This document shows positions 1 through 64,000 of a stretch of DNA of 64,000 nucleotides, one piece after another. The position numbers were made by a program, and so were the translations under genes. Position 1 is the stretch's first letter; every line of letters starts with the position of its first letter. Under the pieces are notes generated by a model. That model saw only the letters and a program-made list of their open reading frames with translations. It had not been told where the DNA came from and did no database searches. The DNA comes from Cupriavidus taiwanensis (GTDB taxonomy: Bacteria > Pseudomonadota > Gammaproteobacteria > Burkholderiales > Burkholderiaceae), in NCBI RefSeq assembly GCF_900250115.1, contig NZ_LT984803.1, positions 1,178,001-1,242,000 on the forward strand, read 5' to 3'.

Positions 1-2449
1 GCTCCAGCCAGGCCAGGTGCTTGCGCGCGGCGCGGATCACCGGCTGCGGCACGCCGGCCAGCTGCGCCACCTGCAGGCCGTAGCTCTGGCTGGCCGGGCC
101 GTCCTGCACCGCATGCAGGAACACGATGCCGTCGCCATGCTCGACCGCCGACAGGTGCACGTTGGCCGCCTGCGGGAACTCCTGCGGCAGCTGCGTCAGT
201 TCGAAGTAATGCGTGGCGAACAGGGTATGGCTGCGGTTGTGCGACAGCAGGTGGCGCGCGATCGCCCAGGCCAGCGCCAGGCCGTCGAAGGTCGAGGTGC
301 CGCGGCCGATCTCGTCCATCAGCACCAGCGATGCCGGCGTGGCGTGGTGCAGGATGCCGGCAGCCTCGGTCATTTCGACCATGAAGGTCGAGCGGCCGCC
401 GGCCAGGTCATCGGCGGCCCCGATGCGGGTGAAGATGCGGTCGATCGGCCCGATCACCGCCCGCCGCGCCGGCACATAGGCGCCCACGCAGGCCAGCAGC
501 ACGATCAGCGCGGTCTGGCGCATGAAAGTCGATTTACCGCCCATGTTGGGGCCGGTGATCAGCAGCAGCTTGCGGGCCTCGTTGAGCTGGCAGTCGTTGG
601 CGATGAACGCCACCGACTCCGCCGCGAGCTGGCCTTCGACCACCGGATGGCGGCCCTGCACGATGTCGACCACGTTCTCGGCGACGCGCTCCGGCGCTGA
701 CCAGTCCAGCGTTTGCGCGCGCTCGGCCAGTGCCGCCAGCACGTCCAGCCGCGCCAGCGCGGCAGCCACGCGCTGCAGCTCGCCGATATGCGGCAGCAGT
801 GCCTGCAGCAGGCCATCGTAGAGCTGCTTCTCGCGGGCCAGCGCGCGGTCCTGCGCCGACAGCGCCTTGTCCTCGAAGGCCTTCAGCTCGGGCGTGATGT
901 AGCGCTCGGCGTTCTTCAGGGTCTGGCGGCGGCGGTAGTCGTCGGGCACCTTGTCGGCCTGGCCGTTGGTGACCTCGATATAGAAGCCGTGCACGCGGTT
1001 GAACTCGACGCGCAGGTTGGCAATCCCGGTGCGCGCGCGCTCGCGCGCTTCCAGGTCGATCAGGAACTGCCCGCAGTTCTCGGAGATGTCGCGCAGCTCG
1101 TCGAGCTCGGCATCGAAGCCGCGCGCGATCACGCCGCCGTCGCGCACCACGGTGGCGGGCTCTTCGGCCACGGCGCGCACCAGCAGGTCCAGGCAATCCT
1201 GCGGCACGGCCAGGTCCTGCAGGGTCTGCACCAGCAGCAGGCTGCCCTGGTCGTCCTGCAGGCAGCCCTGCACTTCAGGCAGTGCGCGCAACGTGTCGCG
1301 TAGCGACGACAGGTCGCGCGGACGCGCATTGAGCAGCGCCAGCCGCGAGGTGATGCGCTCGACGTCGGCGAGCCGGCGCAGCGCCGTGCGCAGCGCGTCG
1401 GTGCCCTGGTCGATCAGCACGCCGATGGCCTGTTGGCGCGCCTGCGGCACCGCCGCATCGCGCAGCGGGTGGTGCAGCCAGTGGCGCAGCGCGCGGCTGC
1501 CCATGGCGGTGCAGCAGGTGTCCAGCAGCGAGAACAGCGTCGGCGACTCGCCGCCGCGCAGGGTTTCAGTCAGTTCCAGGTTGCGCCGCGTGGCGGAGTC
1601 CAGTCCGACATACTCGGACTCGCGCTCGACCTTCACGCCCTGCACATGGCGCAGCGACTGGCCCTGTGTGGTGGCGGCGTAGTTCAGCAGCGCGCCGGCA
1701 GCGCCCAGCGCGGCGCCCAGCCCGGCACAGCCGAACGGGTCCAGGCTGGCCACGCCCAGTTGCTCGCGCAGCCGGCGCGTGCCGGCGTCCTGGTCGAAAT
1801 GCCATTCCGGCAGGCGCGTGCGTGCGCACGCCAGCGCGGGCAGTTCGATGCCATCGGCATACAGCAGCTCGGCCGGGCGGATGCGCTCGAGCTCCCGGCC
1901 CAGCAGCGCCGCTTCGCATTCCATCAGGCGCAGTTCGCCGCTGGCCAGGTTCAGCCACGCCAGGCCGGTCTTGCTGACGCCGCGGCGCGTGGTCTGCTGG
2001 TGCACGGCCATCAGGAAGGTATCGGCCTTGTCGGGCAGCAGCGCGGCGTCGGTCAGCGTGCCGGGGGTGACGATGCGCACCACCTTGCGCTCCACCGGCC
2101 CCTTGCTGGTGGCGGGGTCGCCGATCTGCTCGCAGATCGCCACCGACTCGCCCAGCTTCACCAGCCGCGCCAGGTACTGGTCCGCCGAATGGAAGGGGAT
2201 GCCGGCCATGCGGATCGGCACGCCATTGGACGAGCCGCGCGCGGTCAGCGTGATGTCGAGCAGGCGCGCGGCCTTCTCGGCATCGTCATGAAAGAGTTCA
2301 TAGAAATCACCCATGCGGTAGAACAGCAGGGTGTCGGGGTGGTCTGCCTTGATGCGCAGGTACTGCTGCATCATGGGGGTATGGCGGCTGCCTGTGGCGT
2401 CTGCCTGTGCCTGTTCAGGGTCGGTTTTCTTCTGCAATCCCATTGCCAT
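1..2449 (-). CDS. mutS: DNA mismatch repair ATPase MutS (C-terminus cut by window edge)
   Basis: MutS recognises mismatches and small loops and recruits MutL by an ATP-dependent clamp mechanism. About 816 codons are visible and the frame runs off the left edge, so roughly the last 40-70 residues (C-terminal dimerisation/tetramerisation part) are missing. Near the N-terminus is the mismatch-reading motif GDFYELF inside [14 protein letters not shown]. Later come the Walker A loop GPNMGGKST, the Walker B segment [11 protein letters not shown] and the switch region ATHYFEL. The start is either ATG at 2449 (MAMGLQ) or ATG at 2443; no strong ribosome site separates them. Transcribed leftward with no obvious operon partner. 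Assignment is firm; only the start is uncertain. Confidence 0.97.
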
Positions 2450-2659
2450 TTAGCCTGTCTGGCGGTGGGCCTGCGTCGTGCCGCCCGATCCGCGCCGAGC
2501 GCTCCTTGCGTGCCCAGGAAAAGCGCCTCCGCGGGGGCGGGCCGGGCGCTGGTCCGGCGGCCTGTGGCCGCGGCACGAAGGGGCGTTTTCGAATATGGGC
2601 GATATGGTACAGCACGGTGCTGCCGCCGCAGGCCCGCAGACCGCTGCGCCGGCCGCGGA

Positions 2660-3094
2660 TCAGCGGAACACCAGCACCGGGATGTCGCTATGGGTCAGCA
2701 CTTTCTGCGTTTCACTGCCCAGCAGCAGGCCGCTGAGTCCGCGGCGGCCATGCGAGGCCATGAAGATGACATCGCAGCCCAGGTCCCGGGCGGCATGGAT
2801 GATGCCCTGGTACGGCGCCGAAGCGCTGGAGACGTGGCCGGTACAAGGTACCCCGGCCAGCGCTGCAGCGGATTCGACCTTGGCCAGTTCCCGGCGCGCC
2901 CCGGCTTCCACGCGCTGCTGGTAGGCGTCGCGCTTTTCGTGCGAGCTGTCGCTGGTCAGCACATAGGGATAGCTCTCCACGCACATGTACGGCGTGAGCC
3001 GTGCCCCCGCGGTGCGGGCGAACTGGATGGCGGCGGAGACGGCCTGGTGCGAAAGCTCCGAGCCGTCGACCGGGAGCAGGATGTGCTTGAACAT
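2660..3094 (-). CDS. Universal stress protein, UspA family
   Basis: A single-domain UspA-fold protein of 144 residues. It begins MFKHILLPVDGSE and ends SDIPVLVFR, the two conserved beta-strand edges of the family. The C-terminal nucleotide-loop signature is present as ASHG, nine residues, then GS, so an ATP-binding Usp is likely, with Ala in place of the first Gly. The start at 3094 is preferred over an in-frame start 27 nt upstream because AAAAGGA lies at good spacing before it and the family begins exactly here. It lies upstream of nothing on its strand except mutS, and 82 nt after the polyphosphate kinase gene, so the two may be co-transcribed. Specific partner or ligand unknown. Confidence 0.9.
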   Translation of the reverse strand: MFKHILLPVDGSELSHQAVSAAIQFARTAGARLTPYMCVESYPYVLTSDSSHEKRDAYQQRVEAGARRELAKVESAAALAGVPCTGHVSSASAPYQGIIHAARDLGCDVIFMASHGRRGLSGLLLGSETQKVLTHSDIPVLVFR

Positions 3095-3176
3095 GGGGTC
3101 CTTTTCTGTTGTGTGAGGCAAGGGCGCGAAGCGAAGCGGACGCCAGCGGGTAGCATCCTGCGCTTCGGCGCCGCGT

Positions 3177-4286
3177 TCAGTTGGCCAGCGCGCGGCCGAC
3201 GATCAGCGGATCCGGCTGGCCGATCGCGGTGGTGTCCCGGTTGGCATAGGGAAAGCGCGCCAGGATGTAGCGCAGCGCATTGAGCCGCGCGCGCTTCTTG
3301 CAATCGGAGCGGATCACCGTCCAGGGCGCATCGGCGGTATCGGTATGCGCGAACATCGCTTCCTTTGCGCGGGTGTACTCGTCCCATTTGTCGAGCGAGG
3401 CGACATCGACCGGGCTGAGCTTCCATTGCTTGAGCGGGTGGATTTCGCGCTCGCGGAAGCGCCGGCGCTGCTCCTTCTGGCTGACCGAGAACCAGAACTT
3501 GAACAGGTGGATGCCGCTGCGCACCAGGTGCCGCTCGAAATCCGGCGCCTGCTGCAGGAAGTCCTGGTATTCGCGCGTGGAGCAAAAGCCCATCACGTGC
3601 TCGACGCCGGCCCGGTTGTACCAGGAGCGGTCGAACAGCACGATCTCGCCCGCGCAGGGCAGGTGCTGTACGTAGCGCTGGAAGTACCATTGCCCGCGTT
3701 CGGCGTCGGTGGGTTTTTCCAGCGCCACCACGCGCGCGCCGCGCGGGTTCATGTGTTCCATGAACCGTTTGATGGTGCCGCCCTTGCCGGCGGCGTCGCG
3801 GCCTTCGAACAGGATCACCACGCGCTGGCCGGTCTCGCGCACCCAGGCCTGGAACTTGAGCAGCTCCACCTGCAGGCGGTACTTCTGCTTCTCGTAATTG
3901 CGGCGCGACATCAGGTTCTGGTACGGGTACGCGCCTTCGCGCCAACTGGCGGACAGCTCATCGTCCGGGTGGCGCTGGCGGCCGGCCTGCCATGCGGCCG
4001 GGTCGCCCTCGAGGATCAGGCTGCGCAGCTGCGCGGCCTCGTCCGGCGCCAGGCCGTCGAGCAGCGTGCGCACGGCGCCAAGCATGCCGGTGCCATCGCC
4101 GGCCCGGCTGGCCAGGATGTCCTGCATGCCGCTTGCCGCCAGTTGCACCGCGGCTTCGACGGCGCTGTCGACTTCATTGCGCTGCGCCGAGAGTGCCGAG
4201 CGGGTGGGCAGCACATCGCCCCTGGCGGTGGCGCGGGGCCGTGTTGCGGTGGGGCTACGGGCCGGCCGGAGTTCGCGATCGGTCAT
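3177..4286 (-). CDS. ppk2: Polyphosphate kinase 2 (PPK2, single-domain class I type)
   Basis: Transfers phosphate between inorganic polyphosphate and nucleoside diphosphates/triphosphates. 369 residues with one PPK2 domain. The Walker A loop GRDAAGKGG is at about residues 162-170 and the Walker B/lid entry FDRSWYNRAGVE at about 218-229; SVSQKEQ and the C-terminal WTVIRSDCKKRARLNALRY stretch are also typical. The first about 120 residues (basic, Ala/Arg-rich then helical) precede the catalytic core, as in one-domain class I enzymes that favour NTP formation from polyP; two-domain AMP-using class II enzymes are much longer. It is followed 13 nt later in the other direction of reading by the small YdcH-like gene start region, suggesting a stress/phosphate cluster with the Usp gene. 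Preferred substrate (ADP or GDP) cannot be read from sequence. Confidence 0.93.
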   Translation of the reverse strand: MTDRELRPARSPTATRPRATARGDVLPTRSALSAQRNEVDSAVEAAVQLAASGMQDILASRAGDGTGMLGAVRTLLDGLAPDEAAQLRSLILEGDPAAWQAGRQRHPDDELSASWREGAYPYQNLMSRRNYEKQKYRLQVELLKFQAWVRETGQRVVILFEGRDAAGKGGTIKRFMEHMNPRGARVVALEKPTDAERGQWYFQRYVQHLPCAGEIVLFDRSWYNRAGVEHVMGFCSTREYQDFLQQAPDFERHLVRSGIHLFKFWFSVSQKEQRRRFREREIHPLKQWKLSPVDVASLDKWDEYTRAKEAMFAHTDTADAPWTVIRSDCKKRARLNALRYILARFPYANRDTTAIGQPDPLIVGRALAN

Positions 4287-4299
4287 CTGCGCGTCTCCG

Positions 4300-4515
4300 T
4301 CAGGCGGTGGTCCGACGCAGGATCTGGTAGAGCTGGTCCTTGAGCAGCAGCTTCTCTTTTTTCAGCCGCTCGATCTCGAAGGTGGAAGCCGGCACCAGGC
4401 CGGCTTCCATGTTGTGGATTTCCTGGTCGAGCGAATTATGGCGGTGGAACAGCCGCGCAAAGTGGGCGTCATGCGTTTTCAGGGCAGTGATCTGGTCGCG
4501 GTACTCGGGAAACAT
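4300..4515 (-). CDS. Small YdcH/DUF465 coiled-coil protein
   Basis: A 71-residue basic/acidic helical protein starting MFPEYRDQITALK. The body HRHNSLDQEIHNMEAG and ERLKKEKLLLKDQLYQIL are the DUF465 (YdcH) hallmarks: one helical hairpin with heptad-like leucines. Function of the family is not established. The start at 4515 has AGGAGA just upstream; an in-frame start 54 nt further upstream would add a non-conserved Arg/Ser-rich tail and is rejected. Only 13 nt separate its stop from the ppk2 start, so it is probably the first gene of a small leftward operon with ppk2 and perhaps usp. Confidence 0.87.
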   Translation of the reverse strand: MFPEYRDQITALKTHDAHFARLFHRHNSLDQEIHNMEAGLVPASTFEIERLKKEKLLLKDQLYQILRRTTA

Positions 4516-4669
4516 GCTGGCTCTCCTGTGGCTGGATCCGCGCGCACATGGCGTGGCGCATGGATTCATTCTGGTGAGCGCGGGGCGGCACGGCCTTGAC
4601 CAGGATCATGGCTCGCCGGGGAATGAGACAAGGCCGCAATGCGCGACGCACGGCCGTGCGACGCCGGAA

Positions 4670-4699
4670 AACAAACGCCCGCCGGGGTGCGGCGGGCGT
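4670..4699 (-). terminator. Rho-independent terminator of suhB
   Basis: A perfect 9-bp stem ACGCCCGCC/GGCGGGCGT (4675-4683 and 4691-4699) with a 7-nt loop. Read on the minus strand it is followed by TTGTTTTCC, i.e. a U-rich tail, 37 nt beyond the suhB stop codon. This fits an intrinsic terminator for suhB transcription. Confidence 0.7.
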
Positions 4700-4735
4700 G
4701 CTTTCTGGGATGGCCGCTCAGGCCATGTGCCAGCG

Positions 4736-5557
4736 TCAGACGGCGCCGGGCTTGACGTTGTCCAGCGAGTACGGCGACAGCAGACGCACCATCTGGGCAA
4801 AGGCCTTGGGGTTGCCGGCCAGCACTTCGCCTTGTTCCAGCTGGCGCGGCTCGCCGGCGTAGTTGCCGACCAGGCCGCCCGATTCGGTGATCAGCAGCAT
4901 GCCGGCGGCCATGTCCCACGGCTGCAGGCCGCGTTCGAAAAAGCCGTCGAGGCGACCGCAGGCGACGTAGGCCAGATCCAGCGCGGCGGCGCCCGGGCGG
5001 CGCAGGCCGGCGCAGCTGCGCGTCATCAGCGCGAAGATCTCGAGGTACTCTTCCACCCCTTCCAGGTCGCGGAAGGGGAAGCCGGTCCCGATCAGGCAGT
5101 CGGCCAGCTTGTCGCGACGGGTGACGCGGATGCGGCGGTTGTTAAGGAAGGCGCCGGCGCCCTTGGTGGCGGTGAACAGTTCGTCGCGGGTCGGGTCGTA
5201 GACCACCGCCTGCACCGGCGTGCCGCGGTGCAGCTGGGCGATCGAAACCGCGTATTGCGGAAAGCCGTGGATGAAGTTGGTGGTGCCGTCGAGCGGATCG
5301 ATGACCCAGGTGTACTCGTGGGTGGCTTCTTCTTCGGTCCAGGACTGGCCGGACTCTTCCGCTAGAATGCCGTGTTCCGGGTAGGCGGTGCGCAGGACCT
5401 CGATGATCGCGGCTTCGGCGGCGCGGTCCACCTCGGTAACGAAATCGTTGTGTTGCTTGCGCGAGACGCGCACCAGATCGACGTCGAGCGACGCGCGGTT
5501 GATGATGGATCCCGCCTTGCGGGCCGCCTTGATGGCGATATTGAGCATCGGATGCAT
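4736..5557 (-). CDS. suhB: Inositol-1-monophosphatase / SuhB
   Basis: Mg-dependent phosphatase of the IMPase fold, which in proteobacteria (SuhB) also joins rRNA transcription antitermination complexes. 273 residues. Metal and substrate motifs are intact: EESG at 67-70, DPLDGTTNF at 87-95 and [15 protein letters not shown] in the C-terminal third. The start at 5557 ([16 protein letters not shown]) matches the family N-terminus and has GGAGAG upstream; the 72-codon upstream extension is unconserved. Divergent from trmJ, with a 203-nt shared promoter region. Whether this copy acts mainly on inositol phosphate or in antitermination cannot be told from sequence. Confidence 0.95.
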
Positions 5558-5760
5558 GAATCTCTCCAGGCCGGCCACGACCGCGCGGCGGGGCGCCAAA
5601 GCGCCGCACGCCCGCTCATGGGCAGCTGACAACACAACGGATTGTAGAAGAACGTGGGGCGTCGCCGGCCTTGCTGCAGGACGCTTCGCAAATGTGTCGC
5701 GAACGTCTCGCGGGCATGCATAAACCTGGCGCCGCGCCAAAGAAGAACCCCGAATTGTAT

Positions 5761-6579
5761 ATGAACCCGGCAATTGATACGAGCCAGCCCGCCACCCCCA
5801 CGCCAGGCGGGGATAACTTCGGCCGCGTGCGCTTCGTGCTGGTCGAAACCAGCCATCCCGGCAACGTCGGCTCGGTGGCGCGGGCCATCAAGACCATGGG
5901 CTTCGGCAGCCTGGTGCTGGTCTCGCCGCGCGAGCCAGAGGTGCTGCGGCATCCCGATGCCGTCGCCATGGCCAGCGGCGCCGACGACGTGCTGGCCGCC
6001 GCCGTGATTGTCGGCCAGTTCGACGCAGCCCTGGCCGGAGCCGCGCTGACCGTTGCCATGACCGCGCGCCTGCGCGAGTTCGGCCCACCGCGGCTGCTGC
6101 CGCGCGCCGCCGCCGCACGTGCGCGCCAGACGCTGTCGGGCAGCGGTGGCGTCGCCTTTGTGTTCGGCAACGAGCGCTATGGCCTGCCCAACGAGGTGGT
6201 GGAGCGCTGCAACGCCGTGACCCATATCCCCGCCAATCCCGCCTATGCCTCGCTGAACCTGGCGCAGGCAGTGCAGCTGGTCGCCTACGAGATGCGGCTG
6301 GCGCTGCTGGAGGCCGCCCCGGACGCGGGCGCCAATATCGGCTATGCTGGCGAGCCGGCCACGGCCGAACAGGTCGAGGCCATGTTCGGGCACCTGCAGA
6401 GCGGGCTGGAGGCGATCGGCTTTCTCGATCCGTCCAATCCGCGCAAGCTGATGACCCGGCTGCGCCGTCTGCTGGCGCGCAGCGGCCTCGAGCGCGAGGA
6501 AGTGAACATCCTGCGCGGCATCGCCAAGCACATGCTGATTGCCGCGCAGAACCAGTCGGGCCCGCAGGCCGACCGGTGA
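5761..6579 (+). CDS. trmJ: tRNA (cytidine/uridine-2'-O-)-methyltransferase TrmJ
   Basis: SPOUT-class methyltransferase that 2'-O-methylates position 32 of certain tRNAs. About 272 residues. The trefoil-knot SAM site is visible: [21 protein letters not shown] near the N-terminus, [13 protein letters not shown] in the middle and [19 protein letters not shown] after it, the three SPOUT motifs in the right order. The C-terminal about 80 residues (helical, ending [15 protein letters not shown]) form the dimer/tRNA-binding tail. The start at 5761 gives MNPAID before a Pro/Thr linker; starts at 5671 or 5716 are in frame and cannot be excluded, because no clear ribosome site marks any of them. Divergent from suhB. 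Confidence 0.93.
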
Positions 6580-6882
6580 CAGGAGCAAAGGACTGTGGCA
6601 GCAACCCCTAGCAATGCGATGTGGGACCGGAACGGTGCATGCCGAGGCGGCGTGGCCAGGCGTCCTGCCGCCGCGGGTGGGCGTATGCCTGGTCGATGTT
6701 GATCACAGCATCGCAGCAATGTCCCTGGCGGATCAGGGGCCAAACGCCGGCACCGCAAGGCGGGCCGGCAAATCCCTTACACTCCTGATCCTCTGCACCG
6801 GCCCCCGACCGCGCCGGCGACCCCGCCCCGGGCCCTGGCCCGCGTGTCGTGGCGCACGTCGCGGCACCACGACACGACCAAG
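6580..6882. other. 303-nt intergenic region with no supported gene
   Basis: Lies between trmJ and cysE. Open frames here are short, Arg/Pro-rich and lack homology-like motifs. I see no hairpin with a T tract and no convincing promoter; the cysE promoter is presumably in its last 100 nt. Confidence 0.5.
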
Positions 6883-7626
6883 ATGTTCTCTCGCCTGAAG
6901 GAAGATATCGACACCATCATGCTGCGCGATCCCGCCGCGCGCAGCCGCCTGGAGGTCCTGACCTGCTATCCGGGCCTGCATGCCGTACTGCTGCACCGGC
7001 TGGCGCACGCGTGCTGGCGCGCGGGCTGGCACTGGCTGGGCCGCTGGATTTCGCACTGGTCGCGCTTTTTCACCGGCATCGAGATCCATCCGGCAGCGAC
7101 GCTGGGCCGGCGCGTGTTCATCGACCACGGCATGGGCGTGGTCATCGGCGAGACCGCGCAGATCGGCGACGACTGCACCATCTACCAGGGCGTGACGCTG
7201 GGCGGCACGTCGCTGTACAAGGGCCAGAAGCGGCATCCGACCCTCGGCGTCGGCGTGGTGGTCAGCGCTGGCGCCAAGGTGCTGGGTGGATTCGAGGTGG
7301 GCGACGGCGCGCGCGTGGGCTCCAACGCGGTGGTGCTCAAGCCGGTGCCACCGGGCGCGACCGCGGTCGGCATTCCGGCCCGCATCATCCTGCCGGATGC
7401 GCCGTCGGTGCAGCAGGGGGCGAAGCAGGAGTTCTCTGCCTACGGCATCACGCCGAATGCCGACGACCCGGTGTCGCTGGCGCTCAAGAGCCTGATCGAC
7501 AATGCCGCGCTCCAGCATGACCGCATCGAGGCAGTGCTGGCTGCGCTCGACCGGCTCGGCGAACACCTGGAGAACACGCCGAACGATCCGTTCGATGCCA
7601 GCGAGCTGCGCAAGCTGATGAAGTAA
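6883..7626 (+). CDS. cysE: Serine O-acetyltransferase CysE
   Basis: Makes O-acetylserine from serine and acetyl-CoA, the first step of cysteine synthesis in the cytoplasm. 247 residues starting [20 protein letters not shown]. The left-handed beta-helix is clear as hexapeptide repeats from about residue 68: [39 protein letters not shown], then [20 protein letters not shown]. The catalytic His-Asp pair lies in FIDHGMG. The short N-terminal helical part is the EpsC/SrpH-like form rather than the longer E. coli form. The start at 6883 is chosen because the upstream 13 codons do not belong to the fold; the ribosome site is weak. Convergent with lpxH. Confidence 0.95.
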
Positions 7627-7650
7627 CGGCGCGCAGCAATGATCGCGCCG
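7627..7650. terminator. Hairpin between convergent cysE and lpxH
   Basis: CGGCGCG at 7627-7633 pairs with CGCGCCG at 7644-7650 across a 10-nt loop and fills the whole gap between the two stop codons. There is no T tract on either side, so bidirectional termination is only a suggestion. Confidence 0.35.
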
Positions 7651-7651
7651 G

Positions 7652-8449
7652 TCAGTCCGTCTGCGGCAGCAGCCGGAAGCCGTCGCGGTCGAGCTGCAGC
7701 ACCGCCGCGCGCGGGTGCGCGCCGTCCAGGTCCCAGTCGGTCAGCACCCAGCGCACGCCCGCGGCGTCTTCATGGCGGGCAGGGCGATGGGTATGGCCAT
7801 GGACCAGCAGCGACGCGCCGGCGGCACCGAGCAACTCCGCCGCGGCCGCGGGGGCCACATCACCATAGATCACCGGTACCGCCGCGTCCGCGCTGCGCTG
7901 CCGGGCGCGGTTGCCTTCGCTGTCCGCGCGCAGCTTGCGCGCGACCGCCTGGCGCGCCTGCAGCGGCAGCGCCAGGAACACGCGCTGCACCCAGTGCTTG
8001 CGGGTCCAGCGGCGAAAGCGGTTGTAGCGTTCATCGTCGATGCACAGCATGTCGCCGTGGCTCAGCACCACGCGCTGGCCGGCGCAATCGATCAATGTGG
8101 GGTCGGGCAGCAGCGTGGCGCCGGCGGCGCTGGCGAAGCGCCGGCCCAGCAGGAAGTCGCGGTTGCCGTGCATCAGGTACACCGCCACCCCGCGCGCCGC
8201 CAGGGCGCGCAGCGCCAGCGCCACGCGTTGCGCGAACGGCGCCTCGGTTTCTTCGTCGCCGACCCAGAATTCAAAGAAGTCGCCCAGGATGAACAGCGCG
8301 CGCGCGTGCGTGGCGGCGCGCTCGAGCGCGCGCTCGAAGGCGGCCAGCGTGCGCGGCATGCCGGGCGTGAGATGCAGGTCTGAAATGAACCACGCCGGCG
8401 CCTGTACCTGGAGGGGACCGGCCACCGGCGTGTGGGAGATTGCGGTCAT
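7652..8449 (-). CDS. lpxH: UDP-2,3-diacylglucosamine hydrolase LpxH
   Basis: Peripheral membrane, Mn-dependent pyrophosphatase that makes lipid X in lipid A synthesis. 265 residues. Calcineurin-type metal motifs are all present: FISDLHL, FILGDFFEFWVGD, MHGNRDFLLG, VLSHGDMLC and LLVHGHTHRP. Start uncertain: ATG 8449 (MTAISHTPVAG) is used here; an ATG at 8500 would add a basic, unconserved stretch. No good ribosome site precedes either. First of three adjacent leftward genes in physical order, 66 nt beyond ppiB, so lpxH may be read from the ppi transcripts. Confidence 0.94.
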   Translation of the reverse strand: MTAISHTPVAGPLQVQAPAWFISDLHLTPGMPRTLAAFERALERAATHARALFILGDFFEFWVGDEETEAPFAQRVALALRALAARGVAVYLMHGNRDFLLGRRFASAAGATLLPDPTLIDCAGQRVVLSHGDMLCIDDERYNRFRRWTRKHWVQRVFLALPLQARQAVARKLRADSEGNRARQRSADAAVPVIYGDVAPAAAAELLGAAGASLLVHGHTHRPARHEDAAGVRWVLTDWDLDGAHPRAAVLQLDRDGFRLLPQTD

Positions 8450-8515
8450 GCGTGGTGTCGGGAGGGAAAGGCCGGCACGCGGGCGCGCACGGGACCGCAA
8501 TCGGCAGGCATCGGC

Positions 8516-9016
8516 TTACTCGACCACGACGGCCTTTTCGATCACGACGTCTTCCAGCGGCACGTCCTGGTGGAAGCCCGAGCTGCCGGTGCGCACGCCC
8601 TTGATCTGCTCGACCACGTCGGTGCCGTCGACTACCTTGCCGAACACGGCATAGCCGAAGCCCTGCGGGGTCGGCGACGAGAAGTTGAGGAAGTCGTTGT
8701 CGACCACGTTGATGAAGAACTGCGCGGTGGCCGAGTGCGGCGCATTGGTGCGCGCCATCGCCACGGTGTAGCGGTCGTTCTTCAGGCCGTTGCCGGCCTC
8801 GTTCTCGATCGGGGCGTCGGTGTCCTTCTGCTTCATGCCGGGCTCGAAGCCGCCGCCCTGGATCATGAAGTTCTTGATCACGCGGTGGAAGATGGTGTTG
8901 TCGTAGTGGCCCTTGCGGACATACGACAGGAAGTTCTCAACCGTTTTCGGGGCCTTTTCGGCGTCGAGTTCCAGGGTGATCACACCCTTGTTGGTCTGCA
9001 GCTGTACCTTGGACAT
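8516..9016 (-). CDS. ppiB: Cytoplasmic peptidyl-prolyl cis-trans isomerase PpiB (cyclophilin)
   Basis: Cyclophilin of 166 residues without a signal peptide, hence cytoplasmic. Active-site motifs are intact: [18 protein letters not shown], then [18 protein letters not shown] with the Gln-Phe-Phe core, and [19 protein letters not shown] ribosome site lies before the start. The gene ends 22 nt from the neighbouring ppiA start, on the same strand, so the pair is very probably one operon (ppiA then ppiB then perhaps lpxH). Confidence 0.95.
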
Positions 9017-9038
9017 GGCGGTTTCCTCTGTTCGGTAA

Positions 9039-9623
9039 TTATTTGACGACGGTGGCCGACTCGATCACGATCGGCGCGGCCGGCACGTTGCGCATCGGGC
9101 CGTAGGCCGTGGTCGGCACGGCCTTGATCTTGTCGATCGTGTCCATGCCTTCCACCACCTTGCCGAAGACGGCATAGCCATTGCCGTCCGGCTGCGGGTA
9201 GTCGAGATTCGGATTATCCACCACATTGACGAAGAACTGCGCGGTGGCCGAATCCGGGTTGCTGGTGCGCGCCATGGCAACCGTGCCGACCTTGTTCTTC
9301 AGGCCGTTGCGGGCTTCCAGCGGGATCGGCGCGCGCGTGGGCCTTTCCTTCATGTCGCGGTCGAAGCCGCCGCCCTGCACCATGAAGCCGTTGATCACGC
9401 GGTGGAAGATGGTGCCACTGTAGAAGCCGCTCTTCACATATTCCAGGAAGTTGGCGACGGTCTTGGGCGCGGCCTCGGGATAGAGCTCGACCGTGAACTT
9501 GCCGGCGCTGGTGACGAACTGGACGCGCTCGGCGGCCTTCTGCTGGGCCAGCGCGCTGAACGAAGACAGCGCCAGGGCGCCTGCGGCCAGTCCGGCCAGG
9601 AGGATGCGACGGGAACGGATCAT
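9039..9623 (-). CDS. ppiA: Periplasmic peptidyl-prolyl cis-trans isomerase PpiA (cyclophilin)
   Basis: A 194-residue cyclophilin with an N-terminal Sec signal: basic MIRSRR, hydrophobic [18 protein letters not shown] and cleavage after SALA. The catalytic [34 protein letters not shown] and [13 protein letters not shown] motifs are intact. It folds proline-containing periplasmic proteins. The start at 9623 gives the signal peptide and has GGAG upstream; the long frame upstream of it is Pro/Arg-rich noise. It sits head to tail with the cytoplasmic paralogue, so the two arose by tandem duplication plus gain or loss of a signal peptide. Confidence 0.95.
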
Positions 9624-9693
9624 GAAGGAAACTCCGGTAAGTCGGGATGGACACGGCCCGGGCGTGCCGCGCCGGGCCTGCGGATGCATGCTG

Positions 9694-10410
9694 TCAGTTG
9701 GCCACGGGGGCGCTGGCAGGCGACTGGCGCCCGCCCGGCGCCGCCTTGCGGCCGGTGGCCGCCGGTGCGGCCGGCTTCGGAGGCGCTGCCACGGCGGAAG
9801 CCGGGGACAGCTGGCGCAGGCCGGCACTGGCGCGGGCATCGCCGGGATTGCGGCGCAGGGCTTCGGTGTAGGCCTGCTCGGCCAGGCGGCGGTAGACGTC
9901 GCCCAGGTTGGTGTAGCCGACGGCGAAGGCGGGCTTGACCTCGGTGGCGAGCAGCAATTCGGCCTCGGCGCGCTTCAGGTCGCCGCGCTTGGCATAGAGC
10001 AGCGCCAGGTTGTTGTGCGGCTCGGGCAGTTCGGGAAAGTCCTGCGCCATCTCGCTGAAGGCCTGGATCGCTTCGTCCTCGCGGCCCGCCTGGGCCAGCG
10101 CCCAGGCGCGCTGGAAGCGGGCCTGCGCATTGCGCGGGTTGGCGGCCAGCACGCGGTCGAAGTTTTTGATGGCGTCCTCGTAGCGGCGCGCGTTGGCGGC
10201 TTGCTGGGCCTCGCCCATGCCCGGGTCGCTCGACTGGATGCCGCCGACCGGCGAGTTCGGCACCGCCAGCGACAGCGGGCCGTGCTGCGCGGACGCGGGG
10301 CCTGCCAGCGCCGCGGCCAGGGCCAGCAGCGGCAGGACGGTGCGAACTCCGCGCCGGCGCACGCGCGCAGCGGAAACGGCGAAAAACGGGGTGGTCAGCG
10401 GCAGGCTCAT
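9694..10410 (-). CDS. Exported TPR-repeat protein
   Basis: About 238 residues. After a basic N-terminus (VRRRGVR) comes the hydrophobic TVLPLLALAAALAGPASAQ, a Sec signal with cleavage near SAQ. The mature part carries three or four tetratricopeptide repeats: ANARRYEDAIKNFDRVLAANP, QARFQRAWALAQAGREDEAI, HNNLALLYAKRGDLKRAEAELLLA and GYTNLGDVYRRLAEQAYTEAL. It ends in an Ala/Pro-rich tail. Probably a periplasmic protein-interaction scaffold; partner unknown. The start at 10410 lacks a ribosome site and a TATAAC hexamer ends only 13 nt before it on the coding strand; a start at 10440 is in frame. It lies upstream of ppiA/ppiB with a 70-nt gap. Confidence 0.8.
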   Translation of the reverse strand: MSLPLTTPFFAVSAARVRRRGVRTVLPLLALAAALAGPASAQHGPLSLAVPNSPVGGIQSSDPGMGEAQQAANARRYEDAIKNFDRVLAANPRNAQARFQRAWALAQAGREDEAIQAFSEMAQDFPELPEPHNNLALLYAKRGDLKRAEAELLLATEVKPAFAVGYTNLGDVYRRLAEQAYTEALRRNPGDARASAGLRQLSPASAVAAPPKPAAPAATGRKAAPGGRQSPASAPVAN

Positions 10411-10654
10411 TGAGGACGGGTCCGTTATACTCCGCGGCATTCTAGCAAAGCGGCAAGTGCGGCACGAAGGCGATGCCGCGGCGCGCCCGGTGCGTGATTG
10501 CGCGTGCGCCGGCCGGTGAAGCCGCATGCCCGACTCGCGCACCGCCTTCCGGTAAGATATGGGGCGCGACGGCATTGCGCCAGTGGCGGCGTTCGCGGCC
10601 CGCGCTGCCTGCCGTGTGGAACCGGCAGTCTCCTCTCACCACTCACTTCGTTTC

Positions 10655-12046
10655 ATGCAGCCTTTGAACATCTACAACACGCTCGCGCGTGAGAAGCAGC
10701 CATTCGTGCCAATCGAACCCGGCAAGGTCCGCATGTACGTGTGCGGCATGACCGTGTACGACTACTGCCACGTCGGCCACGCGCGCGTGATGGTGGTGTT
10801 CGACATGGTGCACCGGTGGCTGCGCGCTGCCGGCTACGAGGTGACGTATGTGCAGAACATCACCGACATCGATGACAAGATCATCCGCCGCGCGGTCGAG
10901 AACGGCGAGACCATCGGCGAGCTGACCACGCGCTTCATCCAGTACATGCACGAAGACGCCGCCGCGCTGGGCGTGATCCGTCCCGACCATGAGCCGCGCG
11001 CCACCGACTACGTGCCGCAGATGCTCGACATGATCGGCAAGCTGGAAGCAAAGGGACTGGCCTACCAGGCCAGCGACGGCGACGTGAACTACTCGGTGCG
11101 CAAGTTCGATGGCTACGGCAGTCTCTCCGGCAAGTCGCTGGAAGACCTGCGCGCCGGCGAGCGTGTCAGCGCCAACGATGCCAAGCAGGACCCGCTCGAC
11201 TTCGTCCTGTGGAAATCCGCCAAGGCCAGCGAGCCGCCCGAGAGCAAGTGGGACTCGAAGTGGGGCGCCGGCCGGCCGGGCTGGCACATTGAATGCTCTG
11301 CAATGAGCTGCGCGCTGCTGGGCGAGCATTTCGACATCCATGGCGGCGGGGCCGACCTGCAGTTCCCGCACCACGAAAACGAGATCGCGCAGTCCGAAGG
11401 CGCCAGCGGCAAGCCCTTCGTCAACCTGTGGATGCACAACGGCTTCGTGCGCATCAACGACGAGAAAATGTCCAAGTCGCTTGGCAATTTTTTCACTATC
11501 CGCGAGGTGCTGAAGGCGTACGACGCCGAGGTCGTGCGCTTCTTCATCCTGCGCGCGCACTACCGCAGCCCGCTGAACTACAGCGATGCGCACCTGGACG
11601 ATGCGCGCCACGCGCTGACGCGCCTGTACACGGCGCTCAAGGACAACCAGCCGGGCGGCTGCGCGGTGGACTGGGACGAGCCGCACGCAAAGCGCTTTGC
11701 CGAAGCCATGGGCGACGACTTCAACACGCCGATCGCGATGTCGGTGCTGTTCGACCTGGCCAGCGAGATCAACCGCACCGGCTCGACCGCGGCCGCGCGC
11801 CAGCTCAAGGGGCTGGCCGGCACGCTGGGCCTGCTCGAGCGTGACCCGCATACCTTCCTGCAGGGCGGCGGCAAGGCCGACGCTGGCCCGGCGCCGGACG
11901 AGATCGAAAAACTGATCGCGGCGCGCAAGGCCGCCAAGGCCGAGCGCAACTTTGCCGAGGCGGACCGCATCCGCGCCCAGCTGCTGGAAGCGGGCATCGT
12001 GCTGGAAGACAAGCCGGGCGGTGCCACCGAGTGGAGGCGTGCTTGA
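10655..12046 (+). CDS. cysS: Cysteinyl-tRNA synthetase
   Basis: Charges tRNA-Cys in the cytoplasm. 463 residues. Class I signatures: the HIGH-like CHVGHAR following the zinc ligand in [10 protein letters not shown], the zinc-site GWHIECSAM and FPHHENE, and KMSKS in [13 protein letters not shown]. The C-terminal anticodon/DALR region ends [13 protein letters not shown]. The start at 10655 ([17 protein letters not shown]) matches family N-termini; the 32 upstream codons are unconserved. Its last 16 nt overlap the GTG start proposed for the downstream glycosylase, suggesting translational coupling. A TAAGAT hexamer at 10553-10558 is a possible -10. Confidence 0.97.
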
Positions 12047-12891
12047 ACGCTGCCGCGCGCAAGCCCGCCACCGCCACGCCGCCCGCCGCCGCGGGGCGGG
12101 CGAAGGCGGCCGGCCCGCGCCCGGCCAAGGCCGGCGCCAGGGAGGCGCCGCTGCCCGACGGCAAGGACAGCAGCAAGGACGCACGGCCCGCGGTGAGGGC
12201 CGCGCGCAACGCCAAGGCCGTGCTGCCCGAGGCGCAGGCGGTGCCGCTGCCGGTCGAGACCGTGGTCGACGCGGTGCGCCCCGCCTACTGGGACGAGGCC
12301 TGCGCGGACCTGATGAAGCGCGACCGCATCCTGCGCAAGATGATCCCGACCTACGGCCCGGCGCACCTGGTCTCGCGCGGCGACCCGTTCGTCACGCTGG
12401 CGCGCGCGGTGGTGGGCCAGCAGATCTCGGTCAAGGCGGCGCAGTCGGTGTGGGAGCGGCTGCACGCGGTCTGCCCGCGGCTGGCGCCGGCGCAGTTCCT
12501 GCGCGCCGGTCCCGAGAAACTGGCGGGCTGCGGCGTGTCCAAGCGCAAGGCGGAATACCTGATCGACCTGGCCGGGCATTTCAAGGCCGGCACCGTGCAC
12601 GTCGCGCAGTGGGCGCAGATGGACGACGAGGCCGTGATCGCCGAGCTGACGCAGATCCGCGGCATCGGGCGCTGGACCGCCGAGATGTTCCTGATGTTCA
12701 ATCTGATGCGGCCTAACGTGCTGCCGCTTGACGACATCGGCCTGATCAACGCGATTTCCGCCAATTACTTCAGTGGCGAGCCGGTCACGCGCAGCGAGGC
12801 GCGCGAGGTGGCGGCCAACTGGGAGCCGTGGCGGACCGTGGCAACCTGGTATATGTGGCGTAGTCTGGACCCGCTGCCTGTGACGTACTAG
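12031..12891 (+). CDS. DNA-3-methyladenine glycosylase II (AlkA-like, HhH-GPD)
   Basis: Base-excision glycosylase that removes alkylated purines. 286 residues if it begins at the GTG within the cysS end. The core from about residue 80 contains [29 protein letters not shown], the helix-hairpin-helix [16 protein letters not shown] and the catalytic Asp in LPLDDIGL, then [14 protein letters not shown]. The E. coli AlkA N-terminal domain is absent. The first about 75 residues are Ala/Lys/Pro-rich and low complexity; they could be a disordered DNA-binding tail or, if translation begins later, not translated at all. Overlap with cysS suggests coupling. Substrate range not readable from sequence. 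Confidence 0.9.
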
Positions 12892-12943
12892 GCATCGGAA
12901 CAATAAAAATCAGAGGCAGGTGCATGGCTGGCAACCTGGCAGG

Positions 12944-12974
12944 CGCTAAGATAGCGGCCAATTTCCGGTAGAAT
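12944..12974 (+). promoter_or_regulatory. Possible accA promoter region
   Basis: TAGAAT at 12969-12974 inside GGTAGAATGC looks like an extended -10, 33 nt before the accA ATG. Just upstream is a small palindrome CGCTA-AGA-TAGCG (12944-12956). No good -35 at 16-18 nt is visible. Confidence 0.35.
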
Positions 12975-13006
12975 GCGCCCCTTCACAGACAGGTACGTGT
13001 GATTTT

Positions 13007-13978
13007 ATGAAAACCACCTTCCTGGATTTTGAGCAGCCCATTGCCGAACTCGAGGCAAAGATCGAAGAACTGCGCTTCGTGCAGGACGATTCGGCTGTCG
13101 ATATTTCCGAAGAGATTTCGCGGCTGGCCGGCAAGAGCCAGCAGCTGACCAAAGACATCTATGCCAACCTGAGCCCGTGGCAGGTTGCGCAGATCGCCCG
13201 CCACCCCCAGCGCCCCTACACGCTGGACTACGTGCGCGAGATCTTTACCGATTTCCACGAACTGCACGGCGACCGCACCTTCGCCGACGACCTGTCGATC
13301 ATCGGCGGCCTGGCACGCTTCAATGGCCAGTCGTGCATGGTGATCGGCCACCAGAAGGGCCGTGACACGAAAGAGCGCGCCATGCGCAATTTCGGCATGC
13401 CCAAGCCCGAGGGCTACCGCAAGGCCAAGCGCCTGATGGAACTGGCCGACAAGTTCGGGCTGCCGATCTTCACCTTCGTCGACACCCCGGGCGCGTTCCC
13501 CGGCATCGACGCCGAAGAGCGCGGCCAGTCCGAGGCCATCGGCCACAACCTGTATGTGATGGCCGGCCTGAAGGTGCCGCTGATCGCCACCATCATCGGC
13601 GAGGGCGGTTCGGGCGGCGCGCTGGCGATTGCCGTCGGCGACGTGGTGCAGATGCTGCAGTTCGCCACCTACGCGGTGATCTCGCCGGAAGGCTGCGCCT
13701 CGATCCTGTGGAAGACCGCCGAGAAGGCGCCGGAAGCCGCCGAGGCGCTGGGCCTGACCGCGCACCGCCTGAAGGCGCTGGGCCTGATCGACAAGATCGT
13801 GAGCGAGCCGCTGGGCGGCGCACATCGGGACTACAAGGGCATGGCGGCGCTGCTCAAGCGCTCGCTGGCCGAGTCGCTGCGCCAGTTCCAGGGCATGAGC
13901 GTGAAGGAGTTGCAGGCGCGCCGCTACGAGCGCCTGCTGGCCTATGGCAAGTTCAAGGAAACCGGCGCCCAGCAGTGA
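13007..13978 (+). CDS. accA: Acetyl-CoA carboxylase carboxyltransferase subunit alpha
   Basis: With AccD it moves CO2 from carboxy-biotin to acetyl-CoA, giving malonyl-CoA, the committed step of fatty acid synthesis. 323 residues, normal length. Begins [22 protein letters not shown], the usual N-terminal helix. Crotonase-fold landmarks: [53 protein letters not shown] and [12 protein letters not shown] start-proximal TTTT-ATG context has no strong ribosome site. The 3' end overlaps tilS by 35 nt, so the two are translationally coupled; this pairing is common in Burkholderiales. Confidence 0.97.
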
Positions 13979-15395
13979 CCCGTCCGCCCGGCTGACCGAC
14001 AAGGTCGCACAGGCCCTGCAGGCCGGTGCGGCCTTTGTTGTTTCTGGCGGTGCCGCGGCGGCAGCGCCGACGGTGGCGGTGGCGCTGTCGGGCGGGCGCG
14101 ACTCGGTCGCGCTGCTGCACGCCGCGCGTGCGGCGCTGGCGCAGGCGGGCGACGGCGCGCGCGTGGTGGCGCTGCACGTCCACCACGGCCTGCAGGCCGA
14201 GGCCGATGACTGGGACCGCTTCTGCGCCGCGCTGTGCGCGCACTGGCAGGTGGGCTATTTCGTGCGGCGCGTGTCGGTGCGGCCGGCGGCGGGCGAGGGC
14301 GTCGAAGCGGCCGCGCGCCGCGCGCGCTATGCCGCGCTGGCGGCGATGTGCGCCGACAGCGGCGCGCGCCTGCTGCTGTTTGCCCACCACCAGGACGACC
14401 AGGTCGAGACCGTGCTGCTGCGGCTGTTCCGCGGCGCCGGCGTGGCCGGCATGGCAGGCATGCCGGCGCTGCGCGCGCTGGATCCGCGCAGCGGCGTGAC
14501 GCTGCTGCGTCCGTGGCTCGACGTGCCCCGCGCGGGCATCGAGGCATACTGCGCCGCCAACGCGCTGCAGTGGGTCGACGATCCATCCAATGCCGACGGC
14601 CGCTACGCGCGCAACGCCTTGCGCCAGCATCTGCCGGCGCTGCAGGCGGCGTTTCCGGCGCTGGCGCTCAACGTGGTGCAGGCCGCCGCGCATTTTGCCC
14701 AGGCCGGCGCGCTGATCGACCAGCTCGCCGGCACCGCGCTGGCGACGCTGGCGCGTGCCGGCCGCGATGCCGACACCCTGTCCGAACTCGACCTGCCCGG
14801 CCTGCGCGCGCTGCCGGCGGCGCAGGCCGATGCGGTGCTGCGCCTGTGGTTGCGCGACCTCGGTGTGCGCGCGCCGTCCACCGCCCGGCTGGCGGCGATG
14901 CGGGAACAACTGATTGCACACGCGGGCGGCGAGCCGGCCATCGCCCACGAAGGCCTGGTGCTGCGCCGCTTCCGCGAGCGCGTGCTGGCCTGCGTTCCGC
15001 CGCCGGCGGTGGCGCCCGCGCCCGTGCTGCTGGACTGGCGCGGCGAAGCGCGCATCGTCGTGCCCGCCTGGCGCGGCGAGCTCCGGTTTTTCCGCGACGA
15101 CAGCTTCGGCGTGCCCGAAGCCGTGCTGCGCCAGCCGCTGCGCCTGGCCGCGCGCAGCGGCGGCGAGCGCATCGTGCTGCGCCCAGGCGGCCCGGCGCGG
15201 GCGCTGAAGCAGGCCTGCCAGGAAGCCGGCATCCCGGCCTGGCGCCGGGCCTGGCTGCCGCTCCTGTGGGCCGGCGACACGCTGGTGCTGGCCGCCGGCC
15301 TGGGCATGCATCGCCGCTGGCCCGAAGCCGCACCGGCACCGCGCTGGCGCGTGGCCTGGCACCCGCAGGCGCCAGTGGCACTGCCGCCGCGCTGA
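13944..15395 (+). CDS. tilS: tRNA(Ile)-lysidine synthetase
   Basis: Converts C34 of the CAU-anticodon tRNA-Ile to lysidine, so it reads AUA instead of AUG. 483 residues. The N-type ATP pyrophosphatase PP-loop is [53 protein letters not shown] and the WVDDPSNAD motif follow, all diagnostic. The C-terminal domain (about 370-483, with [17 protein letters not shown] and [14 protein letters not shown]) binds tRNA. There is no usable start codon between the ATG inside accA and the PP-loop, so the 35-nt overlap with accA is likely real. Confidence 0.95.
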
Positions 15396-15473
15396 CCTTG
15401 CCGAAGGGCGGTTCGATGGCGTGCGCCAGCCGCCGGCATCACATCCGGTCCGCGGCAGAATATCCCGTGCGCC

Positions 15474-15502
15474 TTGCCTGACCGGGCCGCTTCGTGTATT
15501 TT
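15474..15502 (+). promoter_or_regulatory. Putative sigma-70 promoter of lysC
   Basis: TTGCCT (15474-15479) and TATTTT (15497-15502) are separated by 17 nt and lie 37 nt before the lysC start. A second -10-like CATAAT lies a little downstream. Pattern match only. Confidence 0.45.
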
Positions 15503-15538
15503 CAAGGGCTTTGCATAATCGCTGGCGTCGACAAGAAG

Positions 15539-16792
15539 ATGGCTCTCATCGTTCACAAATACGGCGGCACTTCGATGGGTTCCACGGAACGCATCAAGAA
15601 TGTCGCCAAGCGCGTGGCCAAGTGGCACCGCGCCGGTCACCGCGTAGTCGTGGTGCCTTCGGCCATGTCGGGCGAGACCAATCGCCTGCTGGGACTCGCC
15701 AAGGAAATTTCGCCGCAGCCCAATCCGCGTGAACTGGACATGCTCGCCTCTACCGGCGAACAGGCCAGCGTGGCACTGCTGGCGATCGCCCTGCACGGCG
15801 AGGACATCGACGCCGTCAGCTACACCGGCTGGCAGGTTCCGGTGAAGACCGACTCGTCGTACACCAAGGCCCGCATCGAATCGATCGACGACGAGCGCAT
15901 CCTGGCCGACCTCGACGCCGGCCGCGTGGTCGTGATCACCGGCTTCCAGGGCATCGACGACGACGGCAACATCACCACGCTGGGCCGCGGCGGCTCGGAC
16001 ACCTCGGCCGTGGCCATCGCCGCCGCGATCGAGGCCGACGAGTGCCTGATCTACACCGACGTCGACGGCGTCTACACCACCGACCCGCGCGTGGTCGAGG
16101 ACGCCCGCCGCCTGGACCAGATCACCTTCGAGGAAATGCTGGAAATGGCCAGCCTCGGCTCCAAGGTGCTGCAGATCCGCTCGGTGGAGTTCGCCGGCAA
16201 GTACCGCGTCAAGACCCGCGTGCTGTCGTCGCTGACCGACCCGCTTATGCCGCTCGAGCAGGAAATGCACTCGGGCACGCTGATCACTTTTGAGGAAGAA
16301 GACTCCACCATGGAAGCCGCTGTCATCTCCGGCATCGCCTTTGCCCGCGACGAAGCCAAGATCACCGTCCTGGGCGTGCCCGACAAGCCCGGCATCGCCT
16401 ACCAGATCCTGGGCCCGGTCGCCGACGCCAATATCGACGTCGACATGATCATCCAGAACCAGTCCGTCGACGGCAAGACCGACTTCACCTTCACCGTGCC
16501 GCGCGGCGAGTACCAGCGCGCGCTGGCCATCCTGAACGATGGCGTGAAGGCGCACATCGGCGCCGGCAGCGTCTCGGGCGACCCCAAGGTGTCGAAGGTG
16601 TCGGTGGTGGGCGTGGGCATGCGCTCGCACGTCGGCATCGCCAGCAAGATGTTCCGCACGCTGTCGGAAGAGGGCATCAACATCCAGATGATCTCCACCT
16701 CGGAAATCAAGATCTCGGTGCTGATCGACGAGAAGTACATGGAGCTGGCCGTGCGCGCGCTGCACAAGGCCTTCGAACTGGAACAGGCGTGA
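15539..16792 (+). CDS. lysC: Aspartate kinase
   Basis: Phosphorylates aspartate at the head of lysine, threonine, methionine and diaminopimelate synthesis. 417 residues, the length of monofunctional lysine-sensitive enzymes. Kinase motifs: [14 protein letters not shown] at the start, [15 protein letters not shown], and [15 protein letters not shown]. Two ACT domains follow, at about 265-340 ([15 protein letters not shown]) and 345-417 ([17 protein letters not shown], then [17 protein letters not shown]), which carry feedback control. Like other class II-type aspartate kinases it may have an internal start for a regulatory beta subunit, but I cannot show this. An AAGAAG ribosome site precedes the ATG; in-frame start 45 nt upstream rejected. 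Confidence 0.97.
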
Positions 16793-16851
16793 TCCGTTCG
16801 TAAGCTTTTCTGGCGAGGCCGCAAAATTTGTGTTGAGTCATCGATTTTTCA

Positions 16852-16880
16852 TTGACCAACCCTGGTGGCATCGCTAGAAT
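16852..16880 (+). promoter_or_regulatory. Sigma-70 promoter of tRNA-Ser
   Basis: TTGACC (16852-16857), a 17-nt spacer and TAGAAT (16875-16880) form a near-consensus promoter. The predicted start point falls about 35 nt before the mature tRNA 5' end, the usual length for a tRNA leader. Confidence 0.75.
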
Positions 16881-16921
16881 ACGCGCTTCGTTGTGTGGCT
16901 CCCTCACACAACGCAAGTTTG

Positions 16922-17015
16922 GGAGACGTGGCCGAGAGGTCGAAGGCACTCCCCTGCTAAGGGAGCATCCGGGCCAAAACCTGGATCGAGGGTTCGAATC
17001 CCTCCGTCTCCGCCA
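16922..17015 (+). tRNA. tRNA-Ser (anticodon GCU)
   Basis: Reads AGC/AGU codons. The acceptor stem GGAGACG pairs with CGTCTCC, followed by G and an encoded CCA. The D arm contains GCCGAGAGGTCGAAGGC, the anticodon arm is CTCCCCT-GCT-AAGGGAG, a long variable arm (GCATCCGGGCCAAAACCTGGATC region) marks a class II tRNA, and the T arm is GAGGGTTCGAATCCCTC. All stems pair. It has its own promoter and terminator. Confidence 0.97.
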
Positions 17016-17038
17016 ATGACAACCGTCCTTGGCGGCGG

Positions 17039-17078
17039 AACCCCGGAAGATCGCGGTCTTCCGGGGTTTTGTTTTTTG
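17039..17078 (+). terminator. Rho-independent terminator after tRNA-Ser
   Basis: A perfect 12-bp stem AACCCCGGAAGA / TCTTCCGGGGTT around the loop TCGCGG, followed by TTGTTTTTTG. It closely resembles the terminator after pyc (21988-22025). Confidence 0.9.
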
Positions 17079-17293
17079 TGCCCACGCAGGGCGCATCCCG
17101 CACCAGCGGCCATCCATCCGCGCTGCCTTGCGCCGCTCTCCTCATGCGTGCGCCGGTCTCCTCCCACGCCTTGTCCCGGCTTCATCCAGATTCATATTGA
17201 GCATCGGCCTTGCCGGTGCCAGAATTCCCTGCATGCGGGGCGTGGCGCCGGCACCTGGCCGGCTCACTGCGCGGGATGGGCGGACAGATCGGG

Positions 17294-18223
17294 ATGCACA
17301 TGGACCGGGAACTGCTGCACCAGGCGTCGGAGGGATCGGTACTGTTCGCGGATGTCAGCGGCAGTACGCGGCTCTATGAACGGGCAGGCAACGCGGCCGC
17401 CCTTGCCGCGGTCGGCCGTTGCATCGGTGCGATGAAATCCTGTTCCGAGGCCTCGCAAGGCCGGCTGGTCAAGACCATCGGCGACGAGGTCATGGTGCTG
17501 TTCCCGTGCGCCGAGCAGGCCTTGCAGGCGGCATTGGACATTCAGCGGGCGGTTGCCGAGCTGCCTCCCGTGGCCGGCTTCACCATGTCGTCGCACATCG
17601 GCTTCCACCATGGCCCGATCCTGTCCGACGCCTCCGGCGATGTCTTCGGCGATGCCGTGAACCTGGCCGCGCGGCTGTCCGGCCTTGCCGCGCGCGGCCA
17701 GATCATCACCAGCAAGGATGCGGTCGCGGACCTGCCCGCGCCGCTGCGCCAGCTGACGCGCTACCTGTACCCGATCCACGTGCGCGGCAGGGCGCAGCCG
17801 GTCGAGTTGTACGAGGCGATCTGGCAGCACGCCACCGACCTGACCCTGGTTGCGGGGTTCAAGGAGCCGCTGTCGCATGCCGCCTTCCTCACCTTGCGCT
17901 ATCGGGACACCGTGATCGAGATGAACGCTGTCTCGGCGCCGGTCACCATCGGGCGGGACGCCGGCATGACCATCGTGGTGTCGGACCGCCTCGCGTCCCG
18001 GTTCCAGGCCATGGCCGAGCCGCGCGCCGGCCGCTATGTGCTGATCGACAGAAGCTCGAACGGCACCCATGTCAGCATGGACGGCGCCGAGCCATTCATT
18101 TTGCGCCGCGATGAGGTCACGCTGAGGGGGCATGGCTGGATCGGGTTTGGCCAGTGGACGGGGCCGAGCGCGGAGTGCATCGAGTTCGCCCTGCAGGTGG
18201 ACAAGACCGGTGCGGCGCGATAG
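17294..18223 (+). CDS. Class III adenylate/guanylate cyclase with C-terminal FHA-like domain
   Basis: About 309 residues, no membrane segment, so cytoplasmic. The N-terminal half is a class III cyclase: VLFADVSGSTRLYE carries the first metal Asp, VKTIGDEVMVLF the substrate Lys and second metal Asp, and FGDAVNLAARLSGLA the Asn/Arg transition-state pair. All appear intact, so activity is expected; ATP versus GTP is not clear. The C-terminal about 90 residues resemble an FHA domain (VTIGRD, then SRFQAM, then DRSSNGTHV), but the conserved His after Ser-Arg is Gln. Start chosen at 17294 (MHMDRELLHQ); ATG 17276 is also in frame. Single gene between the tRNA terminator and pyc. Confidence 0.85.
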   Translation: MHMDRELLHQASEGSVLFADVSGSTRLYERAGNAAALAAVGRCIGAMKSCSEASQGRLVKTIGDEVMVLFPCAEQALQAALDIQRAVAELPPVAGFTMSSHIGFHHGPILSDASGDVFGDAVNLAARLSGLAARGQIITSKDAVADLPAPLRQLTRYLYPIHVRGRAQPVELYEAIWQHATDLTLVAGFKEPLSHAAFLTLRYRDTVIEMNAVSAPVTIGRDAGMTIVVSDRLASRFQAMAEPRAGRYVLIDRSSNGTHVSMDGAEPFILRRDEVTLRGHGWIGFGQWTGPSAECIEFALQVDKTGAAR

Positions 18224-18246
18224 CGGGCATTCGCAGCAAGCGCCGC

Positions 18247-18313
18247 GGAATTTCAGTTTTGAATTCCATATGGACGTGGCGGGGTTGAAAAACCTCTTGT
18301 AAATCAACAAGAG
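18247..18313. promoter_or_regulatory. Two inverted repeats upstream of pyc
   Basis: GGAATT (18247-18252) and AATTCC (18262-18267) form one repeat. CTCTTGT (18294-18300) and ACAAGAG (18307-18313) form a perfect 7-bp repeat around AAATCA. Both lie in an AT-richer stretch 130-190 nt before the pyc ATG, as expected for a promoter with regulator sites. No T tract follows, so a terminator is less likely. Confidence 0.45.
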
Positions 18314-18440
18314 CGGCGGTGGCTCGGTTCTTGCGCCCATCCGGATGCAGGCGCATGCTGGTTCCCGCCTGTCATCCGCCATTCCCGATCATCTGACTTT
18401 CCGTTTGCCACCGCGCACGGAGGGCTATTTTCTTGCCGCC

Positions 18441-21400
18441 ATGGACTACCGCCCGATCCAATCCCTGCTGATTGCCAACCGTTCCGAGATCGCGATCCGC
18501 GTGATGCGCGCGGCTGCCGAGATGAATGTGCGCACGGTGGCGATCTATTCGAAGGAAGACCGCCTCGCGTTGCATCGCTTCAAGGCCGACGAAAGCTACC
18601 TGGTCGGCGAGGGCAAGAAGCCGCTGGCAGCCTATCTCGATATCGACGACATCCTGCGCATTGCGCGCCAGGCCGGGGTCGACGCGATCCATCCCGGCTA
18701 TGGCTTCCTGTCGGAGAATCCGGAGTTCGCGCAGGCGGTGATCGATGCCGGCATCCGCTGGATCGGCCCGTTGCCGGAGGTGATGCGCAAGCTCGGCAAC
18801 AAGGTCGCGGCGCGCAACGCGGCGATCGCCGCGGGCGTGCCGGTGATGCCGGCCACCGATCCGTTGCCGCATGACCTGGACGCGTGCAAGCGCCTCGCCG
18901 CCGGCATCGGCTATCCGCTGATGCTCAAGGCCAGCTGGGGCGGCGGCGGGCGCGGCATGCGCGTGCTCGAAAGCGAGCAGGACCTGGAGGGCGCGCTGGC
19001 CGCGGCGCGGCGCGAGGCGCTGGCGGCGTTCGGCAACGACGAGGTCTACGTCGAGAAGCTGGTGCGCAATGCGCGCCACGTCGAAGTGCAGGTGCTGGGC
19101 GATACCCACGGCAGCCTGGTGCACTTGTACGAGCGCGACTGCACCGTGCAGCGGCGCAACCAGAAGGTGGTCGAGCGCGCGCCGGCGCCGTATCTCGACG
19201 ATGCCGGACGCGGCGCGCTGTGCGAGTCGGCGCTGCGGCTGATGCGCGCGGTTGGCTACACCCATGCCGGCACGGTCGAGTTCCTGATGGATGCCGACTC
19301 GGGCCAGTTCTACTTCATCGAAGTCAATCCGCGCATCCAGGTCGAGCACACGGTCACCGAGATGGTCACCGGCATCGATATCGTCAAGGCGCAGATCCGC
19401 ATCACCGAGAGCGGCCATATCGGCATGACCGAGAACACGCGCGATGCCGACGGCAAGATCGTAGTGCGCGCCGCGGGCGTGCCGGTCCAGCAGGATATCC
19501 ATCTGAACGGCCACGCGCTGCAGTGCCGGATCACCACCGAGGACCCGGAGAACGGTTTCCTGCCGGACTACGGTCGCCTGACCGCGTATCGCAGCGCCGC
19601 GGGCTTCGGCGTGCGGCTCGATGCGGGCACCGCCTATGGCGGCGCGGTGATCACGCCGTACTACGACTCGCTGCTGGTCAAGGTCACCACCTGGGCGCCG
19701 ACCGCGCCGGAATCGATGCGGCGCATGGACCGCGCGCTGCGCGAGTTCCGCATCCGCGGCGTCGCGTCGAACCTGCAGTTCCTCGAGAACGTCATCAACC
19801 ATGCCGCGTTCCGTTCGGGCGACGTCACCACGCGCTTTATCGACAAGACCCCCGAACTGCTGGCCTTTGCCAAGCGCCAGGACCGCGCCACCAAGCTGCT
19901 GCGCTACCTGGGCGAAGTCAGCGTCAACGGGCACCCGGAGCTGAGCGGGCGCGCGCTGCCGTCGCTGCCGCTGCCCACGCCGGTGTTGCCGGCGATCGAC
20001 AACAGCGCTGCGCTGCCGTACGGCACGCGCGACCGTCTGCGCGAGCTGGGCGCCGAGAAATTCTCGCGCTGGATGCTGGAGCAGAAGCAGGTGCTGCTGA
20101 CCGACACCACCATGCGCGACGCGCACCAATCGCTGTTCGCCACGCGCATGCGCACCGCCGACATGCTGCCGATCGCGCCGTTCTATGCGCGCGAGCTGTC
20201 GCAGCTGTTCTCGCTGGAGTGCTGGGGCGGCGCTACCTTCGACGTGGCCCTGCGCTTCCTCAAGGAAGACCCGTGGCAACGCCTGGAGCAGCTGCGCGAA
20301 CGCGTGCCCAACGTGCTGTTCCAGATGCTGCTGCGGGGCTCCAATGCGGTGGGCTACACCAACTATGCCGACAACGTGGTGCGCTTCTTCGTGCGCCAGG
20401 CGGCCAGCGCCGGCGTCGATGTGTTCCGCGTGTTCGATTCGCTCAACTGGGTGCGCAATATGCGCGTGGCGATCGATGCGGTGGGCGAGAGTGGCGCGCT
20501 GTGCGAGGGCGCGATCTGCTATACCGGCGACCTGTTCGACCCGAAGCGTTCCAAGTACGACCTGAAGTACTACGTCGGCATCGCGCGCGAGCTGCAGCAG
20601 GCCGGCGTGCATGTGCTGGGCATCAAGGACATGGCCGGGATCTGCCGGCCGCAGGCGGCCGCGGCGCTGGTCAAGGCGCTCAAGGAAGAGACCGGGCTGC
20701 CGGTGCACCTCCACACGCACGACACCAGCGGCATCTCGGCGGCCTCGGCGCTGGCGGCGATCGAGGCCGGCTGCGATGCGGTCGACGGCGCGCTCGACGC
20801 GATGAGCGGGCTCACCTCCCAGCCCAACCTGTCGAGCATCGCCGCGGCGCTGGCCGGCAGCGAGCGCGACCCGGGCCTGAGCCTGGAGCGGCTGCACGAA
20901 GCCTCGATGTACTGGGAGGGGGTGCGCCGCTACTACGCGCCGTTCGAATCCGAGATCCGCGCCGGCACCGCCGACGTGTACCGCCACGAGATGCCGGGCG
21001 GGCAGTACACCAACCTGCGCGAGCAGGCGCGCTCGCTCGGCATCGAGCATCGCTGGACCGAGGTCTCGCGTGCCTACGCCGAGGTCAACCAGATGTTCGG
21101 CGATATCGTCAAGGTGACGCCGACCTCCAAGGTGGTCGGCGACCTGGCGCTGATGATGGTGGCCAACGACCTGAGCGCGGCCGATGTGTGCGACCCGGGC
21201 AAGGAGATCGCCTTCCCGGAGTCGGTGGTGTCGCTGTTCCGGGGCGAACTGGGCTTCCCGCCCGACGGCTTTCCGGCGGCGCTGTCGCGCAAGGTGCTGC
21301 GCGGCGAGCCGCCCGCGCCGTACCGGCCCGGCGACCAGATCGCGCCGGTCGACCTCGATGCGGCCCGCGCCGCCGGCGCGGCCGCGTGCGAGCAGCCGCT

Positions 21401-21944
21401 CGACGACCGCCAGCTGGCCTCGTACCTGATGTATCCCAAGCAGGCGGCCGAGTACCACGCCCATGTGCGCCAGTACAGCGATACCTCGGTGGTGCCGACG
21501 CCGGCCTACCTGTACGGCCTGCAGCCGCAGGAAGAAGTGGCCATCGACATCGAGCCCGGCAAGACCTTGCTGGTGTCGCTGCAGGGCACCCACCCCGATG
21601 CCGACGAAGGCAAGATCAAGGTCCAGTTCGAGCTGAACGGGCAATCGCGCACCACGCTGGTCGAACAGCGCAGCACCGCGCAGGCCGCCGCGGCGCGCCA
21701 GGGCCGGCCGGTGGCCGAGCCCGATAATCCGCTGCATGTCGCCGCGCCGATGCCGGGGTCGATCGTGACGGTGGCGGTGCAGCCCGGCCAGCGCGTGGCC
21801 GCGGGCACCACGCTGCTGGCGCTGGAGGCGATGAAGATGGAGACCCATATCGCCGCGGACCGGGATTGCGAGATCGCCGCGGTGCACGTGAAGGCGGGCG
21901 ATCGGGTGGCGGCGAAGGACCTGCTGGTGGAACTGAAGGACTGA
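18441..21944 (+). CDS. pyc: Pyruvate carboxylase
   Basis: ATP- and biotin-dependent anaplerotic enzyme making oxaloacetate from pyruvate. 1167 residues, all domains in one chain. Biotin carboxylase (about 1-470): LLIANRSEIAIRV, IHPGYGFLSENPEFA, the ATP-grasp LMLKASWGGGGRGM and EVNPRIQVEHTVTE. Carboxyltransferase (about 545-830): LTDTTMRDAHQSLFATRMRT, the FRVFDSLNW barrel segment and VHLHTHDTSG metal site. Biotin carrier at the end: LLALEAMKMETHI with the biotinyl Lys in AMKM. Start 18441 (MDYRPIQSLLIANR) fits the family; an ATG 96 nt upstream is in frame. No strong ribosome site. Monocistronic, with a terminator 44 nt after the stop. Confidence 0.97.
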   Translation: MDYRPIQSLLIANRSEIAIRVMRAAAEMNVRTVAIYSKEDRLALHRFKADESYLVGEGKKPLAAYLDIDDILRIARQAGVDAIHPGYGFLSENPEFAQAVIDAGIRWIGPLPEVMRKLGNKVAARNAAIAAGVPVMPATDPLPHDLDACKRLAAGIGYPLMLKASWGGGGRGMRVLESEQDLEGALAAARREALAAFGNDEVYVEKLVRNARHVEVQVLGDTHGSLVHLYERDCTVQRRNQKVVERAPAPYLDDAGRGALCESALRLMRAVGYTHAGTVEFLMDADSGQFYFIEVNPRIQVEHTVTEMVTGIDIVKAQIRITESGHIGMTENTRDADGKIVVRAAGVPVQQDIHLNGHALQCRITTEDPENGFLPDYGRLTAYRSAAGFGVRLDAGTAYGGAVITPYYDSLLVKVTTWAPTAPESMRRMDRALREFRIRGVASNLQFLENVINHAAFRSGDVTTRFIDKTPELLAFAKRQDRATKLLRYLGEVSVNGHPELSGRALPSLPLPTPVLPAIDNSAALPYGTRDRLRELGAEKFSRWMLEQKQVLLTDTTMRDAHQSLFATRMRTADMLPIAPFYARELSQLFSLECWGGATFDVALRFLKEDPWQRLEQLRERVPNVLFQMLLRGSNAVGYTNYADNVVRFFVRQAASAGVDVFRVFDSLNWVRNMRVAIDAVGESGALCEGAICYTGDLFDPKRSKYDLKYYVGIARELQQAGVHVLGIKDMAGICRPQAAAALVKALKEETGLPVHLHTHDTSGISAASALAAIEAGCDAVDGALDAMSGLTSQPNLSSIAAALAGSERDPGLSLERLHEASMYWEGVRRYYAPFESEIRAGTADVYRHEMPGGQYTNLREQARSLGIEHRWTEVSRAYAEVNQMFGDIVKVTPTSKVVGDLALMMVANDLSAADVCDPGKEIAFPESVVSLFRGELGFPPDGFPAALSRKVLRGEPPAPYRPGDQIAPVDLDAARAAGAAACEQPLDDRQLASYLMYPKQAAEYHAHVRQYSDTSVVPTPAYLYGLQPQEEVAIDIEPGKTLLVSLQGTHPDADEGKIKVQFELNGQSRTTLVEQRSTAQAAAARQGRPVAEPDNPLHVAAPMPGSIVTVAVQPGQRVAAGTTLLALEAMKMETHIAADRDCEIAAVHVKAGDRVAAKDLLVELKD

Positions 21945-21987
21945 CCTCGGCGGCGTGGCCCGCCGCACCGGTGCGGGCCAACCATGG

Positions 21988-22025
21988 AACCCCGGAAGAC
22001 TTCGGTCTTGCCGGGGTTTTTTGTC
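21988..22025 (+). terminator. Rho-independent terminator of pyc
   Basis: AACCCCGG-AAGAC / TTCG / GTCTT-GCCGGGGTT: a long GC stem with a TTCG tetraloop followed by TTTTTTG. Near-identical in its outer stem to the terminator after tRNA-Ser. Confidence 0.9.
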
Positions 22026-22213
22026 TGGATGACGCTGCAGCCAGGCGGCCATGCCTGGTCTTCGGGCGCGTCTCGCAACATTGTTCCGGCTTTGGAACGC
22101 TGTGTTTGCCTGAAACGGGCTTCTGCAATGTCGAAGCGCTGCTATCGTGTCGAGCCGTGATCAAAACCAAGTGGTGGCGCGTCAAGCTTGCAGGCGCTGC
22201 CCGACATAGACGG

Positions 22214-22789
22214 ATGTCAGTGAAGACAAAGACAGTGCCAGGGCGACTGCCGCGCGCGGCCCTGGTGTCGTTGGCGGCTTGCCTGCTGGCGCTGCCGTCC
22301 GCCGCCGGCGCCGCGGCATTCTCGATGCAGGCGGGCTATGGGCGCGACAGCCGGCACGGCGTGGAGAAATACGAAGTGTCGGCGCGCTGGGACGAGATCG
22401 TGCAGTGGCAGCTGTCGAGCCGGCTGGCGCTGGCGCTGGATGGCGAAGTCAACGTTGCCAGCTGGCGCGCGCTGTCGTCGCGGCCGTCGAGCCAGTTGAT
22501 GGAGTTCGGCGTGTCGCCGATCTTCCGGCTCAGCTATGCGGGTGAACATGTCACGCCGTTCGTCGAAGCCTCGGTGGGCCTGCGCGTGCTCAGCCACACC
22601 GAGATCGCCGGCGGCCATCGCATGGGCTCGGCGTTCCAGTTCTCCGACATGATCGGCGTGGGCCTCGCCTTCGGCAAGGCACAGCGGCTGACGATCGGCT
22701 ATCGCTTCCAGCACCTGTCCAACGCCGGCATCCAGGAACCCAATCCCGGCACCGACTTCAGCATGGGTTACCTGCGCTACCGTTTCTGA
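22214..22789 (+). CDS. pagL: PagL-like outer-membrane lipid A 3-O-deacylase
   Basis: Predicted to remove the 3-O-linked acyl chain of lipid A in the outer membrane. 191 residues with a Sec signal (RLPRAALVSLAACLLALPSAAGA). The mature part has the alternating pattern of an eight-stranded barrel and ends in an aromatic Phe (GYLRYRF). The C-terminal third holds RFQHLSNAGIQEPNPGTDF; the His-x-Ser-Asn and PNPG signature is typical of PagL active sites, with the Glu after it. The start at 22214 has a weak site (AGACGG) and is chosen because the signal peptide begins here. Isolated between pyc and pirin genes. Identity rests on the motif and fold pattern, not on a search. Confidence 0.8.
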   Translation: MSVKTKTVPGRLPRAALVSLAACLLALPSAAGAAAFSMQAGYGRDSRHGVEKYEVSARWDEIVQWQLSSRLALALDGEVNVASWRALSSRPSSQLMEFGVSPIFRLSYAGEHVTPFVEASVGLRVLSHTEIAGGHRMGSAFQFSDMIGVGLAFGKAQRLTIGYRFQHLSNAGIQEPNPGTDFSMGYLRYRF

Positions 22790-22922
22790 CGGCCGGCGGC
22801 ATCGTTCCAGCCACAGGACGCTGCATCGCAATCCCGCCGCCTACCGCGCGCGGTCGGCGGCACCTATGATCGCTTCATGGATCATTGCCGGCCCTGCGTA
22901 GCCGGCATTCTCGGAGATCGAC

Positions 22923-23798
22923 ATGAAGCGCATTCTGGGTGTCTACAGCGCACCGCGTCCGCACTGGGTCGGGGATGGTTTCCCGGTGCGCTCGATGTTC
23001 TCGTACACCAGCCACGGCAAGCAGCTCAGCCCGTTCCTGCTGCTCGACTACGCCGGACCGGCCGAGTTCACGCCGACGCAGCGTCCGCGCGGCGTGGGCC
23101 AGCATCCGCACCGCGGCTTCGAGACCGTGACCATCGTCTACAAGGGCGAGGTCGCGCATCGCGACTCGACCGGGCAGGGCGGGGTCATCGGTCCGGGCGA
23201 CGTGCAGTGGATGACGGCGGGCGCCGGCATCCTGCATGAAGAGTTCCACTCGCCGGCGTTTACGCAAAGCGGTGGCGCGCTGGAGATGGTGCAGCTGTGG
23301 GTCAACCTGCCGGCGCGCGACAAGATGGCCGCGCCGGGCTACCAGGCCATCGTCGACCGCGATATCCCGGCGGTACCGATGCCCGCTGGCGCCGGCACCG
23401 TGCGCGTGATCGCCGGCGAGTACGAAGGCAAGCGCGGCCCGGCACGCACCTTTACGCCGATGCACGTGTGGGACATGCGCCTGAACCAGGGTGCCCCCAC
23501 GCGCGTGGCGCTGCCGGAGGGCTGGCATACCGCGCTGGTGGTGCTGCGCGGCAAGGTCACGGTCAACGCCGAGGCCACCGTGCGCGATGCCGAGATGGTG
23601 GTGCTGGATGGCGCCGGCGATGCGGTCAGCATCGAGGCCGGCACCGATGCGGTGGTGCTGCTGCTCAGCGGCGAGCCGATCGACGAGCCCATCGTCGGCC
23701 ACGGCCCGTTCGTGATGAACACCGAGGCGGAAATCGCCGAGGCGTTCAGCGACTTCAGCAGCGGCCGCTTCGGCAGCATGGCCGCGGGCCGGCAGTAG
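22923..23798 (+). CDS. Pirin family protein
   Basis: Bicupin metalloprotein, 291 residues. The metal site is complete: H61 and H63 in QHPHRGFETVT, H105 and E107 in ILHEEFHS. Bacterial pirins are reported as quercetinase-like dioxygenases or as modulators of pyruvate metabolism; which applies here is not shown. Location 1 kb after pyruvate carboxylase is suggestive of nothing firm, since pagL intervenes. GGAG precedes the start. Convergent with the DUF35 gene; a hairpin separates them. Confidence 0.92.
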   Translation: MKRILGVYSAPRPHWVGDGFPVRSMFSYTSHGKQLSPFLLLDYAGPAEFTPTQRPRGVGQHPHRGFETVTIVYKGEVAHRDSTGQGGVIGPGDVQWMTAGAGILHEEFHSPAFTQSGGALEMVQLWVNLPARDKMAAPGYQAIVDRDIPAVPMPAGAGTVRVIAGEYEGKRGPARTFTPMHVWDMRLNQGAPTRVALPEGWHTALVVLRGKVTVNAEATVRDAEMVVLDGAGDAVSIEAGTDAVVLLLSGEPIDEPIVGHGPFVMNTEAEIAEAFSDFSSGRFGSMAAGRQ

Positions 23799-23835
23799 GC
23801 AACCGGCAGCAAAGGGGCCGCGGCAGAGGGCGGCA

Positions 23836-23860
23836 GGTGGCGGGCGCAACGCCCGCTACC
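23836..23860. terminator. Hairpin between convergent pirin and DUF35 genes
   Basis: GGTGGCGGGCG and CGCCCGCTACC pair over 11 bp (one G-T) around a CAA loop. No T tract; probable bidirectional transcription barrier. Confidence 0.45.
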
Positions 23861-23872
23861 CGCCGCGCCGTC

Positions 23873-24271
23873 TCAGGCGAGCGTGAAGGTCGGCACCGGT
23901 GCGCCGCCGTCGCTGGGCGAGAACCTGACCTGCACCTTCTGGCCGATTCGCACCGTGTCGAGATCGCAGTCGACGATATGGGTCATCATGGTCACGCCTT
24001 CTTCCAGCTTCACGTAGGCGATGCAGAACGGGTTGGGGCCGGCACGGCGCGTCACGCTGTAGGTGTAGATGGTGCCGCGGCCGCTGGCCTGCTGCCACGA
24101 GGTGGTGCCCATGCAGAACGGGCACAGCACGCGCGGATACCAGTGCGGCTTGCCGCAGTCGTCGCAGACCTTGACCAGCAGCTTGCCCTCGCGCGCGGCC
24201 TGCCAGAACGGCAGGTTGTCGGGCTGTTCGTCGGGCGCCTTGTAGACGGCGGGGATGTGTGGGGTCGTCAT
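23873..24271 (-). CDS. DUF35 zinc-ribbon/OB-fold protein
   Basis: 132 residues. An N-terminal rubredoxin-like zinc ribbon has paired cysteines CDDCGKPHWYP and CPFCMG; the rest is the OB fold (GTIYTYSVTRR, CIAYVKLEEGV, GQKVQVRFSP). DUF35 proteins partner thiolase-like enzymes and are needed for their activity or stability. It follows the thiolase-like gene by 17 nt on the same strand, so a heteromeric complex is likely. GGGAG lies before the start. Confidence 0.9.
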   Translation of the reverse strand: MTTPHIPAVYKAPDEQPDNLPFWQAAREGKLLVKVCDDCGKPHWYPRVLCPFCMGTTSWQQASGRGTIYTYSVTRRAGPNPFCIAYVKLEEGVTMMTHIVDCDLDTVRIGQKVQVRFSPSDGGAPVPTFTLA

Positions 24272-24288
24272 GTCAGTGCTCCCGCGCT

Positions 24289-25455
24289 TTATTCACGTTC
24301 AAGGATCAGGGTGGCGCTGCCGTGGCGCGAGCCCAGGTAGCCGCCGGTGCCTTGCGCCAGCGCGAGGTTGCAATTGGCGACCTGCACCGCGGGGTGGGCC
24401 TCGCCGCGCAGCTGGCGCACGGCTTCGATGACCTTGGTGATGCCGCCGCGGTTGGCCGGGTGGTTGTTGCACAGGCCGCCGCCATCGGTATTGAACGGCA
24501 GCTTGCCGACGCCCGAGATCAGGTTGCCGTCGGCGACGAACCTGCCGCCTTCGCCCTTGTTGCAGAAGCCCAGGTCTTCCAGCTGCATCAGCACGGTGAT
24601 GGTGAAGCTGTCGTAGATCGACGCGTACTTGATATCGGCCGGGGTCACGCCCGCTTCGGCAAACGCCGTGGCGCCCGAGAAGCGCGCGCCGGACCAGCTC
24701 AGGTCGACTTCGCCGCCGAGCTGGCCCTTGATGTATTCGCCGGCGCCGCGGATCTTCACCTTGGGCCGCTGCAGCGTCGCGGCGATCTCCGGACGCGCCA
24801 CCACCAGCGCGCCGCCGCCGTCCGAGACCACGCAGCAGTCCAGCTTGTGCAGCGGATCCGAGATCATCGGCGAGTTCAGCACGTCTTCGACCGTGACCAC
24901 GTCGCGCAGCATGGCGTGGGGGTTGTGCTGGGCGTGGTGCGACGCCGCCACCTTGACCCAGGCAAGCTGCTCGGCGGTGGTGCCGTACTCGTGCATATGG
25001 CGCATCGCCGCCATTGCGTACAGGTTGACCGTGACCGGGCTGAACGGGGCCTCGAACGGCAGGTCGGGCAGGTTGGCGCCCCAGTTGCGCGCCTGCGTGC
25101 CGGTGGAGCCTTCCGAGCGCGGCCGGCCCGCCAGCGTGATCAGCGCGACGTTGCACTTGCCGGCGGCGATCGCCTGCGCGGCGTGCGAGACATGGACCAG
25201 GTAGGCCGAGCCGCCCGTATCGGTGGAATCGACATGGCGCACCTTCAGGCCGAGGTAATCGACCATGTTGACCGCGCCCAGCCCGGGCGCGTCGCCGGCG
25301 CAGAAATAGCCGTCGACATCGGCCAGCGTCAGGCCGGCGTCCTGCAGCGCGCCCTTGGCGCTCTCGGCGTGCAGTTGTGCCACGGTCTTGTCGGGTGCCT
25401 TGCGGGTCGGGTGCTCGTAGGCCCCGACGATGTAGGCCTTGCCGTTGATGCTCAT
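24289..25455 (-). CDS. Thiolase-fold protein of the SCP-x/Ltp2 type, lacking the usual nucleophile Cys
   Basis: 388 residues of the thiolase superfamily (SCP-x/lipid-transfer branch): GKAYIVGAYEHPTRK at the start, VSDGGGALVVARPE, IYDSFTITVLMQLEDLGF, NTDGGGLCNNHPANRGG and the final GSRHGSATLILE. Where degradative thiolases carry the acyl-accepting Cys near residue 85-90, this protein has STDTGGSAYLVHVS, with no Cys. That pattern and the adjacent DUF35 gene resemble Ltp2-ChsH2 type retro-aldolases of steroid side-chain breakdown, so CoA-thioester aldol cleavage is at least as likely as thiolysis. AAGGAG precedes the ATG. Divergent IclR gene is the likely regulator. Confidence 0.85.
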   Translation of the reverse strand: MSINGKAYIVGAYEHPTRKAPDKTVAQLHAESAKGALQDAGLTLADVDGYFCAGDAPGLGAVNMVDYLGLKVRHVDSTDTGGSAYLVHVSHAAQAIAAGKCNVALITLAGRPRSEGSTGTQARNWGANLPDLPFEAPFSPVTVNLYAMAAMRHMHEYGTTAEQLAWVKVAASHHAQHNPHAMLRDVVTVEDVLNSPMISDPLHKLDCCVVSDGGGALVVARPEIAATLQRPKVKIRGAGEYIKGQLGGEVDLSWSGARFSGATAFAEAGVTPADIKYASIYDSFTITVLMQLEDLGFCNKGEGGRFVADGNLISGVGKLPFNTDGGGLCNNHPANRGGITKVIEAVRQLRGEAHPAVQVANCNLALAQGTGGYLGSRHGSATLILERE

Positions 25456-25551
25456 CTGATCTCCTTCGGTGCGTCAGGTGGTGCCAGCGCGAGGGCGGGG
25501 CGATGCTGGCACGGCGATCCCGAGAGTATTGCGTAGCTTGCCCGCTGCGTT

Positions 25552-25582
25552 GTATTCGGAAGTGCCGAAGGGTGTATTCGGT
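25552..25582. promoter_or_regulatory. Repeats in the thiolase/IclR divergent promoter region
   Basis: TTCGG-AAGTG-CCGAA (25555-25569) is a palindrome, and GTATTCGG occurs twice (25552 and 25574). The site sits between the divergent starts, where IclR proteins normally bind. Confidence 0.4.
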
Positions 25583-25702
25583 GTAGCGGTGCAGGGGGGG
25601 ACGCTGCCATCCAGGCCTGGCGCGAGGCACTTGCAGCGCGAACGATTGCGACGGCCGCTACAATCTGCGCTGGATATTTCTGAATCTGAACGAAAAGGAT
25701 CG

Positions 25703-26461
25703 ATGACCTACATCGTTGAAGCGGTGGACGAGGCCCTGGGCCTGCTGATGCTGGTGGCCGAGCACCCATCGCTGGGCGTGACCGAACTGGCACGGCGCGC
25801 CGGACTGACCAAGGCGCGCGCGTTCCGGCTGCTGACCACGCTCGAGCACCGCGGCCTGATCGCGCGCGAGTCGCCGGCGGCGGTCTACAAGCTCAGCTAC
25901 AACGCGCTGCTGGTGGGCAATGCCGCGCGCGAGCAGTTCGACCTGGTCAAGCTGGTGGGCCCGCGTCTGGCGGCGATCGGCGCGGCCTGCGGCGAAAACG
26001 TGATCGTGCGCGTGCGCGACGGGCTCGAGTCGGTGTGCGTGACGCGGCACGAGTCGACGCAGTCGGTGCGGGTGCATACCGAGATCGGCAACCGGCGGCC
26101 GCTGCATGTGGGGGCCTCCGGCAAGCTGCTGCTGGCGTTCGCCGCACCAGAGGTGGTGGAGGCAGTGCTGGCGCGACAGCTGGAACGCTTCACCGCCAAA
26201 ACCATCATCGAGCCGCAGGCGCTGCGCGAGGAACTGGCGGCGATCCGTGCCGCCGGCTATGCCGTCTCGGTGGGCGAGCGCGATGCCGACGCCGTCTCCG
26301 CCGCCGCGCCGCTGCGCGACCACAGCGGCGCGGCGGTGGCGTCGCTGAGTATTGCCAGCCCGGCCAGCCGCACCACCCGGCAGGCGCTGGACCGCCATGT
26401 GGCGATGGTGGTGGCCGAGGCCGCCAACCTGTCGCGGGCACTCGGCTACGCGGGCGGCTGA
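25703..26461 (+). CDS. IclR family transcriptional regulator
   Basis: 252 residues. Winged-helix domain at 1-65: LGLLMLVAEHPSLGVTELARRAGLTKARAFRLLTTLEHRGLI in outline. Effector domain from about 80 with the IclR signature PLHVGASGKLLLAF and the closing VASLSIASPASR. These proteins bind small organic acids and usually control an adjacent catabolic operon. It is divergent from the thiolase-like/DUF35 pair (247 nt between starts), so that pair is the probable target; the downstream ABC importer is a less likely one because a terminator intervenes. AAAAGGAT precedes ATG 25703; a longer frame upstream is unconserved. Confidence 0.93.
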   Translation: MTYIVEAVDEALGLLMLVAEHPSLGVTELARRAGLTKARAFRLLTTLEHRGLIARESPAAVYKLSYNALLVGNAAREQFDLVKLVGPRLAAIGAACGENVIVRVRDGLESVCVTRHESTQSVRVHTEIGNRRPLHVGASGKLLLAFAAPEVVEAVLARQLERFTAKTIIEPQALREELAAIRAAGYAVSVGERDADAVSAAAPLRDHSGAAVASLSIASPASRTTRQALDRHVAMVVAEAANLSRALGYAGG

Positions 26462-26501
26462 GCCCGGTACCGCGCGGCCAGCTCGCGCGCACTCCGTCCA
26501 G

Positions 26502-26528
26502 ACGGCGCTTCGGCGCCGTTTTTTTTTG
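26502..26528 (+). terminator. Rho-independent terminator of the IclR gene
   Basis: ACGGCGC-TTCG-GCGCCGT stem-loop followed by nine T residues. A textbook intrinsic terminator 40 nt past the stop. Confidence 0.9.
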
Positions 26529-26589
26529 CCTGATGCGTGCCGCGGGGGTAAACCCTGCTTATCGGGGGCGGCCTTGATGTCTTATCCTT

Positions 26590-26604
26590 TGATACGCGGT
26601 ATCA
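26590..26604 (+). promoter_or_regulatory. 15-bp palindrome TGATACGCGGTATCA at the importer start
   Basis: Perfect 6-bp arms (TGATAC/GTATCA) around GCG, ending 4 nt before the ATG of the solute-binding protein gene, where a ribosome site would be. A protein bound here would block translation or early transcription. It overlaps TCCTTTGATA, a partial match to the element found near 43.5 kb. Confidence 0.45.
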
Positions 26605-26608
26605 CTGA

Positions 26609-28222
26609 ATGAAACAATGTATCGGGACCGCCGCGGCGCTGCCGGCCGGCGCGCACGCCGCGCAAGCCACGCATGCCACACAGGCCGCCGACCTGCGCAT
26701 CGGCTACAAGGCCGAGATCAGCGCCGCCGATCCCCATGTGCTCGACCCCGCCGGGCGCAACCTGTGGGGCCATGTCTACGAGACCCTGGTCGGCCTGGAC
26801 AACACGCTGCGCCCGGTGCCGCTTCTGGCAACCGCCTGGCGCCAGCTGGACGACCGTACCTGGGAATTCCGGCTGCGTGCCGGCGTGCGCTTCAGCAATG
26901 GCGAGCCTTTTACCGCCGAGGACGCGCGCTACTCGATCGAGCGCGCCATCAAGCTGCCGGGCGCGCGCACCTTCCGCACCTACCTCAAGTCGGTCGCAGC
27001 GGTCGAGGTCACCGGGCCGCTGACGCTGCGCGTGCGCACGCGCTCGCCCAACCCGGTGCTGCCGCAGAACGTGGGCATGGTGGCAATGCTGCCGCGCTCG
27101 CTCGGTGCGAACGCGCGCGAGGCCGATTTCGCCCATGGCAGCGCCGCCATCGGCACCGGCCCGTACCGGCTGGTGGCGTGGGAGCATGGGCAGCAGCTGA
27201 CGCTGTCGCGCAACCCGGGCTACTGGGGCGGGGCGCAGCCGTGGCAGCGGGTGGTGTTCCAGTTCATCCCGAAGGAGCCGGCGCGGGCCTCGGCGCTGCT
27301 GTCCGGACTGGTCGACGTGATCGACGCCTCGTCGGCCAGCATTGCCGATGCCTTTGCGCGCACCAATGGCCGCATCCGCATCGTCTCGGCCACCTCGTAC
27401 ATGCTGAACTACCTGCAGCTGGACCAGGCCCGCACGGTCTCGCCTTATGTGCAGGATCACGCCGGCCGGCCGCTGGCGGCCAACCCGTTGCGCGACGTGC
27501 GGGTGCGGCAGGCGATCAGCCTGGCAATCGACCGCGACCTGATCGCCGCGCGCGTGACCAAGGGCGATTCGGTGCCGGCCGGGCAGATGGTGCCGCAGGG
27601 CTTCTTCGGCTTTGCCCCGGCGGTGGCGGCGCCGCGCGCCGACGTCGAGCGGGCGCACCGGCTGCTGGCGCAGGCCGGCTATCCGCAGGGCTTCCGCCTG
27701 ACGCTGCATTGCCCCAACGACCGCTACCTGAACGACGCCAAGACCTGCGAAGCGATCGGGCAGATGCTGACCCGCGCCGGCATCCGCACCGAGGTGCGCA
27801 CGCTGCCGTATTCGGTCTATATCACCCGCGCCACCTCCGGCGGCGCCGGCGGCAAGCCGGAGTTCAGCGCCTTCCTGCTCGGCATCGGCGCGGTCAGCGG
27901 CGATTCGCTGGAGCCGCTGGTGGCGGTGGCGCATGCGCAGGACAAGGCCGCCGGGCTGGGCGCCAACAACCGCAGCGGCTATGCCAACGCCGCCGTCGAC
28001 GCGCTGATCGGGCAGGCCATGCGCACCATGGCACCGGCCCCGCGCGAACTGGCGCAGCAGGGCGCGGCGCAGCGGCTGGCGGCCGACGCCGGCATCGTCC
28101 CGCTGCATCACCTGCGCGCCGCCTGGGCCTATCGCGACGGGCTCGCGGTGCAGCCGCGCAGCGACGGCTTCACCTACGCCGGCAACATCCGCCCGGCACC
28201 GCCGGCGCTTCCACAACGCTGA
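26609..28222 (+). CDS. ABC transporter solute-binding protein, family 5 (peptide type)
   Basis: Periplasmic receptor for the importer encoded downstream. 537 residues with SBP_bac_5 features: GHVYETLVGLD, LATAWRQLDDRTWEFRLRAGVRFSNG in outline, TAEDARYSIERA, GTGPYRLVAWEHGQQLTLSRNPGYW and RVRQAISLAIDRDLI. Odd point: the N-terminus MKQCIGTAAALPAGAHAAQ is a very short, weak signal peptide, and a TGA directly precedes the ATG in frame, so no longer leader is possible without a frameshift. No ribosome site is visible. Ligand unknown; the peptide, dipeptide, glutathione and nickel branches all use this fold. Confidence 0.88.
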   Translation: MKQCIGTAAALPAGAHAAQATHATQAADLRIGYKAEISAADPHVLDPAGRNLWGHVYETLVGLDNTLRPVPLLATAWRQLDDRTWEFRLRAGVRFSNGEPFTAEDARYSIERAIKLPGARTFRTYLKSVAAVEVTGPLTLRVRTRSPNPVLPQNVGMVAMLPRSLGANAREADFAHGSAAIGTGPYRLVAWEHGQQLTLSRNPGYWGGAQPWQRVVFQFIPKEPARASALLSGLVDVIDASSASIADAFARTNGRIRIVSATSYMLNYLQLDQARTVSPYVQDHAGRPLAANPLRDVRVRQAISLAIDRDLIAARVTKGDSVPAGQMVPQGFFGFAPAVAAPRADVERAHRLLAQAGYPQGFRLTLHCPNDRYLNDAKTCEAIGQMLTRAGIRTEVRTLPYSVYITRATSGGAGGKPEFSAFLLGIGAVSGDSLEPLVAVAHAQDKAAGLGANNRSGYANAAVDALIGQAMRTMAPAPRELAQQGAAQRLAADAGIVPLHHLRAAWAYRDGLAVQPRSDGFTYAGNIRPAPPALPQR

Positions 28223-28250
28223 TCACGCCATCGCATACCGGGCCTTCCCC

Positions 28251-29222
28251 ATGCTTGAAACCTTACTCAAACGCCTGCTGCAGAGCATCGCGGTGCTGTG
28301 GACCATGTCGGTGCTCACGTTCTGCGCGGTCAACCTGATCGGCGACCCGGTGCACCTGCTGGTCAGCCCCACCGCCACCGAGCAGGAGATCGCCGAGGCG
28401 CGCCATGCGCTCGGCCTCGACCTGCCCGTGGCGCAGCAGTACCTGCGTTTTCTCGCGGGCGCGCTGCGCGGCGACCTCGGTGACTCCTTCGTCTACAACC
28501 GGCCCGCGATCGAGCTGATCGTCAGCCGCGTGCCGGCCACGCTGGAGCTGGCGGTGACGGCGCTGCTGCTGTCGCTGGGCATCGGCATCCCGATGGGCGT
28601 CTATGCCGGCCTGAAGCCGCACGGCCGGCTGGCGCGGATGCTGATGGCGGCTTCGCTGGGCGGCGTGATCATGCCGACCTTCTGGATCGGCATGATCGGC
28701 ATCCTGGTGTTCTCGGTGAACCTGGCATGGCTGCCGTCAGGCGGGCGCGGGCCGGTCAGCACCGTGCTGGGCGTGCCGCTGTCGGTGACCAGCTGGGAGG
28801 GCATCCGCTTCCTGCTGCTGCCGGCGCTGACCCTGTCGCTGTTCAAGATCTCGCTGGTGGCACGGCTGACCCAGGCCGGCACGCGCGAGGTGGCGGGGCA
28901 GGAGTACATCAAGTTTGCCCGCGCCAAGGGTGTAGGCGGCGCGCGGCTGGTGCTGCGCCACGTGGTGCCCAATGTGCTGATCCCGATCGTGACCGTGGTC
29001 GGGCTGGAGTTCGGCCACCTGATCGCCTTCTCGGTGGTGACCGAGTCGGTGTTCTCGTGGCCCGGCATGGGCAAGCTGATCATCGATTCGGTGCTGGCGC
29101 TGGACCGCCCGGTGGTGGTGGCTTACCTGCTGGTCACGCTGCTGCTGTTCGTGGTGCTGAACCTGGTGGTCGACCTGCTGTACGTGGTGCTCGACCCGCG
29201 CCTGCGGCACAAGGCGGCGTAG
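28251..29222 (+). CDS. ABC transporter permease, DppB/OppB type
   Basis: 323 residues, six predicted membrane helices starting with LLKRLLQSIAVLWTMSVLTFCAV. Carries the DppB-family loop GDLGDSFVYNRPAIELI and the ATPase-coupling EAA-like segment with GQEYIKFARAKGVGGARLVLRHVVPN. Located 28 nt after the binding protein and in the same operon. Forms the channel with the next permease. Confidence 0.93.
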   Translation: MLETLLKRLLQSIAVLWTMSVLTFCAVNLIGDPVHLLVSPTATEQEIAEARHALGLDLPVAQQYLRFLAGALRGDLGDSFVYNRPAIELIVSRVPATLELAVTALLLSLGIGIPMGVYAGLKPHGRLARMLMAASLGGVIMPTFWIGMIGILVFSVNLAWLPSGGRGPVSTVLGVPLSVTSWEGIRFLLLPALTLSLFKISLVARLTQAGTREVAGQEYIKFARAKGVGGARLVLRHVVPNVLIPIVTVVGLEFGHLIAFSVVTESVFSWPGMGKLIIDSVLALDRPVVVAYLLVTLLLFVVLNLVVDLLYVVLDPRLRHKAA

Positions 29223-29282
29223 CCACCGCCGCGTCCGTTCCCCGCTATCGAAGACCGAATACCGAAGACCGAGACTGAACCG

Positions 29283-30230
29283 ATGTCCCTGCCTCTTGCC
29301 GAAAACGATGAAGCCGCTCCCGCGCTCCCCACGCTCGTGCCGGCGCCAGCCGCCGCGCCGCCGGCACGGCCTGCGCTGCTGCGGCGCTTCTGCGCCAGCC
29401 GCGTCGCCGCCGCCGCGCTGGCATTGCTGCTGGCGCTGCTGCTGGTGGCAGTGCTGGCCCATGCGCTCAGCCCGCAGAACCCCTATGACCTCGCCACGGT
29501 GTCGGTGATCGATGCCGAGCTGCCGCCGGGCAGCACCGGCTACGAAGGCCAGGCGCACTACTGGCTGGGCACCGACGGCGCCGGGCGCGACCTGCTCAGC
29601 GCCATCTTCTACGGCATCCGCATCAGCGTGGGGGTGGGCGTGATCAGCGCGGTGGTGGCGCTGATGGTGGGCAGCGCGGTGGGGCTGGCCGTGGCCTACT
29701 TCGGCGGCGTGGTCGATGCCGCCATCATGCGCGTGGTCGACCTGCAGCTGAGCCTGCCGGCGGTGCTGGTGGCGCTGATCCTGCTGGCGGTGCTGGGGCA
29801 GGGCGTCGACAAGACCCTGCTGGCGCTGGTGATCGTGCAATGGGCCTACTTTGCCCGCACCGTGCGCGGCGCGGCGCAGGTGGAGCGGCGCAAGGAGTAT
29901 GTCGAGGCCGCGCTGGGCCAGGGGCTGCCGGCGCTGCGGGTGATGTTCCGCCATATCCTGCCCAACTGCATGGCGCCGCTGGTGGTGACCGGCACGCTGC
30001 AGATCGCGCATGCGATCACGCTCGAGGCCACCATGAGCTTCCTCGGCATCGGCCTGCCGCGCACGCAGCCGTCGCTGGGCATGCTGATCGCCAATGGCTT
30101 CGAGTACATGCTGTCGAACAAGTACTGGATCAGCGTGTTCCCGGGCGCGGCCCTGGTGCTGCTGATCGGCTCGATCAACCTGGTGGGCGACCGCCTGCGC
30201 CGCGTGCTCAACCCGCGGCTGGAAGCGTAA
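29283..30230 (+). CDS. ABC transporter permease, DppC/OppC type
   Basis: 315 residues. A cytoplasmic Ala/Pro-rich N-terminus precedes the first helix (VAAAALALLLALLLVAVLAHAL). The OppC motifs HYWLGTDGAGRDLLSAIFYGIRISV, RRKEYVEAALGQG and RHILPNCMAPLVV are present, the last being the coupling loop. Sits 60 nt after its partner. Second half of the channel. Confidence 0.93.
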   Translation: MSLPLAENDEAAPALPTLVPAPAAAPPARPALLRRFCASRVAAAALALLLALLLVAVLAHALSPQNPYDLATVSVIDAELPPGSTGYEGQAHYWLGTDGAGRDLLSAIFYGIRISVGVGVISAVVALMVGSAVGLAVAYFGGVVDAAIMRVVDLQLSLPAVLVALILLAVLGQGVDKTLLALVIVQWAYFARTVRGAAQVERRKEYVEAALGQGLPALRVMFRHILPNCMAPLVVTGTLQIAHAITLEATMSFLGIGLPRTQPSLGMLIANGFEYMLSNKYWISVFPGAALVLLIGSINLVGDRLRRVLNPRLEA

Positions 30231-30240
30231 GGAGCCCGGC

Positions 30241-31203
30241 ATGGCACTACTGGAAGTTGCGGGGCTGAGCACCAGCTTCGGGTTCGCGCACGGCGCCGTC
30301 AAGGCGGTCGACGGCGTGTCGTTCACGCTGGAGCCGGGCGAGATCCTGGGGATCGTCGGCGAATCCGGCTCGGGCAAGTCGGTGACGGCGTTCTCGCTGA
30401 TGAACCTGCTCGATCCGCCCGGGCGCGTCACCGGCGGCTCGGTCCGCTTCAAGGGGCAGGAGCTGCTGGCATGTTCGCCGCGCCAATGGCAGGCGCTGCG
30501 CGGCGACCGCATTGCGATGGTGTTCCAGGACCCGATGATGTCGCTCAACCCGGTCATGCGCGTGGGCGACCAGCTCGCCGAGACCGTGCTGGTGCACCAC
30601 CGCCGCACCCGCGCGCAGGCACAGGCGCAGGCGGTCGATGCGCTGGCGCGGGTCGGCATCCCGGCGCCGCGGGAGCGCATGCGCGCCTATCCGCACGAGC
30701 TGTCCGGCGGCATGCGCCAGCGCGTGGCGATCGCCAACGCGCTGATCAACCGGCCCGACCTGATCATTGCCGACGAGCCCACCACCGCGCTCGACGTCAC
30801 CATCCAGGCGCAGATCCTCTACGAGATGAAGCAGCTGGTGCGCGAGACCGGCGCCGCCGCGGTCTGGATCAGCCACGACCTTGCCGTGGTCAAGGACCTG
30901 GTCGACCGCGTCTGCGTGATGTACGCGGGCCGGGTGGTGGAGCAGGGGCCGGTCGCCGAGCTGATCAGGCGGCCGCTGCATCCGTACACGCGCGGCCTGC
31001 TCGATTCGCTGCCGACCCCGGCGATGCGCGGCGCCACCCTGCGCGCGATCCCCGGCGCGGCGCCGGCGCTGGCCGCGCTGCCGCCAGGCTGCGCCTTCGC
31101 GCCACGCTGCCCGCGCGCGCGTCCCGCGTGCGCCCAGGTTCCGGTCGAAACCACTATGCGCGGCCGCACGCTGCGCTGCTTTTATCCCCTGGAGGCGGCA
31201 TGA
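30241..31203 (+). CDS. ABC transporter ATP-binding protein, DppD/OppD type
   Basis: 320 residues. Walker [10 protein letters not shown]-loop [11 protein letters not shown], signature LSGGMRQRV, Walker [13 protein letters not shown] and H-loop WISHDLAV are all intact. The C-terminal oligopeptide-type tail has [16 protein letters not shown], the Cys-rich segment typical of OppD/DppD. The stop overlaps the next gene's ATG (ATGA), so the two ATPases are made in equal amounts. Confidence 0.94.
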
Positions 31204-32159
31204 CGGTCATGCTCGAAGCGCACCACCTGCAGAAACGCTTTCTGCTCAAGCCCGGCCTGCTCGCGCGCATTGCCGGCAAGCCGGCGCAGGCGGTGCATGC
31301 CGTCAACGATGTCTCGCTGCAGGTGCGCCAGGGCGAGGTGCTGGGCGTGGTCGGCGAGTCCGGCTGCGGCAAGTCCACGCTGGGCCGCATGCTGGCCGGC
31401 CTGCTGCCGCAGACGGGCGGCGATATCGCGTGGGAGGGGCAGCGCGCCGACATCGCTTCGGCCGCCTATCACCGCGCGGTGCAGATGGTGTTCCAGAATC
31501 CGTATGCGTCGCTGAACCCGCGCCTGCGCATCGGCCAGGCCATCACCGAAGGCGCGGTCTACCACGGCCTGATCAAGCGCGCGCGCGCCGCCGCGGCCGC
31601 CGGCGAACTGCTGCAGCAGGTGGGGCTCGATCGCGGCTATGCCGAGCGCTATCCGCACGAGTTCTCCGGCGGCCAGCGCCAGCGCGTGGCGATCGCGCGC
31701 GCGCTGGCGCTGCGCCCGCGCCTGCTGATCTGCGACGAGGCCGTCTCCGCGCTCGATGTCTCGGTGCAGGCGCAGATCATCAACCTGTTCATGCAACTGC
31801 GGCGCGAGCACGCGCTGACCTATGTCTTCATCAGCCACAACCTGGCGGTGGTGGAGCATATGTCGGACCACGTGGTGATCATGTACCTGGGCCGCATCGT
31901 CGAAAGCGGCCCCGCGCGCGAGGTATTCGCCGCGCCCAACCATCCCTATACCCGCGCCTTGCTGGCCGACGCGCCGCGCCTGGGCGCCAGTCCGCCCGCG
32001 CACCAGCCGATCCGCGGCGAACTGCCCAGCCCGCTGGCGCCGCCGAGTGGCTGCGCCTTTCATCCGCGCTGCCCGCGCGCGAACGCACGCTGCAAGACGC
32101 AGGTGCCGCTGCTGCGCGATATCGGCGGACGCCTGTCCGCCTGCCACCTGAATGACTAG
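31200..32159 (+). CDS. ABC transporter ATP-binding protein, DppF/OppF type
   Basis: 319 residues. Walker A GESGCGKS, Q-loop VFQNPYASLNPRLRIG, signature FSGGQRQRVAIARAL, Walker B LLICDEAVSALD, H-loop FISHNLAV. The C-terminal tail has CAFHPRCPRANARCK. Starts at the ATG overlapping the previous stop by 4 nt; a longer frame upstream is only a shadow. Last gene of the five-gene importer. Confidence 0.94.
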   Translation: MTVMLEAHHLQKRFLLKPGLLARIAGKPAQAVHAVNDVSLQVRQGEVLGVVGESGCGKSTLGRMLAGLLPQTGGDIAWEGQRADIASAAYHRAVQMVFQNPYASLNPRLRIGQAITEGAVYHGLIKRARAAAAAGELLQQVGLDRGYAERYPHEFSGGQRQRVAIARALALRPRLLICDEAVSALDVSVQAQIINLFMQLRREHALTYVFISHNLAVVEHMSDHVVIMYLGRIVESGPAREVFAAPNHPYTRALLADAPRLGASPPAHQPIRGELPSPLAPPSGCAFHPRCPRANARCKTQVPLLRDIGGRLSACHLND

Positions 32160-32206
32160 ATAGCCGCCGCCCGGCGCGGTCTGCTCACGCTTCCGATCGA
32201 ACGCTT

Positions 32207-32228
32207 CCATCCCGCCTGCGCGGGATGG
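32207..32228 (+). terminator. Hairpin after the importer operon
   Basis: CCATCCCGC-CTGC-GCGGGATGG: perfect 9-bp stem, 4-nt loop, 48 nt past the last ATPase stop. No T tract, so it may attenuate rather than end transcription into the porin gene. Confidence 0.45.
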
Positions 32229-32321
32229 GCGGGAGCGTGCGCGCTGCGCGCGCGGAACACGCGGCAGTTGCACCACAGAGGGGGATTTTTGCATGACAGA
32301 CCACGACACGGGAGCAGCAGC

Positions 32322-33365
32322 ATGAACGGTAGCCACACCTGGCGCGCACTCGCGCGCGCCTGCCTCGGCGGCGCGCTGGCGCTGGCATCGGCCGCGGCCG
32401 CGGCCGATGCAGCGGTGACGCTGTATGGCCGCATCGACACCGACATCGAATACCAGAAGGGGCCCGACGGCCGCGCCGCGCAGATGGCGGACAACGCCTC
32501 GCGCTGGGGCCTGCGCGGCAGCGAAGAGCTGGGCGGCGGCCTGCGCGCGGCATTCGGCCTGGAGCAGGGCTTCGGCGCCGACAACGGCGTCGCCACCAAC
32601 CCGCAGTTCCGCAATGCCTTCGTCGGCCTGCAGGGCGGCTTCGGCGCGATCGCGCTGGGCCGGCTCGATTCCGCGACGATCGTGGGCTCGCCGATCTATT
32701 CCCAGGTGACGCAGAACATCGACTTCGCCATCCACGATGCGGGCGCCACCGCGATCGGCACCAGGGTGCTGAACGCGCGCAACCGCGTGTCGAATGCGCT
32801 GGGTTATATGACGCCGAGCTTCGGCGGCTTCTCGGTGCGCGCGCGCATGAACCTGGCGGGGCCGGATGCGACCACGCCCAATAACCGGCCGCCGGTGCAG
32901 GCAGAGGACGATTTCCGCCAGTTCGACCTGGGCCTGAACTACGCCGCCGGGCAGTTCGCGGCGGGCCTGGGCTATTCGCGCGATGGCAAGAGCGGCGGCC
33001 TGGTGGCCAACGATTTCCGCGACAAGGTGCAGGCGGTGGCTTCGTACGACTTCATCGTTGTCAACCTCTACGGCATCGTCGGGCGCGACCGCTACGCCGG
33101 CACCCCGACCACGCGCACCGACGTGCCGTACTGGTTGGTCGGCTTCTCGGTGCCGTACGGCCCCCACAAGCTCACCGTCAACTACATGCAGCGCGCGGTG
33201 CAGCGCGACCCGCAGGGCCGGCTCAGCAAGGTACAGGCCGGCTACGGCTACAGCCTGAGCAAGCGCACCATGCCCTACGTCTTCTTTGACCGCGAGGATC
33301 CCAACTCGCACCAGTCCGGCGACACCGTGACCACGGTGGGCGTCGGCATCCAGCACAAATTCTGA
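32322..33365 (+). CDS. Gram-negative porin (Burkholderiales OmpC-like type)
   Basis: 347 residues. Signal peptide WRALARACLGGALALASAAAAADA, then the typical first strand AVTLYGRIDTDIEY. Internal markers: RWGLRGSEELGGGLRAAFGLEQGF, FVGLQGGFGAIALGRLD and a C-terminal VGIQHKF ending in Phe, required for barrel insertion. A 16-strand trimeric general porin is likely. GGAG precedes the start at 32322. It sits between the importer and the amidohydrolase on the same strand, only 2 nt from the latter, so it probably supplies outer-membrane entry for the same substrate. Confidence 0.92.
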   Translation: MNGSHTWRALARACLGGALALASAAAAADAAVTLYGRIDTDIEYQKGPDGRAAQMADNASRWGLRGSEELGGGLRAAFGLEQGFGADNGVATNPQFRNAFVGLQGGFGAIALGRLDSATIVGSPIYSQVTQNIDFAIHDAGATAIGTRVLNARNRVSNALGYMTPSFGGFSVRARMNLAGPDATTPNNRPPVQAEDDFRQFDLGLNYAAGQFAAGLGYSRDGKSGGLVANDFRDKVQAVASYDFIVVNLYGIVGRDRYAGTPTTRTDVPYWLVGFSVPYGPHKLTVNYMQRAVQRDPQGRLSKVQAGYGYSLSKRTMPYVFFDREDPNSHQSGDTVTTVGVGIQHKF

Positions 33366-33367
33366 CC

Positions 33368-34216
33368 ATGACGCTTCCGTATTCGCTGACTGAACCGGCC
33401 GGGGCGGCACTGCCGCTGGTGGTGGATTCCCCGCACAGCGGCCTGCTGCATGCCGAGACGCTGCCGCTGGCGGCGCCGCCCGAGGCCCTGCTGTCGGGCT
33501 GGGACGCCTATGTCGACCAGCTCTTCGCGCATGCGCCGCGGGTGGGCGGCACCTTGCTGTGCGCGGACTTTCCGCGCTGGCTGGTCGACGTCAACCGCGC
33601 CCGCGACGATATCGACCCCGACCTGATCCATGGCGCCATGCCCTACCCGGTGCGCCCCAGCGACAAGTCCGGGCGCGGCATGGGCGTGCTGCGCCGGCTG
33701 GCGCTGCCGGGCGTGCCGGTCTACGGCGCGACGCTGTCGCCGCGCATGGCGGAATACCTGCTCAAGACCTACTACGACCCGTACCACGCGGCGCTGTCGG
33801 GGCTGCTGGCTCGGCACCATGCGCGCTGGGGCGCGGTTTGGCATCTCGACTGCCATTCGATGAAGTCGCGCGGCAATGCGATGAACGTCGACAACGGCGT
33901 CGCGCGGCCCGATTTCGTGCTCAGCAACGGCGACGGCGCGACCTGCTCGGCCGCATTCATCGAACTGGTGGCGGAATGCCTGCGCAGCCTTGGCTACAAG
34001 GTGGCCATCAACTGGCCGTACAAGGGCGCGCAGCTGATCCGCGCCTATGCCGAACCGGCGCAGCGGCGCCACAGCCTGCAGATCGAGATCAACCGGGCGC
34101 TCTACATGGACGAGGCCACGCTGGCGCAGCATGCGGGCTTCGCCGTGCTGCGCGGCCATCTCGACGCGCTGCTCGGGCACGTCGCGGCCCATATCCACAC
34201 TGAACTGCGCCGCTGA
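33368..34216 (+). CDS. N-formylglutamate amidohydrolase family protein
   Basis: 282 residues of the FGase family, which hydrolyses N-formylglutamate to formate and glutamate in one histidine degradation route. Motifs: VVDSPHSGLLHAE near the N-terminus, FPRWLVDVNRARDDIDP, VWHLDCHSMKS with the metal His and NWPYKGAQLI; LQIEINRALYMDE follows. Only 2 nt separate it from the porin, so it is in the same transcript. No other hut gene is nearby, so the true substrate may be another N-acyl amino acid brought in by the upstream importer. Confidence 0.9.
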   Translation: MTLPYSLTEPAGAALPLVVDSPHSGLLHAETLPLAAPPEALLSGWDAYVDQLFAHAPRVGGTLLCADFPRWLVDVNRARDDIDPDLIHGAMPYPVRPSDKSGRGMGVLRRLALPGVPVYGATLSPRMAEYLLKTYYDPYHAALSGLLARHHARWGAVWHLDCHSMKSRGNAMNVDNGVARPDFVLSNGDGATCSAAFIELVAECLRSLGYKVAINWPYKGAQLIRAYAEPAQRRHSLQIEINRALYMDEATLAQHAGFAVLRGHLDALLGHVAAHIHTELRR

Positions 34217-34228
34217 GCGCAGGCGCGC

Positions 34229-35647
34229 TCACACCACCTTGCCGGGATTCATCAGCCCGAGCGGATCCAGCGCGCCCTTGATCGCCCGCATCATGGCAAG
34301 TTCGACTTCGCTCTTGTAATGCCGGTTTTCCTCGCGCTTGAGCTGGCCCAGGCCGTGCTCGGCCGAGATCGAGCCGTTATGCGAGCGCACGCTGTCGTGC
34401 ACGATGCGGTTGACCTGGTCCTGGTGCGCGAGGAACTCATCGTGGGCGACGCCTTCGGGCGGCGCCACGTTGTAGTGCAGGTTGCCGTCGCCGAGATGGC
34501 CGAAGGTGACCATGCGCGCACCGGGAAAGGCGTTCTGCAGCAGCGCGTCGGTGCACTCGATAAAGTCCGCCACGCGCGATACCGGCACGGCGATGTCGTG
34601 CTTGATGTTCTTGCCGTCTGCCACCTGTGCCAGCGGAATATGCTCGCGCAGGTTCCAGAAGTCGTGCGACTGCTGCACCGATTCGGCCACCACCGCATCG
34701 GCGACCACGCCGGCGTCGAAGGCGGCCGACATCATGGTCTCGAAGATGCCGCGCGCATGGGCTTCGCTTTCGCTGTCGGACAGCTCCAGCAGCACCAGCT
34801 GCGGATGGATGTCGGCGAACGGATAGCGCAGCTGCGGGAAGTGCCGCGTCACCAGCGTCATGCTGAGCGCCGACATCAGCTCGAAGCCGGTCAGCATGGC
34901 GCCGGCGTGCGACTGGGCGATGGCCAGCAGCGCCAGCGCGGCGCGCGGGCTGTGCACCGCGGCCAGCGCCGTGACCGACGCGCGCGGCAGCGGGAACAGC
35001 TTCATCACCGCGGCGGTGATGATGCCCAGCGTGCCTTCGGCGCCGATGAACAGGTCGCGCAGGTCATAGCCGGTGTTGTCCTTGCGCAGGCCGCGCAGCC
35101 CGTGCCAGGTATCGCCCGCGGGCGTCACCACTTCCAGCCCCAGGCACAGCTCGCGCGTGTTGCCGTAGCGCAGCACCGCGGTGCCGCCGGCATTGGTCGA
35201 CAGGTTGCCGCCGATGGTGCAGCTGCCCTCGGCCGCCAGGCTCAGCGGGAACAGCCGGCCGTGCTCGCGTGCCACCTGCTGCAGCTGCTGCAGTACCACG
35301 CCGGCCTCGACCGTGATGGTGTTGTTGAGCGGATCGACCTGGCGGATGCGGTTGAGCCGCTGCAGCGAGATCACCACCTGCGGCGTTCCTTCTACCGGCG
35401 TGGCGCCGCCGCACAGGCCGGTGTTGCCGCCCTGCGGCACCATGGCGATCCGGTGCGCGTGGCAGGCGTGGACCACCTCGGCCACTTCCGCGGTGGTGCC
35501 GGGGCGCAGCACCGCCAGCGCCTCGCCGCGGTAGCGCTTGCGCCAGTCGGTCAGGTAGGGCGCCTGGTCGGCCGCATCGGTCAGCACGTGCGGCGGGCCC
35601 AGCGCGGCGCGGCACAGTGCGAGGAAGGAGTCTTGAGGCGAGGTCAT
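34229..35647 (-). CDS. FAD-linked oxidase (GlcD / D-2-hydroxyacid dehydrogenase type)
   Basis: 472 residues of the VAO/PCMH fold. The FAD-binding half contains LRPGTTAEVAEVVHACH, VPQGGNTGLCGGATP and GSCTIGGNLSTNAGGTAVLRYG; the C-terminal half ends HNGSISAEHGLGQLKREE and GALDPLGLMNPGKV. The group oxidises D-lactate, glycolate or D-2-hydroxyglutarate and passes electrons to ETF, quinone or cytochrome; substrate not resolved. It ends a leftward operon wrbA, DUF2069, oxidase (19-nt gap). Convergent with the amidohydrolase, 12 nt apart. Confidence 0.92.
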   Translation of the reverse strand: MTSPQDSFLALCRAALGPPHVLTDAADQAPYLTDWRKRYRGEALAVLRPGTTAEVAEVVHACHAHRIAMVPQGGNTGLCGGATPVEGTPQVVISLQRLNRIRQVDPLNNTITVEAGVVLQQLQQVAREHGRLFPLSLAAEGSCTIGGNLSTNAGGTAVLRYGNTRELCLGLEVVTPAGDTWHGLRGLRKDNTGYDLRDLFIGAEGTLGIITAAVMKLFPLPRASVTALAAVHSPRAALALLAIAQSHAGAMLTGFELMSALSMTLVTRHFPQLRYPFADIHPQLVLLELSDSESEAHARGIFETMMSAAFDAGVVADAVVAESVQQSHDFWNLREHIPLAQVADGKNIKHDIAVPVSRVADFIECTDALLQNAFPGARMVTFGHLGDGNLHYNVAPPEGVAHDEFLAHQDQVNRIVHDSVRSHNGSISAEHGLGQLKREENRHYKSEVELAMMRAIKGALDPLGLMNPGKVV

Positions 35648-35666
35648 GGCGATGGTTGGACGCGAT

Positions 35667-36799
<1,133 letters not shown>

Positions 36800-36855
36800 T
36801 CATCCTTGAATCCGACAGACGAACCGACAGACCAGATCCAGGAGGTTGCTTGCGC

Positions 36856-38196
36856 ATGATTGGAGCCCGCGTCGCCCGCCTGCGCCGGGAATGGAACCTG
36901 CAAAAGGTGCGTGCCCTGGCGCGCTATGCGCTGCGCCGCGCCGCCGAAGACCGGCTGCCGCAGGTCTCGGCCAGCCTGACCTTCACCACCGTGCTGGCGG
37001 TGGTGCCGGTGCTGACCGTGGCCTTCGCGCTGCTGGCCGCGTTCCCGGTGTTCCGCGACTTCCGCAACGCCATCGAGGCATTCCTGTTCCAGAACCTGAT
37101 TCCCGGCAACGTCAGCGAATCGATCCAGCGCTATCTCGGCATGTTCGCCAAGAGCGCGCGCGGGCTGACCGCGATGGGCCTGGGCGGGCTGATGGTGACC
37201 TCGGTGCTGACCATGCTGACCGTGGAAGACGCGCTCAACGCGATCTGGCGCGTCAAGCAGCGCCGCCCGCTGGCGCAGCGGGTGCTGGTGTTCTGGGCGG
37301 TGCTGACCTTCGGCCCGGTGCTGATCGGCGCCAGCCTGTCGATCAGTTCCTACCTGATCTCGATCTCGGCCGGCTATGTCGGCACCATGCCGGTGGGGCT
37401 GGGCCTGCTGGTGGGCGCGGCGCCGGTGCTGCTGTCGGCGCTGGCCTTTGCCTTCCTGTACACGGCGGTGCCCAACGCCTATGTCGAGTGGCGCGATGCC
37501 ATCGTGGCCGGGCTGGTCGCGGCGGTGGCGTTCGAGTTCGCCAAGCGTGGCTTCGGCTATTTCATCACCGAGATCCCGGCCTACACCGCGGTCTACGGCA
37601 CCTTCGCCGCGCTGCCGCTGTTCCTGCTGTGGATCTACCTGAGCTGGCTGGTGACCCTGCTGGGCGCGACCATCGCCGCTAACCTGCCGGTGATCCGGCA
37701 GGGTTACTGGCGCCGCCGCAGCTTTGCCGGCAGCGAGTTCTTCGATGCGCTGGGCGTGCTGCTGCTGCTCTACCGCGCCCGCGACGAAGTGCCGCGCAGC
37801 GTCGGCGAACTGGACCTGGGGCGCACGCTGCGGGTCGAGGCCGATTACCTGGCCAGCCTGCTCGGCAAGCTCAAGGCCATGCACCTGGTCGGCCGCCTGC
37901 AGCAGGAGCGCGGCCAGGCTCACTGGGCGCTGCTGTGCGACCCGTCGCAGGTGACGCTGCGCACGTTGCACGACCGGCTGGTGCTGAACCTGCCGCGGCT
38001 GCCGCGCACGGCGCTGGCGCAGCATCTGCGCGGGGCGGATGCGCTCAAGTCGATCCTCGACAATCCGCAGCTGGACCAGACGCTGGAGGCGGTGTTCCGG
38101 CAGCAGCCGGTAGACCTGCCGCCGGCGCAGGGGGATGGTGCGGGGCAGCGGCGGACACTGGAGGTGGTGCCGCCCGGGTGGCATGGGCAGGTTTGA
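36856..38196 (+). CDS. YihY/BrkB family inner-membrane protein
   Basis: 446 residues. Six membrane helices in the first about 290 (for example FTTVLAVVPVLTVAFALLAAF; VLVFWAVLTFGPVLIGAS; LGLLVGAAPVLLSALAFAFLY), with LPQVSASLTFTTVLAVVPVLT and AVYGTFAALPLFLLWIYLSWL as family marks. The remaining about 150 residues are soluble and helical and look like a winged-helix-like tail found in longer members. Once annotated as RNase BN, a function since assigned elsewhere; true role unknown, possibly envelope or virulence related. AGGAGG lies 10 nt before the ATG. Confidence 0.9.
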   Translation: MIGARVARLRREWNLQKVRALARYALRRAAEDRLPQVSASLTFTTVLAVVPVLTVAFALLAAFPVFRDFRNAIEAFLFQNLIPGNVSESIQRYLGMFAKSARGLTAMGLGGLMVTSVLTMLTVEDALNAIWRVKQRRPLAQRVLVFWAVLTFGPVLIGASLSISSYLISISAGYVGTMPVGLGLLVGAAPVLLSALAFAFLYTAVPNAYVEWRDAIVAGLVAAVAFEFAKRGFGYFITEIPAYTAVYGTFAALPLFLLWIYLSWLVTLLGATIAANLPVIRQGYWRRRSFAGSEFFDALGVLLLLYRARDEVPRSVGELDLGRTLRVEADYLASLLGKLKAMHLVGRLQQERGQAHWALLCDPSQVTLRTLHDRLVLNLPRLPRTALAQHLRGADALKSILDNPQLDQTLEAVFRQQPVDLPPAQGDGAGQRRTLEVVPPGWHGQV

Positions 38197-38330
38197 TTTG
38201 GGCCGTGGCGGGGGACCCGGCCATGACCGGCCCGAGCCACGGATGCCGGGCAAACCTGCGGCGATGCCAGCGCCAATGCCATCAGCCAGTCGGTGGTCGA
38301 TCGAGGTGGGACGATCGGTCAAGTAACTGT

Positions 38331-38348
38331 CCCGTTTTGTCAAACGGG
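38331..38348 (+). promoter_or_regulatory. Inverted repeat upstream of the response regulator
   Basis: CCCGTTT-TGTC-AAACGGG, perfect 7-bp arms, 74 nt before the regulator ATG and 134 nt after yihY. No T tract follows. Could be an operator or a weak terminator for yihY. Confidence 0.4.
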
Positions 38349-38421
38349 CGGAAGCGCAAGCGCGTACCATCCTGACCCCTGTATCGAGCACCTCGTCCCA
38401 TCTCGCCGCATCTCGCCACGC

Positions 38422-39072
38422 ATGCCGCCACGTTCCATCTCCGTCGTGATCGCAGACGATCACCCGGTGATCCAGCTTGCCGTCAAGGCCACCCTGAGCG
38501 AGATCCCGACCATGCAGGTGGCTGCGACCTGCTCTTCAGGGAAGGAGCTTTTCGCCGCGCTGGAAACGCTGCAGCCCGACCTGATCGTGACGGATTTCTC
38601 GATGGAACGTTCGCAGGGCAATGACGACGGCCTGCGGCTGCTGCACCGGCTCAGGCAGTTGCGGCCCGAGACGCCGATCGTTGTCTTCACGATGCTTACC
38701 AATGGCGGCCTGCTCACGCGCATTACCGAGATGGGCGTCGATGCCATTGTCGGCAAGCACGAGGCGCCGGGCATCCTGAGGCAAATCTGCATCGATGTGC
38801 TGTCGGGCAAGGGCCAGCGCCTGTCGCCGGCCATCGCGGCGCGCCTTTCCAGCGCGGGCGCGCTGCCTGGGGGCAGTGCAAGCCCGCTGTCTCCCAGGGA
38901 AATCGAGGTGGTGCGCATGTTTGCCACCGGCAGCACCGTCACGGAAATCGCCGGCTATCTCCATCGATCCCTGGCCACCGTCGCGACGCAGAAGCGCTCG
39001 GCGATGCGCAAGCTGAACGTCACCAGCAATGCGGACCTGGTCACCTACGCGCGCGACAACGGTCTGACCTGA
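38422..39072 (+). CDS. RcsB-like response regulator (REC + LuxR-type HTH)
   Basis: 216 residues. Receiver domain: ISVVIADDHPVIQLAVKATL with the acidic pair D12-D13, phospho-acceptor D58 in LIVTDFSM, Thr in VVFTML and Lys in IVGKHEAPG. The DNA-binding end LSPREIEVVRMFATG, TVTEIAGYLHRSLATVATQK and RSAMRKLNV closely follows the RcsB pattern (LSPKE.EVLRLFAEG; VTEIAK.LNRS..T.S.QK; SAM.KLGV), more than NarL. The stop shares an A with the kinase ATG (TGATG), so it pairs with that kinase. Start 38422 is used; the frame upstream is unconserved. In enterobacteria RcsB answers envelope stress. Confidence 0.9.
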   Translation: MPPRSISVVIADDHPVIQLAVKATLSEIPTMQVAATCSSGKELFAALETLQPDLIVTDFSMERSQGNDDGLRLLHRLRQLRPETPIVVFTMLTNGGLLTRITEMGVDAIVGKHEAPGILRQICIDVLSGKGQRLSPAIAARLSSAGALPGGSASPLSPREIEVVRMFATGSTVTEIAGYLHRSLATVATQKRSAMRKLNVTSNADLVTYARDNGLT

Positions 39073-42029
39073 TGCCAGGCCCGGAGCAGCCGACGCGGCC
39101 AGCGCCAGTGCAGGATGCCGACTCGGTGGCGCGCAACCTGCAGCGGGAACGCCGCGTGTTCTCGATGGTGATACTGCTGCTGGGCCTGCTGGCCATGGCG
39201 ATCGCCGCGGCCACCGTGCTGGTCCGGCTGAATGGCTCGCTGCGTTCGCAGGAGCAGGTCGCGCGCCTGTATGAGCAGGGTGTGGTCGATGCCGTGCTGG
39301 AACGCCGCAGCACCCTGACCGCGACCAACCTGATTCTGGAGCTCCACGCCAATGGCACGTTCCCGCGGCCACGGCACCAGCCCGCCAGTGGCTTGTGCGC
39401 ACAGGCTGCGCCGTCCGCTGCGCCGGACGATGTTCTGCAGCGCAGCTGCGACCAGGCCGTCAGGACCCTGACCGCGGCCAGCCAGAAGCCGTCGATCGAA
39501 ATGATCTCGATCGCAAGCGGCGCGACCTACCGCTATGAAGCGCCAGGCGCGCGGCCCGCGCCGGCGCTGATGCCCGCTTCGCTGCTCACCGGGATGGTCC
39601 TGCAACGCCTGCAGCGCCGCGATCCGGATCTGCTGCATGCGGCGCGGGAAAAGACCGTGGCCTGGCTGGCATTTCCGGCGCGCGCGCCCGGCGAGGAAGC
39701 GGTGGTCGTGGGCGCGTCGCTGGTCGCAACCGGCAACGAACTCTACGCCATCGTGCTGACGCGTATCCCGCTGCAAGACCTGCTGCGCCCTGCCGGGCCC
39801 AACGTGTCGATCCCGGAGCCGATCGTCTTCGACAGCCGCGGCATTGCCCTGGTCGACTCAGGCGCAAGGGCCGACGCGCAACGGCTGGACGCCAGGCTGG
39901 AGGCAGCTCCGGATGGCCTGTTCCACTGGGTCCGGGGTTATGGCTGGGCGCTGCGCCGCCCGCCGCTGGTGGCGGACTTCGGCCACCTGATCTTTGCGCT
40001 GCCGGTCGGCCAGCAGTTTCAGGCAATGCGGGAGGAACTGCTGGTCATCGGCCTGATCACGGCCGTGCTGGTTGCCTCGCTGTTCGCGATGTACCGCTAC
40101 TGGAACTATCGTTTCCTGACCGCAACCTACGCCGAGGCGGCGCGCGCGCAGCAGATGCTGCATGAGGCCAGGCTTGCGAGCGAGGCGGCGGGCAAGGCCA
40201 AGGTGGCCTTCTTTGCCTCGATGAGCCACGAGATACGCACGCCGCTGTCATCGCTGCTGGGCAACATGGAGCTGGTCAGCCTGGGCGCACTGGAGCCGGA
40301 ACAGCGGGCGCGGGTGAGCGCCATGCAGGTCTCGGCCGAAGGCCTGCTGCAGATCGTCAACGATGTGCTCGATTTTTCCAAGCTCGACGTCGGCGCACTG
40401 AGCCTCGCGGAAGAACCCGTATCGGTCACTGAGCTGCTCGGTCGTATTGCGATCTCGCACGCCCCGCTGGCGGCGCAGCGCCAGCTGAGCTTCCTGGCGG
40501 TGTATGGCAAGGAGATCCCGGCGCGACTCAGGCTCGACCCGGTGCGCCTGGCCCAGATCATCAACAACCTGCTTGGCAATGCGTTCAAGTTCACCCGCGC
40601 CGGCAAGATCGTGCTGCGCGCGCAATGGGTGGACCAGCATCTCGAGATCGTCATCGCCGATACCGGCGTCGGCATACCGGACCAATACAAGGGGCGGCTG
40701 TTCCAGCCTTTCTCTCAGGTCGACGACAACCGCCTGGCCCAGGCGCGGGGGACCGGGCTCGGGCTGTCGATCTGCCGGCGCCTGGTGGAGCGGATGAATG
40801 GCCGTATCACGCTGGACAGCATCCTCGGGGTCGGTACGCGCGTTACGGTCCGGCTGCCGCTCGGCGTGTGCGGTGAGACCCGGCCCGCGCCGCGATGGCG
40901 TTTGCCGCCGAACCGGACGCTGGTGCTGTGCCGTGAGCCGGAGTGCCTGGAAGGGATGCTGAATCATTTCGACTGGGGCACCTGCCTGCCTTCGTCCCGC
41001 TCGTCCATCGACACGCCTGTTGACAAGGGCCGATGGGATTGCCTGCTGGTGGCGGAGGCATTGGATCCGGATGAGGTCATGGCGTGGTGGGGCAAGCCGG
41101 CCTCGATCGTATGGCTGAAGCCGCTGGGGCCGCTGGTCGCGGTAACGCGGCCGGATGGCGGCCTGGACGTGTCTGCCTATAGCCTGCCCGGCATCTTCGC
41201 TGCCGCGCAGGCGGTCATCACCAAGGCCGCGCCACCGCTGCCCCCCGCCGGCCAGTCCGCGCCCGCCCGGCGCGAGGCTCCGGCCGTGCCGCTTGCCGGT
41301 CTTTCGGTGCTGGTCGCGGAAGACAACCGGCTGAACCGCAGTCTGCTGCGCGACCAGCTCCAGGTGCTGGGGGCGACCGTAGTCGAAGCCGGCAACGGCA
41401 ACGAGGCCATGGCAGTGCTGTCGGAGCGGAGCATGGATGCGGTCCTGACGGACATCGACATGCCCGTGATGAATGGATTCGAGCTGCTGCGTGAAATCCA
41501 GCGGCGCCATCCGCAGGTTCCGGTCTATGCCGTGAGTGCCAGCGCGCGGCCCGAAGATGTCGCGCAAGGGCGGGCAAGCGGATTTACCGGCTACCTCACC
41601 AAGCCGGTGGCACTGGCGGCGCTCGCCTCGGTCCTCGCCGGGGTTGCCGCGCCGGCCGGCAACACGCCTGCGCACGCAGCAGAGGAGGCGGCAGCATGGT
41701 CTGGCGACGACGATCTGCCCGACCTGCCGCGGGTCCCGGCCGGGTACGCTGAAGCGTTCCTGGCGCAAACCAGGGCAGACCTGGAAGCGCTCGGCGCGGC
41801 GCGTGCGGGCCGGGACGTGCGAAGCCTGGAACGACTGCTGCATCGCGTCGCCGGCACGCTCGCGGTGCTCGGCCGCTCAGGGCTCGGCGAGCTTTGCGAG
41901 GAACTGCGCAGTTACGCAGCCGAGGCCGGAGGCTGGGACGATGAGATCGAGCTCCAGTCAGCGGCGATCGCGCACGGCCTCGGCCAGGTGCGCGAGCGCC
42001 TGGACGCTGGCGCACCGTCGTCCCGATAG
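39072..42029 (+). CDS. Hybrid sensor histidine kinase with REC and HPt domains
   Basis: 985 residues. Membrane helices at about 31-52 and 322-345 flank a roughly 270-residue periplasmic sensor with no motif I recognise. HisKA with phospho-His H386 in SMSHEIRTPL, ATPase boxes NNLLGNAFKF, DTGVGIPDQYKGRLFQPFSQ and GTGLGLSICRRL; a degenerate linker; REC with acceptor D794 in LTDIDMPVMNGFELL and Lys in GYLTKPV; and an HPt with H924 in LLHRVAGTLAVLG. The whole His-Asp-His relay is on one chain, as in BvgS, and hands over to the RcsB-like regulator encoded just before it. RcsC/RcsD split these parts between two proteins. Confidence 0.93.
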   Translation: MPGPEQPTRPAPVQDADSVARNLQRERRVFSMVILLLGLLAMAIAAATVLVRLNGSLRSQEQVARLYEQGVVDAVLERRSTLTATNLILELHANGTFPRPRHQPASGLCAQAAPSAAPDDVLQRSCDQAVRTLTAASQKPSIEMISIASGATYRYEAPGARPAPALMPASLLTGMVLQRLQRRDPDLLHAAREKTVAWLAFPARAPGEEAVVVGASLVATGNELYAIVLTRIPLQDLLRPAGPNVSIPEPIVFDSRGIALVDSGARADAQRLDARLEAAPDGLFHWVRGYGWALRRPPLVADFGHLIFALPVGQQFQAMREELLVIGLITAVLVASLFAMYRYWNYRFLTATYAEAARAQQMLHEARLASEAAGKAKVAFFASMSHEIRTPLSSLLGNMELVSLGALEPEQRARVSAMQVSAEGLLQIVNDVLDFSKLDVGALSLAEEPVSVTELLGRIAISHAPLAAQRQLSFLAVYGKEIPARLRLDPVRLAQIINNLLGNAFKFTRAGKIVLRAQWVDQHLEIVIADTGVGIPDQYKGRLFQPFSQVDDNRLAQARGTGLGLSICRRLVERMNGRITLDSILGVGTRVTVRLPLGVCGETRPAPRWRLPPNRTLVLCREPECLEGMLNHFDWGTCLPSSRSSIDTPVDKGRWDCLLVAEALDPDEVMAWWGKPASIVWLKPLGPLVAVTRPDGGLDVSAYSLPGIFAAAQAVITKAAPPLPPAGQSAPARREAPAVPLAGLSVLVAEDNRLNRSLLRDQLQVLGATVVEAGNGNEAMAVLSERSMDAVLTDIDMPVMNGFELLREIQRRHPQVPVYAVSASARPEDVAQGRASGFTGYLTKPVALAALASVLAGVAAPAGNTPAHAAEEAAAWSGDDDLPDLPRVPAGYAEAFLAQTRADLEALGAARAGRDVRSLERLLHRVAGTLAVLGRSGLGELCEELRSYAAEAGGWDDEIELQSAAIAHGLGQVRERLDAGAPSSR

Positions 42030-42052
42030 TCCCTGCAGCCCCGGCCTGCCGG

Positions 42053-42073
42053 TTTTCCAACTCCTTTGATTGC
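42053..42073 (-). promoter_or_regulatory. Copy C of the ATCAAAGGA element, upstream of the glycine-zipper gene
   Basis: On the minus strand positions 42073-42054 read GCAATCAAAGGAGTTGGAAA, which matches copies A and B (43467-43486, 43563-43544) at 17 of 20 bases. It lies 24 nt after the kinase stop and 249 nt before the glycine-zipper ATG, with the same orientation toward the downstream gene as the other two copies. Confidence 0.6.
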
Positions 42074-42322
42074 GGCCACGCCCGCGCGAAGTCACCATAG
42101 CGCAGGCGGGTGGGCGGGCCTCCACCTTCGGGCACTTGCCTGGGAAAGCCCCGCGAAACCCGTCGTCTGCCTCCTGCACGGTGGGCGGTTTCTACTTGGC
42201 CCGGGCGTGACGCTGCAGCGGCGAGCGCTGATCGCAGTGTGCCCGGGCATGAATCCATGCCATCCGGGAACCGCAGCGCAGCGCTGGGACACCCCGGGCC
42301 TGGCACCTCAACAGGAGAGTTC

Positions 42323-42829
42323 ATGAGCCTTCGTGCAAATCTAGTCCTTGCCACGTGCACCGCCTGCGTCCTGTTACTGGGCGCGGTACCGGGCACGGCC
42401 GGTGTGGCACAGGCGCACGCGGTCTTGCCGAAACCCGTTGCCTATCCGGCCAGGGGGCAGCTGGCGCACCAGCAAGCGATGGATGATGGCGCCTGCTATG
42501 GCTGGGCCAGGCAGCAGACCGGCGTGGATCCGTCCAGGATCGCCAGCGCGCCGGTGCCGGTGATCGTGCCGGGCGGTGAGCGCGTGGTGGGCGCCGCGCG
42601 CGGCGCGGCTGCCGGTGCCGTGGTGGGAGCGATCGGCGGCGATGCGGGAGACGGCGCCGCAACCGGTGCGGCCGTCGGAGCCGTCGCCGGTGGCATCGCC
42701 CATCGGCAGCACCGCCGGCAGGCGGCCGCGCTCAGCGCGCAGATGCAATCCAGCAATGACTGGGCCTTGTCGTCATACTGGCAGGCCTGGACGGCTTGCA
42801 TGACGGGGCGGGGCTATTCCGTGCAATAG
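42323..42829 (+). CDS. Exported glycine-zipper protein
   Basis: 168 residues. Signal peptide LRANLVLATCTACVLLLGAVPGTAGVAQAHA with cleavage near AHA. The mature part has a YxxC-type start (GACYGWARQQTGVD), then a glycine-zipper hairpin GAARGAAAGAVVGAIGGDAG and GAATGAAVGAVAGGIAHRQ, and ends with WQAWTACMTGRGYSVQ. The two conserved cysteines (CYGW, ACMTGRGY) could form a disulfide. Such zippers insert in or span the outer membrane; the exact role is unknown. AGGAGAG lies before the ATG. First gene after the two-component pair; monocistronic with a strong hairpin behind it. Confidence 0.85.
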   Translation: MSLRANLVLATCTACVLLLGAVPGTAGVAQAHAVLPKPVAYPARGQLAHQQAMDDGACYGWARQQTGVDPSRIASAPVPVIVPGGERVVGAARGAAAGAVVGAIGGDAGDGAATGAAVGAVAGGIAHRQHRRQAAALSAQMQSSNDWALSSYWQAWTACMTGRGYSVQ

Positions 42830-42842
42830 GCTCCCGCTCGCG

Positions 42843-42877
42843 TGGACCAGGCGGACGCATCCGGTCCGCCTGGTCCA
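42843..42877. terminator. 14-bp hairpin between convergent genes
   Basis: TGGACCAGGCGGAC pairs perfectly with GTCCGCCTGGTCCA around a 7-nt loop, midway between the stop codons of the glycine-zipper gene and the lipoprotein gene. No T tract; likely bidirectional terminator. Confidence 0.6.
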
Positions 42878-42906
42878 TCCGCTCCGCCAGGTACGTGCGG
42901 ATACGC

Positions 42907-43383
42907 CTAAAGGACAGCGCAGTCTTCGGCGCTGGCGGCAACGGCCATGTCCACCCCGGCATCGTTGCGCAGGACCACGCACAGGAATGCGCCGGTGGCA
43001 TGTTCGGGTGCGGGAGCCTCATGCCAAAGCCGCGGCAGGCGTGCCGTGGCGGTGCGCAGCTGACCCTGTTCGAGCGCCGGGCCGGCATCCGCGCCGTCCC
43101 TGGCTTCGCGCCAGGTTACCGCGATGGGGCCCGCCGGCTTCGTACCAGGGAAGCAGAAGGATGGGGCCGAGCGTGCGTGGCGCAAGGCGGGGCCGGTCTC
43201 GCATCGCCCGGCGCTCACGGCCAGCACGTCATGATCGGTGTGATTGACGGCCACCACCTTCTTCCACGGCCAGGGTTCCTGGAACGGGCTCAAGGTTTCG
43301 GCATCGGGAATCGCGCAGCCGCAGAGGGCGCTTGCCGCGGCGATGGCAAGGACGCGCGCGGGAATCGAGGGAACGGCATTCAT
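42907..43383 (-). CDS. Small predicted lipoprotein
   Basis: 158 residues starting MNAVPSIPARVLAIAAASALCGC; the lipobox-like ALCGC places a lipidated Cys at about residue 23. The rest has paired cysteines (GRCETGP, SFCFPG, AFLCVVL, AEDCAVL), a KKVVAVNHTDHDVLAVS strand, and no family I recognise. An in-frame start 21 nt upstream exists but both lack a ribosome site. It runs opposite to its neighbours and shares a 283-nt divergent promoter region with the next gene; copy A of the ATCAAAGGA element lies 83 nt upstream of its ATG. Confidence 0.65.
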   Translation of the reverse strand: MNAVPSIPARVLAIAAASALCGCAIPDAETLSPFQEPWPWKKVVAVNHTDHDVLAVSAGRCETGPALRHARSAPSFCFPGTKPAGPIAVTWREARDGADAGPALEQGQLRTATARLPRLWHEAPAPEHATGAFLCVVLRNDAGVDMAVAASAEDCAVL

Positions 43384-43466
43384 TGGGGTAGTCAGTGGAG
43401 GCAACCTGGTGTTCGCCCGACGGGCGTACGACGGTGGAAGAGGGTAGGGCCGTCGCGGCCGCCGCA

Positions 43467-43563
43467 GCTATCAAAGGAATTCGAAATGCTGCACGGCCGC
43501 CAGCGGCAGTGCCGCCGGTCTCACTTCCCTCGCTTCCCTTCGCTTTCAAATTCCTTTGATAGC
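43467..43563. repeat. 20-bp inverted repeat (copies A and B of the ATCAAAGGA element)
   Basis: GCTATCAAAGGAATTCGAAA at 43467-43486 and its inverted partner at 43544-43563 (GCTATCAAAGGAATTTGAAA on the minus strand) match at 19 of 20, separated by 57 nt. They lie in the divergent gap, one 83 nt upstream of the lipoprotein start and the other 103 nt upstream of the next gene, each pointing outward toward its gene. The inner end TTGATA resembles a -35. Too far apart for a simple terminator; no target duplication or transposase, so not an insertion sequence. Best read as paired regulator sites. Confidence 0.65.
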
Positions 43564-43666
43564 CGCGCTCTGCCCTGCCGCGTAAGGTGTGCGCTCTGTC
43601 CAGACGTGACCGGCCGTGCCGGCGCGCGTCGACCGTATTTGATCCACTTCGAAGGAAACCCCTGAC

Positions 43667-44128
43667 ATGACCAAGCGTTGCATTGCGGCGGTCTCTACAA
43701 GCGGCGCGGGAGCGCCTTTCGCAGTCGGCCGGCAAGGGCGCCGCGAAGGGACCGGCGCGGGTGGCCGCGGGCTTGCCAACGTGGTGATCGCGCTGTTGAT
43801 CGCGGGCGCCGGAGCCTCGTACGGGCAGGCCGCTTCCGGCCCGGGGGCAAGCGGCACCACCGGCCAGCCGAAGGCTTGCGCCGCGGCCGGCCTTGGCGCG
43901 GGTTCCGCCATCTGTGCCGGGGCAGCCGATCCCGGCCAGAGCAAGTACAACCTCCTGTACGCAGACGATGCCCCGGCCGGCGAAGGCGTACCGTCGCCCG
44001 GCGTTGATGCCGGTAGCTCCGGCGGGAACGGCGCTGCAGGCGGCGTATCCGGGCGGACCGCGGGCCGCGCGCGCGCTGCCGGAGTCGGCGGTGACGCGGC
44101 GCAAGCCTGGCCCGCCAGCATCCTGTAG
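43667..44128 (+). CDS. Gly/Ala-rich protein with one hydrophobic segment
   Basis: 153 residues, unrecognised. A basic N-terminal 36 residues are followed by LANVVIALLIAGAGASYGQAA, either a membrane anchor or an export signal with cleavage at GQA. The remainder is Gly/Ser/Ala-rich and low complexity with two Cys (KACAAAG, AICAGAA) and SKYNLLYADDAPAGEG. AAGGAAA precedes the ATG at proper spacing. It is followed by the DUF3302-HlyD-NodT genes on the same strand, so it is probably the leader gene of that operon. Composition makes a spurious frame possible, but the ribosome site, hydrophobic segment and copy B of the element upstream argue for a real gene. Confidence 0.55.
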   Translation: MTKRCIAAVSTSGAGAPFAVGRQGRREGTGAGGRGLANVVIALLIAGAGASYGQAASGPGASGTTGQPKACAAAGLGAGSAICAGAADPGQSKYNLLYADDAPAGEGVPSPGVDAGSSGGNGAAGGVSGRTAGRARAAGVGGDAAQAWPASIL

Positions 44129-44227
44129 CTCGCAGTCCTGCCTTGCCCGGAGTTCCCGCGGCAACGCGTCACCGCGGGGCTTCGCATGTCGAACACCGAG
44201 CCATCGCGCTCCATCCCAAACATTCCG

Positions 44228-44611
44228 ATGAAACTTCGTCAATCCCTGCTGACGGGCGCCTGGCTGCTTGCCATGAGCGAACCCGCCCGCGCCTCCCTGC
44301 TGAGTGGAAAAGCGCTCGAGAGCGCGGCCAACGCGATCTCCTGGGTGGTGCTGATACTGGTGCCGCTCGCCGGCCTCTATCTGTTCTGGATGCTCCATGT
44401 CTGGCCGGAAAAAGTCGCCCAGCGCAAGCAACACCCGCAGAAGGAGGCGATCCATGCGCTGTGCCTGCTCTCACTGTTCTTCGGTGGCCTGCTATGGCCC
44501 ATGGCCTGGCTGTGGGCCCACACCAAGCCGGTGTTCTACCGGGCGGCCTACGGCACCGACAAGGCGCCCCAGGACGACGCGGCCAGGTCTGGCGCCGGGG
44601 AGCGGAACTGA
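44228..44611 (+). CDS. DUF3302 inner-membrane protein (YiaW-like)
   Basis: 127 residues from this start. Signal peptide or first helix KLRQSLLTGAWLLAMSEPARAS, then WVVLILVPLAGLYLFWMLHVWPEKVA and CLLSLFFGGLLWPMAWLWAHTKPV, the DUF3302 core. An ATG at 44186 is in frame and has GGGG upstream, so the protein may be 14 residues longer. The family almost always sits just before an HlyD-type protein, as yiaW before yiaV in E. coli; here the stop abuts the next ATG directly. Role unknown, presumably an accessory of that adaptor. Confidence 0.85.
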   Translation: MKLRQSLLTGAWLLAMSEPARASLLSGKALESAANAISWVVLILVPLAGLYLFWMLHVWPEKVAQRKQHPQKEAIHALCLLSLFFGGLLWPMAWLWAHTKPVFYRAAYGTDKAPQDDAARSGAGERN

Positions 44612-45790
44612 ATGGACGCGCTGCTGCTTGGTATCTATGCGTTGATCGTCTGGCTGATCTTCTTCAAGTTCAAATGGCTGCCGTGGAACACCGCTTCGAT
44701 GATCGTTGTGTTCACGATTCCGGTGGTCGCCTTGACGCTGCTGGTGCTCACGCTCAACGTGGTGGCCCCTTCCTCGCACGAGGTCAGGGTCGTCGGCAAG
44801 GTCCTTCAGGTGGTGCCGCAGGTGCGCGGACGCATTGTCGAGCTTCCCGCCGAGGGCAACCGCAGCTACAAGAAAGGGGATGTGCTGTTGCGCATCGATC
44901 CGACCCCCTACCAGGCTTCGGTCAGGCAGCTCGAAGGCCGGCTGATGGCTGACGACGCCGCGCTGGCCGAGGCGCAGGCAAAGGCCCGGCAACTCAGCGA
45001 ATCCGTGCGCGGCGCGGCCGGCAGGGTCGGCGCCGTGCAGGCCAGGCTGTCGCTGGCGCGGCAGCGGCTCAAGGAACATGAGGCGCTGCTGGCGGCCGGG
45101 GCCGGCTCGAAGTTCGACCGCGAAGACGCGCTGGCCCGGCAGCGCGAGCTGGAAGGCGAACTGACCAGCGCGCAAGCCGTCGAGGACGAGGCCAGGCAGA
45201 AGCTGTCGGCCACGAGCCAGGGCGAGTTTGCCGCCATTGCCACCGCCCGCGCCAAGCGTGCGGAAACCGAGGTCTTGCTTGAGAACGCCAGATGGGAGCT
45301 GGACCAGACCGTGTACCGCGCGCCCGCCGACGGCAAGGTCGTGAACCTGCAGGTGCGCGTCGGCACCATGCTGGTTCCGTTTCCCTTCTCGCCGGCATTC
45401 AGCTTCGTCGAGGATGAACAGGAGGTGATCGCGCTCTACAAGCAGAACGAACTTTATAACGTCAAGGCCGGCGATCTCGCCGAGATCTATCTGCCGACCC
45501 ATCCGGGCGACATCATCAAGGCCAGGGTGGATTCGATCGTCTGGGCGCAGTCACAAGGCCAGTTTGCGCAGGGCGGAATGATCCCGAACACTGGGGCGAC
45601 GGAAGTCGTGCCGAACCGGTTTGCGGTCAAGCTGGCGCTGCGGGATGAATCGAAGGGCCTGAGCTTGCCGGTCGGCGCGGTCGGCGCGGGGGCCATCTAC
45701 ACCACGCATATGAAGATGTTCCACATCATTCGCATGGTCTTCCTGAGGGTCAGCTCCAAGCTGAACTATCTCGTGTTCAAGCTTCATTAA
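44612..45790 (+). CDS. HlyD-family membrane fusion protein (YiaV-like)
   Basis: 392 residues. Two N-terminal membrane helices (LLLGIYALIVWLIFFKF and MIVVFTIPVVALTLLVLTLNVVA) anchor it, then a biotinyl-lipoyl half VVPQVRGRIVELPAEGN and KKGDVLLRIDPTPYQ, a long coiled coil at about 100-230, and the closing lipoyl half YRAPADGKVVNLQVRVG. It bridges inner and outer membranes of an efflux path. Start codon follows the DUF3302 stop with no gap, and the OMF gene follows after 10 nt, so the three are one operon. No ATPase, RND or MFS pump is encoded beside it. Confidence 0.92.
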   Translation: MDALLLGIYALIVWLIFFKFKWLPWNTASMIVVFTIPVVALTLLVLTLNVVAPSSHEVRVVGKVLQVVPQVRGRIVELPAEGNRSYKKGDVLLRIDPTPYQASVRQLEGRLMADDAALAEAQAKARQLSESVRGAAGRVGAVQARLSLARQRLKEHEALLAAGAGSKFDREDALARQRELEGELTSAQAVEDEARQKLSATSQGEFAAIATARAKRAETEVLLENARWELDQTVYRAPADGKVVNLQVRVGTMLVPFPFSPAFSFVEDEQEVIALYKQNELYNVKAGDLAEIYLPTHPGDIIKARVDSIVWAQSQGQFAQGGMIPNTGATEVVPNRFAVKLALRDESKGLSLPVGAVGAGAIYTTHMKMFHIIRMVFLRVSSKLNYLVFKLH

Positions 45791-45800
45791 AGGGAAGTCC

Positions 45801-47198
45801 GTGTCGTCTCACCTCAAAAAGACTTTGCCGTTATGGCCGGCGCTTGCGCTCGCCATGCTTTCCGGCTGCGCCCTGCAGGCGCCGCCAGCCGGCGTCGAGC
45901 TCCAGCGCCAGGCGGTGCCGGCGCTGGAAGGCCAGCGCACGTGGGCGCACACCGCGGTCGCGGGCGATCCCGCGGACGGCTGGCTGGCAACCTTCGACGA
46001 CGCCGAACTGCAGCGGCTGGTGCAGGAAGCGGTTGCGCACAACAGCGATCTGAGGCTCGCCGCGGTTCGCGTCCAGCAGGCGCAGGCGCTGGTCGCCATC
46101 GAAAGCAGCGGCCTGCTGCCGAGCGCGGGGGCGAAGGGCCGGGCCGGCAATTCGGAAACGCAGATCCTCTCCATCGGCGCGAGCTGGGAGATCGATCTGT
46201 GGGGGCGCATCCGCGCGCAGTCGCGGGCGGCGCAATCCCAACATGCCGCCACCCTGGCGGACCATGCCTGGGCCCGGCGCGTGGTCGCCGCGGCCACGGC
46301 GCGGGCATGGTTCACGCTGATCCGCAACGCCATGCTGGAAGAACGGCAGCGGCAGGCCGCCGCCATCGCCGAGCAGATGGTGCAGGTCACCCGCCAGCGC
46401 GTTGCGATCGGCGCGGCGCCCGACACCGAGCTGGTGGAAACGCAAAATTCGCTCCGCACGCGGCTCGATGCGCTCAGCCGGTCGGAGCTGGCCCGCAGCC
46501 AGGCTGCGCAAGCCCTGGAACTGCTGCTGGGCCGCTATCCTGCGGGAGCGATCGGCGCGCACGCGACCACGCTGGAACTGCCGGCCGTGCCTGCCGCCGC
46601 GCCGGCCGGCCTGCCGGCGGACCTGGTGGATCGCCGCCCGGATCTCACCGCCGCGGCGCAGCGCGTTGCTGCGGCGTTCGACCTGAAGCAGTCGGCCGAG
46701 GCCGCGCGCCTGCCGCGCATTTCGATCAGCGCGGCCATTACCGGCATCCGCAGCGATGTCTTCCTGCTCAACGAGACCAGCAGCCCGGTCAAAGGACTGA
46801 ATGCCTCGTTCTTCGCGCCGATTTTCACCGGCGGAGCACTCAAGGCCAGGGCGGACTACTACAGCGCCGAGCAGAAGGCCGCGCTGATTGCCTATGGCAA
46901 CAGCGCCCTGCAGGCCCTGGGCGAGGTCGAGGCGGGGTTGCGCGCCGAAGCCAGCCTTGCACAGCGCAGGGAACAACTGCAGGACCGGGTCGAGGCAAGC
47001 CAGGACCTGGTGCGGCGGGAACAGGCACGGGTCCGGATCGGCGCCTCGGACCCGCGCCGCCTGCTGGCGGAGCGGCAGGCGCTGCTCACTGCCGAGATGG
47101 ATCTCATCGGCGCCCATGGCGACCATCTCAACCGGCGTATCGCGCTCTTGCTGGCGTTGGGCGGGGACTGGAGCCAACCGGACCCTGCCAGGGCGTGA
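45801..47198 (+). CDS. Outer-membrane efflux lipoprotein, NodT/TolC family
   Basis: 465 residues from a GTG start with AAGGGAAG upstream. Lipoprotein signal ALALAMLSGC puts the lipidated Cys at 23. The mature part follows the OMF plan: DGWLATFDDAELQRLVQEA, NSDLRLAAVRVQQAQALV, GASWEIDLWGRIRAQ, then the second repeat with PADLVDRRPDLTAAAQRV and RISISAAITGI, and NASFFAPIFTGGALKARADYYSAEQ. Forms the trimeric channel for the HlyD-type adaptor encoded just upstream. Convergent with the Mpo1-like gene, 12 nt apart. Confidence 0.93.
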   Translation: MSSHLKKTLPLWPALALAMLSGCALQAPPAGVELQRQAVPALEGQRTWAHTAVAGDPADGWLATFDDAELQRLVQEAVAHNSDLRLAAVRVQQAQALVAIESSGLLPSAGAKGRAGNSETQILSIGASWEIDLWGRIRAQSRAAQSQHAATLADHAWARRVVAAATARAWFTLIRNAMLEERQRQAAAIAEQMVQVTRQRVAIGAAPDTELVETQNSLRTRLDALSRSELARSQAAQALELLLGRYPAGAIGAHATTLELPAVPAAAPAGLPADLVDRRPDLTAAAQRVAAAFDLKQSAEAARLPRISISAAITGIRSDVFLLNETSSPVKGLNASFFAPIFTGGALKARADYYSAEQKAALIAYGNSALQALGEVEAGLRAEASLAQRREQLQDRVEASQDLVRREQARVRIGASDPRRLLAERQALLTAEMDLIGAHGDHLNRRIALLLALGGDWSQPDPARA

Positions 47199-47210
47199 CG
47201 CCACTATCCC

Positions 47211-47528
47211 TCAGAACGGAATCCGGCCCCGCCAGATATCGGCATACATCACCCAGTCGCCCATCAGGCTGTAGAGCGGATGCCGGAACGTGGCCGGCCG
47301 GTTCTTCTCGAAGCCGAAGTGCCCGACCCAGGCGAAGCCATAGCCGGCCACCACCGCGGCGAGCAGCCACCAGGCATTGCCGGTGGCGGCCAGCGCCGCC
47401 AGGCACAGCAGCGCCACCGTCGACCCGGCAAAATGCAGGCGCCGGCAGGTGCGGTTCTGGTGCTCGCCGAGGTAGTAGGGGTAGAAGGCCGCGAAATTCT
47501 CGAACTCGCGCGCGCGCGCATGGGCCAT
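47211..47528 (-). CDS. Mpo1-like/DUF962 membrane protein
   Basis: 105 residues. EFENFAAFYPYYLGEHQNRTCRRLH then two hydrophobic helices (GSTVALLCLAALAATG and WWLLAAVVAGYGFAWVGHFGFEKN) and RHPLYSLMGDWVMYADIW make a clear DUF962 protein. The yeast member Mpo1 is an Fe(II) dioxygenase for 2-hydroxy fatty acids; the His residues (EHQN, RLH, GHFGF, RHP) that could bind iron are all here. Bacterial role unproven. GGAGAC precedes the start. Confidence 0.9.
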   Translation of the reverse strand: MAHARAREFENFAAFYPYYLGEHQNRTCRRLHFAGSTVALLCLAALAATGNAWWLLAAVVAGYGFAWVGHFGFEKNRPATFRHPLYSLMGDWVMYADIWRGRIPF

Positions 47529-47627
47529 GGCTGTCTCCGGCAGGTCTGGTCTGCTGCAGTGTAGACCTTCAGCGCCGGGATGTAGCGGCGACGGCCGCCG
47601 GCGTGGCCGGCCGTCCGGGGCGCAGCA

Positions 47628-48452
47628 TCAGCCCGCTGCCACCACCTTGCGCGCGAACGCCGCCAGCGCATCGAGCACTTCGTCCGGGCGCTCGCCCATC
47701 AGCGCATGGCCGCACGGCACCGTCACCACGCTGGCGCTGCGCATCTTGCCGGCCAGTGCCTGGGCTGCTTTGGGCGAAGTCATCATGTCCTTGCTGCCGG
47801 TGACGAACAGCGCCGGACAGGCCGCCGCCGCGGCGGCTTCCTCGCCATGGGCATAGGCGTTGCAGGCCGAGAAGTCATTGTGGAACACATGCGCCTGCGG
47901 ATTGTTGCGCGACACGCGCTCCATCAGCCGCTGGCTGCCACCGTGCATCCACGCGCCCGGTCCCGGCGACGAGGGCTTGTTGGCGAGGCTGGAGTGCGAC
48001 CAGGCGTTGACCATGGCGATGGCGTCGCCCTCGCGATTGAGCGAGGCGTCCAGCAGCGCGTCCGACACCTTCATCGGATAAGCCGTGGCCAGCAGGCCGA
48101 TGCCGCGCACCGCCTGCGGATGCCGCGCCGCGCATTCCAGCGCGATCAGCGAGCCCATGCTGTGGCCGAACACGAAGGCCGGCGCGGTGACGCCGGCGGC
48201 CGACACCAGCGCCATGACCCAGTCCGCCATGGCCTCGACCGTGGCCAGCGGCGCGCCCTTGCTGCGGTTGTGGCCGGGCAGGTCCACCGCCAGCACCGAG
48301 AAGCCATGGTTGGCGAACCAGCGGGTCTGCAGCGCCCACACGCTGTGGTCGTTCTGCGCGCCATGGACAAAGACCGCGCAGGGCAGGGCCGGATCGAAGG
48401 GTTTGCCGCCGGTATAGGCGTAGGCCGGCTGGCCGGCAAGGTTCAGTTCCAT
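47628..48452 (-). CDS. Alpha/beta-hydrolase
   Basis: 274 residues. Oxyanion-hole HGAQNDHSVW, nucleophile S98 in FGHSMGSLIAL, acid Asp in FVTGSKDMMT and His in VPCGHALMGERP complete the triad. Substrate unknown. Its ATG overlaps the stop of the sulfhydrylase gene (TGATG), so the two are translationally coupled; a link to homoserine esters is possible but not shown. Confidence 0.9.
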   Translation of the reverse strand: MELNLAGQPAYAYTGGKPFDPALPCAVFVHGAQNDHSVWALQTRWFANHGFSVLAVDLPGHNRSKGAPLATVEAMADWVMALVSAAGVTAPAFVFGHSMGSLIALECAARHPQAVRGIGLLATAYPMKVSDALLDASLNREGDAIAMVNAWSHSSLANKPSSPGPGAWMHGGSQRLMERVSRNNPQAHVFHNDFSACNAYAHGEEAAAAAACPALFVTGSKDMMTSPKAAQALAGKMRSASVVTVPCGHALMGERPDEVLDALAAFARKVVAAG

Positions 48453-49768
48453 CAGGCTTGCCCTCCCTGCTTGCCCGCGCCCATGGCCTTCTCGGCCGCC
48501 TTCAGGCCGCGCTTGAGATCGTCGATCAGGTCATCGGCATCCTCCAGGCCGACCGACAGCCGGATCGTGCCTTCGGTGATCCCGGCCGACTGCAACGCGG
48601 CCGCGTCCATGCGGAAGTGCGTGGTCGACGCCGGGTGGATCACCAGCGAGCGCGCGTCGCCGACATTGGCCAGGTGCGAGAACAACGCCAGGTTTTCGAT
48701 AAAGCGCTGGCCGGCGACGCGGTTGCCCTTCAGGTTGAAGCTGAACACCGCGCCGCAGCCGCGCGGCAGCAGGCGCTTGGCCAGTTCGTAGTCGGGGTGG
48801 GATTCCAGTTCCGGGTACGACACCGACTCCACCATCGGGTGCGAGACCAGGAACTGCACCACCTTGCGGGTATTGTCGACATGGCGGCTCATGCGCAGCG
48901 GCAGGGTCTCCACGCCCTGCAGCAGCTGCCACGCCGCCATCGGGTTCATGCAGGCGCCGAAATCGCGCAGGCCCTCGCGGCGCGCGCGCAGCAGGAACGG
49001 CGCCACCGTGCTTTCCTCGGTGAACACCATGTTATGGAAGCCCTGGTACGGCTCGGACAGCTCCGGGAAGCGCCCCGAGGCTTCGAAATCGAAGGTGCCG
49101 CCCTCGACCAGCACGCCGCCGATGGTGGTGCCGTGCCCGCCCAGGAACTTGGTGGCCGAGTGGTAGAGCAGGCCGGCGCCATGGTCGAACGGCCGCAGCA
49201 GGTAGGGTGTGGTGAAGGTGGAGTCCACCAGCAGCGGGATGCCGTGGTCCTGACCCAGTTGCGCCAGGGTCGGAATGTCGAGCACGTCCAGCCCGGGGTT
49301 GCCCAGGGTCTCGCCGAACAGCAGCCGGGTCTCGGGGCGGATGGCGGCGCGCCAGGCGTCTATGTCGCGCGCCTTGACGAAGGTGGTCTCGATGCCGAAG
49401 CGGCGCAGCGTGTAGTGCAGCAGGTTGTGCGAGCCGCCGTACAGCGCCGACGACGCCACGATATGCGCGCCCGCGCCCATCAGCGTGGCCACCGCCAGGT
49501 GCAGCGCGGCCTGGCCCGAGGCCGTGGCAATGGCGCCGGCGCCGTTCTCGAGCGCGGCGATGCGCTCCTCGAGCACGGCCACGGTGGGATTGGAAATGCG
49601 GGAATAGACGTGCCCCGCGCGTTCCATGTTGAACAGCGACGCGGCATGCTCGCTGTCGCGGAACACGAAGGACGTGGTCAGGTGGATGGGGGTGGCGCGG
49701 GCCCCGGTGGCGGGGTCGGGCGCGGCGCCGGCGTGCAGCGCCAGCGTGTCGAAGCGGGTTCCGGACAT
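48452..49768 (-). CDS. O-acetyl/O-succinyl-homoserine sulfhydrylase (Cys/Met metabolism PLP enzyme)
   Basis: 438 residues. Fold-type I PLP enzyme: TLALHAGAAPDPATGARATPI, SFVFRDSEHAASLF, YSRISNPTVAVLEERIAALE, the cofactor-binding Tyr in SALYGGSHNLL, and PLP Lys207 in YHSATKFLGGHG. It makes homocysteine directly from the O-acyl homoserine and sulfide. The length and RFDTLALHAG start favour the O-acetylhomoserine (MetY) type, but MetZ cannot be excluded. The start at 49768 is family-like; 25 upstream codons are not. Coupled to the hydrolase gene behind it. Confidence 0.9.
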   Translation of the reverse strand: MSGTRFDTLALHAGAAPDPATGARATPIHLTTSFVFRDSEHAASLFNMERAGHVYSRISNPTVAVLEERIAALENGAGAIATASGQAALHLAVATLMGAGAHIVASSALYGGSHNLLHYTLRRFGIETTFVKARDIDAWRAAIRPETRLLFGETLGNPGLDVLDIPTLAQLGQDHGIPLLVDSTFTTPYLLRPFDHGAGLLYHSATKFLGGHGTTIGGVLVEGGTFDFEASGRFPELSEPYQGFHNMVFTEESTVAPFLLRARREGLRDFGACMNPMAAWQLLQGVETLPLRMSRHVDNTRKVVQFLVSHPMVESVSYPELESHPDYELAKRLLPRGCGAVFSFNLKGNRVAGQRFIENLALFSHLANVGDARSLVIHPASTTHFRMDAAALQSAGITEGTIRLSVGLEDADDLIDDLKRGLKAAEKAMGAGKQGGQA

Positions 49769-50011
49769 GGTCGGTCGGCCTTGAGTTGTCTCCGGCCAGC
49801 ATCGTAGCATCGTGCGCCTGCCCACGCGCGCCGCGGCCCGCAAACCGGCCTCCCGCTTTACTTTGGCGACGGGTTTGGGCTAGCATCGGCCAACGGGCAA
49901 GGCGCCCGCACACCCTTGGACAGACAACAAAGTGACCGGCATCGTCGCGCCAGCGGCGACGGCGATGCCTTCAGTTCCAGCTCGGACAGAGCGCAGGCAG
50001 CGGAGACCATC

Positions 50012-50458
50012 ATGAAAGTCAGCGACATCCTCCAGATCAAGGGCAATACGCTCTATACCGTGACGCCTGACACCTCCTTGCTGGTAGCCGTCCACACCAT
50101 GGCCGAGCACGATATCGGCTCGCTGGTGGTGATGGAGTACGGCGACCTGGTCGGCATGCTGACCTTCCGCGAGATCATCGAGACCCTGGCCCGCAACCAC
50201 GGCAACGTCGGCACCACCAGCATCCGCAAGGTGATGGACGATGCGCCGCTGACCTGCACCATGGAAACCGACGTCAACGAGGTCCGCCGGATGATGCTGG
50301 AGCGTCACACCCGCTACCTGCCGGTGCTCGACAACCGCACGCTGATGGGCGTGATCTCCTTCTACGACGTCGCCAAGGCCGTGGTCGAGGACCAGAGCTT
50401 CGAGAACAAGATGCTCAAGGCCTATATCCGCGACTGGCCGGAAGAGCGCGCCGAGTGA
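50012..50458 (+). CDS. CBS-domain pair protein
   Basis: 148 residues, two CBS motifs and nothing else: VSDILQIKGNTLYTVTPDTSLLVAV with IGSLVVMEYGDLVGMLTFREI, then VMDDAPLTCTMETDVNEV with TRYLPVLDNRTLMGVISFYDV. Usually binds adenine nucleotides and signals energy state. GGAG lies before ATG 50012; an in-frame upstream frame is unconserved. Alone between divergent and downstream genes. Confidence 0.92.
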   Translation: MKVSDILQIKGNTLYTVTPDTSLLVAVHTMAEHDIGSLVVMEYGDLVGMLTFREIIETLARNHGNVGTTSIRKVMDDAPLTCTMETDVNEVRRMMLERHTRYLPVLDNRTLMGVISFYDVAKAVVEDQSFENKMLKAYIRDWPEERAE

Positions 50459-50609
50459 TGGCGCCGGGCCGCGCCGGCTGACGCCGCCTGCGGAAATACC
50501 CTCGGCTGGCGCCACCCGGCCGCGGCAAGGTGGCGGCAAGGCCGCGGCTGCGGCACACTAGCCGGCGTTCCCATTCCCGTTGGCGGTCGCCCGACCGACC
50601 GGCCCATCC

Positions 50610-52508
50610 ATGAGCCAACACAGCCAGTTCCGACTGCTCGGCCTGCGCCGCTTCGCGCCGTTCTTCTGGACCCAGTTCCTGGGGGCGATGAACGACAACG
50701 TGTTCAAGGTCGCCTTCACCTCGCTGGTGACCTACCACACGGCGCTGTTCGAGGGCGTCGACGCGCGCAGCGCGGCGTTCCTGATCTCGGCCATCTTTAT
50801 CGCGCCGTTCGTGCTGTTCTCGGCCACCAGCGGGCAGATCGCCGACAAGCTGGAGAAGTCGCGGCTGATCCGGCTGGTCAAGTCGCTGGAGATCGCCATC
50901 ATGATGCTGGGCCTGGCCGGCTTTGCCTGGCACAGCGCGCCGCTGCTGTACGCCGGCACCTTCCTGATGGGGCTGCATTCCACGCTGTTCGGGCCGGTCA
51001 AGTTTGCCTACCTGCCGCAGCACCTGGACGAGAGCGAGCTGGTCGGCGGCAACGGGCTGGTCGAGATGGGCACCTTCGTCGCGATCCTGATCGGCACGCT
51101 GATCGGCGGCGAACTGGCGGGGCTGCAGCAGGGCGGCGCCATGGTCGGGCCGATGTACGTGGGCGCGACCTGCGTGGCCATTGCCGTGGCGGGGCGGCTG
51201 GTGTCGGGGCGGATCCCGGCCTCGCCGGCGCCGCAGCCGAACCTGCGCATCAACTGGAACCCGATTTCCGAGACCTGGCGCAACCTGGTGCTGGCGCGCG
51301 GCAACCGCACCGTGTTCCTGAGCCTGCTCGGCATCTCGTGGCTGTGGTTCCTCGGCGCCACCTTCCTCACCTCGTTCTTCAGCTATGCCAAGGACGTGCT
51401 GGGCGGCGACCAGAACGTGGTGACGCTGCTGCTGGCGGTGTTCTCGCTGGGCATCGGCACCGGATCGCTGCTGTGCGAGCGCCTGTCCGGGCGCCATGTC
51501 GAGATCGGCCTGGTGCCGTTCGGCTCGATCGGCATGACCGTGTTCGCGGTCGACCTGTACTTTGCCAGCCAGGGCCAGGCGCCGGCCGCGCTCAGCGGCA
51601 TCGGCGGCTTCCTGGCGCAGCCGCGGCACTGGCGCGTGCTGGCCGACCTGTTCCTGCTGGCGATGTTCGGCGGCTTCTACAGCGTGCCGCTGTACGCGCT
51701 GATCCAGAGCCGCAGCGCGCCCACGCACCGCGCCCGCATCATCGCCGCCAACAACATCCTGAACAGCTTCTTCATGATCGCGGCGTCGCTGCTGGGCGTG
51801 GCAATGACGCAGGCGGGCTACAGCATCCCGCAGCTGTTCCTGGTGGTGGGGCTGCTCAATGCGGTGGTGGCGGCCTATATCTACTCGCTGGTGCCGGAAT
51901 TCCTGCTGCGCTTTATCGCGTGGATCCTGGTCCATACCCTTTATCGCCTGCGCCGCATCAACGCCGAGCGGATCCCCGCCGAAGGTCCGGCGGTGCTGGT
52001 GTGCAACCACGTCAGCTTCGCCGACGCGGTGGTGCTGATGGCGTGCAGCCCGCGCCCGGTGCGCTTTTTGATGGACCACAACATCTTCAGGGTGCCGCTG
52101 CTGTCGTGGTTCTTCCGCCAGGCGCGCGCGATCCCGATCGCGCCGGCGCACCAGGACCCCGAAATGCTCAGGCGCGCCTACGACACCGTGGCCCAGGCGC
52201 TGGACGAGGGCGACCTGGTCTGCATCTTCCCCGAAGGCAAGATCACCGCCACCGGCGACATCAATCCGTTCAGGCAGGGCGTGCAGCAGATCATCCGGCG
52301 CACCCCGGTGCCGGTGGTGCCGATGGCGCTGCGCGGGCTGTGGGGCAGCTTCTTCTCGCGCAAGGACGCGCCGGCGATGTCGCGGCCGTTCCGGCGCGGC
52401 ATCCTGAACCGGCTGGAACTGGTGGTGGGAGAGCCGGTGCCGCCCGAGTCGGCCACGCCGGAAGGCCTGCAGAAGATGGTGCAGGCCCTGCGCGGCGACT
52501 GGCGCTAG
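50610..52508 (+). CDS. MFS transporter fused to PlsC-type acyltransferase
   Basis: 632 residues. Residues 1-410 are a 12-helix MFS unit (LplT-like: FWTQFLGAMNDNVFKVAF, GSLLCERLSGRH). Residues 430-632 are a phospholipid acyltransferase with NHVSFADAVVL (NHx4D, about 465), FPEGKIT (about 540) and VVPMALRGLWGSFF. The pair suggests import or flipping of lysophospholipids followed by re-acylation at the inner membrane. E. coli splits this into LplT and Aas; Aas also has an acyl-ACP synthetase domain, which is missing here. Start at 50610 (MSQHSQFRLLGLRR); an earlier ATG at 50580 is in frame. Confidence 0.92.
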   Translation: MSQHSQFRLLGLRRFAPFFWTQFLGAMNDNVFKVAFTSLVTYHTALFEGVDARSAAFLISAIFIAPFVLFSATSGQIADKLEKSRLIRLVKSLEIAIMMLGLAGFAWHSAPLLYAGTFLMGLHSTLFGPVKFAYLPQHLDESELVGGNGLVEMGTFVAILIGTLIGGELAGLQQGGAMVGPMYVGATCVAIAVAGRLVSGRIPASPAPQPNLRINWNPISETWRNLVLARGNRTVFLSLLGISWLWFLGATFLTSFFSYAKDVLGGDQNVVTLLLAVFSLGIGTGSLLCERLSGRHVEIGLVPFGSIGMTVFAVDLYFASQGQAPAALSGIGGFLAQPRHWRVLADLFLLAMFGGFYSVPLYALIQSRSAPTHRARIIAANNILNSFFMIAASLLGVAMTQAGYSIPQLFLVVGLLNAVVAAYIYSLVPEFLLRFIAWILVHTLYRLRRINAERIPAEGPAVLVCNHVSFADAVVLMACSPRPVRFLMDHNIFRVPLLSWFFRQARAIPIAPAHQDPEMLRRAYDTVAQALDEGDLVCIFPEGKITATGDINPFRQGVQQIIRRTPVPVVPMALRGLWGSFFSRKDAPAMSRPFRRGILNRLELVVGEPVPPESATPEGLQKMVQALRGDWR

Positions 52509-52529
52509 CCGACGCAAAGGCGATCCGCG

Positions 52530-53264
52530 ATGATTACCCTCTACACCTTCGGTCCCGCCTTCGGGCTGCCCGATGCCAGCCCCTTCGTCACCAAGGCCGA
52601 GATGCTGCTCAAGCTGGCCGGCCTGCCGTACACGGCGCGCCCCGGCAGCCTGCGGCGCGCGCCCAAGGGCAAGCTGCCTTACCTGGACGACATGGGCCGG
52701 ATCGTGGCCGATTCCACCATGATCCGCTGGCATATCGAGAAGACCTACCACATTGATTTCGACGCGGGCCTGGACGCGGCCGGGCGCGGCATCGCCTGGG
52801 CCGCCGAGAAGCTGATGGAGGACCATCTCTACTGGGCGGTGGCGCGCGTGCGCTGGCTCGACCAGGCCAATTTCGACAAGGGCCCGGCCCAGTTCTTCCG
52901 CGGCGTGCCGGCGCCGGTGCGGGGTCTGGCCGAGCGGCTGGTGCGCTACAAGGTGCGCAAGACGCTGTGGGGGCAGGGCCTGGGCCGGCACAGCGAGGAA
53001 GAGCTGGTGGCGCTGGCCAGCAAGGGCGTGACCTCGATCGCCGACATCCTGGGCGACAAGCCCTACCTGATGGGCGAGCGGCCATGCGGGGCCGATGCCA
53101 CGCTGTTCGCCTTTGCCGGCAGCCTGCTGTGCCCCGTATTCGACACCCCGATCCGCACCGCGGCCGAGGGGCATGCCAACCTGGTGGCCTATATGGAGCG
53201 GATGCGCGCCGAGTTCTACCCGGAGCTGGCCGCCGCGCCGGCCGCGCAGGGCGTCGCCGCCTGA
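52530..53264 (+). CDS. Glutathione S-transferase-like protein (Fax/metaxin branch)
   Basis: 244 residues. Thioredoxin-like N-domain [19 protein letters not shown] with [18 protein letters not shown] holding the cis-Pro and the Glu/Asp-Ser pair, then an all-helical C-domain ([30 protein letters not shown]). The long C-domain with EDHLYW and the GGRSKEE-like [12 protein letters not shown] segment are typical of the bacterial Fax/Tom37 group; enzymatic activity is not established. 21 nt after the MFS-PlsC gene and 85 nt before aroC, same strand. Confidence 0.88.
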
Positions 53265-53349
53265 GCTGCTGACCGCCGCCGAGGCCCGCCCGAGCCCGGC
53301 CATTGGCCTTACAATGGAGGCCGTCCCCAATTCCTGTGCGGTTTCCATC

Positions 53350-54459
53350 ATGTCCGGCAACACCCTTGGCCTGCTTTTCACTGTCACCACCTTCGGCGAA
53401 TCGCACGGGCCGGCCATCGGCGCGGTGGTGGACGGCTGCCCGCCGGGCCTGGCGCTGACCGAGGCCGATATCCAGGGCGACCTGGACCGCCGCAAGCCCG
53501 GCACTTCGCGCCACGTCACCCAGCGCAAGGAACCCGACCAGGTCGAGATCCTGTCGGGCGTGTTCGAGGGCAAGACCACCGGCACCCCGATCTGCCTGCT
53601 GATCCGCAACACCGACCAGCGCAGCAAGGACTACGGCAATATCGTCGAGACCTTCCGTCCCGGCCATGCCGACTACACCTACTGGCAGAAGTACGGCATC
53701 CGCGACCATCGCGGCGGCGGCCGCTCGTCGGCGCGCCTGACCGCGCCGGTGGTGGCGGCCGGCGCGGTGGCCAAGAAGTGGCTGCGCGAGCAGTACGGCA
53801 CCGAGATCCGGGGCTATATGTCGCAGCTGGGCGAGATCGCGGTGCCGTTCACCGACTGGTCGCATGTGCCGGAGAACCCGTTCTTCGCCGCCAATGCCGA
53901 CATCATCCCGGAGCTGGAAACCTATATGGACGCATTGCGCCGCGACGGCGATTCGGTCGGCGCGCGCATCGAGGTGGTGGCCAGCAACGTGCCGGTGGGC
54001 CTGGGCGAGCCGCTGTTCGACAAGCTCGACGCCGATATCGCGCACGCGATGATGGGCATCAACGCGGTCAAGGGCGTCGAGCTCGGCGCCGGCTTCGACA
54101 GCGTCGCGCAGCGCGGCAGCGTCCATGGCGACGAACTGACCGCCGCGGGCTTCCGCACCAACAACGCCGGCGGCGTGCTGGGCGGCATCTCCACCGGCCA
54201 GGACATCACCGTGTCGCTGGCGATCAAGCCGACGTCTTCGATCCGCACCCCGCGCGAATCGATCGACAAGGCCGGCAACGCCGCCACCGTCGAGACCTTC
54301 GGCCGCCACGATCCGTGCGTGGGCATCCGCGCCACGCCGATCGCCGAGGCCATGCTGGCGCTGGTGCTGATCGACCACGCGCTGCGCCACCGCGCGCAGT
54401 GTGGCGACGTCCGCGTCGAAACGCCGCGCATTCCCGCGCAGGCCGGCCAGACCCGCTGA
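53350..54459 (+). CDS. aroC: Chorismate synthase
   Basis: Last shikimate-pathway step, EPSP to chorismate, needing reduced FMN. 369 residues. Signatures: [21 protein letters not shown] at the start, [39 protein letters not shown], then VHGDE and [19 protein letters not shown]. Start at 53350 ([12 protein letters not shown]) matches orthologues; upstream ORF sequence is not part of it. Possibly co-transcribed with the GST gene. Confidence 0.97.
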
Positions 54460-54460
54460 C

Positions 54461-55732
54461 TTGACGCCGCACCGCGCCGGCGGCCAGAGCGGGGCCGGCG
54501 GCCCCGACCATGCCCGCTTCGGGCTGTTCTACCTGGGCTATTACGGCTATGTCGGCCTGATCTCGCCCTACGTCAGCCTGTACTTCGCCGACCGCGGCTT
54601 CGATCCGGTGCAGATCGGCGTGCTGATGGCAAGCTTCCAGGTGAGCCGCATCGTCGGCCCCTACCTGTGGGGCTGGCTCTCCGACATGATGCACACGCGC
54701 GTGCGCATCCTGCGCGTGAGCGCGTTCACCTCGCTGCTGGCGTTCCTGGTGCTGCCGGGCGTCGGCAGCTACGGCGGCATGATGGCGATGATGCTGACGC
54801 TGAGCCTGCTGACCAGCGCGATGTCGCCGCTGGGCGATGCCCTGACCATTTCCACGCTGCGCCGTTACGGCGCCTTCGACCACAGCTACGGCCGCATCCG
54901 CATGTTCGGCTCGCTCGGCTTTATCGGCGCGGTGCTGGCCGGCGGGGCGCTGTTCGAGGCGGTCGGCATGCGCGCGTTCCCGTGGGTGGCGAGCGCGGTG
55001 CTGGCGATCCTGGCCGGGGTGGTGCTGACCATGCGCGACGCGGCCGACGAGGGCCCGCGCACGACGCCGCCGCGCGCCTTGCCGCTGCTGCGCCGCCCGG
55101 ACGTGGCCTGGTTCCTGGCGTCGGCCTTCCTGATGATGTTCGCGCACGCCGCGCTCTACGTGTTCTACTCGCTGTGGCTGGAAACGCTGGGCTACAGCAA
55201 GCTGGCCATCGGCGCGATGTGGACCATCGGCGTGGTCGCCGAAATCGTCTTCTTCTACTACCAGGGCCTGCTGTTCGCGCGCCTGGCCCTGCGCACCATC
55301 CTGGCCGGTACCTTCGTGCTGGCGGCGCTGCGCTTCGGCCTGACCGGCTACCTGGCGCAGTTCGCCTGGCTGATGGCGCTGGTGCAGGTGCTGCATGCGG
55401 CGACCTTCGCCGCGCACCACAGCGCCAGCCTGAAGCGCCTGCAGTCATGGTTTGCCGGGCCGCTGCAGGGCCGCGGGCAGGCGCTGTACACCGGCATCTC
55501 CTACGGCGTCGGCGGCACGCTCGGCGGCCTGGCGATGGGCTGGACCTGGAATGCGCTGGCGCCGGCGCATACCTTCGGGCTCGCCGCCGTGGCCGCCGTG
55601 GCGGGCGCCTTCTGCGCCGTGATGAGCTTCCGCGCGGAAGGCGGCGGCGCGCTTCAGTCCAGCGCCGCGCAGACCCGCTCGGCAATCGCCAGCGACGAGG
55701 TCAGCCCCGGCGATTCGATGCCGAACAGGTGA
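54461..55732 (+). CDS. MFS transporter (LacY/HcaT-like branch)
   Basis: About 423 residues, 12 helices beginning [27 protein letters not shown] in outline. The MFS loop [18 protein letters not shown], the mid-region [20 protein letters not shown] and [18 protein letters not shown] place it in the MFS_1-like (HcaT, 3-phenylpropionate permease) group. Start is uncertain: a TTG at 54461, directly after the aroC stop, is used here; a GTG at 54401 would overlap aroC. Unusual 3' end: the last 79 nt lie opposite the 3' end of the next gene, and the C-terminal tail ([19 protein letters not shown]) is not MFS-like. Confidence 0.88.
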
Positions 55733-56760
55733 ACCAGGCCCGGCACGCCGTGCAGGGCGGGCCCGTCGATGCGGAAATCCGCCGCCGCTTCGTGCGGACC
55801 GCTGATCTTGGGGCGGATGCCGGCATAGCCGGGCTGCAGCGCGCCGTCGGCCAGCCCCGGCCAGTAGCGGCGCACCTCGTCATAGAAGCCGTCGGCGTCG
55901 GCCGGATCCACGCCGTATTCGATTTCGTCGATCCAGCGCACATTGGGGCCGAAGCGCGCCTGGCCGCCCATGTCGATGGTCAGGTGCACGCCGAGCCCGG
56001 CGGCCTCGGGCACGGGATAGATCAGCCGTGAGAACGGCGCGCGCCCGGCCAGCGTGAAATAACAGCCCTTGGCGTAGTACTGCGGCGGGATATGGGCTTC
56101 GGGCATGCCGTCGATGCGGCGCGCCAGTTCCGGTGCCGTGAGCCCGGCCGAATTGACCACCGTGCGCGCCAGCAGCGTGGTGGCGCTGCCGTCTTCCGCG
56201 CCGATTTCCAGCCGGATGCCGTCCGCCGTGACCGCGCCGCCCAGCACCGGCGACTGCACCGCCAGCATCGCGCCGGCGTTTTCCGCATCGCCCAGCAGCG
56301 CCGTCATCAGGCTGTGGCTGTCGACGATGCCGGTCGACGGCGACAGCAGCGCCGCATGGCACTGCAGTTGCGGCTCCAGCGCCTGCGCTTCGGCGCGGTC
56401 GAGCAGGCGCAGGTCGTCGACGCCATTGGCGGCGGCCCTGGCGCGGATGCCTTCGAGCGTCGCCACCTGGGCCGCGCTGGTGGCGACGATCAGCTTGCCG
56501 CAGCGCTGGTGCGCGACGTGGCGGCTGGCGCAGTAGTCGTACAGCATGGCCTTGCCGCGCACGCACAGCTGCGCCTTGAGCGAGCCGGCCGGATAATAGA
56601 TGCCGGCATGGATGACTTCGCTGTTGCGCGCGCTGGTGATGGTGCCGAAGGCGTTCTCGGCCTCCAGGATGATGACTTCGCGGCCTTGCAGCGCCAGCGC
56701 GCGCGCCACCGCCAGTCCCACCACGCCGGCGCCGATCACGACGCAATCCACTGTTTCCAT
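55654..56760 (-). CDS. FAD-dependent oxidoreductase, L-2-hydroxyglutarate oxidase-like
   Basis: 368 residues of the DAO fold. N-terminal FAD site [21 protein letters not shown] with Glu at VIILEAE, then the LhgO-like [41 protein letters not shown] and [19 protein letters not shown]. Likely oxidises a 2-hydroxy acid, passing electrons to quinone or the ETF system; L-2-hydroxyglutarate is the best guess. Start at 56760 ([10 protein letters not shown]). It follows a GntR regulator by 38 nt on the same strand and may be controlled by it. Confidence 0.9.
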
Positions 56761-56798
56761 GGTTGTTCCTTGCTTCAGGGGTCTCGATATATCCGGCT

Positions 56799-57515
56799 TC
56801 AGGCGGGCAGGCCCAGGCGTGCCGCGGCGGCCGTCAGGTGCTGCTGCGCGGCATTGCGTGCGGCCGTGGCGTCGCCTGCGGCAATCGCTTCGGCCAGGGC
56901 CGCGTGCTCGTGGTCGGCGGCGCGCGGCACGCCGGTGGCCGCGCTCAGCCGCGCGGTGTTCTCCCACGCGCGCTGGCGCGCGGCCAGCATCTGCTGGCCG
57001 ACGAAATCCGTCAGGCCGGTGAAGCAGGGGTTGTGCGCGGCTTCGGCAATGGCGTGGTGGAACGCCATGTCGGTCGCGGCGGCGCTGGCCATGTCGCCGC
57101 GCCCGTCGGCCTGCGCCTGCATCGCCGCCAGCGCCGCGCGGATCGCCTCGACGTCGGCGCCGGTGCGGCGCTGCGCCGCCATTTCGGCGCAGGCGGTTTC
57201 CACCACCCGGCGCAGCTCGAACAGCTGCGCCAGCGTCGGGCCGCCATCGGGCGCGCTGGCCACGCGCCAGGCCTGGCCGCCCGGGGTCTCGGACACATAG
57301 GCGCCGGAGCCCTTGCGCGTGACCAGCACGCCGTCGGCCTTCAGCTGGGCAATGGCCTCGCGCACGATCGGGCGGCTGACGCCGAAGGCCTCGGCCAGGG
57401 ACGCCTCGGCAGGCAGGCGCGCGCCCGCGCCATAGCGGCCGGCAAGGATGTCGTCATGCAAGGTCTGGGCGATACGTGTGGCAAGCGAAGCCGGGCGGAG
57501 CAGGAGGGTGTTCAT
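56799..57515 (-). CDS. GntR family regulator, FadR/FCD subfamily
   Basis: 238 residues. Winged [56 protein letters not shown] in outline, with the RLPAE and SRPIVREAI marks. FCD effector domain with the metal-binding Asp/His set ([27 protein letters not shown]). Start at 57515 ([12 protein letters not shown]); GGAGG-like CTCCTGCTC complement is inside the gene and no clear ribosome site precedes it. A perfect palindrome lies just upstream (57534-57544), so it is probably autoregulated and also controls the oxidoreductase gene. Confidence 0.93.
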
Positions 57516-57526
57516 GGCGCTCAATA

Positions 57527-57544
57527 TGTCAGGCTGTCTGACAG
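57527..57544. promoter_or_regulatory. Likely operator of the GntR/FadR-type regulator
   Basis: TGTCAG-GCTGT-CTGACA (57527-57543) and the nested CTGTC-T-GACAG (57534-57544) are palindromes 12-29 nt upstream of the regulator ATG. FadR-type GntR proteins commonly bind TTGTCnGACAA-like sites. Confidence 0.6.
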
Positions 57545-57758
57545 CTTTGCGCGATTCTGGCCTTAACTTTGCTGCGCGTCAAGCTTGCACTAGGTATCCG
57601 ATGCTACACATGCGACCTCGGTATCCATTGCCCGGCACTAAATTTCGCCGCGCGGAGGCCGATAGAAGCCCAATACAGGCGGCGGAGTCAGTGCTTCAGT
57701 TCCGCCCAGGGCTCGTCGCGTCCCAGCACGCCCACGCCGGGGCCAACTGCAAACAGCC

Positions 57759-58646
57759 ATGATCCAGCTCACCCCTAACGATCTTCCCGTCGGCCATCCG
57801 CTGCCCTGGTCATTGCTCGATGGCGACGGCAATCTCGTGCTCGGCAGCGGCAACATCATTCCCGATGCGCGCGACCTGGCCCTGGTGTTCCGCCACGGCA
57901 CGGTCTGCCGTGACGATGCCGGCGACGAGGCCGCCGATGAACTGCGCCCGGCCAGCGGGCCGCTCGGCCTGCAGGTCGGCACGCTGCTGCATATCAAGCT
58001 GGAGGGCGAGGCCGCCCGTGCGGCCGCGAGCCGGCTGATCGGCTTTATCGAGCAGGGCCTCTTTGTCACCTGGCCGCAACTGGGCGGACGCGACCTGCCG
58101 CTGCAGGCCGGTGACGCCGTGATGCTGCGCGGCTTTTCGGGGCACGCCATCCACAGCTTCAACTCGACCATCACCGCGGTGTGCCGCAGCCCGTTCCGTT
58201 ACCTGGTGCTGTCGGCGCCGGTGCAGCAGCACGCCACGCCGGTGCGCAAGGCCGCGCGCGTGCCGACCCGCCTGGCCGCCTACCTGACCGAACCCGCCGA
58301 TGACGACGGCATCGACCGCAGCGCGGCGCGGCTGGCGCTGCTGTCCGACCTCAGCACCGGTGGCGCGCTGGTGCAGACCACCAGCCCGGCGCCCGCGCCG
58401 GGCAGCCGAGTGCGGCTGCGCTTCAACCTGCGCACCGCATCGCTGGACAGCGAGGTGGTGCTCGACGGCTGGGTCCGCGTCGCGCCAGCCGGTGCGGCCG
58501 GCGACGATGCCGACTTTCCCGCGTTCGGGGTAGCCTTCGATGTGCTGGCCGAGCGCGAACTGACGCTGCTGCAGTGCTACATCTACGAACAGCTGCTTTC
58601 CAGCACCCGCATGCCGGTGCAGCCCCCGGCGGCGGCGGCCGTTTAG
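57759..58646 (+). CDS. PilZ-domain protein, YcgR-like flagellar brake type
   Basis: 295 residues. N-terminal YcgR/PilZN part (LQVGTLLHIKLEGE, FIEQGLFVTWPQLGG, GFSGHAIHSFNSTI). C-terminal PilZ with the c-di-GMP motifs RKAARVPTRLAAYL (RxxxR) and LSDLSTGGALVQT (D/NxSxxG), then VVLDGWVRVAP and FGVAFDVLAE. Binds c-di-GMP and probably slows motility or controls surface attachment. Free-standing, divergent from the GntR gene. Confidence 0.87.
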   Translation: MIQLTPNDLPVGHPLPWSLLDGDGNLVLGSGNIIPDARDLALVFRHGTVCRDDAGDEAADELRPASGPLGLQVGTLLHIKLEGEAARAAASRLIGFIEQGLFVTWPQLGGRDLPLQAGDAVMLRGFSGHAIHSFNSTITAVCRSPFRYLVLSAPVQQHATPVRKAARVPTRLAAYLTEPADDDGIDRSAARLALLSDLSTGGALVQTTSPAPAPGSRVRLRFNLRTASLDSEVVLDGWVRVAPAGAAGDDADFPAFGVAFDVLAERELTLLQCYIYEQLLSSTRMPVQPPAAAAV

Positions 58647-58735
58647 AGGGATTCCGCTAATGTTTTGATTGTCTCCACGGATCGGGCCGTCTTTACTGCT
58701 TCCAACATAAAAAGACCCACCACCGAGGAGACCAG

Positions 58736-59056
58736 ATGGAGCACGGCGAACACCACGCGTGCGGGCAATGCACGCCCGCACCACGCGCGCAGCAGCAGTC
58801 CCGCAATTCCCGGCGCACCCTGGCAGGCCCCGCCGCGGCGATGGCCGCCGCAGCCATGCTGACGTAGCCGGCACCGCCGCGGCGTTGACCGCCAATGGCG
58901 ACTACGCGAAGACGCGCTACCCGATCGTGCTGGTCCCCAGCGCCTGCCCATTGCTGATGCCGTTGAACCAGCCGACCGTATCGGTGCCGATGCCGTTGAT
59001 CAGGTCGAGCACGGTGTCGGCCACTTCGCTGCCGCGGTGCGGGCTGCCGATGGGGT
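58736..59056 (+). pseudogene. Triacylglycerol lipase pseudogene with frameshift and internal inversion
   Basis: A GAGGAG ribosome site precedes ATG 58736. The first frame encodes a signal-peptide-like tail (RRTLAGPAAAMAAAAMLT) and stops at 58865. The next frame continues GTAAALTANGDYAKTRYPIVLVP (58870-58938), the usual start of a secreted Burkholderiales lipase just before its HG oxyanion motif. The motif is missing: the sequence then switches strand, and the minus strand of 59056-58920 reads PIGSPHRGSEVADTVLDLI and GTDTVGWFNG, an internal lipase segment, inverted. Most of the gene, including the GxSxG nucleophile, is lost. This is a decayed lipase, not a functional gene. Confidence 0.8.
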
Positions 59057-59061
59057 CCGGA

Positions 59062-59191
59062 GGCCGATGCCGCGGGCAACCAGCGGCAGCAACTGGACAC
59101 GCTGCCCAGGCAGGCTTTCGATAATCCGAGCGAAGCGCTGCAGGCGGAGGTGGCCGACCAGGCGATGGCAGCGCGGCGGCAGGCACGCTAA
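59062..59191 (+). other. Residual open tail after the lipase remnant
   Basis: Reads in one frame as DAAGNQRQQLDTLPRQAF and LQAEVADQAMAARRQAR, then TAA. No start codon and no family I recognise; the rest of its gene was probably lost in the same rearrangement as the lipase. It could be the end of a lipase chaperone or an unrelated neighbour. Confidence 0.4.
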
Positions 59192-59215
59192 CGCATGCCG
59201 CGGTCGAACAAAAAG

Positions 59216-59245
59216 AAAACGGCACCGGGAACCCGGTGCCGTTTT
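59216..59245 (-). terminator. Bidirectional terminator at the ETF-QO gene end
   Basis: AAAACGGCACCGGG-AA-CCCGGTGCCGTTTT: a perfect 14-bp stem with A tract on one side and T tract on the other. Works on either strand; 29 nt past the ETF-QO stop. Confidence 0.9.
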
Positions 59246-59273
59246 CACTTGCCAGCGCGCTTGCGCCGCCGGC

Positions 59274-60962
59274 TTACATCCCGACGTAGTTCGGGCCGCC
59301 GCCGCCTTCCGGCGTCACCCAGACGATGTTCTGGGTCGGGTCCTTGATGTCGCAGGTCTTGCAGTGCACGCAGTTCTGCGCGTTGATCTGCAAGCGCTGC
59401 TTGCCCGAGGTCTCGTCCTGCACGAACTCGTACACGCCCGCCGGGCAGTAGCGCGACTCGGGGCCGGCGTACTGGTCCAGGTTGATGTCGACCGGCACAC
59501 TGGCGTCCTTGAGCGTCAGGTGCGCCGGCTGGTTTTCTTCATGGTTGGTGTTGCTGATGAAGACCGAACTGAGGCGGTCGAAGGTCAGCTTGCCGTCCGG
59601 CTTCGGGTACTCGATCCTCTGGCACTCGGCCGCGGGCTTCAGGTACACATGGTCGGGTTTCACGCGGTGGATGGTCCACGGCGGGTTGCGGATGCCCAGC
59701 TTGGGCAGCAGCCATTGCTCGATGCCGGTCATCAGCGTGGCGGTGGTGCGGCCCTTCTTGAACCACTGCTTGAAGTTCTTGGCCTGCAGCAGTTCCTTGT
59801 ACAGCCAGCTCTGCTCGAACGCGGCCGGGTAGGCGCTCAGCTCGTCGTGCTGGCGGCCGCCCTGCAGCGCATCGTAGGCGGCCTCGGCGGCGAGCATGCC
59901 GGTCTTGATCGCGGCGTGGCTGCCCTTGATGCGCGAGGCGTTCAGGTAGCCGGCATCGCAGCCGACCAGCGCGCCGCCCGGGAACACGGTCTTGGGCAGC
60001 GACAGCAGGCCGCCGGCGGTGATGGCGCGCGCGCCGTACGACAGGCGCTTGCCGCCTTCGAAGTACTGGCGGATTTCCGGATGGGTCTTGAAGCGCTGGA
60101 ATTCCTCGAACGGCGACAGCCACGGGTTGGTGTAGTCCAGGCCGACCACGAAGCCGACCGCGACCTTGTTGTCTTCCATGTGGTACAGGAACGAGCCGCC
60201 GTAGGTGGCCGGATCGAGCGGCCAGCCGGCGGTGTGCACCACCAGGCCGGGCTGGTGCTTGGCCGGGTCGATTTCCCACAACTCCTTCAGGCCGATGCCG
60301 TAGCTCTGCGGATCCTTGCCGGCATCGAGCGCGAACCGGGCGATCAGCTGCTTGCCCAGGTGGCCGCGCGCGCCTTCGGCGAAGATGGTGTACTTGGCAT
60401 GCAGTTCCATGCCGAGCTGGAAGTTCTCGGTGGGCTCGCCTTCCTTGTTGATGCCCATGTTGCCCGTGGCCACGCCCTTGACCGAGCCGTCTTCGTTGTA
60501 CAGCACCTCGGCGGCGGGGAAGCCCGGGAAGATCTCGACGCCCAGCGCCTCGGCCTGCTGGCCCAGCCAGCGCACGAAGTTCGACAGGCTGACGATGTAG
60601 TTGCCTTCGTTGTGGAAACACTCGGGCAGCAGGGCGTTCGGGGTTCCCTTGGAACCGCTTTCGTTCAGGAACAGGAACTTGTCTTCGGTGACCGCCTGGT
60701 TCAGCGGCGCACCCAGTTCCTTCCAGTTCGGGATCAGCTCATTCAGGGCGCGCGGGTCCATGATGGCGCCCGACAGGATGTGAGCGCCGGGCTCCGAGCC
60801 CTTTTCCAGGACGCACACGTTGACGTCGGCGCCTTTCTCCTGCGCGAGTTGCTTCAGGCGGATGGCCGTGGCCAGGCCTGCGGGGCCGCCGCCGACGATG
60901 ACCACGTCGTATTCCATGGCTTCGCGCGGGCCGAACTGCTCCAGGAGCTGTTGCTGATCCAT
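59274..60962 (-). CDS. Electron transfer flavoprotein-ubiquinone oxidoreductase
   Basis: 562 residues, standard length. Passes electrons from ETF (fatty acid and amino acid dehydrogenases) to ubiquinone at the inner membrane. FAD site VVIVGGGPAGLATAIRLKQLA with the Glu in CVLEKG, an internal FAEGARGHLGKQL loop, GCDAGYLNASRIKGSHAAIK, and a C-terminal 4Fe-4S domain with Cys ligands CPAGVYEF, CVHCKTCDIKDP. The tail GGGGPNYVGM is typical. Terminates at a strong hairpin. Divergent from the SDR gene, with 351 nt between starts. It serves the other oxidoreductases in this window only by inference. Confidence 0.96.
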   Translation of the reverse strand: MDQQQLLEQFGPREAMEYDVVIVGGGPAGLATAIRLKQLAQEKGADVNVCVLEKGSEPGAHILSGAIMDPRALNELIPNWKELGAPLNQAVTEDKFLFLNESGSKGTPNALLPECFHNEGNYIVSLSNFVRWLGQQAEALGVEIFPGFPAAEVLYNEDGSVKGVATGNMGINKEGEPTENFQLGMELHAKYTIFAEGARGHLGKQLIARFALDAGKDPQSYGIGLKELWEIDPAKHQPGLVVHTAGWPLDPATYGGSFLYHMEDNKVAVGFVVGLDYTNPWLSPFEEFQRFKTHPEIRQYFEGGKRLSYGARAITAGGLLSLPKTVFPGGALVGCDAGYLNASRIKGSHAAIKTGMLAAEAAYDALQGGRQHDELSAYPAAFEQSWLYKELLQAKNFKQWFKKGRTTATLMTGIEQWLLPKLGIRNPPWTIHRVKPDHVYLKPAAECQRIEYPKPDGKLTFDRLSSVFISNTNHEENQPAHLTLKDASVPVDINLDQYAGPESRYCPAGVYEFVQDETSGKQRLQINAQNCVHCKTCDIKDPTQNIVWVTPEGGGGPNYVGM

Positions 60963-61230
60963 TTGTCTCTAACCCTCTGTTTCTTTGCTGCTTGCTGGCA
61001 ATTGTGGGAAATGCGGTGATCGTTGTGCTGAGAACCCGGCCCGGGCGCGGCGCGTGGGCCACCGGGGGAGCCGCGCGGGCGCGGCGGCGAATCGGCGCCG
61101 TGCCGGGATCGGACGGCGCTGGAACGGCGCCCGGACAAGGCCGGATCGCGCGTTTTCCCTCTTTCCCTTTGCGGGCCAAGTTCTTAGAATCTCCGGCATT
61201 GTCCGGGACTCGCCACCCACAGGCAAGGAT

Positions 61231-61257
61231 TTTTTTGGAACGGTCGTTCTTTTTTTG
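61231..61257. promoter_or_regulatory. Palindromic operator in the ETF-QO/SDR divergent region
   Basis: The 351-nt gap (60963-61313) has no gene. GAACG-GT-CGTTC at 61239-61250 is a perfect inverted repeat, bounded by seven T residues on each side. GAACGnnCGTTC-like sites are typical of TetR-family repressors of fatty acid catabolism. It lies 64 nt before the SDR ATG. Confidence 0.5.
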
Positions 61258-61313
61258 ATATGCTGCCTTCTGCTCCTGGTCAGGCCGGAGGGGCTCCCGC
61301 ACAAGAGGTAATC

Positions 61314-62099
61314 ATGGGTTTGTCGATCAATCTGGAAGGCAAGGTGGCGCTGGTGACCGGCGCCTCGAGCGGGCTGGGCTCGCGTTTCGCCACGGTGCTC
61401 GCCGCCGCCGGCGCCAAGGTGGTGCTGGCCTCGCGCCGCACCGAGCGGCTCAAGGAGCTGCGCGCCGCGATCGAGGCCGAGGGCGGCAGCGCGCACGTGG
61501 TGCGCCTCGACGTGACCGACCCCGACAGTATCCGCGCCGCGGTGGCGCACGCCGAGACCGAAGCCGGTGCCATCGATATCCTGGTCAACAATTCGGGCGT
61601 GTCGACCACGCAGAAGCTGACCGAGGTGGCCCCCGAAGACTTCGACTTCGTCTTCGACACCAATACCCGCGGGGCGTTTTTCGTCGCGCAGGAAGTGGCC
61701 AAGCGCATGATCGCGCGCGCCAAGGGCGCCGAGCGCAACGGCAGCCCGCTGCCGCAGGCGCGCATCGTCAATATCGCCTCGGTGGCCGGGCTGAAGGTGC
61801 TGTCGCAGATCGGCGTCTATTGCATGAGCAAGGCGGCGGTGGTGCACATGACCAAGGCCATGGCGCTGGAATGGGCGCGCCATGGCATCAATTCCAACGC
61901 CATCTGCCCCGGCTATATCGACACCGATATCAACCACCACCACTGGGATTCCGACGCCGGGCAGAAGCTGATCCAGATGCTGCCGCGCAAGCGCCTGGGC
62001 AAGCCGGAAGATCTCGACGGCCTGTTGCTGCTGCTGGCCTCGGACCAGTCGCAGTTCATCAACGGCGCCGTTATCACTGCCGACGACGGCATGGTCTGA
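61314..62099 (+). CDS. Short-chain dehydrogenase/reductase
   Basis: 261 residues, classical SDR. Cofactor loop TGASSGLGSRFATVLAAAG, NNSG (in DILVNNSGVST), the catalytic Ser in NIASVAGL, YxxxK as YCMSK, and the PG motif ICPGYIDTDI. RRTERLKELR after beta-2 (Arg-Arg) suggests NADP preference. Substrate unknown; probably a 3-hydroxyacyl or secondary alcohol. AGAGG precedes ATG 61314. No neighbour in the same transcript is evident. Confidence 0.92.
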   Translation: MGLSINLEGKVALVTGASSGLGSRFATVLAAAGAKVVLASRRTERLKELRAAIEAEGGSAHVVRLDVTDPDSIRAAVAHAETEAGAIDILVNNSGVSTTQKLTEVAPEDFDFVFDTNTRGAFFVAQEVAKRMIARAKGAERNGSPLPQARIVNIASVAGLKVLSQIGVYCMSKAAVVHMTKAMALEWARHGINSNAICPGYIDTDINHHHWDSDAGQKLIQMLPRKRLGKPEDLDGLLLLLASDQSQFINGAVITADDGMV

Positions 62100-62364
62100 G
62101 CGCCGCGCGCTGACACCGGGGCGCAAGTCCCCCGCATCCCGCCCATGCGCCAAAAGCGCCGCGGGATGCCCGGGCGCCTGCCCAGGGCTTATCCGGTCCT
62201 CTTGGGCGCGCCGTCGTCAGCACGCGTCATTCTTCAGAAATTTCGCGCGTGGCAGGCCAGTCTTGGCATAATCCGCCATGTCTGCAGATTAAGTCTTTAC
62301 ATACAAAGCGAGAATGCCGCGGTGGCCGCATGGCCCGAGCGGCCCTGGACCGGAGGCCGGGGAG

Positions 62365-62967
62365 ATGGAGCAACAACCAGAGGCACGGCGCAACGCCGTG
62401 CCGCAACACGTCGTCGATTCCGCGGTGATCCCGCGGGCCGCCGACGAAGCGCAGGACGCTGAATTCCGGGTATCGCCCCGCATCGAGGACTGGATTGGCG
62501 TGATCGTGATGGTGCTGCTGGTCGGCATCACCTTCGCCAACGTGGTGGTCCGCTATTTCACCGACGAGTCGTTCGCCTGGACCGAGGAATTCTCGGTGTT
62601 CCTGATGATCGTGCTGGCCCTGGTGGCCGGCAGCGCCGCGGTGGCGCGCGACCGCAATATCCGCATCGAGTTCTTCTTCGAGCGCGGCAGCGTGGCGCGC
62701 CAGCGCCGGCTGGCGATCCTGTCGGCGCTGGCGGTGGCGGTGATGTTTATCGCTCTGGCGGTGCTCGGCGCACGCATCACCTGGGACGAATACACTTTCG
62801 GCGAGACCTCGCCCGGCATCGGCGTGCCGAGCTGGTGGTACTCGATCTGGCTGCCGGTGCTGTCGGCCGGCATTGCGCTGCGCGCGCTGGCCCTGATGGT
62901 GCGCAACGCGCGCGCGCTCAAGGCGCTGCATGCGGCGGGCCAGTCGGCGACGGAGCGTGCGCCATGA
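62365..62967 (+). CDS. TRAP transporter small permease (DctQ type)
   Basis: 200 residues, four helices: WIGVIVMVLLVGITFANVVVRYF, FSVFLMIVLALVAGSAAVA, LAILSALAVAVMFIALAVLG and YSIWLPVLSAGIALRALALM. AWTEEFSVFLM and DRNIRIEFFF are DctQ marks. The 40-residue charged N-terminus is longer than usual. GGAGG lies 8 nt before ATG 62365. Stop overlaps the next ATG. No DctP solute-binding gene lies upstream; it may be beyond the right edge. Confidence 0.93.
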   Translation: MEQQPEARRNAVPQHVVDSAVIPRAADEAQDAEFRVSPRIEDWIGVIVMVLLVGITFANVVVRYFTDESFAWTEEFSVFLMIVLALVAGSAAVARDRNIRIEFFFERGSVARQRRLAILSALAVAVMFIALAVLGARITWDEYTFGETSPGIGVPSWWYSIWLPVLSAGIALRALALMVRNARALKALHAAGQSATERAP

Positions 62968-64000
62968 CGCTGGTTGCCATCATCCTGTTCGTGGTCTTTA
63001 TCGGCCTGATGCTGCTGGGCGTGCCGATCGGCGTGTCGCTGGGCCTGGGTGGCCTGGTCGCGATCGGCCTGTCGAATCTCGATACGCAGATGTTCGGCCT
63101 GCTGGCGGTGCCGCAGAACTTCTACGCGGGCCTGGCCAAGTATCCGCTTCTGGCAATCCCGATGTTCGTGCTGGTGGGCTCGATCTTCGACCGCTCCGGC
63201 GTGGCGCAGCGGCTGGTCACCTTTGCCATCGCGGTGGTCGGGCGCGGCCCGGGCATGCTGCCGCTGGTGGCGATCCTGGTGGCGATGTTCCTCGGCGGCA
63301 TTTCGGGCTCGGGCCCGGCCAACGCGGCCGCGGTCGGCGGCGTGATGATCGCGGCGATGTCGCGCGCGGGCTATCCCGGCTCATACAGCGCGGCGGTGGT
63401 CGGCGCGGCCGCGGCCACCGACATCCTGATCCCGCCGTCGGTGGCGTTCATCATCTACAGCGTGCTGGTGCCGGGCGCATCGGTGCCGGCGCTGTTCGCG
63501 GCCGGCATGATCCCGGGCGTGCTCGCGGGCATCGCGCTGATCGTGCCGGCGGTGTGGCTGGCGCGCAAGCACAACATGGGCGCCGCCGAGGCCGCGCTGC
63601 CGCGTCCGCCGTTCTGGAAGAGCCTGCGCGAAGCCGCGTGGGGCCTGGTGGCGCCGTTCCTGATCCTGGGCGGCATGCGCGCCGGCTGGTTCACGCCGAC
63701 CGAGGCCGCCGTGGTGGCGGTGGTCTATGGCCTGTTCGTCGGCATGGTGGTGTACCGCAGCATCGGCCTGCGCGACCTGTTCACCATCTTCCAGGAGGCG
63801 GGCGAAACCTCTGCCGTGATCCTGCTGGTGGTGGCGCTGGCGGGCATCTTTGCCTATGCCCTGTCGACGCTGGGCGTGATCGATCCGCTGGCGCAGGCGA
63901 TCGCCACCTCCGGACTGGGCGAGTACGGCGTGCTCGCGCTGATCGTGCTGCTGCTGATGACGGTGGGCATGTTCCTCGACGGCATCTCGATCTTCCTGAT
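62964..64000 (+). CDS. TRAP transporter large permease (DctM type), 3' end cut by window
   Basis: About 345 codons visible, running off the right edge (full length is about 430). Begins MTLVAIILFVVFIGLMLLGVP and shows DctM marks: LAIPMFVLVGSIFDRSG, GGISGSGPANAAAVGGVM, TDILIPPSVAFIIYSVL and TPTEAAVVAVVYG. Na-coupled importer of an organic acid, in the same operon as DctQ (ATGA overlap). Confidence 0.94.
   Translation, partial: MTLVAIILFVVFIGLMLLGVPIGVSLGLGGLVAIGLSNLDTQMFGLLAVPQNFYAGLAKYPLLAIPMFVLVGSIFDRSGVAQRLVTFAIAVVGRGPGMLPLVAILVAMFLGGISGSGPANAAAVGGVMIAAMSRAGYPGSYSAAVVGAAAATDILIPPSVAFIIYSVLVPGASVPALFAAGMIPGVLAGIALIVPAVWLARKHNMGAAEAALPRPPFWKSLREAAWGLVAPFLILGGMRAGWFTPTEAAVVAVVYGLFVGMVVYRSIGLRDLFTIFQEAGETSAVILLVVALAGIFAYALSTLGVIDPLAQAIATSGLGEYGVLALIVLLLMTVGMFLDGISIFL

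What the first reader, a model, noticed from the sequence alone, without database searches (positions are those of the whole stretch)
42053..43563. A 20-bp element occurs three times, each upstream of an envelope gene beside an RcsB-like phosphorelay
Copies at 43467-43486, 43563-43544 and 42073-42054 share GCWATCAAAGGARTTNGAAA (A vs B 19/20; C vs A and B 17/20). Read toward the gene, each has the same orientation and lies upstream of a different unit: lipoprotein (83 nt), Gly/Ala-rich gene plus pump operon (103 nt), glycine-zipper protein (249 nt). A 17/20 match is very unlikely by chance in 64 kb. The simplest reading is a local regulon of the adjacent response regulator, an undescribed envelope system. 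That the regulator binds these sites is inference.
Basis: partly seen in the sequence, partly recalled or inferred. Interest (0 to 1): 0.75.

Follow-up and report, generated by a model that had tools for sequence, protein, structure and literature searches.

The report
Three-promoter operator beside an RcsB-like phosphorelay
A 20-base DNA site found three times in this soil bacterium marks three promoters of envelope genes, and in two genera it is found beside one particular two-component regulator, which most likely switches those promoters on.

Summary
Observation confirmed. The 20-mer occurs three times in the 7.0-Mb genome at up to 3 mismatches, each time in this locus. It is a phylogenetic footprint: 46 copies in 18 Cupriavidus loci have 11 of 20 columns invariant; five Paraburkholderia loci with another gene order add 18 copies. 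In 64 of 64 copies an NANNNT (-10-like) hexamer lies 19 or 20 nt downstream, placing the element near -51 to -32, a class II activator position. Of 398 family genomes, 22 of 22 with the regulator ortholog carry element plus -10; of 376 without it, 4 do: one module lacking its regulator, and three weak strays. The third element comes and goes with the glycine-zipper gene. Best reading: the phosphorylated regulator binds these sites and activates a local envelope regulon; binding and activation are inferred. A well-supported regulon of a known kind; I found no description of it.

The parts
38422..39072 (+). Response regulator of the RcsB/NarL type (REC + GerE helix-turn-helix)
   Evidence: Pfam PF00072 64.7 bits and PF00196 50.3 bits; best solved relatives are RcsB, E 1.6e-30; NCBIfam RcsB equivalog 118.6 bits, below its 235 cut-off
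39072..42029 (+). Hybrid sensor kinase: N-terminal sensor, HisKA, HATPase, REC, Hpt (phosphorelay in one protein)
   Evidence: Pfam; AlphaFold2 model of the N-terminal part (window 39105-40181), mean pLDDT 82.9: long helix, mixed alpha/beta part, long helix
42054..42073 (+). Element C, read toward the glycine-zipper gene: TTTCCAACTCCTTTGATTGC
42093..42098 (+). -10-like hexamer CACCAT, 19 nt after element C
42099..42194 (+). Position of the leader RNA that in relatives is about 100 nt and terminated; in the window diverged (24.2 bits), with a weak terminator-like hairpin at 42162-42189
42323..42829 (+). Glycine-zipper protein (GZ), third target unit
   Evidence: Pfam PF13436 37.7, PF13488 31.6, PF13441 (YMGG-like) 30.7 bits, each above its cut-off
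42907..43383 (-). Putative lipoprotein (LP), first target unit; no Pfam or NCBIfam family
   Evidence: Cys23 invariant in 15 aligned sequences, the window's included
43441..43446 (-). -10-like hexamer TACCCT, 20 nt after element A
43467..43486 (-). Element A, read toward the lipoprotein gene: TTTCGAATTCCTTTGATAGC
43544..43563 (+). Element B, read toward the exported-protein operon: TTTCAAATTCCTTTGATAGC
43583..43588 (+). -10-like hexamer TAAGGT, 19 nt after element B
43667..44128 (+). Small Gly/Ala-rich, probably exported protein (GA) with conserved KY(N/D)LLY motif; first gene of the presumed operon
   Evidence: no Pfam; 41 relatives among the 7997 candidates scored, the few with an organism name being Cupriavidus or Paraburkholderia; motif
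44186..44611 (+). DUF3302 protein
   Evidence: Pfam PF11742 60.2 bits
44612..45790 (+). HlyD/EmrA-type periplasmic adaptor
   Evidence: NCBIfam best match MdtN 136.8 bits, below its 376 cut-off
45801..47198 (+). Outer-membrane efflux channel of the NodT/TolC type
   Evidence: Pfam PF02321 102.2 bits; TIGR01845 216.9 bits, above its 210.05 cut-off

Best explanation
The 20-bp element is the operator of the adjacent RcsB-like response regulator and works as a class II activator site. The hybrid kinase senses an envelope signal and relays phosphate through its own REC and Hpt domains to the regulator. The phosphorylated regulator, probably a dimer, binds TTTCNAANTYCTNTGATNGY centred near -41.5, next to a poor -10 hexamer, and recruits RNA polymerase. 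It thereby switches on three units at once: a lipoprotein, a small exported protein with a DUF3302-HlyD-outer-membrane-channel operon, and a leader RNA followed by the glycine-zipper protein. Shown here: the sites, their conservation, the -10 spacing, and co-occurrence with the regulator and with the target genes. Inferred: transcription start sites, binding, activation rather than repression, and the signal.
For: Exactly 3 sites in 7.0 Mb, at this locus. Element plus -10 in 18 of 60 genus genomes, every match at the module, reversed control 0. In 398 family genomes: 22 of 22 with the regulator ortholog above 300 bits carry it, 4 of 376 without; none of the 29 genomes that have only weaker regulator relatives (206-265 bits) carries it (Fisher p 1.9e-32, which ignores shared ancestry). 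11 of 20 columns invariant in 46 Cupriavidus copies, 1.60 versus 0.44 bits per column inside and outside; 10 of these 11 also hold in the 18 Paraburkholderia copies (read). NANNNT at 19 or 20 nt in 64 of 64 copies; the same window shifted gives mean 4.5, maximum 14. For the 18 Paraburkholderia copies alone, which were found without using the hexamer, 18 of 18 against mean 1.2, maximum 5. Five Paraburkholderia loci have another gene order, and one element in each lies before a reading frame that precedes the regulator and kinase genes; that frame was Pfam-tested in one locus and is EAL. Element C is intact in 10 of 10 regulator-bearing Cupriavidus loci with the glycine-zipper gene and in 0 of 7 without it; one of those 7 keeps a decayed copy.
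Against: No binding or expression data. Regulators 50-53% identical (L082-L085) share nearly the same recognition helix, yet their loci hold no match of 6 bits or more, so the helix alone does not predict the site. The dyad expected for a dimer site is weak: centre 9.5, p 0.0105, uncorrected for 17 centres tried. One genome (G033) keeps sites A and B without the regulator. Co-occurrence cannot separate the regulator from its co-inherited kinase or an unseen partner, and related genomes are not independent. The NANNNT hexamer was defined on the Cupriavidus sites it was then counted on; the family pattern was loosened after seeing two of the five Paraburkholderia loci; the 300-bit line was drawn in the gap between 300.3 and 264.9 after seeing the list. 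The sigma-70 scan of 42000-43700 found no promoter, but its shuffles gave 0.0 too, so it says little.
Confidence: 0.85

Rival explanations
1. The element is bound by another factor (an RcsA-like partner, or an alternative sigma factor), and the adjacent regulator is linked only by inheritance.
For: The steady spacing to -10 would also fit a sigma-factor -35 region; regulators with nearly the same recognition helix elsewhere lack the element.
Against: A 20-bp block with 11 invariant columns is longer than the roughly 7-bp -35 element of ECF sigma factors (recalled). Among the eight module proteins scanned, only the regulator has a DNA-binding domain in Pfam. The association with the regulator survives gene rearrangement in Paraburkholderia.
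Confidence: 0.1
2. The regulator binds the element but represses the three units.
For: Position -51 to -32 overlaps the region used by polymerase; the direction of control was not tested.
Against: The steady 19-20 nt spacing to -10 hexamers far from TATAAT, such as TACCCT, TAAGGT and CACCAT in the window, fits activation better; this is inference.
Confidence: 0.04
3. A dispersed repeat (mobile-element remnant or REP-like sequence) or chance.
For: With 3 mismatches allowed, the bare 20-mer hits 44 of 60 genus genomes, and its reversed control also hits many.
Against: The composite pattern hits only the module in the genus; its reversed control gave 0 in the genus and in the 398 family genomes; conservation over 46 + 18 sites.
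Confidence: 0.01

Closest known systems
Enterobacterial Rcs phosphorelay (RcsC/RcsD/RcsB)
   Same: RcsB is the closest solved relative of the regulator by sequence. In E. coli, osmB, ymgG, ymgD and the small RNA rprA are listed among Rcs-regulated genes (passages of PMC3599342). Here too a protein with a YMGG-type glycine zipper and a small-RNA-like leader lie behind the presumed operator.
   Different: Hpt sits inside the kinase instead of in a separate RcsD. Regulator and kinase score below the NCBIfam RcsB and RcsC cut-offs, and the kinase's best model is TorS (308.6 bits, also below cut-off), not RcsC. Only three sites in the genome, against the large Rcs regulon (recalled).
Bordetella BvgAS/BvgR
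   Same: Hybrid kinase with HisKA-REC-Hpt and a NarL-family regulator; in Paraburkholderia an EAL-domain gene is added, as BvgR is in Bordetella (recalled).
   Different: No Venus-flytrap (SBP_bac_3) domain among the Pfam matches of this kinase; the sites are local.
YiaW/YiaV- or YibI/YibH-type DUF3302-HlyD pairs (names recalled)
   Same: DUF3302 next to a HlyD-like adaptor.
   Different: Here an outer-membrane channel follows, an exported protein of no known family precedes, and the set sits beside a phosphorelay with its own conserved promoter element.
RprA-like regulator-controlled small RNAs
   Same: In relatives, a roughly 100-nt terminated leader directly behind the presumed site of an RcsB-like regulator.
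   Different: No Rfam match; it lies 5' of the glycine-zipper gene, so it may be an attenuated leader.

Membership tests
NarL/FixJ (LuxR-type HTH) response regulators | REC domain plus GerE HTH | tested here: met
   PF00072 64.7 bits, PF00196 50.3 bits, both above cut-off
RcsB (strict) | NCBIfam RcsB equivalog cut-off (NF008098, 235 bits) | tested here: not met
   118.6 bits
Rcs phosphorelay | RcsC equivalog kinase (NF008099, 920 bits) | tested here: not met
   294.8 bits
Rcs phosphorelay | Hpt carried by a separate RcsD protein | tested here: not met
   Hpt lies inside the kinase, residues 893-974; the genome was not searched for a separate RcsD
Rcs phosphorelay | RcsF / IgaA input | not tested
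   not searched in the genome
Class II activated promoter | activator site at fixed distance just upstream of a -10 hexamer | tested here: met
   64 of 64 sites with NANNNT at 19 or 20 nt; by sequence only, start sites not mapped
Class II activated promoter | activation by the bound factor | not testable with these tools
   needs reporter or in vitro transcription
Dimeric NarL-type operator | inverted repeat of two half-sites | tested here: inconclusive
   centre 9.5, p 0.0105 uncorrected over 17 centres
BvgAS | Venus-flytrap sensor domains in the kinase | tested here: not met
   no such Pfam domain among the five matches at E 0.001
Known RNA families (Rfam, incl. RprA) | match at gathering score | tested here: not met
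   0 matches in window 34000-50000 and in L052, L055, L065; other loci not searched

The most novel reading that the evidence does not exclude
The third promoter makes a regulator-controlled small RNA that ends at a conserved terminator, and the glycine-zipper protein is made only when polymerase reads through it. The phosphorelay would thus control its envelope module both by transcription and through an RNA switch or trans-acting RNA. In Paraburkholderia the cassette (element, leader, terminator-like hairpin) appears to be duplicated in front of a second lipoprotein gene. In the window itself the leader has diverged and its terminator is weak.
Probability: 0.45. Interest if true: 0.65.

Novelty: new member of a known kind. 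Interest (0 to 1): 0.5.

Why it matters
It gives a complete, directly testable regulator-operator-target set for an envelope phosphorelay of Cupriavidus and Paraburkholderia that I found no description of; the set is present in the laboratory strain C. metallidurans CH34. If binding is shown, it defines an operator for an RcsB-like regulator outside the enterobacteria. It also offers a natural series (gene loss with operator decay, regulator loss with operators kept, rearranged order with operators following their genes) for studying how a local regulon evolves.

Tried and rejected
Chance or dispersed repeat: rejected. The bare 20-mer at 3 mismatches over the genus was too noisy (44 of 60 genomes, reversed controls also hitting), so a composite pattern with -10 was used. 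Three stray composite hits (G165, G008, G012) score 20.9, 18.9 and 11.9 bits against at least 27 for intact module sites and stand alone; treated as chance, their neighbouring genes not examined. Rfam found nothing in the stretches searched. Leader covariation is weak: 1 of 18 predicted pairs has a two-sided change, so no fold is claimed beyond the terminator. The automatic hairpin search returned nothing for the five Paraburkholderia glycine-zipper leaders, G029 and the window; the Paraburkholderia hairpins were then found with a pattern written for those sequences. RNA-model hits away from the module (5 at 29.5-32.2 bits; window 4669-4791, 21.0 bits) were taken as chance and not examined. 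Paper searches listed no description of this system that I recognised from titles and abstract starts; the lists were capped (15 of 54; 8 of 16; 6 of 11). The CH34 start-site paper PMC7563307 was seen only in passages; its supplement, which could hold the start sites, was not open to me. The CH34 record carries no gene annotation at this place here. AlphaFold2 of the lipoprotein was weak (mean pLDDT 64.9). No fold search could be run.

Full report
OBSERVATION. In the whole genome (7,009,602 bases, 3 contigs) there are 3 matches at up to 3 mismatches, namely these; the reversed-pattern control gave 1. Read toward its gene each copy is TTTCNAANTCCTTTGATWGC.

NEIGHBOURS. 38422-39072 is a REC-GerE regulator, closest among solved structures to RcsB. 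39072-42029 is a HisKA-HATPase-REC-Hpt hybrid kinase; its N-terminal part is modelled as a mixed alpha/beta region between two long helices (mean pLDDT 82.9). Then come a glycine-zipper protein (GZ), a putative lipoprotein on the other strand (LP), a small exported protein (GA), DUF3302, a HlyD-like adaptor and an outer-membrane channel. No inner-membrane transporter was recognised in this operon, so 'pump' is not shown.

GENUS. A kinase ortholog (E at most 1e-120) is present in 17 of 119 genomes searched, the own one included and the others of the same genus, and a regulator ortholog of at least 75% identity in 17 of 60 genus genomes, own included. I fetched the other 16 loci and that of G033. 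Regulator-kinase-[C-GZ]-LP-A/B-GA-DUF3302-HlyD-channel is the common plan; the bracketed part is missing in seven loci, and G033 lacks regulator and kinase. The four window flanking genes used as queries were not found in the fetched flanks of the other loci, so the module sits in different neighbourhoods. Named carriers include C. necator strains UYPR2.512 and A5-1, C. neocaledonicus, C. alkaliphilus and C. pauculus and C. metallidurans CH34.

FOOTPRINT. 46 sites (18 A, 18 B, 10 C) give 1.60 bits per column inside the 20 bp and 0.44 outside (20 columns upstream, 50 downstream), with 11 invariant columns. Ten of the 11 also hold in the 18 Paraburkholderia sites; position 6 varies there (read). 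A matrix built without the window's own sites scores the three at 39.6, 33.8 and 29.1 bits in the 64 kb; the next best is -1.9. The two best-conserved columns outside the element are an A and a T that form NANNNT. In 64 of 64 sites such a hexamer lies at 19 or 20 nt and never at 18; shifted windows average 4.5 of 64, maximum 14. The hexamer was defined on the 46 Cupriavidus sites, so the cleaner test is Paraburkholderia: 18 of 18, shifted windows mean 1.2, maximum 5. If the hexamer is -12 to -7, the element covers about -51 to -32 (inference). The simple sigma-70 scan found no promoter in 42000-43700, but none in its shuffles either.

SPECIFICITY. The composite pattern (element, 18-20 nt, NANNNT) matches 18 of 60 genus genomes, every match at the module, reversed control 0. 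A regulator ortholog above 300 bits occurs in 22 of 398, and 22 of 22 carry the element; the 300-bit line was drawn in the gap between 300.3 and 264.9. Of 376 without it, 4 do: G033 and the three strays. None of the 29 genomes with only weaker regulator relatives at E 1e-60 does. Fisher p is 1.9e-32, but related genomes are not independent. The more telling facts are the second genus and the events below.

NATURAL EXPERIMENTS. (i) Element C is intact in 10 of 10 regulator-bearing Cupriavidus loci that have GZ and in 0 of 7 that lack it. One of the seven, G041, keeps a decayed copy of C (17.6 bits) next to what looks by eye like the 3' end of GZ, while A and B stay intact. (ii) In G033 regulator, kinase and element C were not found, and a transposase-like gene (judged by eye) lies beside GZ; A and B are intact. 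(iii) In five Paraburkholderia loci the operon lies on the other side of the regulator, yet elements precede GA, GZ and, in place of LP, a reading frame followed by regulator and kinase genes. This frame was Pfam-tested in one locus and is EAL (PF00563, 140.9 bits). Three loci have a fourth element before another small lipoprotein-like gene. Regulators 50-53% identical in four other loci (L082-L085) have no element although the recognition helix is nearly the same; this counts against predicting the site from the helix alone.

LEADER RNA. Directly after the -10 hexamer of element C, 9 of 10 Cupriavidus loci (from which the model was built) and, independently, G033 (87.6 bits) carry a roughly 100-nt sequence; in 8 of these 9 it ends in a strong hairpin with a T-run, in G029 the T-run is poor. 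The model matches the corresponding stretch in the window at 24.2 bits (42099-42194) and in three of five Paraburkholderia loci at 18.8-21.0 bits. These are weak scores, comparable to a hit taken as chance, but at the exact expected position. In 60 genus genomes the strong hits (49.8 bits or more) are these 10 only. The five Paraburkholderia loci have a G+C-rich hairpin with T-run there (the automatic search missed them). In G037, G043 and three Paraburkholderia loci the T-run ends 14-18 nt before the GZ start that I chose; G002 looks the same by eye, although the script used a later start for it. That leaves little room for another promoter, so GZ would be made by read-through (inference). 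In the window the terminator is weak (1 terminator-like site found, 0.8 expected by chance). Covariation is slight and Rfam has no match. Small RNA versus attenuated leader is open.

MECHANISM. Most likely the kinase senses an envelope condition, relays phosphate to the regulator, and the regulator activates the promoters of the envelope genes from a class II site. The logic resembles Rcs: in E. coli, osmB, ymgG, ymgD and the small RNA rprA are listed among Rcs-regulated genes (passages of PMC3599342). It is not Rcs by the tests made: the RcsB and RcsC model cut-offs are missed and Hpt is inside the kinase.

VERDICT. Observation confirmed, interpretation supported in sequence, binding unproven. 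A local regulon of a known kind, with a leader RNA as the least expected part. The paper searches listed no description of it that I recognised; several lists were capped and most subscription papers are not in that library.

Noticed in passing
L065 (C. metallidurans CH34; same place in L185): A 745-codon reading frame resembling a phospholipase C (judged by eye) lies between the glycine-zipper and lipoprotein genes.
   Followed up: no
L184 and L068 (G033): Where regulator, kinase and element C would be, transposase-like and tricarboxylate-transporter-like genes lie (judged by eye); sites A and B remain without a regulator.
   Followed up: partly
L182, L180, L181: A fourth element in three Paraburkholderia loci precedes a leader that aligns with the one before the glycine-zipper gene, then a small lipoprotein-like gene.
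   Followed up: partly
window 43667-44128: The small exported protein with the KY(N/D)LLY motif has 41 relatives among the candidates scored; the minority that carry an organism name are Cupriavidus or Paraburkholderia; no known family.
   Followed up: partly
L080 9672-12926 compared with the window kinase: The Paraburkholderia kinases carry about 110 extra residues between sensor and HisKA part compared with the window's kinase; Pfam showed no domain there in the one tested.
   Followed up: no
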